Origin: Symbiodinium sp. CCMP2592
Taxonomy: Eukaryota > Sar > Dinophyceae > Suessiales > Symbiodiniaceae
DNA length: 64,000 bases
Direction: 5' to 3'
NCBI GenBank assembly: GCA_905221615.1
Contig: CAJNDT010006135.1
Coordinates: 2,449,226-2,513,225 of the forward strand
Position numbers and translations under genes: made by a program. Below are positions 1 to 64,000 of this stretch, piece by piece. How positions within the stretch are numbered: the first letter of the stretch is position 1; every line of letters begins with the position of its first letter. The notes under the pieces were generated by a model. The model was not told where the DNA came from, did no database searches, and worked only from the letters and a program-made list of their open reading frames with translations.

Positions 1-1319
1 TTGCCGGACTTACCGGCTTTGCCCTTCTTGCCGGCGCCTTTCGAGCCTTTGTCTCCCTTCGCGTTCCAAGGAGGTCGTGTTTGAGATACATGAGGAGCCG
101 GGTTCAGTGGCAGGGTCGGTGATGGTGTCGGAGTAAAGAAAGTCGGCGTCGTAGGAGATGTCCATGCTTGTGTCGGGGTGGCTTGCCAAGAAGACATGGC
201 CTGTGTAGTCCACGTAGGTGTCGAAGGTTGCCATGAGCGCCATTGTGTGGTCGGATTGGACCAGGGTTGTCGATATCGCCGTCCTTGTCCTGGAGGTGAC
301 CACTTCTGCTGATATCCTTTTCCTTTCCCTTTCGGGGTTTGTTCGGCGCCTTTGCCGAATCGCTGCTTCTTCGACAGCGGTTGTTGTATAACGTCGTTGA
401 CTCTGGTGAGGTCGTTGATGAGGTCGTCGGTGATCGCTTGGAAGGTCTCGTTAGATCGCATGCGCATGGCGATGTCCCAAGAGAATTCTTCCCAAAGGCT
501 TTTCACGTTGTTAATGCGTTGTGAATGTTTGCGTACGAGACGAATGAACCAATCGACGTATTTGTTGACGACCGTCTCGGAGGCATACTTAATGAGGATC
601 CAGGCCCATCGGATTGCCTCAATCGCGTCTATAAGCATCCATTGTCCTCGCACATCCCACTCATCGTGTGACTTCTCGGTGATGTTATTGCGTTCGTCGA
701 GGACCAGTTTCTTCTCGTGCGTATCCTTCTTCCTGGCCGAGTTGATCGTGTCGAAGCTAGTCCAGATCCTTTGTGACACTATCTCGCCAAGTGCTGTGGC
801 GGTGTACATCTTCGATGTATGGTGCTCGTGATACATCCGAGCGAGTACTTTCTCCGCCCCGACTAGATTCTTCTCGGGGAACTGTCGTCGTTCGCCGTCC
901 ACGGTGATGCTATTGTAATCCTCGACCAGTTTGTTGTAGACACCCGTCGGGAGAGTCTTGGGGACGACGTCTTTGTCGGTGTGGGACGAAGTAGTAGTGG
1001 TCGGCAAGGTCGGGGAAGCTGAAGGTGTCGGAGTTGTTGTAGCAGCATGGTAAGCGAGTCGTGCAGACTGAGTGAGTACCATCCACTGGGCGGTGAGGGC
1101 GTCTTCGTCGGTGTCATCTCCGAGCTTGAACTCCACGCCCCCCGCCTTGGCGCCCGCCCTAAGCTTCGTGATCACATCTTTGATGCTCGCGTCATCCTTG
1201 AGGTACGTGCCGATGGTCGCATGAGACTTCAAGCCGAGTTTGGCCAAGTATCGGGCTACAACGTCTGTAGTCAGGTCGATGCCCGCTAAGTCGGCCGCGT
1301 CCTGAAGTGGATTGCTCAT
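1..1319 (-). CDS. Gag-like basic protein, C-terminus cut by the window edge
   Basis: An open frame runs from ATG at 1317-1319 to base 1 without a stop (about 439 codons seen). The N-terminus (MSNPLQDAADLAGI...) is a short, probably helical segment that loosely resembles the N-terminus of the recombinase next door; both could be SAM-like interaction domains, which is inference. The middle third is charged and Trp/Arg-rich, with helices around WEEFSWDIAMRMRSN. The last ~120 residues are low-complexity: GKGKGYQQKW, then Pro/Thr/Trp-rich repeats, then a Lys/Gly tail (KGSKGAGKKGKAGKSG). A helical core followed by a basic, disordered tail fits a nucleic-acid-binding Gag or capsid-type protein, but no zinc knuckle is visible in the part present. 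It lies 172 bases downstream of the recombinase stop, with one core hairpin in the gap. The function is not recognised with certainty. Confidence 0.6.
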   Translation of the reverse strand, partial: MSNPLQDAADLAGIDLTTDVVARYLAKLGLKSHATIGTYLKDDASIKDVITKLRAGAKAGGVEFKLGDDTDEDALTAQWMVLTQSARLAYHAATTTPTPSASPTLPTTTTSSHTDKDVVPKTLPTGVYNKLVEDYNSITVDGERRQFPEKNLVGAEKVLARMYHEHHTSKMYTATALGEIVSQRIWTSFDTINSARKKDTHEKKLVLDERNNITEKSHDEWDVRGQWMLIDAIEAIRWAWILIKYASETVVNKYVDWFIRLVRKHSQRINNVKSLWEEFSWDIAMRMRSNETFQAITDDLINDLTRVNDVIQQPLSKKQRFGKGAEQTPKGKGKGYQQKWSPPGQGRRYRQPWSNPTTQWRSWQPSTPTWTTQAMSSWQATPTQAWTSPTTPTFFTPTPSPTLPLNPAPHVSQTRPPWNAKGDKGSKGAGKKGKAGKSG

Positions 1320-1453
1320 GTTCGTCGAGAGATTTGGACTCGGGCAGAAATTGCTCTTATGAAAGGTCAGGCTGACGTGACATGTCTTCGGTGGCAACTC
1401 GAGGTGACATGAGGTCTGCATCGAGCTTTTTGCATTCGGATGATCGGGACGAA

Positions 1454-1489
1454 GCCGATGACACATCGCCGAGGCGGAAGTCAGTCGGC
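1454..1489 (-). repeat. Core hairpin 1 (conserved 17-nt loop, variable stem)
   Basis: The core ACATCGCCGAGGCGGAA (plus strand, 1463-1479) is flanked by GCCGATGAC on the left and GTCAGTCGGC on the right. These pair over nine positions with a one-base bulge. The hairpin begins three bases beyond the recombinase stop codon at 1492-1494. See the other five copies for the covarying stems. Confidence 0.75.
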
Positions 1490-1491
1490 CA

Positions 1492-3042
1492 TCAGTCCTC
1501 ATCCTCATCGGGCTGTGCGTCGGCGAAGGCTTGTGCCTCGCGTAATCTGAAACATCGTTTGCATTTCGGGCCTGATGGTTCGCGATACTCGCGGCGATGC
1601 GGTGCAAAGCCGTATGGCCATCCGCAAATTGTGTGCCAATGTGCGTTATCGCAGGATGATTCGGAGATTCCCGGCAAGTGCACAACCTTAGTTAAGGAGT
1701 TCACAACCCAGAATTTGGTACGGAGAGTCTCGAGGTATTGTGCGACCATCTCACGGACTTGTTCGGGCTTGTTCGGGGTCTCGGGCCTGTGGAACTCATC
1801 GCCTCGGTGCAAGGGGGACTCTTGCACATAAACTTTGATAGCATCACTGCCCCATCGACCTATCAGTTGAACGGTGTCCAGTGGGAAACCTCGTCGTGTG
1901 AGCATCTGAGAGCCAGATACTCGACAGACATGCTCGCAGAACCGATCGAGTAAGGCTCCGTTCGGTCCCATGCGAGTCATCGAGGTCCCAGTAGCAGAGA
2001 TCACAGAGCGAAAGATGTCGATGGTCTGATGATGATCAAGTGGTTGTCCGTCCGTGCCGGGAAAGAGGGGGCCGTCTCGAGAGCATCCTAGTGATTGTAG
2101 AAGGTCAAGATGTCGTTGTAGTGCGTGAAAGGGGCATAGTCGTGGAGAGGTCGAACAGCAGCATGGGTGTGATCTGGTCACGCACAAACCCACGATGTCC
2201 GTCTTCGTGCATGGTAGGGTGATGAACGCGGTGCGTCCGGCGTGTGTGATCTCCACCCACGCCTGGCCGAAAGTCACCGAAGCTGCCTCGATGCCTCGCA
2301 GTAGCCACCAGCAGCAGATGATGACCATGTCCACTCGATGTCGTAGTCGTCGTGCCCATGGATGAGGACCATCGAAGTCTTCGTCTGCGGGTCGTACTGG
2401 TAGTCGTGCAATGTCCTCGACGACGAAGGAGTCCTTGAGTTTAGCAGGTCCTCGTCCCCGTTCGACGGCCCTTTCGACTTGTTGCATCTTGAGGCAGACT
2501 TCGGGTGGCACCGAGGTACAAGTCTGTGCCACGTGCTCTTGTCGGGCTTGGCTGAAGATCTGCTTCGCGGACTTGTAACCTCCAGATCGCAAACTGGCAC
2601 CGATCGCGTCAACCAGTCGCACCGAGAGTGGCAACGGATCGAGATCCCACGCATCGGCGAGAGCAGTCCAAAGCTTCCACCTCGAATCTCGAGACTTCTG
2701 TGTCGTCATCGCGTAGGTATTGGTCTGGAGGTCCTCCAAGGAAGCTCTTCGTTGTTCTGGTTTGGCTGCTTCGAGTGCCCTGGCTAAGGAACCTCGGGAT
2801 GAAGGGTTACACCGAGGTAAATCTCGTCTCCGCACCGGCACGACTTCGCGTGGCATCGGTCTGCGATCGAGTGCCGACAGTAGTCTGTCTAGGTCAAGTC
2901 GGCTTGGGGCAATCTCCACGAGGACATTTTCGGATGTTCCTCGGAGTTTCTCGGGTGTATTGATCCCGCGTTTGGCCAACTCGGGTGCCAAAGCGGTCAA
3001 GTCGTGTGATCGCAGGAGCGCAAGCACATCTGCGAACGACAT
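1492..3042 (-). CDS. Tyrosine recombinase (phage-integrase fold, DIRS-like type), 516 aa
   Basis: ATG at 3040-3042, stop at 1492-1494. Residues ~1-60 form a helical domain (SFADVLALLRSHDL...). A central SAM-like core-binding segment contains SRWKLWTALADAW and SLRSGGYKSAKQIF. The catalytic half shows the expected order: Arg in WWLLRGIEAASV, Lys in ITLPCTKTD, the H-x-x-R box in CEHVCRVSGSQML, and the ending LIGRWGSDAIKVYV with the nucleophilic Tyr. Trp stands where many integrases have the second His; the GRW-x-S form is typical of DIRS/Ngaro-type eukaryotic recombinases. All catalytic residues are present, so the enzyme may be active in cutting and joining DNA for integration. Hairpins lie on both sides of the gene. 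A Crypton relationship is possible but less favoured because of the GRW motif. Confidence 0.85.
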   Translation of the reverse strand: MSFADVLALLRSHDLTALAPELAKRGINTPEKLRGTSENVLVEIAPSRLDLDRLLSALDRRPMPREVVPVRRRDLPRCNPSSRGSLARALEAAKPEQRRASLEDLQTNTYAMTTQKSRDSRWKLWTALADAWDLDPLPLSVRLVDAIGASLRSGGYKSAKQIFSQARQEHVAQTCTSVPPEVCLKMQQVERAVERGRGPAKLKDSFVVEDIARLPVRPADEDFDGPHPWARRLRHRVDMVIICCWWLLRGIEAASVTFGQAWVEITHAGRTAFITLPCTKTDIVGLCVTRSHPCCCSTSPRLCPFHALQRHLDLLQSLGCSRDGPLFPGTDGQPLDHHQTIDIFRSVISATGTSMTRMGPNGALLDRFCEHVCRVSGSQMLTRRGFPLDTVQLIGRWGSDAIKVYVQESPLHRGDEFHRPETPNKPEQVREMVAQYLETLRTKFWVVNSLTKVVHLPGISESSCDNAHWHTICGWPYGFAPHRREYREPSGPKCKRCFRLREAQAFADAQPDEDED

Positions 3043-3288
3043 GAGGTGGGGCTTCGGGCAAGGTTCGGGAACCGTGGGCTAAATCGCTGGTAGTTTCGGG
3101 CCACGGGATCCACAGAACTGTGGAAACTCTTAGACGTGAGGCGTAAGAGAGCAATAACAGGAAAGTCTTATTATGCAAGAGCTCGGCATTTGTTTTGTCA
3201 TCGATGTGCCAATCGAGAGTCCTCGAGCTTTGAGCTGGGGGATCGGGTTACAAGCTTCGAAATGTACAGAGCCGCGTCCCTTCCAGTA

Positions 3289-3314
3289 TCGCACGTCGCC
3301 GAGGCGGAAAGCGA
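3289..3314 (-). repeat. Core hairpin 2
   Basis: The core ACGTCGCCGAGGCGGAA (3293-3309) is flanked by TCGC (3289-3292) and GCGA (3311-3314), a 4-bp stem separated from the core by one extra A on the right. It has the weakest stem of the set. Confidence 0.6.
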
Positions 3315-3398
3315 AACCGAAGAGGACGGGTTGTCGAAGCGGCACCAGCGCGGTGCGATAAAGTCGGGTGAATAACCCGAGTCGACACTGTCGGGTAT

Positions 3399-3434
3399 CA
3401 GAACACTAACGTCGCCGAGGCGGAATAGTGTCTG
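3399..3434 (-). repeat. Core hairpin 3
   Basis: The core ACGTCGCCGAGGCGGAA (3409-3425) is flanked by CAGAACACTA and TAGTGTCTG. These pair over nine positions with a single bulged A; the six bases next to the core (ACACTA/TAGTGT) pair perfectly. It lies 26 bases downstream of the stop codon at 3460-3462. Confidence 0.75.
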
Positions 3435-3459
3435 TTTCCCGTGTGGGTCGATGTCGCGG

Positions 3460-5603
3460 CTACTGTGCCGCCTGTGCGTCTCGTCGACGGCCCTTGAGCA
3501 ACTCCAGGTGATCGGTGTCCACGTGGGTAAAGGACAAGTCGCCGACCATATATTGTCCCAGACGCAATCGTGTGTATGCGAGACTCATGAACCGGAGGAA
3601 GTCGTCCTGGGTCATGATGATGGTGTCGTCGGCGTCATAGTGGTATGTGGCGAATTGGTAGGTCGGGGGATCGGCGAGGGCCGAGTTGATGTCATAGGAC
3701 TCGAAGTGTGCCTTGGTGTTGAGGGTCTCGTCGAAGGGCTTGGCGGGATGCGAGGCAGTTGGCAGTAGATCCAGCCGATACTTCTTCGTTGTGGTCGAGT
3801 TGCGATTGGAGATCTCGAGGAGGTTGTGACTGGACCAGGTAACCGACTCGAAGTAAGGAGCTTCTGGTGCTTCATCTGCTCGTCGCGGAGGGCCCCCGCG
3901 AGTTTATCGCGGATATCGTCGTCTCCGAGGTCTCGTCGGATGCCGCTCATGATCTGTTTGAGCCGGCCAATCAAGGCGTCGTCGTCTTTGCGCTCCCACT
4001 CCATGAGATAGAGCATGTAGTCGCCGCCGTCGGAGGTGAGTCGTTGTCCAGTCGGGACTGGAACCGTGGCATCGACTTCGAGGGTGGTGCCGTCACCGTT
4101 GATGATCAGAGCCTTCTGGGCGGGCACAAAGGTCGGTGCATTCGTGGATGCCGCGTTGTTTCGAAGTGCCCAAGGTCTATACGCGGTCAAACATCGCGGG
4201 CAAGAGTACCGACCGTGTTGCGAGGAAATCGAGTAGTCCCACGAGATCTGTCGGAGCCAATGGTGATTGTGTATCACCGAGGTGCAATCCTTCGAGCGAC
4301 AGACGAAGTGTTGGTCGATGCTGTCGGAGACACGAAACAACCAATCGGTGAGTGGGGCCTCGGCGGTAACCATGTTCCAGAACTCATCGGCGTTCCAGTT
4401 CGGGTCGATGGATCGAGCGACGGTCGTGACCTCCCACTGGGCGAAGGCTTGGAACACTCGCTGCTTCTGGTCGGAGTCAAGCTTGGCGAGGTCCGCGACG
4501 AAAATGTCGGTGAGTCGTAGTATTCGACTTCGTACCTCGCGTCGAATGTTCGACTTGCTGTCGCCAGGCCTTTCGCGTTCGATGTCCTCGCACATTTGCT
4601 TCCACGAAGCGGCTCGCTTCCTCGAGGTCTCGAGGTTGATCTGCTTGCGCACGGAGTTGACCTTCTGGCAAATCGTGTACCAGTCGGGGATGCTGATCGT
4701 GTCGTAGCGGGTCGAGTTCTTGCGGACGAATGTCGGCTTCCGAACCCAACGACACTTCGCGGTATCCCAGTAGTTGTCGAAGAAGACCTTGCAGTAGAAT
4801 CCATGCGTTCGCTCGATCGCGATGTGCCACCCAGGCGGCTTGACTTCGTGGTTGTCGTCGCGATCGTAGAGCTGTCGACGGTCCTTGTGGTTATAGGGAA
4901 GGTCTCGAAGGTTGCCTCGTAGTCCTATCTTGGCCGGTGACAAGTCGGAGTTCTCGGCGTACCACACGAAGTCCTCGTTGGCCCCGGTTGCGCACTGGTA
5001 GCAACACCTGTAGTGGATGTTGCGCCAGTCGTCCTGGCCGTCGGGGTTAACCGAGAGGAGATAGTAAGGCGGAAACAGCAGACCACAAAAGGTGCAATCG
5101 ATGGATCCATCGTGGAGCTTGTCGTTGGCCGGAGTGCTGAAGTACTTGAGGTACATCTCGACTCGGTCGACATCGCGTTTGTGGTGATCTTCGATCGATG
5201 TCCCATCGCGACCAATGAGCTCGATGGGCATGCCGTTCTCGTCGACCTCCTCGCCGGTAAGTTGTCGGCGCCAAATCGCCGCCAGCTCGGAGTCTGTCGA
5301 GTTCGGGAACTGCTTTCGTAGTGATGACATCGCGAGCTGTTCGGAGGCTCGTCTGAAAGCGATGACCTCCAAGGCTCCCTGGGTGTGATGGTCATCGTAG
5401 AGCCTTCGTTGTAATTTCAGTGCTCGGCCCTCGTCGGTGTCCGGGTGGACTCCCTCGAGGTATCGAGCGGCCGGCAAAACTGCTCCGGAGCTGCTGCCGG
5501 GCATTTGGGAAAACTGCTCGATGGGATCGAGCTGAGTCGCCGATGTCTCGGGGAACTGTTCAATCGGATCCGACTCAATCGGGGACTGGCGAGAGTGTGC
5601 CAT
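3460..5603 (-). CDS. Cysteine-pair protein of unknown function, about 714 aa, one frame change near 3870
   Basis: The ATG at 5601-5603 is preferred over the upstream GTG at 5636. The N-terminus is Pro/Gln/Ser-rich (repeats of DPIEQF). Two cysteine clusters could each bind zinc: IDCTFCGLLF with a later YRCCYQCAT (C-x2-C...C-x2-C) in the first half, and CRSKDC...HNHHW...YSCPRC in the second. Long charged helices lie between them. The frame from 5603 loses protein-like character after about 3870, where it becomes a Pro/Ser/Thr run ending at 3612. The frame one base back stays open and protein-like from the same point (APYFESVTWSSHNLLEISNR, later YHYDADDTIIMTQDDFLRF) to a TAG at 3460-3462. I therefore place the true end at 3460, with a -1 shift around 3865-3880. 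That shift may be a mutation, a sequencing error or programmed. The family is not recognised. Confidence 0.6.
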
Positions 5604-5810
5604 CACTTCGGGTGGATCGGGAGGTTCGGGTAACACGAGTCGAGCTTGAGAGGTCGAAGTCTACGGAAGCCAAGCAATCTCCAAGGAGAGAGCAGGCCCC
5701 ACTACAACTAGTAGAGCCTGATGCAACCGAGTAACATGTCCTACAGGCAAGCACATTTGGTCTTGTCGTCGTATGTAACGAGTCATTCGGGGGGTTGAGA
5801 CCTACGGGTC

Positions 5811-5842
5811 AGGTGGACGCATCGCCGAGGCGGAAGTCCCCT
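5811..5842 (-). repeat. Core hairpin 4
   Basis: The core GCATCGCCGAGGCGGAA (5819-5835) is flanked by AGG-T-GGAC (5811-5818) and GTCCCCT (5836-5842), a 7-bp stem with one bulged T. Just to its left is a 4-bp stem with a tetraloop, GACC-TACG-GGTC. Confidence 0.7.
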
Positions 5843-5851
5843 TCTACCGAA

Positions 5852-5918
5852 ACGGTCACTGACCCGGAAACACCCGTACATCGCCGAGGCGGAAACGGGG
5901 CGACCGTGAGACCTAAAG
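5852..5918 (-). repeat. Core hairpin 5 with nested palindromes
   Basis: The core ACATCGCCGAGGCGGAA (5878-5894) is flanked by CCCGT (5873-5877) and ACGGG (5895-5899). A further outer pairing ACGGTC/GACCGT brackets it (about 5852-5857 with 5901-5906). GGTCACTGACC, a perfect 11-nt palindrome, lies to the left, and GACC-TAAA-GGTC to the right. It lies 44 bases downstream of the stop at 5943. The gap 5604-5942 contains this hairpin, hairpin 4 and otherwise no gene that I can see. Confidence 0.75.
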
Positions 5919-5942
5919 GTCGGGTAGGCCTCGTGTAAAGGC

Positions 5943-8045
5943 TCACGCATTCTCGCGGAATCGCAGGATGAAAGCCGGCGGCTCCGCGGCGATCATCGAT
6001 CGCATTCGCTCGTGTTGGGCGAAGGCACTTCGCATCGCCGGTGAGAGCATATTCGAAGTGCATGAAAGGATCGCCGAGGCCTGCTCCCGAAAGAAGGTCT
6101 GCATGGGCTCGAAGTATGGCATCTGCGCCGCGAAGGTGTTGAGATTCCTCGCCGTGTGGCACCAAATTCGGAGTCGGTTCATCCGATCTTCCACCGAAGT
6201 ATGGTTCAGGTCGGAGAGAGAGGCGGTGATGCTGTGCCACACCATCGAGTAGATCAAGGTAGTCCGGGGTTCCACGAAGTTATTCGGGACACCCAGGAGC
6301 AACACCCGTTCCTGCAGTACGTCGTCTTGCGGGGTGTGGATCGGGAGGTCGATGTAAAGGCCGTATTGGGTGAGGTAGCTCCCGAAAGTAGGGCATCGGA
6401 GTACCTGTTCGATGTAGATGATGCCATCGTATGTGATCTCCCATGGAGTGTCGAAGGCGAAGGAGGAGTAGGGGTGATTGCCAGGTGGCAACATCGCGAC
6501 ATTGTGGCCACCCACCGGCGTCATCGCTTGCAAATTCGCCGACATCATCGGGAAGTTGTCGAAGTGGCGCAGTGTTTGAAAGCCAAACACTGGCTCGTGT
6601 GATGACGGTGCATTGGATCGGACATCGTCGATCGAAGTGCGCCCCTTCTCCACCACCTGCGAGTCGCGCCACTGCACTCGGAATCTCTCGAGGCATGACT
6701 GTCGTGGTGGTTGTGGCTGAACCGCGACCGGTACACTCGTGTAAGGATTCCCCAAGGAGGTCGTGATAGTCGAGGAAGAGGCCGCCCCCGACTCGTTGGT
6801 ATCTGGCCGTAAGACTTGCCTCGGGTCATTTCGTGTCAAGTCCACAGCAGGGTGGACGGAGAATCTCGGAGGCACGACCTTTCCAAACCCCGCGGAGCTG
6901 TCGGCGTCGGGGTGTGGTCGTTTGGGCATGGCCTTGGTCTTAGTGCTCACGAGAGTCGTAGTAGCGGCAGCCCCAAAGGATGGGTTGATCCACTCGGATT
7001 CACTCGCGGAATTGGCCACCGGCCCAGAGCTCCTTGGGTTCATCGATGTCGCAGGGTTGGCTGTAGTAACCACGGTCGGAGGAGTCGGTGGTGGTGTCGC
7101 GGAATCATCGTCCTCGTGCCAAGGATCTGGCGACCTCGGCCTCGTCTGCGGTGTCGTGGTAGTCGGTGGGGCCGCCGGAGTCGTGGCTGGTGTCGAAGCG
7201 GCGATCTCATCCGGGATTTCGACGATCACCGGGGTCTTAGAGTCGAGCCATCTCTTCGCCGGTGACGGGGATCTCTTCGGGAATCTCGCCGGAGAAAGCG
7301 GTCGTTGTGATCCCCTGGCTGCTCCATCGCCGTGGCGGAAAGCAGTTCGGGGTTCACGGCCGAAGCTGGGTGCATCGGAGTCCGTATCCGTGCTGACCTG
7401 GAAGAAAGTTCTCCTTGGTGTCGGCGGAGTCGGCGTAGTCGAAGGTGCCGCCGATGGGAACGCTGCCGGAGGTGCTGTCGATGGGGCTGCTGTAGAAGGG
7501 GCTGACGAGGGAGCCGCTGAAGGGGGCCATCGGGGTCTCGAAGTCGGGAAAATCGCTCCCCGTGTCGGAGTGGGGTGTTGTCCCCAGGTCGCCGGAGGTC
7601 TCGATTCCTCGCGAACTCTACGGGGAGAGCGTCCTCGACGATGCAGGCCATCCGCGATTTCTTGTCGTAGTTGTTGGGCAACATCAGATTTATCCCACGA
7701 TTCGTAGTCGTAGTACCGAAGGAAGTTTGTGCCAAAGTTGAACTTGCGCATCTCGGCGGAACGGAAAGTGGTCATCGAGTCCATGATCCACTCACGAGCC
7801 TGTGCTCGGTTGACCTGCTCGATGATTCCGTTCTTCGACGAGTAATGGTAAGGTGGTTCACCTCGACGATTCTGTCGCTGTACTACGAAAGCCTGTCGCA
7901 TAGCTTCGTCGAACGTGTGGCCATGTTGATTCCAGCACGTATTGTGGTACTCGCAGCATCCCTGGAACCATTTGTGGCATATGAGGTTGGGCACTACCCA
8001 CTGTTTGTTGAGGAAATCGGGGTGAAGAAAACCACAATTGGCCAT
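5943..8045 (-). CDS. CCCH zinc-finger protein of unknown role, 700 aa
   Basis: ATG at 8043-8045, stop at 5943. Residues ~23-41 (CHKWFQGCCEYHNTCWNQH) fit a C-x7-C-x5-C-x3-H finger, a single-stranded nucleic-acid-binding fold. Residues ~45-140 are mixed helical. From ~150 to ~450 the protein is low-complexity (Pro, Ala, Ser, Thr runs) and probably disordered. The last ~230 residues are compact and rich in aromatic residues (FDTPWEITYDGIIYIEQVLR, IWCHTARNLNTFAAQ, ILSCTSNML), suggesting a folded C-terminal domain. One core hairpin (7312-7352) lies inside the disordered stretch. The next frame upstream ends 39 bases before this ATG. A nucleic-acid-binding structural protein of the mobile unit is plausible but is inference. 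Confidence 0.65.
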   Translation of the reverse strand: MANCGFLHPDFLNKQWVVPNLICHKWFQGCCEYHNTCWNQHGHTFDEAMRQAFVVQRQNRRGEPPYHYSSKNGIIEQVNRAQAREWIMDSMTTFRSAEMRKFNFGTNFLRYYDYESWDKSDVAQQLRQEIADGLHRRGRSPRRVREESRPPATWGQHPTPTRGAIFPTSRPRWPPSAAPSSAPSTAAPSTAPPAAFPSAAPSTTPTPPTPRRTFFQVSTDTDSDAPSFGREPRTAFRHGDGAARGSQRPLSPARFPKRSPSPAKRWLDSKTPVIVEIPDEIAASTPATTPAAPPTTTTPQTRPRSPDPWHEDDDSATPPPTPPTVVTTANPATSMNPRSSGPVANSASESEWINPSFGAAATTTLVSTKTKAMPKRPHPDADSSAGFGKVVPPRFSVHPAVDLTRNDPRQVLRPDTNESGAASSSTITTSLGNPYTSVPVAVQPQPPRQSCLERFRVQWRDSQVVEKGRTSIDDVRSNAPSSHEPVFGFQTLRHFDNFPMMSANLQAMTPVGGHNVAMLPPGNHPYSSFAFDTPWEITYDGIIYIEQVLRCPTFGSYLTQYGLYIDLPIHTPQDDVLQERVLLLGVPNNFVEPRTTLIYSMVWHSITASLSDLNHTSVEDRMNRLRIWCHTARNLNTFAAQMPYFEPMQTFFREQASAILSCTSNMLSPAMRSAFAQHERMRSMIAAEPPAFILRFRENA
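7312..7352 (-). repeat. Core hairpin 6, inside the CCCH-protein gene
   Basis: The core CCATCGCCGTGGCGGAA (7324-7340, two changes from consensus) is flanked by CTGCT and AGCAG (5 bp). Beyond a 3x3 internal loop, CCCC (7312-7315) pairs with GGGG (7349-7352). It is the only copy inside a coding frame. Confidence 0.6.
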
Positions 8046-8084
8046 GTTACAGTTCTTCTTCTCGAGAAGGCGGGGACAAAGCTG

Positions 8085-8840
8085 TCATCGTATCTCGGAG
8101 ATGGGGACTTGGGCCGTGTCGCTGACTACTTCGGGGTACTCGTTAAGCATCGACTCTGGAACAGGGGCCGTCATCTTCACCAACGTGCCCTCGCAGAGAA
8201 AATCGAACCATGAGTCGGCTCGGGTACGTGCCATGGCTACGAATTGGCTAGTCCAAATCGATGGTAATCGAAGTAGTGGGCTTGAGATGCCCTTCGAAGT
8301 TCCGCTTTCGAGCTTTAGAGGCAGCGGGTTCGAGAGTATGTAATTCCATGCCGAAATCATCACGAAAAATGTCTGCCAAATGCTGATTATGCAGATCGGT
8401 CTCATGCACAAGAAGAGCAGCGTCGGTGTCAGTAGGGGTGCATGATCGGAGTCGGGGTGTAGGGAAGCCTCGACGATCTCGAACGGCACCGTCAGCGGCT
8501 CCGCGGACTCGTCGCGGTTGGTGATGTGCAGGTACAGGAAGGCCTCGAGGTTGGGCGGTTTCAACAAAGTCGCCGCAAGATTGACAATGTCGTTCGCCGT
8601 CTGACACTGGGCGATATGATCGAGTGCCTTTCGTATCTGTCGGGATTGTCGCTTGTTCCAAGCTCCCCACGTCACATCCTCGGGTTTCTCGACTTGAAAA
8701 TCTTCGAGAACTTGCTCGCGGCTGAATTCCTCGAGCGATTCCTTCAGACTGTCAACAACTGACAGAGAAGCCGTAGTGCTCGAGGTACTGGCCGCCAGCA
8801 GCGGTCGTAGTAGTGCTCGGGGTACTGGCCGCCCGGGCGG
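8085..8840 (-). pseudogene. First frame of the recombinase unit, apparently frame-damaged
   Basis: The frame is open from the TAG at 8841-8843 down to a stop at 8085 (252 codons) but has no early ATG; the protein-like part begins near 8780 (VDSLKESLEEFSREQVLEDF). Between about 8430 and 8250 this frame becomes hydrophobic and unlike its surroundings. The neighbouring frame there reads smoothly (HETDLHNQHLADIFRDDFG...) and ends exactly where the first frame becomes protein-like again (QFVAMARTRADSWFDF...PEVVSDTAQVPISEIR). This is best explained by two compensating frame changes, so the gene is broken or mis-sequenced. The upstream part carries two copies of a 24-base unit (GTAGTGCTCGRGGTACTGGC, at about 8776 and 8811). 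The function is not recognised. Confidence 0.4.
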
Positions 8841-8882
8841 CTATGACCGAGGAGTGATCCGAGGGGACTGAAACAAAATTTC

Positions 8883-8905
8883 GCTCAAGCTGTAACAGCT
8901 TGAGC
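8883..8905. repeat. Perfect 11-bp inverted repeat abutting the spliced-leader relic
   Basis: GCTCAAGCTGT (8883-8893) and ACAGCTTGAGC (8895-8905) are exact inverted copies around a single A. The right arm is the 3' end of the spliced-leader relic. The left arm continues into AAATTTC, which resembles the leader's CATTTTG, so two leader-like ends face each other. Confidence 0.8.
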
Positions 8906-8920
8906 CAAAATGGCCACGGA
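8899..8920 (-). other. Dinoflagellate spliced-leader relic
   Basis: Read on the minus strand, this 22-base stretch matches the dinoflagellate spliced leader (beginning CCGTAGCC and ending TTTTGGCTCAAG) at 21 of 22 positions; the single change is GTAG to GTGG. Genomic copies of the leader in front of genes are known in dinoflagellates and are taken as signs that trans-spliced mRNA was reverse-transcribed and reinserted. It lies 56 bases upstream of the open frame of the recombinase unit and in the same orientation. Confidence 0.85.
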
Positions 8921-9005
8921 GTATACAATCATTCGACATGAATCGGTGAGTCAATCCCCTGACCGATTCGGTGTTTAAGTGAGATATGAAGTTGTCACTT
9001 CGCAC

Positions 9006-9260
9006 AAACAAGTGTGTGCTACACATAAATAAACATACATATATATATATAAACATACATATATATATCTATATATATATATAGACAATAAAAACCCACA
9101 CACACACACACAGCAATATCCGTATACCCATATAGCCTTTCACACTCCAGACCTTAAGTTTCAGTAGCAGGGCTATGTACAAACATACATATACATACTC
9201 ATGTACTTATACATATGCATATACATACACGTACATGCATAAGCACATGTACAGGCGACA
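9006..9260. repeat. AT and CA microsatellites
   Basis: Interleaved runs of (AT)n, (CATA)n and (CA)n with no coding potential. The right edge overlaps the low-complexity 3' end of the gene model that follows. Confidence 0.8.
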
Positions 9261-10080
9261 AATATAACATAAAATCTACTATGTGCTGTCGGGGTACGTA
9301 GCAACCAAACAAGCCTTTGCTTTTTTGTGCGTAAGTTGGTGACATAAAACCCCAAAAAGTTCTCGTTCTTGGAATACTGGACCCCGTCGAAATATACCGA
9401 TAGAGGAACGATGTGTTCTCGCGAGAAACCTTGGCGGAGAGCTTCGATCGTGACACAATGGCGTTCGTATAGATCCCCTAGCTCCTCGTCGTGTTTCAAG
9501 AAGTCTTGCACAATCTCAGGAGATGCTGTGCCTTCAAGAATACCAAGCTCCATCAGCTCATTGCGTATCATGATCGAAGTCACACGGGTGGGGTGCTGTA
9601 CGAGGGTCCTTCCAGCAGACTTCTTCAGATGCATCGGAACTGAAACCATTTCCACATCAGGCTCCGGGAATTCTTTATTCAGATGGCACCTGGGGCAAAT
9701 TACGAGAAAGGACCAGGGACTTAATCAATGGAGTGTTAGATTCGGATAGAGGATTCAGGGATATCATTCTCCAGGTTTTGCAGAGTTTTGCACACAGTCC
9801 CTGACCTCAGATGTTCAGCTGCATGACGACTAGCGGACCGAGGGTTCAAAGCCAGATCCTCAGCACCCTCACCCCCTGATGCCACGTGCCAGTAAGCAAG
9901 CTGACAAGTGTCGGTTGCCGTAGCAGAACCATCCAAAAACCTCTCGACCAGCAGACGTCGAAACTTCTTAGCAGCCTCGATGTCCCCGCCTTCACTAGGC
10001 AACGTGTCTTCATACCCATGGAGATCAAAGTAACAGGAACCTTGGGTTTGGTCTGCTGCACGAGCACGTTTGAAGCTCAT
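9173..10080 (-). CDS. Two-exon host-type gene of unknown function (3' end uncertain)
   Basis: Exon 1 runs from ATG at 10078-10080 to 9806 (SFKRARAADQTQGSCYFDLHGYEDTLPSEGG... to ...RHAAEHL). A GT...AG intron of 116 bases (9805-9690) is predicted because exon 1 ends in AG of a split codon and the frame resumes exactly after CCCCAG at 9690 with G-TGC-CAT. Exon 2 reads CHLNKEFPEPDVEMVSVPMH and later VPLSVYFDGVQYSKNENFLGFYV. After about 9300 the frame runs into CATA repeats, so the true last exon or donor lies before that. The N-terminal half has a charged helix (AAKKFRRLLVERFLDG). I do not recognise the family. The intron uses an AG|G acceptor, as is common in dinoflagellates. Long open exons and clean splice phase support a real gene; it may be a truncated copy. 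Confidence 0.5.
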
Positions 10081-10817
10081 CGACCATGGACACCCCACCG
10101 TGCTACGATACAAATATATATGCACAGCCCGCTCTATAATAAGCCTTAAACCTAAACCTTCCAGCCTCAACCATACGTACACCTTGAGTGTGAGCTCCCG
10201 AAACACCACACCTAAAACCCTTGACCTCAAACTTAAACACTCTAAATCGTAAACTCTACACAAAGTAGTTATCATCCTCACCATACGTACATGTATTCGG
10301 TTCCTACATGAGCCAAACCTCGATGCAATTACTGTGCGGCTTGCACCGGCTGTGTGCATCATCATGGTCACTCACAGATCGAAACTAACTTTTCAACGGC
10401 GTTGCCCCGGAACTTTGTTCCCCAGCACCGCTCCCAGCACAACTTTTTCATTGTGTGAGAACGAACCCACACAAGCAGCAGCCAGGATCCTCAGGATAAA
10501 CCAGGGAAGGTTTTGGATTAGGACTATAATAACCCGAGCAGTAAGATGTCAACCGTAAACCAGGATACCCACTAGGAGCTTCTGGGGGGTTTCGGGGTTC
10601 CGGACTGTTGATTTAGCTATACTCATGACGATCTACACCTTACTAGTAGTCCTAGGGGTGAAACGATCCGAGCCTAAGCACCTAAAACCTTAAAGCATAT
10701 CTCAACCCTAAGCCCCATGCCCATATTCTTAAATAAAACTCGTCCATACGAATCCTCTATGCAGCTGCTTGTGGCACTACCCGGCAAGCTTCGAAAATCC
10801 AAGGCATGGCACAGCGA
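10081..10817. other. Intergenic region
   Basis: It contains scattered CCTAAACC-type words (10140-10260, 10670-10710) that look like decayed telomere-type heptamers. No convincing gene or RNA is seen. Confidence 0.6.
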
Positions 10818-12720
10818 TCACACTGAGCCGATGCTTCTCGTGGAGGCCGATCGGGCCAGTCCTTTTTTGGCTTTGCCTTTTGCCTTGGGGGCAGGGCTAG
10901 CTTTAACACTCTCGGAAGCATTCTTCTTGGCACTAGCCATCTGTTGTATCTGTACACTAGCCTCTGCCATAGCAGAGATTTTCGGCCCCAACATGCTCAC
11001 GAAGTCGCAAAGCTTCGGCAAATACTGATCCTTGTACTCCTTCTTCACCTTCTGCAGCTCCTTCGCGGAGAGAACAGCCACCTTCATGGACTGAAAGAAG
11101 GGGTTCTCGGCGTAGAGCTCGAGCACCCCGACCCGGCATTCCTTGTAGCTCTTCACGAACCCAGCCGCCCACTGCCATGCGGCGGGATCGCTCTTGCCCA
11201 TCTCGATCGTGATCATGCTCATAGCATTGTCGCTCGCTTGCTCCTGGGCAAGAAGCTCTTTGACCTCCTTCTCCTTCTTGGTCGTGACGGAACCGCTCCC
11301 GCCCGCCTTTGCCCGCTTGTTCGGATTCGGAGGATTCTCGGTAGTAGGAGGCGGCGTCGGGAGGTCAGTGTCGATCGGCTTCGGCTCCTGTTCCAAACCC
11401 CTCTTCTTGCCGCCCTTGCACCCACCAGCATTGCTGCCATCCCCGCCGGGCTTGGGCTGGGCTCCTGGAGTCTTTTCGAACAAAGCAGCATAGCCTTGCA
11501 AACCCAACTCCGAGGTCCTCACTTCGGTCTCGGTCACATCAACCAACCTCTTGCCGTTCTCCGCCGCGTAGCATCGCATAGCTTTCGAGAGCTGCACCTT
11601 TTCAGACCATGAGCCTTTAACCGGCTCCTTGACCTCGACAGTCACAGTACTCTTCCATTCCTGGATGTTCGATGTGGTCAGGAGCTGCTCCACCCACAGG
11701 TATGTGTCAGCTTTCAGCCAGGCGTTGTAGACCACACAGTGTTCCTGATTGGCAGTTGTAGGTTTTGGGGTTTCTTAGAACACATTCTCAAAGTTGAAGG
11801 GTAAAGTGTGTTTGTACATTCTAGGGTCCTTGGGGGTGTAGTGGGTGGGAACTGAAGCTCCTTAATGTCGGGCTTAGGGCTTATTGTTAGGCTCCGGGTC
11901 TTGTCACTAGTCAATGCTAATCGGCTCCTATATAGATATATAAGGTCTAAGAGTCTAGGCTTCCGGGTGGGGAGGGGCTCTTGAGTTCTTTGTGCGAGGC
12001 TAGGCTTGATTATTTGGGTTCGGCCTTGAGGTCGTCACGGCAGCACATCTGAGTGTAGTTCTTCGCCTGTTGCACGGCGATGGGTTCATCGACCCCGCCT
12101 AGGACCTGACAAATCTGAAGGAAGGTCTTGTAGGTGCCGAGCTCGTCCTTTCTTTTGCGAAATGTATTGACGGTGCTGCGGGTAGTCGTGACGAATTCAA
12201 AGTCCCGGGAGCATGCCCAGGCCCTCCTAAACTCGAGCTTGAAGGAATCTAGGAGTAGGCCATAAAGGTTTTTCACGTCCGGTTTGAAGCGGATGGCACG
12301 GCCCATAGATTGTGCCGTGGCACCACGGGCCGACATGTCTGTGTTGACCGTGGCCCAGTAGCTGGGGCCTTCCTTTGTAGCCTCAAGCATGGAAAACGTC
12401 ACCTCCTTGGGGTCCTTGTTGATGCTGTTGGCATAGTTCTCGATCGCGATACGAATGGATTCCGGGGTCATTGCAGGTGGCTTCTTATCCTCGCTGGCGG
12501 CGTCTGCTGCCTTCTGCTCGCCGCTGCTGGTGGCGTCTGCTGGCTTCTGCTCCTCGCCGTTGGTGGCGTCACTTGGCTCATTATTGTTGTCACAGCCGGC
12601 GGCGTCTGGTGCCGATGCCGTGTCTGCGGGAGCTTCTGGGAGATCGGTGACGAGGGTCTCTGGGATTAGGGTATCGCGGGTGTCCATGGAGTCGATGCGG
12701 GCGGGCTGTGACTCAGCCAT
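10818..12720 (-). CDS. Two-exon gene, 540 aa basic-tailed protein of unknown function
   Basis: Exon 1 is 12720-12025 (232 codons, ATG at 12718-12720) and exon 2 is 11744-10818 (308 codons plus stop). The 280-base intron (12024-11745) begins GC and ends AG; GC donors are common in dinoflagellates, and the phase is exactly 0 on both sides. Without splicing, exon 1 would stop ten codons later. Exon 1 opens with an acidic Ala/Asp/Glu-rich region containing repeated QKPADATSSGE-like units, then a helical domain (IRIAIENYANSINKDPKEV...). Exon 2 starts EHCVVYNAWLKADTYLWVEQ, has a Gly/Pro/Lys linker at its middle, a Lys-rich coiled segment (ELQKVKKEYKDQYLPKL) and a KAKGKAKKG basic tail. This looks like an expressed dinoflagellate-specific protein, possibly nuclear because of the basic tail. 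The family is not recognised. Confidence 0.6.
11745..12024 (-). other. Predicted GC-AG intron
   Basis: The minus strand reads ...CTCAAG|GCCGAA at the donor and ...CCAATCAG|GAACAC at the acceptor. It joins two long open frames in the same phase. The interior is T-rich and includes remnants of TTTAGGG-like words. Confidence 0.55.
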
Positions 12721-12949
12721 GATAGCAGCTAGAAGCTATCTAGCTGCTGCCGAAGCCTGTGGATCTCTGCACTACGTAGCTTGCGAGCTAGGGCATAGCA
12801 GCATGCATCAGTATAGCATATCATACAATACATACATACAAGACAAGGTGGAGCCTCCAAGAGGGTCTGATTGATCTCAATATAGTAAGTATATATGAGC
12901 TAATATATGTTCGATACAGGACTTTTTGGGCTCGTGACACCTCATCACA

Positions 12950-13090
12950 CCTCATTGGGGGGCTCATCGGGGATCCAGTTTGATACCTCATTCTGTTCAT
13001 TGCCTACTTAGAGGACACGACAGCATCTACCATACCCTAGAGGGGCTCATTGGGGGGCTCATCGGGGATCTAGTTCGACACCTCATTGTG
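12950..13090. repeat. Pair of ~45-bp direct repeats
   Basis: CTCATTGGGGGGCTCATCGG followed by GGATCYAGTTYGAYACCTC occurs at about 12952-12990 and again at 13048-13085, with only a few differences. The spacing is about 96 bases. Confidence 0.75.
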
Positions 13091-13415
13091 CAGCTTTGCT
13101 CTTGCCGGAGCTCTCTAGCTTGCCTATTGACATAATCAGCAGCAATGAGTGGCTTGGTACGTTGCTACTCGACGAGCATGCAGACTCTGCGGTTTTCCGC
13201 TGTTGCGAACACATAGATCATGAAGTCAAAATCACCTCGCGTCGGCTATGGAAGCCCACAAACCTTAAAGTAGAGCCCCTACATGGGTATCTAAATCTGG
13301 ATCCACCGATATATTGGTTATTAGTAAAATACTCATACCGAAAGAGTTTAGGGTTTAGGGCTGAAGGGCTTAGGGTTATGGTTTGTGGTTAGATGGGCCG
13401 GTCGGGCTCAGATGA

Positions 13416-13670
13416 AAGGTGGTATCCAGTTAATAGATTGCGAGGAAGGTAGCTAACGGATCTAATTATGGATCCATTATAGCCCACGAGCGAACGGATC
13501 TAATTCTGGATACCTATATAGCCAGCCAATCTGATATCTATATAGGGAAGGGTGTAGATTCTGAGTTTAAACCTATATATATATCCGTACCAAGGCAATA
13601 AAAAAGGCGGTATCCAGATAATAGAATGCAAGGATGAGAGACGAGAGGCTCTAATTCTGGATCCAAACAA
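13416..13670. repeat. Pair of ~60-bp diverged direct repeats
   Basis: Both copies begin AAGGYGGTATCCAGWTAATA and end in TCTAATTMTGGATCCA. A third partial match (TCCAATTCTGGATCCAGAAA) lies near 13914. They flank AT-rich DNA. Confidence 0.6.
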
Positions 13671-14294
13671 CAGCAGGCGGGCTCGATTGCGGGATCTAGT
13701 TCGATCGTAACCAATCAACATATATATATATATATATACATATATACATACATACAAGCCCTTATAGTTTCCAGATCCCCGATCGAGGCTTTATTATATT
13801 ATATATATAAGGCGTGGGAGGATTTTTGGAAATGTAGGGATTAGGGCTTAAGGTTATACTAAGCAGGATTATAATAATTAATGGATAGGGAGCTATACAT
13901 TATTCGGGGGGGGTCCAATTCTGGATCCAGAAATAAGGGTAGAGGGTACACACATACATTATCCGGGTCGGGTTTTAATTATGTATATATGATCTATAAT
14001 TCTCTCGCTTCTTCTATATATATATATACATATATATCTATCTATATTTTATTCTACAGAATCGGGACTAGGCTTACAGCGATTCGAGGGATCCATACTA
14101 CGACGTGGCTCGCACATCATCTGCGGATGGCTTGGCGGCTCCAGCTTTTCTGGAGCCTGGTGGAATATAAAGCGAGCACGGCATTCAAGCGGGAGGGTTT
14201 TGCGAGGATGAGGTTCTTCTGGGCCTCTGGGTCTTCGCCTTACATATATATATGTATATATATATATATATATATATTTGTTTATATATACACT

Positions 14295-14296
<2 letters not shown>

Positions 14297-14384
<88 letters not shown>
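14297..14384. repeat. (GA)n microsatellite, about 44 units
   Basis: An uninterrupted GA run of about 88 bases. It continues as a looser purine-only tract to about 14560, including a G run near 14456-14471. Confidence 0.95.
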
Positions 14385-14388
<4 letters not shown>

Positions 14389-15915
14389 AGGAAAGGAAGG
14401 AAAGAAGAGGGAGAGAAGGAAAAAAAAGTGAAGGGAGAAGAGAGAGGGGGGAGTTGGGGGGGGGGGGGGGAGAGTGAGGAGGAGGCAGAGATAGAGAAAG
14501 AGAGAGAGCAAAGGAGAGAAGAGAGAAGGGGAGAGAGGGATGACGAAGAAGAGAAAAACTGTGTCAAGGTTAAGATTCTAATGAGATAGAACTGGTGTAA
14601 TAATGTTTACCTAAGCTTATTAAGATAAGGTGGGAGGGTGGGCTCTATATATATATATATATGTATATCTACAGACGTCCACGTCTCGCCATGTAAAACA
14701 TATACTATATATACAGTGTACGATAACACACCAGCAGCTATAGTAGCTAGCACTCTCACCATTGTTGACTGTCGGTATATTAATACATATGTATCAGTCC
14801 TATAGCGAGAAGACGACAGTGCAGCAGCTTAGCACATAGCAGAATACCTGCTGGATACATATATATATATATATATATATATATTCGATGGATGACAGAT
14901 CAGACCAGTCTGCGTACAGTCATGTATCCCAGAAGCCTCGAAGCCATCCAGCGATATTGCTTTGCAATTCGAGGCAGAATCGAGCTGCATCGGTGGAGAC
15001 TCAAGATTGGGGTCAGGTGTTGAGGTTGGTACTGTCCAAATAACGACCATCTAGTACTACAAAGTTTCAAGGCCACAATCCCACGTGTAGCTAGAGGTCG
15101 AAAACCAGAGTAGCTCCATCCTCAGCTATAGCTCCTAGCGGCTGCCGTTCAGGAAAATCAGATCATGCCTCGAAGCTAGCCAGGCCACCCAAACTACTAG
15201 CTGATACTAAAACCCTATCAGACGAATGTTTTAGCACAATTAATACATAGATATGTATATGTATACCATACTCCCCAAAGATCCTACCCAAGTTGGAGGC
15301 CCGAGGACTGTAGTCTGCGGTGGCAAACTATTGCACCAAACCTGAGGACAGCTCGCTGAATCCACTGGAACAAAGCAGTCACGGTTTCCATAATGTTGCG
15401 GGCTTCGGGACATGCAGTTGCAATCCTACAGGGGTAGGCGGGGACAGGACTATAGCTACGATCACAATAAGCGAGATCCCCGATCCCATCCAAACCGGTC
15501 GTATGCAGGTGCTACACTAATCATCAAGTTTGTGGGATTCAGCCAACACGACAATCCTCAGGAAAGCTGCTCGTGGCGGCCAGTATGCTTTCGAAGCGAT
15601 CGACGGGCAACTTGTTTATGCGGGCTCAGGGTCAAGGCTTTGAGTGTTCGGGTCTTTCGGGACTAAGTATCCTTGGTTTTTGGGGTTGCGGGAAAGTTCT
15701 GGGTCCTTTTCGCTACCTCATATCATCCCCATTCTCCTGGCCAAGCAGAGCACTAGCCGCCGTGCCAAGCCCAGCGAAGCCTGAGCGAGGTACTAGCTTC
15801 TAATGGGGTTCAGAGCAGAGGTGGCGTTTGTGGGGATTAAGGTTTCGGAAGTTTAGGGTTCAGGGTGATGTTAGTTCCTGTTGTACATAGCAAAAGCAGC
15901 AGATGCAAAGAGAGT

Positions 15916-17047
15916 CTAGAAACCTTCCTCTACTGCAGGGTCATGTTCCCCATCTTCTTCTTCATCTCCCTCGGCATCATCATCATCATCTCCCTGCGGC
16001 TCGTTCTTGGCCTGGTCATCCACGATCTGGGTCTGCTTGGGCTTCGGGATCTTGATAGGCGACTCTTTCGGCCTGGGAGTGGATATGACTGCAAGGCATA
16101 TATGTGTATGTGTGTTTGTGCGTGCTATTTTGTGGGTGTGTGTCGCTGTGAGCTTGTCTCTATGTGTGTGCTCTTTAACATATGCGTGCAGCATGCATGC
16201 TTCGAAGTGTGTATGTGTGTATATGTACACATATGTCTGAATAATGGATCTATCTATGCATCCAACCAAGTCATGGTAAATTAAGACGATTCAAGTTGCG
16301 ACTTCGGGAAGTGTTTCAGGCCAAGCGAATTGACAGTTTGCCAATCCAAAGCTGAAGCTTCCCAATCGTGGTCGTGAGCCAGTAGATCATCTCGACAGCC
16401 TCTGTAGTTGATCTCCGCCGGATTCAAGTTCATGTACACATAGCAATCGGCGAAGGTCATGGCGATGTGCATCGCTTTCCTCACACTGAGGCCGGTCCGG
16501 ATAACCAGCTGGAGCTTCTGAACCCACCTGCTCGTGGCATCGTGGCGATCCTCGCGAGCCTCGACCTTGATCAGGGGGTTCTTGGAGCCTTGCGTGCAGT
16601 ACTTGCAGCGGATTATCGAGTACACATAGTCCTCGATAGGTTTGTCGGCCTTCGGTTTGCGTTTGCTGGCTGTCGCCTTGGGCTTCTGTTCGGGAACAGT
16701 CGGGGCCGGCAAACCAAGACCACTCTCTAGGTCTGCAGGCACGAGGTGCGGAACCGACCACATAAGACCATCGGGGAATTGAACGAAAACCTCATCCTCT
16801 TTCACAAAGGGCTTCGAAGAAAACACCGGGCCGGTCTGGCTTTCGAGGCAGGCACGTTGCATCTCGTAGTCCCACCAGATATCGCCAGGCTGTCGCTTGT
16901 CCTGGGCTAGGTTGGGTTGTGTTTTGGCAAGGGCTTTGTGGAGCTTCATAATGATTTTTATTTGGGCTCTGAACTGTTTCAGCTCAGGGGCTGCCTTCTG
17001 CTTGGATTGGTTCTCGGGGGCCTTGTCGTTGGACTCGGGGGCCTTCT
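15916..17047 (-). CDS. Partial host-type gene, 5' part lost in the assembly gap
   Basis: Immediately left of the N-gap the minus strand is open from 17047 to a stop at 16281. It begins with Lys/Pro/Asn-rich sequence (KAPESNDKAPENQSKQKAAP), followed by a folded-looking region (DIWWDYEMQRACLESQ, VFVQFPDGLMWSVPHLVP) and a Cys pair in IRCKYCTQGSKNP. A likely terminal exon lies at 16088-15916 after TTGCAG. It encodes STPRPKESPIKIPKPKQTQ and an acidic Asp/Glu tail ending EEGF-stop. The donor joining them was not resolved. The frame across the gap cannot be trusted because the gap length is unknown. The acidic tail and basic linkers suggest a nuclear protein. I do not recognise it. Confidence 0.45.
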
Positions 17048-17147
17048 NNNNNNNNNNNNNNNNNNNNNNNNNNNNNNNNNNNNNNNNNNNNNNNNNNNNN
17101 NNNNNNNNNNNNNNNNNNNNNNNNNNNNNNNNNNNNNNNNNNNNNNN
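17048..17147. other. Assembly gap (100 N)
   Basis: Exactly 100 N, the usual placeholder for a scaffold gap of unknown length. The 3' end of the copia element to its right may lie inside it. Confidence 0.98.
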
Positions 17148-18546
17148 TTTTCTGTTCCGCCGCATCATGCCATACATCTTCGTACACCGACGACCCTTGG
17201 TCATAACCAAATTGAGAGGCTTGACTTTTGGACTGGCCGTTGAAACAAAATCCCTGGTGCAATGTAAAGCCCTGGTACCCCCCATGGATGGCACGCGCCA
17301 GTGTGACAACCACCGCTCGCCATTTGGCGGGCAGGGCGCGCACATAAGACTGGCCTAGAGGCGGTTCAGGCGGAGGCAAAAACGGCGGCGCAAGGACGTC
17401 CGCAATGGCGGCGGGGCGCAAATGCCCCCGTACCGGATGGTACTGAAACACAGCACGCTCCACGTAGCGGTCGAACTTGCCCGGTGTGTCAAGGATAGCA
17501 GCACGATCCTCCATCTGGTGCCACTGCCCTTCACGAAGAATCCAAGTCGACCGAAGGTAACGACCAGGCGTCAACGCGGAAGGCGGCCCCCGCAACATGC
17601 GCGGGAACTTGACAACCAGGATGGGGTCCACACTGTCATGTTCTTGCAAGCCTTCCTTACTCGACAATCCAGCGCGATACAACACCTGAGGGAGTATCGG
17701 CGTCTGCGTGTAAGGAAAACAAGGCACCTCGCTCTTGAACGAGTAGTGCTGCTGACCCTTCTCATCCGTGCTTTGGGTATGAGTAGGGCGCATCAGATCC
17801 ATAATCTCTTGGGAGCCGATGAGATCCGGCGGAAAGATGTTGATGAGCTGACACGCATGTGTCCAGGACACGGAATCCTTGAACGACTTGGTGTGTATGT
17901 CCGCTGACATCTTTGCAGTGACCTCATAGGCAAGAGAAACGTAACCTTCCTGAAAGACAGAATGCATCCATCCAATGCAGATACCGTGGGTACGTTCCAA
18001 GTGACGCATAGTCGGATTCTTGCCCGTGCGAATCACCCCGATCATGGTCTGGTTGTCGTCGTAGAAGACGACGTTGGGGTCTTGCCCCCCAAGCTGCTGC
18101 CACAACGTGATAGCAGGCAATCCAAGACGTGACATGGCAAAGTCGGCCGCGACAATCTCGGCCTCAGGTGTGGAATGACTCAAGCATCCCTGCCTTTTGC
18201 TAAGTCCCGCCAAGGGAAATCTTGTATGAGAACCTTGAATGTGCAAGTGGGCACCGGAGGTAGATTTCAAACTTTCTCCACAACCTGCATAGTCCGCATC
18301 TGCAAACAGCCCGATGGACGAGTCCTCCAAGGCGTTCCCGACCCATCCAATCATCATGTGATGTTTGGACTGGTGCACATAGGCCATGAGATGATGAAGA
18401 AGAGCATCCTCCTTCTTGGTCCATTTCGTGATCTTGCGTGCGAGATTGTTGATACTGAGCAGAAGATCAAAGCGGCAAATGCGCGCGGCATAAAGCAATT
18501 TCATGAGAATGCTGGCTGCCTGCGGAGCAAGTGCACCGCGATTAGC
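17148..18546 (-). pseudogene. copia-1 RNase H region and C-terminal extension
   Basis: This is the same frame as the reverse transcriptase and is separated from it only by the TAG at 18547-18549. It starts ANRGALAPQAASILMKLLYA, the normal link from copia RT to RNase H. RNase H landmarks are GLFADADYAGC (Asp), LSHSTPEAEIVAADF (Glu), VVFYDDNQTMI (Asp) and AKMSADIHTKSF (Asp). Beyond the RNase H end (near 17800) the frame continues for about 200 residues with no catalytic motif: Pro-rich PPFLPPPEPPL and Arg-rich segments, up to the gap. Normal copia polyproteins end soon after RNase H, so this is an extra C-terminal region whose role is unknown. Confidence 0.75.
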
Positions 18547-30940: not shown

Positions 30941-31050
30941 AAGGAGGGACCCTTCATGGGGACCCCTACCCTATAATGGGCTATACAATGGATATATAAT
31001 AGCTATATGAAGGGTATATACCTACGGGTCCTTATTAAGGGTCCCTCCTT
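30941..31050. mobile_element. Foldback element family C, copy 1
   Basis: The ends AAGGAGGGACCCTT and AAGGGTCCCTCCTT are inverted. The interior CCCTATAATGGGCTATA is shared with the copy at 63487-63596. Target duplication is unclear. Confidence 0.7.
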
Positions 31051-31395
31051 TAACCCTTGGAGCTTTCCCCTAAGGCTCCAATGTACTGTTATGGGGGATA
31101 CTTCCCTAAGTCATAATAGTAATTCCTAATATGGAAGCCCTACATTCTACTATATCGGTACATAAGCCCCTTTGGGTTCGTCTAAAGCTCCAGTTACCTA
31201 AACAGTAGGTTACTGGGGGTATGAAGTATATGGCTAGTAACCGCTACCCCTCTTCGCCCGGCGCTCCAAAGCGCTCAGCTGAGAGAGAGCCCACGATTAC
31301 GGTGTACACTGAAACCTGCCTCACCAAAGAACTTGTGCATTCCTGTGTGGTTGCCACTCTCAGTCGTCCTCTTCTTCGTCTTTGTACACAGCCCA

Positions 31396-31498
31396 GAGGG
31401 TCCACATACACTACTATTATGGAATTAGGCCCTGAAAGACCATCCCCATTATGGTTTTGGGGACCTAATTCCAGAATAGTAGTGTATATGGACCCTCA
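31396..31498. repeat. Long hairpin
   Basis: GAGGGTCCACATACACTACT pairs with AGTAGTGTATATGGACCCTC; the arms continue through GGAATTAGG/CCTAATTCC. It interrupts GC-richer sequence that looks like former coding DNA (31340-31625). Confidence 0.75.
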
Positions 31499-31670
31499 AG
31501 GCAGTGAAGCAGGAGCGACCGTGAAACGCTGCGAGCCTCGGCCGCGGCCGGTCAAGGCCACGCTGCACGCGGTCCTCGCTGGACTTGTGCCCATCCGCCT
31601 CGACGCCCATAAAGCAACGATTCGACTGCACTCCTTAAAGGGATCTATAGGGTTTAGGGTTTAGGGTCTA

Positions 31671-31790
31671 CTTAGAGGATCGTGGGACTTCGTAATTAGG
31701 GTTATAAAGAAGGTAAATATACCGACAATTCCTTATAAGCCCACTTAGGGTACTTATAACCACACTTACTAAGTCACCTGATCCTCCAAG
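31671..31790. mobile_element. Foldback element family D, copy 3
   Basis: The ends CTTAGAGGATCGTGGGACTT and AAGTCACCTGATCCTCCAAG are inverted. TA is present on the left side only. Confidence 0.6.
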
Positions 31791-31976
31791 CATTGCCGAA
31801 CGCCCTAAACCCTAAACCCTAAACCCTTTTCGTCCGCGATCAGCTGGATCCTCTGTGCCCTTCTGTCATCCTGGTCCTGACGTGTCTTCCGTGTAAAGGA
31901 ACCCCACCTACTTAAAGGGATCTATAGGGTTCCTTAAAGGGATCTATGGGGTTTAGGGCTTAGGGTTTAGGGTCTA

Positions 31977-32096
31977 CTTAGAGGATCATGGGACTTAGTA
32001 AGTCGGTTATAATTGGGGTTATAAGTCCCCTAAGTGGGGTTATCCTAATTATAACCTACTTATAACCTTACTTACTAAGTCCCCTGCCCCTCCAAG
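31977..32096. mobile_element. Foldback element family D, copy 2 (TA-flanked)
   Basis: The ends CTTAGAGGATCATGGGACTT and AAGTCCCCTGCCCCTCCAAG are inverted, with TA on both sides. It lies 186 bases from copy 3, which it resembles in length and left end. Confidence 0.75.
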
Positions 32097-32274
32097 TAGT
32101 TATTTCGAGAACCAGATGCGTATAGAAACTGATCTTATGCAACCCTCCAGAAGAGCCCATCGCCCCCACAGTCACGAATTCAAAGAAAGAACCTTAAGCA
32201 GAAGGAAGATCTTTGTCTGTCTCCTTTGATCAAGTGAGCTTTTGTCTCGCGACCCAAAGAAACACCGAGAGAGA

Positions 32275-32407
32275 GGTAATATAGGAGCCTTAATAATCAA
32301 ACCAGGGTTTTGGGATATCTTGGATTAGATCCTAAGCCCTAAACCCTAAACCCTAATTATACTTCTAAACCCCAAGATAGTGTAGGTAATCATTTAGGCC
32401 CTTATAT
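32275..32407. mobile_element. Foldback element family E member
   Basis: TAATATAGGAGCCTTAATAA on the left and GGCCCTTATATTA on the right are inverted ends, and the interior carries the shared AGGGTTTTGG and CCCCAAGATAGTGTAGG blocks. Related sequences occur at 32582-32706, 41392-41515, 46935-46990, 49446-49549, 49752-49810, 50160-50285 and 26905-26950. Confidence 0.55.
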
Positions 32408-33082
32408 TACTCACTCAGACTTACTCGAAGAACTGCTCTTCATCTTTTCCTTGTGCTTACGAACCTTAGCGTCGGTTTAGGGTCTAGGGTTTAAGAATGC
32501 CTGAAGACAATACCTAACCCTAAACCCTAAACGTGCTTCGTGTCGGAGCCCTGGACATCATCCGCCAAGGTACTAGAGAATAAAACCTTAATAAGACGAA
32601 TAGGGTTTGGGGGTCCGGCCAATTACACTATACTTATAAATATATAAGGAAACCCCCAAAAGAGTATAGGTAGGTAGTTTTTATACGCCCCTACATTAGA
32701 TCTGCGAGGAAGCTCAGGATGCTCCGGCTTATCGCAGGGATCAGCTTTGGCTTAGGGTTTAGAGTCTAGGGTTGGGTTTGGGTTTAGGGTTTAGGGTTTA
32801 GAGTCTAGGGTTTCGGGTTACATTTTTAATTCAGAACTTATGTACAAAACATGCAACGCGAAGCATAAACCGACAAAACCTAGTCCCTAGTGCTGAATCC
32901 CAATTCTGGTTGCCTGCAACTTAACTGAATATAGATTACCACAACCAGGAAAGCAGATGATCTGCTCGAAGAGTCCGCACTTCGGTGATTGGACAGCATA
33001 CTTCTCTACAGCAGTCAATAAGAACCTCAAAGACGAAATGAGCCCGAAACAGGTCTGAGGCCCGTATAGGACTTCTTATCTA

Positions 33083-33180
33083 CTATTTGCTTAAGAACCC
33101 CCAAAAAATAAAAATATATTCCTTATAGGGATAAAATAGGGATTATCATTTTCTATTTTTTTGTGTTTTTAAGCAAATAG
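33083..33180. mobile_element. Foldback element, TA-flanked, single copy seen
   Basis: CTATTTGCTTAA and TTAAGCAAATAG are perfect inverted ends with TA immediately outside both. The interior is AT-rich. The length is 98 bp. Confidence 0.75.
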
Positions 33181-33279
33181 TAGTTATTATAGGGGCAGAA
33201 GGCTCCTACTTTTTCAGGCCATTTTCGTCCTTAATGGAGCCCACGAACTTGGGCTTGGGTCGAATTAGAAGGTCTGAAC

Positions 33280-33380
33280 GGTTTAGGGTTTAGGGTTTTA
33301 GGGTTTTAGGGTTTAGGGTTTTAGGGTTTAGGGTTTAGGGTTTTAGGGTTTAGGGTTTAGGGTTTAGGGTTCTAGGGCTG
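33280..33380 (+). repeat. TTTAGGG array with TTTTAGGG variants
   Basis: About 14 tandem heptamers or octamers. Confidence 0.95.
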
Positions 33381-34552
33381 AGGGTTTCTGAGCCCAGGCA
33401 CACAAACTCCTGCTGCTCTTCCTGGACAGATGGGATTTCGTTTCGGCGTCTTCAAAAGGATTGAGAGGTTATATGGCTTGAAGTAGGTTGAGCGGTGAGG
33501 GATTTGCGGAGGATTAAACTAGACCCGAATCCTTCAACCCGAAACCCTAAACCCCTGAACCCTAAACCCTTACACCCTGAACCCTAAACCCCTAAGCCCT
33601 AAACCCCTAAACCCGAAACCTTCAACTCGAAACCCTACATCCTGAAATATGTAGACCCGATCGACAAGCTCCACTCACTGGGTTCTTAGCCGGAAAGTTT
33701 TTCGCTCTAAACCTTACATCCTAGACTTGTAAGTGGGGGCTGTGTACCCAATAAAGGCTAAACCTTTCGAATAAAGGTAGGGTTATCTAACCCCCCAAAA
33801 GTTCAAGATTACCTGTACTCAGCCCCTAGACCCCGCAACCACCCTAATACCCACGATCAAGGACCCATAAGGGCTCGACCAAAGACCCCCGGGGGGGGGG
33901 ACCTGCTCTGCTACGAAGTAGACCCTTGCATCCAAAGGCAGCATCCTGAACACGGCATCGACAACTCCGAAATCTTGCACCCCACCTGGACCCTAAGAAA
34001 CCTAGCTGTTTACAGGGAACTCCAGAAAGTTGGAATATGGTTTCAGGGTGGGATACCCTATAATTTACCAGAAAGCGTTTAGGAGAATCATAGCCTGCAT
34101 CCGAAACCCTAAATCCAAACTAAACCCGAAATCTTGAACCCGACCCTGGACCTGGCAAGTACCGTGGCCCTGTCTCGGGGTGTAGGGCTGTAGCGGTTCA
34201 GGGTTTGGGATATACAAGTTTAGGGTTCAGGATAGACAAGTTTAGGGTTTAGGATACACAAGCTTAGGGTTTAGGATACAACAGTTTAGGGTTTAGGGTA
34301 TTAGGGCCCTAAGCCCTAAACCCTAAATAGGTTCCTGAGTGACCCCTAAATGATAGCGTGCCCTTTTTTTCTGGTACTCGGTGTTACTATGGGGACCCCC
34401 CAAAATAAAAAGTGCAAAAGGGTACTCCTCGGGAACACCTAGTAGACCCTAATTTCTTATAGATCCCTTATAGAACCCTTCAAGGATCCCTTGTAGAACC
34501 TTGTAAAGGATCCCTTATAGAACCCTTTAAGGAACCCTTGAAAAAGGGTGCC

Positions 34553-34665
34553 CAGAGATCCCAATAACCCTTAATTAAGGAATATACCTTAAACCATATG
34601 TAATATGAAGGCCCCTATAATTTGAGGTACAGTCCTTAATTAAGGGACATTGGGATCTCTGATTA
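34553..34665. repeat. Foldback element family F
   Basis: AGAGATCCCAATAACCCTTA and TAAGGGACATTGGGATCTCT are inverted ends. Related sequence occurs at about 28120-28275 and 28970-29052. Confidence 0.6.
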
Positions 34666-35565
34666 TGATTACTCCTCAGGAACCTAGCTAAACCCTAAAG
34701 CGGTCCTCAGAAACCCCTAAACCCCAAACCCCCAAACTCTAAACCCCTAAACCCTAAACCTCTAAACCCCAGACCCTAAAACCCTAAACCCTAAACTCAA
34801 GGGGCCCTAAAACCCTTCACCCTAAACCGCACAAAACGCTCCTCAGGAAGTCGGCAGGCAGTGGACCATAGAGTCGGAAGCAAGTTGAGCATCACGGAGC
34901 CTTCAGGGCGTTTTTGAGTTTTAAATGGTTGATTAGGGGTACCTTTACGGGGTTCCTTTAAGGGCTCTATAGGGTTTAGAGCTAAGGGCTTATAGGGTCT
35001 TGGGTTGTGAGCTTTAGGGTTTGGAGTCTAGGGCTTCAGGGTTTAGGGTTTAGAGTTTGGGGTTCAGGGTTTCAAGGTTTAGAGTTTAGGGCGTTGGGCT
35101 TGTGGGTTTATAAATCATGATTGGGATCGTATTAAAAATTCAATTGTCTATTCCTCGTTGAGTTAAAGTATCCATAATCATCAACATGTGAGATGTTACC
35201 CAACGATGACGATGACAGAGGCCTAGGGTTTAGAGTTTGCAGGAGGCTCTCTTTTTTGTATCTAAACCCTGAACCTGTTTAGGGCCCATATAGGGTTTAG
35301 GGCCTGAGGTTTACGGGTTTTGGGCTTAGGAGCTCTCTTTCTGCTTTGTGAGTGGCTGTTTTCAGGCATCTGGGGTGCAGAGAATCCGGTTCTAAGGGGC
35401 CGCGTTTTGGGTTTCGGGGGACGTGAAAGATCAGGGTCTATCTACGGTCTACCGTCGAACTATTGGGTCAGGACTTCAAGCGGACCTTGGGTTCGTAAGG
35501 CTTACGGGCTAAGTACCCTAGCCCAAAACGGGCTAACCGTTTAAAACCTCAGATGTTGAGAGTCA

Positions 35566-35900
35566 TTGAATAGACTTTTGGTGACCATTAGGGGGAGCAT
35601 CGCTTTGACAGAGCCTTCCTCTGCGACGTTTGCAGATGGTACTGACACGGAGGCAGGCGACGTTCGCCTGAAGGAGAATGGATGGGGCAGCTGCACTGGT
35701 ACTGCCCGAACTGCGCCACCATGTACTGCAGACACCTCCGGCCCCTCTGGCCCCCGACCTTTCCACCTCCTTTACCTCAGCCTCCTCCTCTGCGGGGGCC
35801 GGCCACCCTCACCCCCCAGGTTGCCACTGTTTTTGCTGGGGTTGTGGTAGATGTGGTGGATGTGGGTGGTAGGTGTGAGACTTGAAGTCTCAGAGCGCCC
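35566..35900 (+). other. GC-rich coding-like island
   Basis: A GC-rich island inside the AT-richer repeat block. The plus strand carries a 94-codon frame with a Pro/Leu-rich end. No domain is recognised. It may be an exon relic. Confidence 0.2.
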
Positions 35901-36361
35901 GCGGCCCCTGCCGCCGCTGCTGGGAAGGACGTCACCGGTACTGAGACTAAAGGGCCGCATGTGGTCGGCGCAGTCGAGGCTTGGCTGCCGGCTTGCTTGA
36001 GAGCCCGTCGTGCTGCTTTCTGGCTGCCCACATCTCTTCTTGGCAGCACAATGCTCAATCCTCGATGGCTAAAGAGCGACGCATAAATGGAAAGAAACAA
36101 ACTTTGGTTTGGGGTCTAGGGTTTGCGGTTCAGCGCTTCAGGGTTTAGTGCTTTTAGGGCTTAGAGTTTGGGGCGGGGCTGTAAACCCCACCTACACCAA
36201 AACATGTGAGTCCCCGAAACGCGGGCCTATGTGCTCGCGCACCTTTGTCTCCATCCTCGCAGGGGGGAGGATGCTGCAGATTGCTCAAAGATGTACTGCT
36301 CATGGGTGAAGCATGAACACTAACTACCATCACCACCTTCATCCTTACAACACTACTGATA

Positions 36362-36462
36362 CTGTTGATGGACAAAATCCTGCATGACCCTAAGGACTCT
36401 AAACTATGCGAACTATGGCATATTTCTTTTAATGGGTAATGCAGGATTTTGTCCATCAACAA
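36362..36462. mobile_element. Foldback element family A, copy 2 (TA-flanked)
   Basis: CTGTTGATGGACAAAATCCT and AGGATTTTGTCCATCAACAA are inverted ends, 101 bp, with TA on both sides. Confidence 0.8.
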
Positions 36463-37621
36463 TATTGGTAACTAAGCCCTAAAACCTCAAACCCTGAAAA
36501 CCCCAAGCCCTTAACTCTCCGGAATGCAGAGCGCCAATGGCAGTGTCATCAACAGCTAGTAACGACTGTTATGATGAGCGTTAGTGATGACGGTCGTCTC
36601 AACAAAAAAAGCACATGACGTCATGCGTTCGGATACCACGACAGTGGTGACTGCTCAACAGAGTGAGAGTACTTCTAATCAGCACAACACAAACAAGAAT
36701 AAAGAGTAGTCCATCGTCGCAGCCAGAATGACAGACTATGAACTAGTGAGTAACTAGTGGTAAGGACCACAGAGTCAGCTTCATGAGAAAGAGAAACTAG
36801 CAACTTTATAGCGATCATCGAGAATCGAAAAGCGTCACCATCCGAGCTATACGAGGCTATATGTGGCATAAGCTCCTAAGGAACAATCAACTTCCTTTGT
36901 CCTATTAATAAAATTTAGGTGTAAGGTTTCGGGCTTATATACGGGTTCAGGTGGGGATTGAAGGCCTGGGAACCGCAAACGAAGAAAAAATCACCCCAAA
37001 ACCCCTAAACCCTAAACCCCAAACCCTAAACCCAAAAAAACCTGGAGAAATGCTGTCAAGTCTCATGTCAAAAAGCATCTCCCGCAGTCGACTGGCATTC
37101 TCTTGTGCCTGACTCTTTTCTGGAGCAGGCTTTTAAACTCCTAAACCCTGAACCCCAAACCCTGAACCCTGAAACCCTCAACCCTAAACATCCCCGAACC
37201 CTAAACCCTAAACCCCAAACATCCCCGAAACCTAAACCGTAAACCCTAAACATCCCTAGACCCTAAACCCTAAGGAGTTCAGGTGTTTGGCCTTGGGTTT
37301 CGAGAGGGTTCAGTCGCTAGAGCAATTTACGGCTCTCTGTCCATGTGTTTAGATATGTGTATGTGTATATATATATGTGTGTATGTATGTATGTATATAA
37401 TATGTGTATATACATATATAGAGATGTTGATATATACATATAGACATTATACTATTCTCTTTACTGATCATGGTCTTTTGAATGTAGTTGTCTAATTGCT
37501 TACTTTTGGAATCATTTTGTCTAGTTTGGTAGTTTTCTTTATCTATACCTGATCCGGTTATGATATAGAGGGAGAGAGAGCAACAGTTTTGCCAGCAAAA
37601 TCTCTTCCTGAGAGAGCCTGA

Positions 37622-37745
37622 AGCTTTATTTGCCTGGTGGTAATCTCAGCAAGCTCGCGAGGAACCTGCTGAAGCGCCACAACGCAGTGGTCGCGCAGGT
37701 TGTTGAATGTCTCGGCTTTACGCCGCAGCACGTCCTCAGGGGAAT
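37622..37745 (+). other. Short coding-like island
   Basis: The plus strand reads GGNLSKLARNLLKRHNAVVA followed by QVVECLGFTPQHVL before returning to repeat sequence. It may be an exon fragment. There is no start codon context or family match. Confidence 0.2.
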
Positions 37746-38675
37746 TGAGGGTTTAGGGCTTGTTGTATTTGGGCTGTCTCTCGGACATAGGATTTGGGCT
37801 TCAGGCTTTTGAGTGTTCAAGCGCTCTTGGGATCAGGAAACGAAGTTTGGAGTAATGGGCATCATCAGCATGCCTCTTGTGGTTCTTATTTAAGGGAGGC
37901 GTGCATACACAGGGTTCTACATCATCCAAAAAAACGTGTGAACATGTACACGAACCAGGGCACTCGAAAGCTTAGTAGCCCGAGCAAGAGACCTCCGGGA
38001 ATGTAGCATCAAGTCCTCCCCCCTGACTCCTGGAAACCAAACCCTAAACTATCAAAAGGTTGGGGCTCTAACCCTAAACCCAACACCCTTAATGCCTTGA
38101 GCCTTTAACCCCTAAACCGTTAAGCCATCTTAAACCATAAACCCTTAAAGCCATCTTAAACTCCGATTATGGTCTAATGAAGGTCTGGTACTGCACTAAG
38201 CAGACACATACCTTTTCAAGGGGTCCTCTGCGGCGGGGGTGAAGGGTTTAGGGGCCATCCCGTCTGGGGAGGCGCCACACCCCGAGAGATCTGAAATTAA
38301 ATTCCTGAACCAAACAGTCAGGAACCAGCAGGCAATAATGCCCTGAAGCCTTGAACTTCTAGAGCCCGAAAGTCTAAGGACTTAGAACAACCCTAGACCC
38401 CTAAACCCCGAAACCCCTAAACCCCTAGACCCCTAAACCTTGAACCGTGAATTCCAAAACAACGCCAAAGCCGGGTTCCTGTCGCTCGTTGTCGTAGTTC
38501 GACACCATTCGGAGGCCTGAGGTTTAGGCTTAAGGTTTAGGGTTTAGGTTCCTTTCAAGGGATCCATAGGGGTTCCTGAAAGGGATCTATAAAGGTTTAG
38601 GGCTTTCCCTTTTGGAAATGGGTTTCGGGTTTAGGGCTTGGAACTTAAGGTTTCTGTGTAGGGTTATAAAATGTT

Positions 38676-38900
38676 AAGGGTCCGAAGGACCCAATAATCA
38701 GGTTCTCGGTTGTAGGATAGTAGCTATGTAGGTTACTATTTCCCAGACCCCCGGGAGGATCTAGAAAGTAGATCCCCTAATTTGGGGCCCTATACTACTA
38801 AGGGTACTACATAGGAACCCCCATTAAGGGATCTACTTTTTGGATCCTCCCGGGGGTCTGGGTTAGGAGAGTATATGCTAATTGGGTACTTCGACCCTTG
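38676..38900. repeat. Large nested foldback, about 225 bp
   Basis: Outer arms GGGTCCGAAGGACCCAATA and TTGGGTACTTCGACCC pair, and inner arms TCCCAGACCCCCGGGAGGAT (38740) and ATCCTCCCGGGGGTCTGGG (38843) pair. It immediately precedes the cleanest TTTAGGG array. Confidence 0.75.
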
Positions 38901-38910
38901 GGGTCAGGTG

Positions 38911-39028
38911 TAGGGCTTAGGGTTTAGGGTTTAGGGTTTAGGGTTTAGGGTTTAGGGTTTAGGGTTTAGGGTTTAGGGTTTAGGGTTTAGGGTTTAGGGT
39001 TTAGGGTTTAGGGTTTAGGGTTTAGGGT
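38911..39028 (+). repeat. Near-perfect (TTTAGGG)n array, about 16 units
   Basis: This is the cleanest telomere-type array in the window, essentially uninterrupted. Confidence 0.97.
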
Positions 39029-39097
39029 TTGGGGCTCCGGCACTAGGGCTCATGTTCGGGGCTTCGGGCTTAGGGTGAGCATTGAGTATAAGCCCTA

Positions 39098-39197
39098 CGG
39101 TTGATGATATAAATCCTGCATTACCCATAATAAGGAATATATGGGAACTATGGTATATTCCTTATTATGGGTCATGCAGGATTTGTATCATCAACAG
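39098..39197. mobile_element. Foldback element family A, copy 3 (TA-flanked)
   Basis: CGGTTGATGATATAAATCCT and AGGATTTGTATCATCAACAG are inverted ends, 100 bp, with TA on both sides. The interior forms a long near-perfect hairpin (CCATAATAAGGAATATA...TATTCCTTATTATGG). Confidence 0.85.
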
Positions 39198-39327
39198 TAT
39201 TAAAGGAAGTCTCAAAGGAACACCTAGCCCCATGAAAGAAACAGCAAGTCTAAACCCTTGCCTGAAAAAAACCCCAAACTCTACATCACCTGCAGATCTT
39301 CTACTTCGGGCCTGGGTGGGTGCCCTA

Positions 39328-39411
39328 CGGTTGATGATACAAATCCTGCAATACCTTAAGGGCCCTAAACTATGGGAATTATGGGTAATGCAGGATGTAT
39401 ACCATCAACCG
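39328..39411. mobile_element. Foldback element family A, copy 4 (TA-flanked)
   Basis: CGGTTGATGATACAAATCCT and AGGATGTATACCATCAACCG are inverted ends, 84 bp, with TA on both sides. It lies 131 bases from copy 3. Confidence 0.8.
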
Positions 39412-42411
39412 TAGCCCAGAAAAAGCTTCACCCTTTAACGGATGGTAGGGTTGTATAATGAACCCTAAACCCTAAAACCTGAGCCCGAAACCCCGAAAGG
39501 TTTCCTACTCCCTAGACTCCCTAGACCCCCAGCTCTATTAAAGGCCGCATATATTACCTTAAACCCTTTAGAACGCTTAAAGGAGCCCTTAAGGGAACCC
39601 TAAACCCGAAAACCTGAAAGCCCTAAACCCTAAACCCCTAAACCCTAAAGCTCCAAAACCCTAAACCCCTTTAAAGGAACCCTAATATCTGGAGCCTCTG
39701 GCTTACTCAGCTACCATCTGATAAACCTTAAATACCCACTATTAAGGGCCATAAGTTAATAAGGGCTCCATAAAAGGGCCCTGGTAATTACTTTATATGG
39801 AGCCTCATGATACTCTAGACCTTATAAAGCCCTTAACGGAGCCCTTAAAGGAACCCTTAAGGGAACCCTAGCACCTTAACACCCTTGAGACCCTAAAGCC
39901 CTGAACCCCTAAACCCTAAACCTCTAAACTCTAAACCCCTGAACCCTAAACCTGTAAACCCTAAACCCTAAGCCCCTTTAAAGGAACCCTACTATCTGGA
40001 GCCCTCTGGGCTACGCAGCCCCCGAAGATTTCGGCGCCAGGAGGCAGTCGCGGAAGTTCGCAAAGAAGACGAGGATCCCTACCTGTCAGTTTCCCACTGT
40101 TAGGGGTCCCTTAAAGGGATCCCTAAAAGGGATCCTTTAAGGGTTCCTTTAAAGGGATCCGTTAGAGGGATCCTTTAAGGAATCGTTTGGGGTTCCTTAA
40201 CGGGATCTATAAGGGTTCTATATCCTTATATAAAAGGATCCTTTAAAGGTATCTTTTAAGGGCTCCCTTGAAGGGATCTATATATAAGGGTTCTATGAAA
40301 GGTTTAGGGGTTAGGGTTCAAAGTTTCCGAAAGTTAGGGTATCTTGGGGTTCCTTTAAAGGGTTACTATGAGGGTACTATAGGGGTTCCCTTTAAAGGGG
40401 TACTATAAGGGTTCCTTTAAAGGGCTCCATAAGGAGTTTAAGGTTTTCGAATTCTTTGAGGTTTAAGGTTTAGGTAGGTGTAGGTGGTGGGTTTAAGCCT
40501 TACATTTAGGCTGTCGGATTGAAAGATTCAGCGTTTTGGGTCTTAAGGTTTAAGGTTTAGGGGTCTCCTGCATCTTTTTCAGGACTGCACAAGAGTTCCA
40601 GAAGGGCCTTGTACGGGCGCTGTGGGATTTGCTTGCTGCTTTATCATGTTTTTTTTGCTGGGCTTGTTCATGAATTTCATCGTGCTAGGGGTCTTCGCCG
40701 GGGTTAAGGGTTTAGGGGCGGTTTAGGGTGCATACAACCACGTGAGGTTTGCAGTTTCTGCGTGGTGCAAGGTTTGACGCCATCCCCTCGCAAGGTAGGC
40801 GAAACAACAGTTTCGCAGCAAGCTCTGAATAATACGATCAGAACACCACAAAAAAAAACGATACAGCCCATCCTAAGCAGTGTCCAGCACATGCTAGGGT
40901 CAGGAATGTAGGGTTCACACGTTCAGGATGCAAACCTTAGTCGCACCCCCGCCCCCCCAGGAGGGGTAAACAGAAAGCCCTAAACCCTAAACCCTAAACC
41001 CTAAACCCTCTCCACCAAGCTGCAAACTCCATCGTGCACTGCTCGATGCCCTCCCAGCCAAAGGCAGGCGGGCCCTGGATTTGTCGCGCGTTTTCCTTCT
41101 GAGTTTGGGGTTTGGGGTCTAGGGGTTGATGGGTGTAGGTTTTTTTGTTTTTGAGCCCCTTTTTCCGTCTGCAATGTCTCAACCACAGTCAGTGGGTGTA
41201 GGGGTTTAGTGATTAAGCTTTACGGAGTTTAGGGACTTTTGGTTTAAGCTTGGGTCTATTTGGTGTCTTATTTCGTGGCTGCTGTTGGTTCTGCTGCGCG
41301 TTGTCAGAGTTTCACTGGGGGTTGCAAGGGTTTGCGATGGCTTCGCTTCTAACAACAGCCCTCCTTCAGATCGATGGTGCAGACCTAACATAGGGGACTT
41401 ATTAATTCGAATAGGGTTTTGGTGCCCATTATACTACAGTTACAATAAGGACCCCCCCCCCCAAAAAAAAAAAAATGGTATAGCTAATTATGGAGGCCCC
41501 TATATTACATCTACCGTCATGCGGAAGCGTTCGATGTCCAGGGAACCAATATGGGTCCGACTGGTCTAGCGTTTAGGATTTAGGAGTGGTTTAGGGTTTA
41601 GAAATGGTTTAGGGTATAGGAGTGGTTTAGGGCGTAGGAGTGGTCGAGGGTGTTTGTACTTTGAGCTCCTTGTTAATGTTTAAGGTCCAGGGTTTAGGAG
41701 TGGTCTAGGGATTAGGGTTTAGCAGTGGTTTAGGGCCGAGTACTCAAAAAGTCGGGGTCCTGAGAGTATGGAGTTTGAAACCTCAACCCTTACTATCAGG
41801 GTTCTTGGGCCCTCTAGGGAGGTTTAGAGTTTGAGGGTGTTAGTGTTTGCCCTCCGAAAATCACACACTCAAAGCCTGAAACACCGAACCACGGAAGCCC
41901 TCGACTCAAAACGACAGGAGAAACACAATCCCTGGAGCAAATGTGAAGTCATGCAATGTGAACGCTCTTGTAACACCACTCTTACAGGCCTCAAGCTCCA
42001 AACACCAAAACTCAGACCCGCTAATCCTGTGAACCCAGGAGACCCCACACCCGGTTGAAATAACCTAGCACACTAGACACCATACGCCCTTGTTTCAAGA
42101 ACCGAACCCCCACACCCTCTACCCGTCGAAAAAAGCTAGCTGACGAGACCCTGAGGCCTGCCCTATACCACTACTAAAAAACACCTGAAATGCTAGGCCA
42201 ATGGAATAAACACAGCAACTTTAACCGCACTGCCGTAACTGTAACCTTAAACTTGCACAAAAACAGCGTAAAACCGCCAGCTATAGAAACTCAGATCCTA
42301 ATTCCACATACATGAAACCCCAAACCGTAAACCCCAAACCCTAAACCCTAAATGAAACTCAATGAAACTCAACAAGCCGACCCCGCCCTCGCCCCCACTC
42401 ACACACCGCTA

Positions 42412-42593
42412 CGGTTGATGATATAAATCCTGCATTACCTTAAGGAATCCTTTGTAAGGCTTCCTTAATCTGAACCCTATTGTAGGAACCCTAATCCCTA
42501 CCTAAACCCCCATAGGACCCTAAACTATGGGAATTATGGCTAATTATGGTCTATTCCATATTATGGGTCATGAAGGATCTATATCATCAACCG
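42412..42593. mobile_element. Foldback element family A, copy 5 (long form)
   Basis: CGGTTGATGATATAAATCCT and AGGATCTATATCATCAACCG are inverted ends. The 182-bp length comes from about 80 extra internal bases. It is preceded by TA and followed by CTA. Confidence 0.75.
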
Positions 42594-43420
42594 CTAGTAC
42601 GCATTGTACAAGCCTCTAAGGTTTAGGGCTGACTTACAAGTCATGGGGCTTATAAAGCAAGGTTGTAAGTACCTCAATTGGGGTTATGAGTATGTGTAAG
42701 TCGATCGTCGATCTACCTATATTATTTATGATGACCGTAATTGCCAAATCCCATGATCCTTTTAGCATAAGGTTGAGAGGTACCTTTAGGAGTTCCTGCA
42801 AGGGCTCCTTTAGGATCTATAGCGGCTTGGGGTTTAGGGTGTAGGTTCCCTGAACCCTAAACCCTAAACCCTAAGCCTGCTTGTCGGGAGGTCGCGTGAG
42901 ACTGCACTGAAGGCGCGACAAGTCAACGAACCAAACGACTGGCAGGGGCTGATCCAAGGCGGCTTTTCCGAGCTTGGGGTGCCTTTTTCAAGGGATCTAT
43001 AAGGGTTCCTTTGAAGGGATCTATTCGGGTTCCTTTAAGGGGTCTATAAGGGTTTCGGGTTGGGGATTTGGGGTTTACGGTCCGGGGTTTAGGTTGTGAG
43101 TACTTTGTCGGCGTGTTGAGTCCGAGCCGCCATAGGGTTCTGACAGGCTTCTTATGTACAAGGGATTGGGAAAGCTGTTGTTTCAACGTCTTCCAGGCTT
43201 CAGTTAACTTGTTCATGAGGCCTCTATCTCGGGGAGGGATTAGGCTCTAGGGTTTGGCGGCCTGAACCCTAAACATTAAACGTCATGACTAGGACGGGAG
43301 GGGAATGCTTCTCTAGGGCCTTGGGGCTGGCCTTCGCATTCGGGGTTGTGGCTGGGCCGTGTGTCCTCTTGAGTACGGGTAGTTCTCCATATCAGGGTCC
43401 CTTTTTAAGTCCCCAAAATA

Positions 43421-43520
43421 CTGTTGATGGTATAAACCCTGCATTACCTTAAGGACCCTAAACTATGGGAATTATGGTTATTCCTTATTATGGGTAATGC
43501 AGGGTTTATATCATCAACCG
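43421..43520. mobile_element. Foldback element family A, copy 6 (TA-flanked)
   Basis: CTGTTGATGGTATAAACCCT and AGGGTTTATATCATCAACCG are inverted ends, 100 bp, with TA on both sides. It is also flanked by a 31-bp imperfect direct repeat (43390-43420 and 43522-43554, both ending TGTCCCCAAAATA or AGTCCCCAAAATA). Confidence 0.8.
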
Positions 43521-44403
43521 TATCAGGATCCCTTTTCATGTCCCCAAAATAGTACGGCACCCTCACTTACTTATCAAGAGGACCCTATTCAAAAAAGGAA
43601 CCCAAATTTAGAGAACTGCGACATGGCGGGGCACTCCCAAAAAGGCTGACTATCAAAACCGTAGACCCCGAGTATCGAGAGCCTTCACAGAACGCGAAGG
43701 CTCCCAAGCCATAAACACTAAACCCGAAACTCTCAGCACATGCTCGTCCCCATCCCGCCTATGAAGATGAGAGAGACGAGGCAACCTCAGTCAAAGATCT
43801 GCCTAGGTCGTCAGGCCCCATATTAAGCTTGGAAGCATGATAGCCACAACTTGGATACCTGTAGCCGGTATTCTTTAGGAGTTAGGAGTCCTTCCTGAGT
43901 AGCTGCGTCCACTGATCCTGGAAGCAAAGGTAAGGGTTAAATCCTAGACCCTAGACCCCAAACCCAAAACCCTAAACTGCATCGGGGCTTTGCGGTTTGA
44001 GGCTAATGGTCGAAGTTTCTGAATTCAGAGTTCAAAGTCAGGGTTCAGGGTCTGCGATTTCGGTTTAGAGTTTGTTCTTCCCCTGAACCCCACACCCCAA
44101 CCCGTAAAACAAATGTCAAACCCTTACGGGAACCCTTGAAGGAACCTTGAAAGGAACTATACTGAACTTAGAACCCTAGCAAAATTACAATTTTAGCTGT
44201 TTCTTAGGGATTATAATAACCAAACATTAAAAAATATTTCTAAGTACCCCTATAAGGGAACCCTTAAAGGAAGCCTTAAACCTCGGCAAGCGGCTGAAGA
44301 GAATGGCGAAGTGGGTGGCGTCCCGGACGAGCAGAGCCTGCGGTATAGACTTTCGAGTCCAGGGTTTAGGGTTTACGGTTGGGTTTTGGGGGTAAGGTAA
44401 AAG

Positions 44404-44488
44404 CCAGAAAGTTGGAATATGATTATCCTAACCCTTCTATTGTAAATTATAGGGTATCCTACCATGAAACCATATTCCAACTTTCTGG
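44404..44488. repeat. Foldback with CCAGAAAGTTGGAATATG ends
   Basis: CCAGAAAGTTGGAATATG and CATATTCCAACTTTCTGG are perfect inverted ends. One half recurs in reverse orientation at 34023-34073 with about 90% identity. Confidence 0.75.
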
Positions 44489-44573
44489 AGCTCCCTGTAG
44501 AAGGTTCGAGTTCGAGGCCCGCATACGTGGAGGCGTGCATCGTTTCATTAGCAAAGCTTGATGAGACGGTTTT

Positions 44574-44969
44574 TTATGCGTGCGCGACTGAGTCTTTAGC
44601 TGCCTCTGCGGTTTCAAGGGTTTCATACTTGTTTCTTCGTTCTTCGTTCCGGTGTCCGTCGCGTCTTGTAGTTGTTTTGGGGGCTGCGCCCACGGGCGGG
44701 CAGCGCAGGTAGAAGCCTGGAGCAAGGTCACACACCCGCCCTCCGCCGAACCCCGCTGATGCTGATGAAGTGCGCCCTTTGGGGGCTTTCGCAACCCACT
44801 CAAACACATCGCCTGGCGCCGCAGGGGCCGGTTGCGAGCGCCCGAGTGCTGATGATGCTCGCCGGCTAACCTCCTGGTGTTGTCCACGGGCGTTCCGACA
44901 GGCCTCCGGGCGAGGTCCCGCGTGGCCCAATGGAAAAACAAGGGTCCGATGAAGCAGGGTCGGCGGCAC
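44574..44969 (-). other. GC-rich coding-like island
   Basis: The minus strand is open for 131 codons (QHQEVSRRASSALGRSQPAP, FEWVAKAPKGRTSSASAGF) in GC-rich DNA that contrasts with its surroundings. No family is recognised. A 9-bp perfect hairpin (AGCGCTCGG/CCGAGCGCT) lies just right of it near 45013-45033. It may be an exon relic. Confidence 0.25.
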
Positions 44970-45620
44970 GGGGCGTCGTGCCTTTTGCTAACGCCGAGAA
45001 CACACAGGACGCAAGCGCTCGGGGACCGAGCGCTGCCCGATTTTGCTTATCGGTGAAAGCCTAAGCAGCTGACCTTATATACCTGGCCTAGAGAAATCTC
45101 GCAACTGGTAACTTAGAACCCCAAATCTCAAAGCTCCAACCTCCCCAACCCGGGCACTCTTGTCTTCAGGGGCAACAAAAACTGCGCAAACAATATTAAA
45201 TATGGCATTAAAGCCGCTAACTAAGACTTGGCCGTAAACCCTAAATTGTGTGGGAACTTTCCCCAACGCTGGCTTCCGGCCTGTTCGTAGCCCATGGCTC
45301 TCAGTCCACGTCGGACCTTTTGCAGCTTTAGAGTTTCGGCTTTAGGGTTGTCAGTGTCAAGAAACTTGCAGTGTCTAGACCTAAGAGTAACCTAGGAATA
45401 AAAAGGGTGCCCTTTTTGGTTTAAAGGGGCTTATAAGGGAACCTAAACCCTAAAAAAGGGAATAAGGGCCTACTCTGGGTCCTGTACAAGGTTTTGTTAT
45501 GAGGGTTTGACATCGAGTTTTATCGGGCTTCCTGCGGATTCGATCGGGGGTCTTTAGTGAGTTCAAGCCCGATAACTTAATGGCTGATGGCTGATTCCCT
45601 TTGTACTGAAGGATATTTGG

Positions 45621-45717
45621 GTGGTTGTCAAAATTATGGTCCCTTTTTGGGTCCCTATTATAGAACGGCACCTATTGTTTAGGGTACCCAATTAGGGCCC
45701 ATAATTTTGACAACTAC
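45621..45717. repeat. Foldback with GGTTGTCAAAATTATGG ends
   Basis: GTGGTTGTCAAAATTATGG pairs with CCATAATTTTGACAACTAC across about 60 bases. Confidence 0.7.
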
Positions 45718-46423
45718 CTATTTGTCAACGTACCGTAAGATGCTTGCCGGATGCGTTACAGGGCTTTGTGGGCTCCGTGTTACAGACCTCAACAGAATGG
45801 AGGACTTCGCCAGGAGTTGAAAGGAATTTCGAACCCGCAGGATCATGTAGGACACTTACTTGAGGAACTCAAATTTAGGCTACCATACGGCTTAGGCTTT
45901 TTGGGGTTTGGGGTTTAGGGTTTGCGACGGTAGGTTGTTTGTGTTGAGGTTCTTCGGATTCCTTGTTGCGGAGTGAGGGTATCACACGTCCCAGACGACT
46001 CCCAGAAGTCTGCGCATAAGTCTATGCATACCCGTGCCTCAAGTCCCAAACCCAACACGACCTTCATACCCATGACCCCTGAATCTAAACCCTAAACCCT
46101 AAACCGTAACCGCTGAATGTAATCGAATTAGCTTCTTTTACCAAGCCCTCGATCCCAACCCCTCCGTGCGCACCCTAACGTAACGTCCTACACCAACGGA
46201 AACCTAAGCTACAAATCCCAGATCCCAGTTCCAAAGTGCAAGCTCCTTACAAATCCTGCAGCGCCACAACCACGCCGTCATAATCGTATCTAACCGTCTG
46301 AGGATCGTGCAACACGCAGCAGTAGAACCTTCCTGAAACCCCCCAATTTGCTGAAGTCTCTGGCCTCTACCCTAAACATCTTATTCTGCCCTTACAGAAC
46401 CCTGAAACGAACCTGTTTTTTCC

Positions 46424-46523
46424 ACCCGATGATATAGATCCTGCATTACCCATAACAAGGAATATACCATAACTCCCATACTCAAGGGTCGTTACGGTAA
46501 TGCAGGATTTATATCATTCACCG
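46424..46523. mobile_element. Foldback element family A, copy 7 (diverged)
   Basis: GATGATATAGATCCTGCATT and AATGCAGGATTTATATCATT are inverted ends. The outermost bases and flanking TA are lost. Confidence 0.6.
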
Positions 46524-47338
46524 AAGTATGGCTCCCTTAACACCCCAAGCTCGCAAATCCTACAGCTGTATAGGACCCTTGTAACACCGTAATACCCTTC
46601 ACAGGAATCCTTAAAGGCACACCAGAAACCTTGCAAAGACTAAGACGAAGCTCATAAAGCCTGAACCCCAGACCCTGAAGCCAAACCCCTACCCAGAAAA
46701 CCCTTCGCTTTTAGGGCTCTGTATTATGACTTCCTTACATATACGTCCATTAAAAAAGAGTAGGTTATTTGGGATTCAAGCTAAAAACGTTTTTGTTTTT
46801 CTTGAATTGGGGTTAAAACTAAACCTAAGAAACTGAAGCCCTAGAACCTAAGAAACTGAAGCCCTAAAACGTAAGATCCCCAGGCCCCATCAGGCAACCC
46901 CAAAAAGGTAGGTTCTTTGGGGTCCAGGTAGAGATAATGAGGAACCCCGAAAATAGTATAGGCAATTCTTTCGGCCCCTATATTAGGGCTTAGGGTTTAA
47001 AACGCTTGGGGTTGCAAGGGTGCTTTTAAGGCTTCCTTTCAAGGGTTCCTCTAAGGATTCCTTTAAGGGGCTCGTTTTGGGGTATAGGGGTTTAAGGTGG
47101 TTATAGTACCCTAAATAGTAGGATCCTTCTTATGAGGACACCAGAGTACCCCTAATGTTCAGAAACTAAAGTTTCAATAGCCCTCAACTTGTGAGGCACA
47201 GAAGCTGACGGGCAGAAGCGAAAGAGGCATTGATCCAAACAGGAGGCAGGCTCCTCGTGCTAGGGCTCATTTAAAGGGATCTATAAGGGTACCTTTAAGG
47301 GCTTCCTTTAGGGGATCTATAGGGTTTTAGGGTTTATA

Positions 47339-47426
47339 GGGTTGATGATATAAATCCTGCATGACCCATATGGGAACTATGGTATATTCCTTACTATGGG
47401 TCATGCAGGATTTATATCATCAACCG
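47339..47426. mobile_element. Foldback element family A, copy 8 (TA-flanked)
   Basis: GGGTTGATGATATAAATCCT and AGGATTTATATCATCAACCG are inverted ends, 88 bp, with TA on both sides. Confidence 0.8.
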
Positions 47427-48932
47427 TAGGGCTCATTTAAAGGGCTTAGTGAGGGGGTTTCGGGTTTGGGGTTTAGGGTCTTGGGTTTAGGGTTTAGGCT
47501 GAGAGCTTGCTGAACTAATGAAGGGTCCTGAATGATTTCATGATTTTCGCTTCGGGTAAACCATGGTATTTCAGGAACCATGAGTAAAGGCATACTATTT
47601 CTGATGGCTCCTACTTCACATACAGCCCTGAAGTCCACAACCTATTTTTTCGAATCCTGGCTGGAAATCAGACCCTAAACCCTAAACCCTTAACGGGGCC
47701 ATAGACGTCCGCTAGTTGTAGGTCTCGAGACGTCTCCTCGCGCCCCTGCAGGGTTCTGCGCGCCGGTGATGGCATGATGGCTCTCGCTGCTGCTCCGGAT
47801 CAAGTGTGCATGGGATTCGGAGCACTCATATAGTATATATTTTGGCCTTAAAGCAATCCCTAAATCCTAATCCCTACTTTAAGACTAAACGGACCCTAAA
47901 CCATAATCCCTACTTTAAGGCCAATGTGGACCGCTAGGGACAGGGTGTTGCTAGAACCCCAAGCTCGCGGGGTATGCTGGTCGGGCTAGGCGCTCGGAGT
48001 GGAGGCTTTGCAAGGATCCCCCAAGGGGCCGCAAATTGAGGCCTTATTGGTCCTCAAGTAATAGCAAGTGTTTAGTCAAGAAGGTTTAGGTTCTAGGATT
48101 TAGGATTTAGCGTGTCTTGGTCCCTAATAGTAGGTGTTTAGGGTAGATTGAGGGGTAGTTGGTCGGTCTATGTCGGGTTAGGATTTTCGAATTGTTCACG
48201 CGTTTTGTTTTAAGGGTCAAGAGTTAAGGGTCCTGCGATAAGAGTGGACCCTGTGACTGCGAGCCACAACCACCCTCGGCATGCAGAGTGCTCGCGAAAT
48301 GAGTGACTTGGGCACCGGTACCCCAAACTAAACCCAACACCCGAACTCCTATAACCGAATTACTAAACCAATGCATATACAGTCCAAAAGCCCAACATCC
48401 AATCGCAAAACATCCTAATAGACCCTCAACTACACCTTGCACCCGGACTCCTAAACCCTAAAATCAAACTCTGACTTCTAGACCTTCAATCAAACCCTAC
48501 ACCCGAACTCCTAAACCCCAAACCAACCGTAGATACTGCCCGAAACCCCGGCAATTTGATTTCAGGATTGAGCGCGCAACAACCACACACCTTGAAATTC
48601 TTGGAACTCAGTAAAGCTTCGCCGAGGAGGGTGTTGAGCTAAGGCTGGGCTCTTGTTAACGAAATTGATTCTAAGGGCTTCGGGCGTTTAAGGGCTAAGT
48701 TGTGGGGGTTTCGGGATAAATGTGTTAAAGATCCCGATTTAGGGTCCATAAAGGATTTGGGTTCTGGGTTTTGGAACTGCGCAATATAGGGCTCAGGGTT
48801 CTTTAGGCTTTTCACTGATGGTCGTGGAGTCACCAAGATCCAGAGATACATTAGTAAGGAAAAAAGCCTCAAAAGACATGTCTGATCATGGATTTGGGCG
48901 GCAATACTCCATAGTGGAAACATGTACATATA

Positions 48933-48935
<3 letters not shown>

Positions 48936-48963
<28 letters not shown>
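48936..48963. repeat. (AT)n microsatellite
   Basis: An uninterrupted TA run of about 28 bases. Confidence 0.9.
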
Positions 48964-50857
48964 GGACCCTCGGGGCTCTAATGATTCAGGCTTCTATCTT
49001 GTGATCTTCGAATCCTAGATCCTCCCAAACCCCAAAGCACTGACTGTGGATATGGGTTTAGGGTGAAGGTTGTAACCCTGAATCCTAAAGCCTACACCCC
49101 AAACCGTTTTATGGTGTTTAATAGGGCCCCAAATAAGCACATAAGCAAAAATTAGGATAGGGATATCCCATATAAACCCCATTATAAAGAAGCCCAAGAA
49201 AGGTAGGGATATCCCTATCAGATGCTTGTGCTGATTTGCCTTTTGGGTCCCTAATTTAAGGAACCCTGATCTTCAAAGACCTTGCAGGGCGCAGGCCACG
49301 CGGTGAATGCAGCTGCGCGCTCTGACAGTGCCTCCTTGTTCTGTTTGACCTTGGGGGAAATCCCGAGGGTGATGATATAAGGGTCTGGGTTTAGGGTGCC
49401 TGTAAAGGGGTCCACAAGGGCTACTAAAGAGGTTTAGAAGAGGGGCCGTAATAATTACCTATACTATTTTGAAGGGCTCCTTATCATAGTTCTAGTATAG
49501 CGGGCCACAAAACCCTATTCTAACTATTCAGGTCCCTATATTGTGCTCGAAGCGAGCTCCTGTAATTTAAGTTTGCTCTACAAGTGTTGGATGGTACATG
49601 TTGGGGTTTACCGATTACATGTGTGTCTGGGGTTGCAAATCTGTGGGCTGAGGATTTCAAGGAGCGTTCGGATCTTTGTGTCGTTGGTGTTGGGGTCTAC
49701 CGGATTGGGGCGGCCTTAAAACCTTATGTAAATGCCCTGAAAGCAACACCGTAAAACCTTAATAATTAGAACAGGGTTTTGGTGCCTATTAATTATACTG
49801 TAATCATAGCAAGGGATCCACATCAAGCCCTAAACCCGAAACGCGCTCTCTTGATTGCTAGCAGATGACACTGCTTTGCAAACCTGGGATGCTTGAAGAG
49901 GCCTCCCCTAAGGATTTAGCGCTATTCACAGGATTTAAGGTTTAGGAGGGCTCCAAGAACTCTAAACCGACTCTGCATACTGCACCATAACGGTTAAAGG
50001 GGCTCAGGTGTCACTCAGGTAGCCAAATCGTAGAGTGTTGGGTCCAGCTATTCTACTCTGAAGTGCTTTGGACCAAAAGCCCTCAAGAAGAGCACGAAGC
50101 TGAGTGTGGTTGTCGGGGTTAGAAGCCCGTTACAGGCATAGATATAGAATATATATTCACCAAGTAATATAGAGGCCTTAATAATTAGAATCTAAACAAT
50201 TAGAAAAGAATTTTCGGGTATACTATACTATAACTGGAGTACGGAACCCCGAAAATAGTATAGGCAATTAATGAGGCCCCTAAAGGAGATCGACCCAATG
50301 AATACTAAACCCTGGACCGTTCTGAGATGACAACACCATCCGCCAAGACGTCATCGTTCCGGCAGCTGGCACCAGGAAGCGTTATGCACAAGGGATTGTG
50401 ATGGGGATCGCAACTTGAAAGGTTTTCCGGCTTCAAGGGCATCAGGGCATGCTGAGGTTTAGAATGTCGGGGAAACCTAACCGACGCGCACGTGGCTATC
50501 GGATAGGGTGCTGCGTGCAGGCCTTCTTACGTAAGAGCTGCCGGGGACCAGCGACAAGGGTGGCAAGATTTAAGTCAGTGGGGTCGGTTGTCGCTTGCTG
50601 CAGCTACGTACCAATGCCACAACTCGTAGCAGCACAAGGTTACAATTGACGAAACCCATAGTAGTGCTACAGGCTCCGCCCAATTTTATCCTGAGGCTCC
50701 ATGTGCCCATATTCATACAGCATACAGATCGGCCTTAAAGTACTAGTGTAGGAACCCCTGCCAGGCCTAGGTATGTACTAATAACATGGACACATCCAGC
50801 CTTGGGGAATCGGTGTTGCACCCGGAACCCACCAAACAGTCGCGCCTAATACCCTAA

Positions 50858-51000
50858 GCCCTAAACCCCAAACACTAAACCCTCAACCCTAAACCCTAAA
50901 TTCGACACCCTAAACCCTCCACCCTAAACCGTAAACCCCTAAACCCTAAACCCTAAATCCTTAAACCCTAAACCCCCACACTAAACCCTAAACCCTACCA
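50858..51000 (-). repeat. Degenerate CCCTAAA array before copia-2
   Basis: CCCTAAACC words with substitutions. The array continues in the opposite orientation at 51100-51170 up to the insertion point. Confidence 0.85.
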
Positions 51001-51175
51001 CTACCACTAACCATAGATCTTCCCCCCATGCTCGAACCCTAGTCCTGGAAGTTTGGGGGGCTTAGGTTGTCGGAGGAAATCTGTCGCTAGGGCTTCGGGG
51101 CTTGAGGGTTTAGGGTTTATAATAGGACTTAGGATTTAAATTTAGGGATCAGGGTTTAGGATTTAGGGTTGAGGG

Positions 51176-51365
51176 CGCAGATGTGTATGTCCCTGCCCCT
51201 GCTGCAAGGATGACACGCTTGACTCCGCAGGTGCATGGCCCCTGCAGCAAGGAAGACAGTCAGGCACGTACAGAAGACGTTTTTTAAATCGAGAAGTGTA
51301 CCAAGTTAGATCTTATTCGCTTTCGCTTCTGCTGCTAAAACAGTTGGCTGGCCCTCGTACTCGAG
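51176..51365 (+). repeat. copia-2 5' LTR (190 bp)
   Basis: Identical to 61843-62032. It contains an imperfect internal repeat: GCCCCTGCTGCAAGGATGAC and, 43 bases later, GCCCCTGCAGCAAGGAAGAC. No TATA-like box is obvious, which is normal for dinoflagellates. Confidence 0.95.
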
Positions 51366-51380
51366 GGTTATGAGCCCAAG
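51365..51380 (+). other. copia-2 primer-binding site, initiator tRNA-Met anticodon-loop type
   Basis: GGGTTATGAGCCCAAG directly follows the LTR. Its complement contains GGGCTCATAACCC, the anticodon stem-loop of initiator tRNA-Met (this 13-base string occurs in the yeast initiator tRNA). Drosophila copia and yeast Ty5 prime from this internal region, using a half-tRNA. The match implies the same priming mode here. Confidence 0.8.
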
Positions 51381-51400
51381 CCTTCGTGTGCCCTGTTGCC

Positions 51401-54400
51401 ATGGACACTCTTGCTTCTAGAAGGAGAAAGTCGAGCTCTGTGCCTCCTGGTGGGCTTAGTGGCGGTGCTACGGCAGCTGACACACCTGTCCCACTTGAAT
51501 CAGGAGATGAGCTTGAGCCTTCGTACGAGGACCAAGATGCAGCGGGAGCAGCCAACAGTCAGACTGGGATTGATGGTGAGGCCCCAGCCTCTTCGAAGCC
51601 TCTACCAAATCCTTTTTGGTCTGAAAAGGCTACAGCAGAATTTCAGTTGAACCAGTCCCGACCGCGCGACTTACCTAGCACTACTGAGAGAGATGATGAT
51701 GTGGACGTGCATCCACCGTATGACTTCTCTGAGCCAGCCATGGCATCTTCTGGGCAAAATGCTGGGAAACTTGATGATAGAAGTGAGTCAAGACTCTTGC
51801 ACCGGGGTCTCGGAGCGAGCTCTCCGGGATCCAGTGGCAAGGCGTCGATCCTGGAGCGTGGTGAGACGACTACGAAAGTGGAAGTCAGGAGCTATGCCCT
51901 TCAGGTGACGGAATCCCCGACGGGACCAACACAGCCGGACCATCAAGGAGCTCAGTACTTCATGATTGGTTCGGATGGGGGTGACACTCCGTTTCGCGAG
52001 CAGGAGTCTACAAAGGTTAGGAGTTTGGATGGGGAGATGTTCTCGCAAAGAGCTTCTACTGCAGGCAGAGCTTCTGACGTCAGGGACCCTAGCCAGGCTA
52101 CCGTTGCAGCGCTCCTGCAACGGGTCAAGGACCTTGAAGATGCGCTAGTGGCGGAAAGAAACTCAGGAGCTTCGGTGTCAATGAAGTCCGCTGCTGGTCA
52201 GAATACGGGAACCTCAGTGTCGATGAAGTCGGCGGTAGGTGGTGCTGGTAGAGCTGTAGGAGTAGATGCTGAAAATGTGGATGGAAACCCGTCCGTTGTA
52301 CAGACAAGTTTCTGCGATCCCCCAGGGTTAACAAGTGTGAGTAATGAACACAATGATAATAGTGTGGGTGGTCTTGGAAAATGGGTGTATGTTGATGGTG
52401 GTTACCGGCAGCTTGCCCTCAATGCACAGGGAGTTTGGACTTTACTTCCTAGCGTGCTAAATCAACCACCTCCTCCTCCTGTTCAGCCCCAAGCACCTCA
52501 ATCTTCGGCAAGTCTCCCAGGGCCTTCCTGGATTCGGGGGCCAGCGCTTCCTGTTGAAGGGCACGGTTGGACTTGCCCCGCACAGCAGCTTCACCAAGTG
52601 CAGCAGAGTGTGCCGGAGCCGGTACAAGGAGGATCAGGCTTCTTTACGCCGCCGCAGATTCCTGAAGACCTTAGTGGGTTGCCTAAGGGTTTAGTTGAGT
52701 TTGTAGGCTTAGGTGGCCCTCCGCAGTACCGACCAGCTTCGATGTCACATCATGTTGAGCAAGCGGCTCCAGCAATGCAATGCACTCAGGGTTATAGTGG
52801 GTTAGTTGGTCCTCCACTCCACCACGTAGCTCCGATCCCTACGCCCCATCCTGTTGAGCAGTCGTTTCCAGGAATGCAATGCACTCAGGGTTTTGGCATT
52901 GGTTCGGGTGGTTCATTTCTGCCCCAGGTACCTTCGATGCCTTATCCGCAGTATCCTGTTGAGCAGTCGGTTCCAGGATTGTATAGCACTCAGGGCTATG
53001 ATAGGGATTCGAATTATCTGGTGTCACATCAGACAGCCTTCCCGCGTCATCATGATGAGCAGTCGGTTGTGCCTAATACCTCCTCAAGCCCGGTACCACC
53101 CCCGCCTCCTAGTGGTTTAGGACCTGACTTTGGGGTGAGACAAGAGATAGGGTTTAGGGTAGATCGCACGCCAGGTGGTACTCCGGTGCCTCCGTTGCCT
53201 CCACCTTTAACCCCAACTCCAACGTCTGAAATCCGCCGTCAGGAGCTTCGGTACTCGCCTCAATGGCAGCGCTGGCATGATCTTCCACAGCTCTCGGAGC
53301 TGAGAACTGATGAGGCACCGATTGCAGTGGGCGATTGGATAACATTAGTGGGTCCTATAGTTGGGGACATTAGTACTGGAGCGGGTCTTTGGTGGGTCAA
53401 GGTTAAGGATAGGGCTGAAGCTTTCTATGCACAGTGGCTTAATGCTACCCCGCTACACCGAGCACAAATTGAAGTAACCTTAGGATCTGAGCTTTCCCAG
53501 CCGCAGTATGCCCGGCTTGAGCAACGAGTAACATCGATGCTGTTGGCCTCGCTTCCACAGAACTTGAGACAGGACATCCTAGCTTCTAGGGTTCTCAATT
53601 CGGTGAATGTTTTGTATAGGGTGATGGTTGCAGGGCAGCCAGGAGGAACTGCTGAGCGCGCGACACTGTTGAACTTCTTGACTCAGCCAGGGACTGCACA
53701 GAACCCGGCGGAAGCATTGGAGAAATTGAGGAAGTACTCAAGATGGAGATCGCGTGCGGAGCAGCTCAAGGTTTCCCTCCCCGATCCTTCACTCCTGCTC
53801 AGGGCTGTTGAGAGCATCGTGTCTGGAATCGTGAGTTCGAGCACTTATAGGGAGTTGGCTTTCAGGCTTAGTGTGCTGAAGCTTGAGCTCTCTTTAGATC
53901 ACGTGCCAACACATGAGAAGGTTGAAAAGTTCAGGAGGCAGGTTCATGCCGAGATGGAGCTGCTCGCGGTGAGCGCTCAGGCGCTCTCTCAGGAAGAGAA
54001 GAGACAGCGGGTAAGGAGAGCCAAGGCCACTGAGGAGGAAGGAAAGGAGGAGAAGCCAGAACACAGGAAAGGAAAGGGCGCGAACAATACAGGAGGCAAG
54101 GATGCAGGTAAAGGTAAAGGACTTAAAGGCAAGCCTTCTGATGCCCAGCCTGAAAGCAATCGCCGAGTCTGTCAGTTTTGGGGTTCCGCAAAGGGGTGTA
54201 ACGCCGGACGGTCATGCCAATACAATCACGATCTTAGTGTTGTTGAGGATGGTAGTGGTAGGTGCTTTGAGTGTTCATCCACTGAGCACTGGAGGAATGC
54301 GTGCCCAGTGCTAGGGAGAGGCCCACCCACTGCCGCTGGCAGCGCTGACCATAAGGCGGGTGTAGAGGCCTCAGCTAAGGCTGAACCTAAGCGGGGTCCC

Positions 54401-57400
54401 CGGAAGAGAGTTCGCAAGGTTGGTGGAGTTGAGGTTCCTGAGGGTTCGGAAGCTCAGGCCTCGCAGTCTGAGGGCGCACCAGCTGCAGCGACAGGGCCCT
54501 CAAATGATTTGGTGAAGGAAGCCATTGATGCCATTAAGTCTTTGAGGATATCCAAGCTGTGTGCTGTTAAAGCCGAAGAATCTAGAGACGCCGTTTTGGG
54601 TTTGTTGGACGGTGGTGCCACAACCTCACTTCGACAAGCCATTAGTCTGCAAGAATGGGAAGCTGCCGCCCCAGTGGTAGTGCATTTAGCTTCAGGGGAA
54701 ACAAACAATCTTCGGATCGCCAGCACAGGCGTCCTGCTAGCAGAGCCAGCGTCGTTGAGTCAGCAGAAAGCTGCTCCGATTGTTGCTTTACATCAGCTTG
54801 TGAGCCTAGGGTATCAGGTTCGTTGGACCTCAGGAGGCTTTGTGTTGCGAGATCCAGAAGGCTCTAAGGTGCCAGTTGTTCTGGTGGCAGGTTGCCCGGA
54901 GGTTTCGTCAAAGCTTGCCTTGGATATGATATCTAAGATAGAAAAGCTGAGTGGGGTCGCTGTGAAGGCTTATGCGTGTAATGGGCACCTTAGCCAAGAC
55001 GTACCCCTCACAAGTCTAGCCACGGCGCTGTTGGCAGGAAAGGGCCCGCATCCCGATCGTTGGACGTGGCTCACCGAACTAGTGGGTCTTCAAAGTAGCT
55101 CTCTTCTTTCGCAGGTGCTCGATGAGCCGAGGATGGAAGCCGTTGGCATACAGCCACGTTTCAACCGTCGCACTCGCCGCACCTTAAGCCAGTGTGAAGG
55201 GATAGCTGTTGTGATTGGAGATCCTAAAGCCTACGTAGGAACCGTGCCTTCAAAATGGGGAACGATCCGCCTAGATCACAGGGAGGTGAGGGATGAAGGA
55301 ATTCACGCATTCCTGTTTGAGCTTGCGCGGATAGGCCTTATCAGGCAAGTGGTGTGCACTGATCTTCCAAGTCTTTTTCCCGCTATGTGTAACGGTTGCC
55401 AATCGCCTGAAGCCAACGCGGCTAAGGATGCACTGGTACTGCTTAGAATCCTGCATTTGTGTGGTCAAGCCGATTGTGGCCGAAAGGCTGCGGGTTTTAC
55501 AATCCCACCGTTGTTCCTGTGCGAAAGTGACAACGATCCGCAGGTCGGGGCTTTGGTCAGATCATCACCGTGGCATAGTGTTAGTCATGGCTTGGTTAAG
55601 TCACTGATGTTCCACCAGCAGCAATGCCGGGAGTATGATGGAGTAGGACGGGCGGTATGCCTGAAAGTGGCTAAGCTTGCGAAAAACCGTGAGAAAACAT
55701 CCACCCCAAAAGGGAAGATTGATGCATCCTTTGAGCGTCACGTCGCCAACGGCCACTTGCCATTCCGACGAGATTGCGCCACCTGCTTGAGAGGTAGATT
55801 GAAGTCTAGACCTCACCGTAGGATTAAGGTTCCTGACTCTTTTGTGTTAGGCTGTGATCTCTCCGGTCCGTATGCTAATGGCAATCATGAAAGGCTTAAG
55901 AAGGTTAGATACTGCTTGCATGCAGTGCTTACCGTTCCGGTGTTGGCAACAGACATCCTCAAGCAGGAATATGATTACGAGCCGTCGGACCCGGGTGAGG
56001 GGGAAAAGCATGATGCCTCTACTTTGCAGGTTGAGCCCTTCGGAGAGGATGATGCTGAGTTGAGCGTTAGTGTGATGAAGCCTTCGCCCCCAAATGTGCA
56101 TGAGGTCCCGGGTGCTTGGGAGTTTCCTGAAGAGGGTTTCGTCGAAGATGAGCCTCCTAAAGGGGCTGGTGATGGCGACGCCATGACAGGTGATGAAGGT
56201 GGTGATGGCGATGATGGTGTGACAACCGGTGAAGTTCCTTTGAAGGAGGTGCATATGCATGAGGTGCCTTACTTAGTCATGCTGCCAGATAAAAAGGCCA
56301 AGACCGTCACCAATGCCTTGAAAGAAGTTCTAGCGGACATCGCTTATTGGGGGCTCCCGGTACGCAGAGTCCATACTGACAAAGGAGCAGAGTTCACGAA
56401 TGCACAGTTTCGCCAGCTCCTAGCGGATCATCAGGTTCGTCGTACAACAACGGTTGGCTCGGACTTTAAGGCTAATGGGCGCACTGAAGCCCACATAGGG
56501 CGTGTCAAGGGGCTCACTCGCGCATTGCTTGCGGCGGCGTCTGCTGATGATGCGGATTGGGCTTTTGCTATGCGGCACGCTGTCTTCAGTATGAGGTCGC
56601 AGGTCTTTACAGTCTTGGGTTTTCCCCAGCGCGAACCGATTCCGTTCTACACCAAGGTTTGGGTAAGAAAGAAGGAATGGACTTTGCACTTGTGGGCGCC
56701 AAAGTGTATAGAGGCCCGCGTTATGGCTCCCTCTGAGTCCGCTCCAGGTGGTTACGTAGTGCGCCTTCAACCGAGCCACCCTTCCGATCTTTGGGATGGT
56801 CTCCAGGGTTACTTTGAAACCACGGCGTTGATTCAAGGGGTAAGGGCTCAGGAACCTGTCTTTGAGGCATCCGGTGAGGTTTCGGTGATCCCACCTAGCG
56901 AGGTGCGCAAAGGGGTGCCGGTGACTGAGGAATCAAGGAAGACTCCCGCCTCTTCTGGGCCGCCTGGTCCATCGTCTCGTTTGCGTCGTAAAACTCCTGA
57001 CCCCTTGTGCATTGACCTCCCGCACGCTGTGCGAGCCCTTGCTGATTCTCTCGAGGCTCTCTCTGAGGACTTGTTGCGTCGGGGATTGTATGATAATGCA
57101 TCGTGGTCTCAGGTGCTGCGCCTCTTGCCCCATAAGTCAATCCGCAGGGGTTTTATGTCAGCCCTGGGGCCTGGGACTCAGTATCGTAGCTTTGGGATGT
57201 TCACGCACGGGGGAGTGCTTGGTGTGACGACGGCTAGTCGTCAGCTTCCGCACACGCAAAGGTACCTTTTGGCAGTGCTACAGCACTATCACCCTCAGGC
57301 TACATTCACTTCTTTTGTAGCGTCGGTGAATTGCAGCGCCCCCATCCACCGTGACTACTTCAATGCTCCGGATAGCTTGAACTATGTTGTTGGCGGAGCC

Positions 57401-60400
57401 GAGCATTTGCGTGGCGGGCTTTGGATCGAGGTTAGTTCAGAGTTTGCTAGCACTGCCGCTCCAGGGGTTTTGCAATTTCGAGAGGTTGCTCCGCGTCGGT
57501 GGCTGCCGGGAATGATGTGGGATACGGTTGGTGCCTCGTTCTCGTTCTCACCGCACTGCTTTCATGCCGGTGACTCGTGGTCTGGCGACAAATACCTCCT
57601 TGTTGCGTTCACTCTCAAACGATGTGTGAAGGCTCCTCTCCCGGTTGTGGCGGAGCTGACTTGCGCCGGCTTTCCGTTGCCTTCTTGCTGCCCTGCGTCT
57701 GACGCAGGGGGGGGAGCCCACAGTAATCTTTCGCCTTCTTGTTCCAAACAGGGGCTTGCAACTCAAAATCAAAATCGACCGCATGAGCTGAGTGCGTTGA
57801 TTGATACTTCTCCTCCTGCCCAAGAGTCTTCCTCCGGTGTCGGGCTCTTGGTTGATGAGGTTGAGGCGGAGTCTGATTTCAGCGAAGAGGCTTATGGTTT
57901 GGATGCGGCCTGCAGTGCTGAGTCGAAGTTATGGTTTGAGGCTGCTGAAGCTGCGTCCTCCCTTCAGGTTGAGGCTCGGAGCTTAAGCCCTTGCCATGAT
58001 CATGAGACCCCTCCCGATGACCCCCTTGAGTCCTTTGTACTGATAGACGGTCCGGTAGAGACCTGTGTCTTGCAGGGGATCGAAGAGCTTAATAGGGCTA
58101 GGGTTAATCTTCGCAGCTTGCAGGCAGCTAGTGGTTCAAGTAGTGCTGTCAGTGAGGTCCTCGAGGCGCGCTCTGAAGGCATAGAAAACTTCCTTGCCTA
58201 TTATCAGGTGCTGTCGGGCCCGGGGGAGTCCAAGTGCCCCTTAGCAGTCAAAGAGCTTCGTCTTAGAGGACTGGGGGAGTCACCCTCTGCTTCTGATGCC
58301 CATGCTCCGGACCATGAGCCACCACCGTTGCAAACGAAAACTGTGAGCCTCGATCAGGTCAAACGCGAACTTCCTTTGTGGAAGCCAGCGATAAGTGCCG
58401 AATATGACAGCCTCCGTGTAAAAGGAGTGCTAAGGCCGATTTCGGAACAACAAATTGCGGAATGGCTTGCCCAGGGACGTGCGGTGCTGCGTCTGCCCTC
58501 AAAAGGAGTCTTCACTCGCAAGGCGGTGTCAGGCTTAAGGAAGGCTAGGTGCGTCGCATGTGGAAATCACGGGCCTTCAGCTGGTGGCTCCGCGTATGAA
58601 CATCGTATGCTCACATATGCCGGTGGAATCGACGCGAGCGCACTAAGATTGTCGTTGGCTTTCATATCCCAGCACCCCGACTGGGATGTCTGGGTGACAG
58701 ACGTCAAAACAGCTTTCTTAAACGCGAAGTTGTCCGATGGTGTTGATAGCAGTCTGGTCGAGTCAGGGACCGAGGAGCTGATCGTCCTTGATCCGCCCCG
58801 TATCTTTCAGCTTGCCGGAGTAGTCAGCAGAGCTGAGCGGTGGTTGGTTGAAGGTGCTCTGTACGGCCTTGACCGGTCTCCTAAATGTTGGTCGAAACTT
58901 AGGGACCGCACGTTAAAGACTGTTCGCGTTAAGATTGGAGATATTGAAATAAGCCTGAGACAGCTAGTTTCTGAGCCAAATGCATGGCTACTGACGGCAT
59001 CGTCAGGAGGCATTGTCGGCCTTCTGGTCGTATATGTCGATGACCTCATGATTGGAGGTGTTGCAAAGTATGCATCCGCAGTCCTCGCTGAAATTCGCAA
59101 CATCTGGCAGTGCTCGGAGCCGGACCAGCTTAGCTCTAAGAATCCTGTGCGCTTTTGTGGTGTTGAAATAGAGAGACAAGGCCGTGCGCTCTTAGTCCAC
59201 CAAGCATCGTATATAGAAGATGTTGTAAAGCGCTACGAAGAGAGTCTTGGGGCTCCACTGGTAGAGACTTCGTGCCCGTTTGTAAAGGTTCAGGACCCAG
59301 AAGAGCCAGAACCTTCTTCCCCTGTTGCTTTGAGAAAGGCCCAGGCACTTGCGGGTGAGCTTCTTTGGGTGTCTGGAAAGACAAGAGTAGACATTGTCTA
59401 TGGGGTTGCGAGGGTAACATCATTGGTGAGTCGATGTCCGGAGCTTGCTTTCAAGCTCGGTCTGCATATCCTTTGCTATCTTAAAGGCACCAAGCGGGTC
59501 GCTCTGAAGTACCAGTGCGCCGCAGATCAGCCTCCCCATGGCATGCATAATGAGCGTCGCGTCACGGCTCTTCCTTACCTGCTTGAATCTTTCACTGATG
59601 CTAGTTTCGCTCCAGCTGGTGACAGAAGCTTTGAAGCTGGCCTGGTTCAGGTCGGTCGCAATCTAGTCTTCTGGGGTGCAGGTAAGCAGCCCTTCACAGC
59701 TCTCTCTACTGCTGAGTGTGAGCTGTTAGGGGTTCTTGAGGGTGTAGCGTTGACGGAGTCCCTTGAAGGGCTGGTGCATGAGCTTCACCCAGAGGTTCAG
59801 CAGTTTCCAGCGTGTCAGGCTTTCTGCGATAACCTTGCATCCATCTCAATCGCTTCTTTTGAAAGTGGCAATTGGCGCACGCGCCACCTGCGGGTTCGGT
59901 CTCAAGCCCTCCGGGAAAGGCTCCAGTCTGGAAAGTGGCACCTGTCGCACTTAAAAGGAGAACACATGCTGGCAGATATTGCCACGAAAGTGCTGCCTTG
60001 GACTCGTGTCAGAGACCTCTTGCTTTTGTGCGGGTACGATGTGCCAAAGGTTAAGGCCCCTGTTGCGAAACTAAACCTTTTGAGGCAGGCGTTGGCGCTG
60101 CTTGTTGTCGGTTCGCTGCCTGTTCAGGCTCAGGGCAAGGGAGGAGTTGAAGGATCGACGCAGGATGACTGGAGCAGCTGGTGGCTTTCAATAGTTCCGG
60201 TTCTTGTGGTTGCAATAGGGATTTTTCTGCTTTGTGCTGTGGGAAGGTTCTTTAGCACACGACGCACTGAGCCAGTCGAAGATGGCCTTGAGCAGCCAGA
60301 GCTTGAACCCATTCCGCTTTCCGAGCAAATCCCGCAGCCTATAGTCATTGCTGACTACGATGATGGACTGCGTTGCCGTGGCAGAGGTGCCAGGCCAAGG

Positions 60401-61330
60401 CGAGTTAGCACTGGTGCAGGCCCAGACGTGCAGTTTTCTCCGTGGGCCCTCCTGCCTGGAGCACCAGAGCAACGTAGCCCCACGGTTGAACCTCCCCCGC
60501 TGCGAAGGAACACCAACCGGATTGAAATTCCTAACTTTTTTGATCTTGGGGACCCTAATAGCTGGGAAAACTTCATTGATCGCGTGTTAAGAAGCAGCCT
60601 GGTTGTTGACATGCAAGGAACTGTCGCACTCGAGCTTCCACCCGAGGCCCCGAGAAATCATCCTGTAGTAGTTGTTCCTGAGGCCCTTCCCTACGAGCCG
60701 GAACCTCAATCCCCGCGTAGTGATGCAGAGTCTTCTTCGATACAGTCTGGTCGGTCAGCTGAGTATTATGACCGCGGAGCGCGGCGAGATTTCGAGCTGT
60801 ATATGGCAACGAGATCAGACTCCAGCTCGTCATCTGGAACTCCTCCGCACTGGGTTCAAGGGGTTGGGATAGTTCCTGCTGCTGAGTATAGGGCTAGGTA
60901 TGACCCTACTTACCCCCACCGTGACCAGATCAATAGGCATGGAATCGATGTAGTCCCTGGACCCGAACAGCTGTACCGCCAGTATGAAGAGATGCGTGAG
61001 GCAGGTCTCTATCCTGACTTGCCAACTCTAACACCCTGGGCTGCAGGTACCAATGAGGCTGCTAGCTCCTCTGATGCTGTGGTGAGGTATGTTGATGACG
61101 TTGCGGTCTTAAGATCAACAAGATTTCCTCCGCTTGCGACTGACAGTGAGATTGAAGAGGCTGATGAAGAAATAAATCATGCTATCGCTTCAGCTGCAGC
61201 GTTTCTGATTAGGAATGGCATTGAAGTGCCACTTGAACAGTTGTCAGATGCTCAACAACATATCTTTTACACGAACGAGGGCTTTCGCCTCGAGCGCATG
61301 CACCAGGATGGAGTCCCTGAGGTGGATTGA
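51401..61330 (+). CDS. copia-2 Gag-Pol polyprotein with dioxygenase-like domain and membrane tail, 3309 aa
   Basis: The ATG at 51401 is 20 bases after the primer site; a GTG at 51386 is in frame but not a likely start. In order (ATG numbering): disordered Pro/Ser/Gln-rich Gag start; helical Gag core ~640-880; basic Lys linker; CCCH finger at 924; CCHC knuckle (C-x2-C-x4-H-x4-C) at 955; protease-like LLDGGATTSL with Asp1070, having Gly where Ser or Thr is usual; integrase zinc module from His1447; integrase Asp1486, Asp1660, Glu1696 (last two separated by 35 residues). A ~100-residue acidic insertion lies between the first two. Residues ~1900-2080 form a 2OG-Fe(II) dioxygenase-like domain (H1983-x-D1985, H2055, K2064). 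Reverse transcriptase occupies ~2320-2640 with YVDD at 2545-2548, and RNase H has D2733, E2772, D2810 and D2859. A C-terminal ~430 residues has two hydrophobic segments (~2892-2912 and ~2930-2952) and a long disordered tail. All enzyme motifs look intact. Confidence 0.93.
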   Translation: MDTLASRRRKSSSVPPGGLSGGATAADTPVPLESGDELEPSYEDQDAAGAANSQTGIDGEAPASSKPLPNPFWSEKATAEFQLNQSRPRDLPSTTERDDDVDVHPPYDFSEPAMASSGQNAGKLDDRSESRLLHRGLGASSPGSSGKASILERGETTTKVEVRSYALQVTESPTGPTQPDHQGAQYFMIGSDGGDTPFREQESTKVRSLDGEMFSQRASTAGRASDVRDPSQATVAALLQRVKDLEDALVAERNSGASVSMKSAAGQNTGTSVSMKSAVGGAGRAVGVDAENVDGNPSVVQTSFCDPPGLTSVSNEHNDNSVGGLGKWVYVDGGYRQLALNAQGVWTLLPSVLNQPPPPPVQPQAPQSSASLPGPSWIRGPALPVEGHGWTCPAQQLHQVQQSVPEPVQGGSGFFTPPQIPEDLSGLPKGLVEFVGLGGPPQYRPASMSHHVEQAAPAMQCTQGYSGLVGPPLHHVAPIPTPHPVEQSFPGMQCTQGFGIGSGGSFLPQVPSMPYPQYPVEQSVPGLYSTQGYDRDSNYLVSHQTAFPRHHDEQSVVPNTSSSPVPPPPPSGLGPDFGVRQEIGFRVDRTPGGTPVPPLPPPLTPTPTSEIRRQELRYSPQWQRWHDLPQLSELRTDEAPIAVGDWITLVGPIVGDISTGAGLWWVKVKDRAEAFYAQWLNATPLHRAQIEVTLGSELSQPQYARLEQRVTSMLLASLPQNLRQDILASRVLNSVNVLYRVMVAGQPGGTAERATLLNFLTQPGTAQNPAEALEKLRKYSRWRSRAEQLKVSLPDPSLLLRAVESIVSGIVSSSTYRELAFRLSVLKLELSLDHVPTHEKVEKFRRQVHAEMELLAVSAQALSQEEKRQRVRRAKATEEEGKEEKPEHRKGKGANNTGGKDAGKGKGLKGKPSDAQPESNRRVCQFWGSAKGCNAGRSCQYNHDLSVVEDGSGRCFECSSTEHWRNACPVLGRGPPTAAGSADHKAGVEASAKAEPKRGPRKRVRKVGGVEVPEGSEAQASQSEGAPAAATGPSNDLVKEAIDAIKSLRISKLCAVKAEESRDAVLGLLDGGATTSLRQAISLQEWEAAAPVVVHLASGETNNLRIASTGVLLAEPASLSQQKAAPIVALHQLVSLGYQVRWTSGGFVLRDPEGSKVPVVLVAGCPEVSSKLALDMISKIEKLSGVAVKAYACNGHLSQDVPLTSLATALLAGKGPHPDRWTWLTELVGLQSSSLLSQVLDEPRMEAVGIQPRFNRRTRRTLSQCEGIAVVIGDPKAYVGTVPSKWGTIRLDHREVRDEGIHAFLFELARIGLIRQVVCTDLPSLFPAMCNGCQSPEANAAKDALVLLRILHLCGQADCGRKAAGFTIPPLFLCESDNDPQVGALVRSSPWHSVSHGLVKSLMFHQQQCREYDGVGRAVCLKVAKLAKNREKTSTPKGKIDASFERHVANGHLPFRRDCATCLRGRLKSRPHRRIKVPDSFVLGCDLSGPYANGNHERLKKVRYCLHAVLTVPVLATDILKQEYDYEPSDPGEGEKHDASTLQVEPFGEDDAELSVSVMKPSPPNVHEVPGAWEFPEEGFVEDEPPKGAGDGDAMTGDEGGDGDDGVTTGEVPLKEVHMHEVPYLVMLPDKKAKTVTNALKEVLADIAYWGLPVRRVHTDKGAEFTNAQFRQLLADHQVRRTTTVGSDFKANGRTEAHIGRVKGLTRALLAAASADDADWAFAMRHAVFSMRSQVFTVLGFPQREPIPFYTKVWVRKKEWTLHLWAPKCIEARVMAPSESAPGGYVVRLQPSHPSDLWDGLQGYFETTALIQGVRAQEPVFEASGEVSVIPPSEVRKGVPVTEESRKTPASSGPPGPSSRLRRKTPDPLCIDLPHAVRALADSLEALSEDLLRRGLYDNASWSQVLRLLPHKSIRRGFMSALGPGTQYRSFGMFTHGGVLGVTTASRQLPHTQRYLLAVLQHYHPQATFTSFVASVNCSAPIHRDYFNAPDSLNYVVGGAEHLRGGLWIEVSSEFASTAAPGVLQFREVAPRRWLPGMMWDTVGASFSFSPHCFHAGDSWSGDKYLLVAFTLKRCVKAPLPVVAELTCAGFPLPSCCPASDAGGGAHSNLSPSCSKQGLATQNQNRPHELSALIDTSPPAQESSSGVGLLVDEVEAESDFSEEAYGLDAACSAESKLWFEAAEAASSLQVEARSLSPCHDHETPPDDPLESFVLIDGPVETCVLQGIEELNRARVNLRSLQAASGSSSAVSEVLEARSEGIENFLAYYQVLSGPGESKCPLAVKELRLRGLGESPSASDAHAPDHEPPPLQTKTVSLDQVKRELPLWKPAISAEYDSLRVKGVLRPISEQQIAEWLAQGRAVLRLPSKGVFTRKAVSGLRKARCVACGNHGPSAGGSAYEHRMLTYAGGIDASALRLSLAFISQHPDWDVWVTDVKTAFLNAKLSDGVDSSLVESGTEELIVLDPPRIFQLAGVVSRAERWLVEGALYGLDRSPKCWSKLRDRTLKTVRVKIGDIEISLRQLVSEPNAWLLTASSGGIVGLLVVYVDDLMIGGVAKYASAVLAEIRNIWQCSEPDQLSSKNPVRFCGVEIERQGRALLVHQASYIEDVVKRYEESLGAPLVETSCPFVKVQDPEEPEPSSPVALRKAQALAGELLWVSGKTRVDIVYGVARVTSLVSRCPELAFKLGLHILCYLKGTKRVALKYQCAADQPPHGMHNERRVTALPYLLESFTDASFAPAGDRSFEAGLVQVGRNLVFWGAGKQPFTALSTAECELLGVLEGVALTESLEGLVHELHPEVQQFPACQAFCDNLASISIASFESGNWRTRHLRVRSQALRERLQSGKWHLSHLKGEHMLADIATKVLPWTRVRDLLLLCGYDVPKVKAPVAKLNLLRQALALLVVGSLPVQAQGKGGVEGSTQDDWSSWWLSIVPVLVVAIGIFLLCAVGRFFSTRRTEPVEDGLEQPELEPIPLSEQIPQPIVIADYDDGLRCRGRGARPRRVSTGAGPDVQFSPWALLPGAPEQRSPTVEPPPLRRNTNRIEIPNFFDLGDPNSWENFIDRVLRSSLVVDMQGTVALELPPEAPRNHPVVVVPEALPYEPEPQSPRSDAESSSIQSGRSAEYYDRGARRDFELYMATRSDSSSSSGTPPHWVQGVGIVPAAEYRARYDPTYPHRDQINRHGIDVVPGPEQLYRQYEEMREAGLYPDLPTLTPWAAGTNEAASSSDAVVRYVDDVAVLRSTRFPPLATDSEIEEADEEINHAIASAAAFLIRNGIEVPLEQLSDAQQHIFYTNEGFRLERMHQDGVPEVD
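57031..57635 (+). other. 2OG-Fe(II) dioxygenase-like domain within copia-2
   Basis: The segment has the metal and co-substrate pattern of the double-stranded beta-helix dioxygenases: PIHRDYFN gives H-x-D; GGLWIEV is the usual Gly-Gly-x-x-Trp strand; SPHCFHAGDSWSGDKYLL gives the distal His, with Lys nine residues later where the family has Arg or Lys for 2-oxoglutarate. The spacing from Asp to distal His is 70 residues, within the family range. Residue order and spacing support the assignment; substrate is unknown. Confidence 0.6.
60076..60260 (+). other. Signal-like and transmembrane segments in the copia-2 C-terminal extension
   Basis: After RNase H the frame encodes LLRQALALLVVGSLPVQAQG, like a signal or anchor sequence with a possible cleavage site after AQA. 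About 20 residues later comes WWLSIVPVLVVAIGIFLLCA followed by Arg-rich FFSTRR, a strong membrane span with a positive stop-transfer end. This resembles the position of Env-like regions in some LTR elements. Confidence 0.65.
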
Positions 61331-61830
61331 AGTAAGGTGCTCTAGGCGTGGTTTTTAGGGGTCGTTTTGTCATACGTCCTTAAAGGTGTGGCTTGTGGGT
61401 CTTAGTTTGTTAGGCGTGCCAGTCTCGCGGATATCTGCTTGAGACATGCTAATCCTTTCTGACCCTTGGAGTACAGTATCGGCTCATCTTTGGATTTTTG
61501 ACGATTTTCTTAGCTTCCGGTTGTAAGTCCGGTTTGGGTCAGGTTCTCAGGTTGTGTAGCTTGCAGATTGGTGAAGAGCCGTGCTTCTGCAAAACCGTGC
61601 AGGGGATTACATGTCCCATCTTTTGCAAGCACTGTGAAGCCTTGCGCCGTTTGTTGTGCAACCACAGTCCTTTTCCTCAGAAACTGAGGAGCGTCTTGAG
61701 CCTTACTTGGGCTACACTCCTTTGCACTCCTCCACTTGGACTTCTCTCCACCCTTTTCCGAGGGCCCTTTGGACTTCAGCTGCTTAAGTGTGGTTGGGTT
61801 GTTGGGGTTTGGTGGTGTTTTGGCGAACGC
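61331..61830 (+). other. copia-2 3' untranslated region
   Basis: 500 bases between the polyprotein stop and the polypurine tract. It has a 183-codon frame (61498-62049) that runs into the LTR and lacks recognisable domains; I treat it as non-coding. It is T-rich on the plus strand. Confidence 0.6.
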
Positions 61831-61842
61831 CAAAAGGGGGAG
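61831..61842 (+). other. copia-2 polypurine tract
   Basis: CAAAAGGGGGAG abuts the 3' LTR, the expected primer for plus-strand synthesis. Confidence 0.85.
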
Positions 61843-62032
61843 CGCAGATGTGTATGTCCCTGCCCCTGCTGCAAGGATGACACGCTTGACTCCGCAGGTG
61901 CATGGCCCCTGCAGCAAGGAAGACAGTCAGGCACGTACAGAAGACGTTTTTTAAATCGAGAAGTGTACCAAGTTAGATCTTATTCGCTTTCGCTTCTGCT
62001 GCTAAAACAGTTGGCTGGCCCTCGTACTCGAG
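61843..62032 (+). repeat. copia-2 3' LTR (190 bp)
   Basis: Same sequence as 51176-51365 with no difference found on reading. It is followed by the target duplication GAGGG. Confidence 0.95.
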
Positions 62033-63081
62033 GAGGGTTTAGGATTTAGGGTTTAGGGCTTAGGGCCTGCATCCCCCTAAAGTCCTGAACCCTCACAGCC
62101 TAGCCCGAGATCTCGTTTTCCCGCTCTCGCAATGGCTCCAGAGACTCCACTAGCCCTTTCCTTTAAAGCTTTAAAGCTTCTGATAAGGGCTCCGCTAAGG
62201 GATCTGTAGGGCTTTTAGGGCTTAGGGGTTTAGGGTTTAAGGTTTGGGGCCATGGTGTGTCGGGTTTACGGTTTTATTATGGTTCGGTTCAGGCTTGTCC
62301 TAATAGGTCGAGGGTCAAGAAAACTTTCTGAACTCGGGGCAGATAAGAAGCGGTCCTTGACCATGAGGATCCAAGCAGCTAACTATCATAGACTCTCCCA
62401 AACACTAATCTAGAAAACCTACTATCCTAAAACCCAGTTGCTGAGTTCATAAGTCCCCAATAGTGTACACTTCCAGTGTTATGGTGGGTAAAATTATCCA
62501 AAAAAGTGTAAAAAAATATATCCACTCAGCTACTTGCGGCAAGTACCCAACCATGTTTCTGATCCTTTGAACCCATGGGGTAACTCGGAGTTGAAGGTTC
62601 AAGGACGAACGAAGGGGTGAGATAAGCTGAAACCCTAACGCGCTTTGGACTTAGGGCTTATATGGTTTAGGGCTTCAGGCTCAGGGTTTATATGGTTTAG
62701 GGTTATATGGTTTAGGGTTTCGGGCTGAGGGCTTATATGGTTTAGGGCTTCTATGGTTTATGGTTTAAGTAAAAAACTCTACCCGAAACCCACCAAAGGA
62801 AGCAAAAGAATGGCCCAAAAGCCAGAACAGGCTATCATCCTACATACTTGTGGGGTCCAGGGTGGGCATCCTAGTTCAAGTATAATACTCCAAAGCCCAG
62901 TATAGAGTCTCTGTATTCATCATAAACCCTGAACCCTAAACCCAACACCCCTAAACCCTAAACTCCTAAACCCCTAAACCCCTAACCCCTAACCCCTAAA
63001 CCCCCTGAACTGGTTTCATTCGGCTTTGACCCCTTTAAAGGAGCCCTTAAAGGAAAACCTAAACCCCTTTTGGAGTCTCTG

Positions 63082-63200
63082 CTTGGAGGGGCAGGGGACT
63101 TAGTAAGTAGGCTATAAGTAGAATTAAAAGTACCCTAAATGGAGTTACCCCAATTACAACCCTACTTATAACCGACTTACGAAGTCCCCTGCCCCTGCAG
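63082..63200. mobile_element. Foldback element family D, copy 4
   Basis: CTTGGAGGGGCAGGGGACTT and AAGTCCCCTGCCCCTGCAG are inverted ends, 119 bp. The right end has diverged. Confidence 0.65.
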
Positions 63201-63486
63201 GTAGACCCTAAACCCTAAACCCCCATAGATCCCTTTAAGGAACCCCATAGATCCCTTTAATGAGCCCTTTAAGAACCCTTACTAAGTCCCCCTTTTGGAG
63301 TCTCTGGATTCATTCGACTTTGATGTACGGATCCGAGCTTTTGCTCTGAGGCTGCTCAGGGCTCAAGAGCCCGTGCTCCTCCTCCTGAGAATCAAAGGGG
63401 AAAAGGAGGGATCCTTTAAAGGGATCTATAGGGATTCTATAAGGGTATAGGGTTTAGGGGTTTGGGGGTTTAGGGGGTTTAGGGGA

Positions 63487-63596
63487 AAAGGAGGGACCCT
63501 AAATGGGGACCTCTACCCTATAATGGGCTATATAATGGGTATATAATAGCTATATTAACGGTATTTACCTAGGGGTCCTTGTTAAGGGTCCCTCTT
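63487..63596. mobile_element. Foldback element family C, copy 2
   Basis: AAGGAGGGACCCTAAATGGG and CTTGTTAAGGGTCCCTC are inverted ends. The interior is nearly the same as 30941-31050, including ATAATGGGCTATA and AATAGCTATAT. Confidence 0.7.
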
Positions 63597-64000
63597 GGAG
63601 AGAAGCTGAAGTTTCGGGTGGGTATTAAGAGGGTTTAGGGTTTGCAGTTTGGGGTTCCGCGTTTAGGGTTTAGGGCTTAGGGTTTAGAGCTTAGGGTTTA
63701 GACCTTCAGGTTTAGGGTTCGGGGTTTTGGGTTTAGGTTTTAGAGTTTAGGGTTTAGGATTTAGGGTTCGTGTGGCTTTGAGCAGGAGGTTAAGCTAGGA
63801 GCTTGAGGATGTGTTGCGTTCTCAAACAGACTCTCAAAGAAGTGCGCGCGGTTGGGCCCTGTAGTACTTGACAATATCCGGCAGCATCCGGTAAATGTAC
63901 CACAGGCAAAAACATGGCTCAGCGTACCAATGAAATGTACATACATATGCAGCCCTCAACAGGCTCTATACGAACCTGCGAATATGCAACCTTTACTAAT

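Follow-up and report, generated by a model that had tools for sequence, protein, structure and literature searches.

The analysed window is a stretch of 64,000 nucleotides of Symbiodinium sp. CCMP2592 DNA, located in a 1.1-Gb assembly that its protein relatives identify as a dinoflagellate's, and it carries the following genes, hairpins and repeat:

3 to 1319, minus strand: gene0, an open reading frame that leads into Pol; its position is the only ground for calling it gag-like.
1454 to 1489, minus strand: hairpin h1 (core 1464-1479), between the recombinase and gene0.
1492 to 3042, minus strand: tyrosine recombinase (P0001), with conserved recombinase residues in alignment.
3289 to 3314, minus strand: hairpin h2 (core 3294-3309), between gene2 and the recombinase.
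3403 to 3431, minus strand: hairpin h3 (core 3410-3425), between gene2 and the recombinase.
3460 to 5636, minus strand: gene2, an unknown protein with paired cysteines.
5815 to 5839, minus strand: hairpin h4 (core 5820-5835), between gene3 and gene2.
5873 to 5899, minus strand: hairpin h5 (core 5879-5894), between gene3 and gene2.
5943 to 8045, minus strand: gene3, with two CCCH-like cysteine/histidine patterns near the N-terminus and a proline-rich middle.
7319 to 7345, minus strand: hairpin h6 (core 7325-7340), within the frame of gene3 and translated there as F-R-H-G-D.
8869 to 9024, minus strand: terminal repeat A of the DIRS element; an internal copy lies 12.7 kb leftward and shares 98.7% identity with it.

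The cluster that holds the hairpins belongs to a DIRS-type retrotransposon 13.06 kb long and accounts for about two thirds of it; this host element is of the SymbioDIRS-Dnmt3 kind. An earlier, sequence-only reading had spoken of a recombinase gene cluster; the recombinase is borne out, and the cluster itself is this retrotransposon. Its repeats are ordered A-coding-B-A-B, with A of 156 bp at 98.7% identity and B of 178 bp at 99.4%. The DNMT domain of Pol matched PF00145 above the cut-off (E=5.5e-9) and, when compared with solved structures, gave 29 matches, all to DNMT3 proteins (best E=5e-6). The Pol translation also shows by eye a YVDD motif and RNase H-like residues, candidates for a reverse transcriptase and an RNase H; Pfam gave no match for either. 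Symbiodinium DIRS reverse transcriptases align poorly with Pfam seeds according to the relevant part of PMC5890265.

A separate tyrosine recombinase reading frame is present, as in SymbioDIRS-Dnmt3, and since the cluster is a DIRS retrotransposon, this recombinase is the element's own integration enzyme. Residues K280, H371, R374, W397 and Y405 are nearly invariant among 22 aligned sequences and the first arginine is found in most, with a PF00589 match below the family cut-off (E=0.005). The element is present in many genome copies: 83 recombinase places were scored, the best of 658 candidates, and the frame is stop-free in most of them. Used to look for more distant families in the genome, the queries P0010 (best identity 49%) and P0019 (40%) recovered nearly the same genome places as P0001, the places scored being the best 83 of 571 and the best 81 of 600 candidates, respectively. 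Relatives of P0001 were found neither in phage or plasmid records nor, by peptide-pattern search, in viral contigs. In a Symbiodinium microadriaticum relative (P0048), gene0 is joined to recombinase sequence and to a DNA methylase domain; the predicted structure of gene0 had no related fold listed, gave no function and excludes nothing. The gene2 reading frame shifts near 3870 in the window copy. Zinc-finger matches for gene3 were sub-threshold (Pfam zf-CCCH at E=0.033 in the relative P0030, tristetraprolin at E=0.18), and its predicted structure (pLDDT 35) was worthless for assigning a function.

The core CRTCGCCGWGGCGGAA has six exact matches in the window, all on the plus strand, at 1464, 3294, 3410, 5820, 5879 and 7325, as the sequence-only reading had held, and only two further matches with up to three mismatches were found in the 64 kb, both with three. 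Each of the six cores is closed by a different but complementary stem. At a fixed offset (one unpaired nucleotide on the left, none on the right), five copies form 4, 6, 4, 5 and 5 Watson-Crick pairs, while the copy at 3294 reaches 4 once a further unpaired base is allowed on the right; four pairs at the fixed offset are reached by 0.5% of window places. The claim that the flanks differ and yet pair was thus upheld, with 6/6 stems versus a comparable stem at 4/238 control loci among the matches listed in bacterial genomes and IMG/VR virus contigs, these loci having been chosen for holding this core or a form of it in which two bases are left free, one match per locus. The long stem described at 1464 does have complementary arms; it contains a bulged base, and GCCGATGAC/GTCAGTCGGC is not one continuous helix.

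A seventh hairpin, h7, with a changed core and an A-U in place of G-C as its inner stem pair, lies in Pol, 4.4 kb beyond h1 and outside the window, and all seven share one orientation in the element. Confinement to the recombinase cluster, as first proposed, holds inside the window and fails beyond it, given h7 and the recurrence of the set in other genome copies. A generalised hairpin scan gave one weak match in the rest of the window, at 63964 in simple repeats; it placed no hairpin between gene0 and Pol, and none of the seven in the terminal repeats. A covariance model search of the window recovered only the six hairpins from which the model was built, which match by construction, with the next best hit at E=2.5. 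A chance repeat was ruled out by the mismatch scan, the stem nulls, the control loci and this search.

Pairing was next assessed over 27 distinct hairpins from the seven positions, an alignment hand-chosen from 56 distinct 40-mers, with classes assigned by flank similarity, which overlooked three h4 copies, those of highest divergence (L273, L274, L287), and with two distinct h4 sequences added by hand; pair counts were taken on the plus (antisense) strand of the window. Cells were paired in 90.1% of cases versus 69.3% in shuffles, and the covariation score was 0.523 versus 0.146 when shuffled (0/500 reaching the observed value) and at most 0.186 when slid. Two of the five measures did not clearly exceed shuffles, namely pairs changed on both sides (6 versus 5.2; 150/500) and further pair types (17 versus 15.8; 179/500). 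The inner pair is GC in 23 hairpins, AU in 3 and other in 1, and the covariation lies mostly between the seven positions, with little within any one of them. A double-stranded DNA binding site, or repeats arisen by chance without folding, would account for the core alone, a near-invariant 16-nt word; such a reading is hardly credible against stems that are variable yet complementary at all seven positions and a score far above both the shuffled and the slid controls.

The hairpins are also retained among copies of the element. Genome-wide, 752 core matches with at most one mismatch were counted, and the scatter unrelated to this cluster that would have spoken against a selected structure was not seen: 94 of the 100 exact matches listed belong to same-strand groups within 7 kb; longer sequence was taken for 18 groups, and all of these are copies of this element. 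These 18 copies, selected for holding the core, contain 103 of the 108 expected h1-h6 hairpins, the absences being h6 in L272, h1 in L278 (at the contig start), h1 and h6 in L283 and h3 in L287, with weak or shifted proximal stems at h4 in L274, h5 in L283 and both h1 and h4 in L286. In six further copies selected by recombinase and not by hairpin, h1 was present in all, and h7 was present at 8/8 places fetched. Among the six ungrouped exact cores of the 100 listed, five have a stem (h6 in L239, h4 in L240, L309, h1 in L311 and h6 in L312) and only L310 does not. L239, an internally deleted copy, has lost neither h6 nor the outer end of repeat B.

In copies diverged by about 20%, the core is 94-97% identical and the stem flanks 72-86%, compared to 54-62% for the rest of the intergenic sequence and 73% for a gene3 segment (seven copies, six for gene3, in mostly intergenic segments). 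The core is thereby among the best kept noncoding junction sequence, second to one block near gene2, and together with the covariation score this agrees with the original proposal that a conserved loop with compensating stems marks a selected structure. An element of 66-73% identity retains h4 and also h5, whose stem has changed. Three gene3 relatives retain F/S-R-Q-G-D at the h6 site, where a 5-bp stem is encodable in 3/3 if G-U is allowed and in 1/3 with Watson-Crick pairs only, the corresponding nulls in the linker being 6.5% and 2.8%.

The position of the hairpins relative to the genes bears on what they might do. In the sense direction, the distance from stop codon to core is 12 nt for the recombinase (h1 junction), 34 and 150 nt for gene2 (from the frame reaching the gene2 end) and 48 and 107 nt for gene3, while the sixth core lies within the gene3 frame and not after a stop codon. 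Five hairpins downstream of gene ends had been described correctly, with distances here of 12-150 nt. Intercistronic signals at gene junctions on a long transcript, for 3' end formation, spliced-leader addition or re-initiation, would suit these five of seven, which occupy three junctions of the window. A spliced leader is added to dinoflagellate mRNAs, and terminal repeat A contains a spliced-leader-like 21-mer at 8899-8919. Such signals are nevertheless rather unlikely, as a cut at h6 or h7, which lie within the frames of gene3 and Pol, would destroy the message, the three gene3 relatives retain the h6 peptide motif, and the gene0-Pol junction is without a hairpin in the scan. The pure RNA processing or termination hairpins once suggested likewise fare poorly with two of seven inside open reading frames, and programmed frameshifting, cut sites and termination were set aside by the hairpin positions.

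Each hairpin has an outer stem whose sequence is free and a core that is nearly fixed and contains a short inner stem. Read as sense RNA (window minus strand), this core is predicted to form an asymmetric internal loop, with UUC opposite AYG plus one base, below a 3-bp upper helix capped by a C-N-C-G tetraloop. Of 65 distinct hairpins, 64 have CNCG as their sense loop (CUCG, CACG or CCCG) and one has CAUG; judged by its letters, the loop fits the YNMG tetraloop class, with the sense strand the presumed functional one. The YNMG consensus is discussed for enterovirus oriL, with CUCG, CACG and CCCG among the loops named, in the pertinent section of PMC5633025.

Other features lean to the opposite strand. 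On the antisense strand, the invariant T-G pair that closes the inner stem is a standard one, and on the sense strand it becomes an A-C mismatch; mean folding energy with RNA parameters favours antisense in 5/7 hairpin classes, h2 and h7 excepted. Departures from the majority pair, over nine pairs per hairpin, comprise 5 G-U on sense only, 0 on antisense only, 5 Watson-Crick and 9 other. This wobble-pair count was not taken as proof of strand, because the bulge of h1 accounts for one of the five sense-only departures, because an antisense-type G-U is itself in the majority at one h6 pair, at one h2 pair and at the invariant T-G pair, and because in L240 the inner stem of h5 has a G-U of antisense type. 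Folding of whole junctions was below shuffles on both strands for gene2-recombinase (z -2.2 to -3.9) and on the sense strand for the core part of gene3-gene2 (z -2.0), and weak or absent at the other junctions.

Sites in folded single-stranded cDNA, recognised by the tyrosine recombinase or serving circle formation, would be in keeping with the enzyme that the element encodes, with the cDNA that DIRS elements make before insertion (PMC5890265, in the part on DIRS) and with the better folding of antisense, the would-be first cDNA strand. We consider them improbable: the seven copies are dispersed internally, none in the terminal repeats, and integration junctions lie elsewhere; the RNA tetraloop rule is obeyed on the sense strand only; and the only deletion junction examined, that of L239, is in gene3 outside the core. 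Nor does the company of a recombinase turn the hairpins into recombination sites, as had been suggested, for that enzyme serves the element's own integration.

Our favoured reading, held tentatively and with a little less than even confidence, is that the hairpins act in cis, as structures in the RNA of a SymbioDIRS-Dnmt3-like element, and are read by a protein for RNA assembly. They are taken as repeated binding sites rather than sites of cutting or termination because two of the seven (h6 in gene3, h7 in Pol) lie inside reading frames. The sense RNA would be the working strand, and one RNA-binding protein may recognise the fixed tip, the stem serving only as a handle. The likeliest reader would be encoded by the element, either the CCCH-like protein of gene3 or the gag-like one of gene0. 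The seven copies, spaced along the RNA, could act together, on the model of the dispersed packaging signals of some RNA viruses, in collecting the element RNA and assembling it into a reverse-transcription particle. Five of the copies lie within 150 nt after stop codons, as a processing role predicts likewise. It is possible, though doubtful, that a single element-encoded RNA-binding protein reads a seven-copy tetraloop hairpin code and that deleted copies with even one hairpin, such as L239, are still carried along.

Many fixed-tip sites on one RNA would suit any sequence-specific RNA-binding protein, including a host RNA-binding or RNA-decay protein that controls the element or its translation. 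This appears quite improbable, as a silencing site should vanish in diverging copies, and the core is instead among their best kept noncoding junction sequence.

To our knowledge, RNA choice and packaging by tyrosine-recombinase retrotransposons have been little studied. A short, near-invariant, repeated hairpin offers a handle, as a single synthetic RNA would serve for binding tests with every element protein, the number of hairpins in deleted copies could test cis-acting function from genomics alone, and the covariance model could find relatives in other dinoflagellates. The suggestion that no named RNA family has this core agrees with Rfam 15, which gave no match in the window at the gathering score and, with E values up to 1 admitted, none at 1300-7500, the stretch that holds h1 to h6. 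In the searched literature, in which few subscription journals were covered, the letters of the 14-nt core were absent on both strands and in DNA and RNA spelling; searches there on DIRS elements with hairpins or RNA structure, and on retrotransposon packaging stem-loops with a conserved loop, likewise found nothing.

Among known systems, the attC sites of integrons resemble the present set in being hairpins near a tyrosine recombinase gene. In attC, sequence is conserved in the arms, as inverted core sites, and the tip is variable. Here, the tip is conserved and the stem variable at all seven positions, and the copies are not cassette borders; the likeness that had been suggested is therefore weak, and an attC recombination site was rejected. 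The element itself is like SymbioDIRS-Dnmt3, as the relevant parts of PMC5890265 describe it, in its tyrosine recombinase frame, its Pol frame with a DNMT3-like domain and a putative reverse transcriptase motif, its A-coding-B-A-B repeats and its many copies in a dinoflagellate genome, and differs in its hairpins and the extra frames gene2 and gene3; the word hairpin is absent from the main text of that paper. In the tetraloop class of the tip, known as a protein target, the hairpins resemble domain d of enterovirus oriL, a YNMG hairpin bound by protein 3C/3CD (PMC5633025, in its treatment of this domain). That domain is a single structure in a 5' replication element, whereas seven free hairpins occur here, which have an upper helix of 3 bp and an internal loop of a different kind. 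Enterovirus-E carries dispersed RNA packaging signals on its single-stranded genome (PMC7793301, in the portion on these signals); unlike those, the present hairpins belong to a retrotransposon, have a core nearly invariant over 16 nt and are known from sequence alone. Several stem-loops with one loop motif are found along the element RNA and conserved among relatives, and in this they are like the enterovirus-E signals, where several sites with a common recognition motif are spread over one RNA.

Six exact copies of the core CRTCGCCGWGGCGGAA lie in the window (h1-h6, at 1464, 3294, 3410, 5820, 5879 and 7325), and any other match there has at least three mismatches. The stems closing these cores are different in each copy and complementary in each, at a nearly constant offset, bearing out the claim of the sequence-only reading that conserved cores carry varying but paired stems. 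A covariance model built from the six copies, as proposed in that reading, returned those six alone from the window (next match E=2.5). A stem of this kind was present at 4 of 238 loci with a chance core among the matches listed from bacterial genomes and virus contigs. The adjoining genes of the SymbioDIRS-Dnmt3-like retrotransposon run along the minus strand, and in the sense orientation the hairpin RNA is therefore the reverse complement, TTCCGCCWCGGCGAYG; in this direction, the order is gene3, h5 and h4, gene2, h3 and h2, the tyrosine recombinase, h1 and gene0, with h6 located within gene3.

A generalised scan of the element, with unpaired core positions fixed (one miss tolerated) and pairing demanded in an inner as well as an outer stem, identified exactly seven places in a single orientation, and none in each of 20 base shuffles. 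The seventh, h7, is found at -2912 (coordinates below 1 run leftward from the window's first base and equal the position in the fetched stretch L269 minus 10000), reads CGTCACCGTGGTGGAA and has an inner A-U pair in place of G-C. It lies within Pol at residue 964 and was found at all eight fetched places in other copies. The proposed confinement of the hairpins to the recombinase cluster thus applies to the six window cores but not to this changed copy beyond the window. The h6 and h7 cores are translated in the same frame, giving F-R-H-G-D in gene3 and F-H-H-G-D in Pol, and at the protein level three gene3 relatives from other records carry F/S-R-Q-G-D at the h6 core site. A 5-bp stem is encodable in all three relatives with G-U pairs and in one with Watson-Crick pairs only (null 6.5% and 2.8%, respectively), which lends modest support to binding sites over cut sites, as these proteins are mutually related and were judged from protein rather than DNA.

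Across 18 copies in the same genome, 103 of the 108 expected h1-h6 hairpins were found, a proportion biased upward because the copies were selected for holding the core; as a control for this selection, h1 was present in six of six copies selected by recombinase instead. Aligned parts were 97-99.9% identical to the window in 11 of the 18 copies and 78-81% identical in seven. For four segments compared in these seven divergent copies (six for gene3), the first three being mostly intergenic with short coding ends, identity was 95, 95, 97 and 94% in the core, 85, 86, 72 and 82% in the stem flanks and 54, 57, 62 and 73% in the remaining sequence. The rearranged and more distant copy L240 (66-73%) kept h4 and h5, the latter with a different stem. 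Searches of the organism's own genome, covering 1.098 Gb in 5383 contigs, gave 752 core matches with at most one mismatch versus 301 for the reversed pattern. Rather than being scattered genome-wide apart from the cluster, 94 of the 100 exact matches among those listed were in same-strand groups, and five of the six ungrouped ones have a stem. A separate 70-bp noncoding block immediately upstream of gene2 (5651-5720) differed by only 0-3 mismatches in each of the 18 copies fetched, even in the seven that are ~20% diverged overall, and is conserved better than the hairpins; its sense strand can form a 12-pair hairpin, folding no better than shuffles (z -0.8).

Pairing was evaluated on the window plus strand for 27 distinct hairpins from all seven positions, using shuffle counts that are not probabilities and are inflated by related copies. 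Paired cells amounted to 90.1% versus 69.3% shuffled, and the covariation score was 0.523, whereas shuffles gave 0.146 and sliding by 1-3 columns gave no more than 0.186. Both partners change in every one of the five outer pairs and in a single inner pair of the four. Two counts stayed close to the shuffled level among these 27 hairpins, that of pairs altered on either side together (6 versus 5.2 shuffled) and that of further pair types (17 versus 15.8). Covariation is largely among the element's seven positions, the proximal stem being mostly constant within one position; changes that keep or restore pairing within a position were found in the outer portion of h1 (L286, L299) and also in h4 (L283, L313), h5 (L240) and h7 (L293).

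On the antisense strand the loop is CGNG, for which we know of no stable loop class. On the sense strand, 65 distinct hairpins have the loops CTCG (41), CACG (14), CCCG (9) and CATG (1), the first three conforming to YNMG, a consensus for stable tetraloops treated in PMC5633025. Over the nine pairs counted, wobble changes numbered five on the sense strand versus none on the antisense, with L240 a contrary case. The inner stem's invariant T-G is a standard pair in the antisense reading but not in the sense one. By mean folding energy, h1, h3, h4, h5 and h6 do better as antisense, h2 and h7 as sense. Sense RNA is the likely, though not proven, functional form, antisense cDNA being a possible alternative.

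Seven hairpins on one RNA, in coding and noncoding parts, each with a fixed tip borne by a stem of free sequence, would suit a putative sequence-specific RNA-binding protein, for which the hairpins are probably sites. Because two CCCH-like patterns can be read in gene3, whose Pfam and structure matches are sub-threshold, the element may encode its own reader, with gene3 as the candidate. A processing role stays the main rival because five hairpins closely follow stop codons, but h6 and h7 are inside reading frames, which argues against cutting. An internally deleted copy, L239 (C12:85912-88927; junction at 2226), has 2.2 kb from the element's 5' part fused directly to repeat B at its outer end, and retains h6 together with that end, the copy's other end being beyond the fetched stretch; this single case fits a cis-acting site.

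The element is completed by DNA to the left of the window, in the arrangement A-coding-B-A-B spanning 13,056 bp.

Repeats of the element
8869-9024, again at -3786 to -3631: repeat A, 156 bp, 98.7% identity
-3635 to -3458, again at -4031 to -3854: repeat B, 178 bp, 99.4% identity

A 21-mer in repeat A (8899-8919, minus strand) is one mismatch from the dinoflagellate spliced leader, as it is in L272, L278 and L285. Three mismatches to this leader are seen in L271, L281, L282 and the internal A copy (L269, near 6244), and four in L274 and L283. Its presence in repeat A suggests past capture of a trans-spliced transcript there.

The window's tyrosine recombinase retains the recombinase residues in alignment, and the protein collection holds 23 relatives, one labelled Symbiodinium natans, several clusters representing dozens of members. 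Together with the spliced-leader-like 21-mer, these relatives point to Symbiodiniaceae or a nearby dinoflagellate as the source. In the Pol frame (1132 residues), a YVDD motif can be read and PF00145 (DNA methylase) is matched at E=5.5e-9; among solved structures, this methylase domain is closest to DNMT3B and DNMT3A (best E=5e-6). A relative from Symbiodinium microadriaticum (P0048) fuses recombinase sequence, gene0 and DNA methylase. We call gene0 gag-like purely from its location ahead of Pol; a fold search with the structure predicted for it (mean pLDDT 69) returned nothing similar. The copy in the window is not intact between 3460 and 8830, as gene2 shifts frame near 3870, an in-frame stop is found at 8085-8087 ahead of gene3 and the short ORF before gene3 apparently changes frame too; open frames are retained for Pol, gene0 and the recombinase. 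Elsewhere in the window are a minus-strand ORF at 18547-20979 that matches RVT_2, the reverse transcriptase domain of Copia type (E=8.8e-9), and one open frame of 3314 codons at 51386-61330 (plus strand). The order of the repeats matches the A-coding-B-A-B order described for SymbioDIRS-Dnmt3 in PMC5890265.
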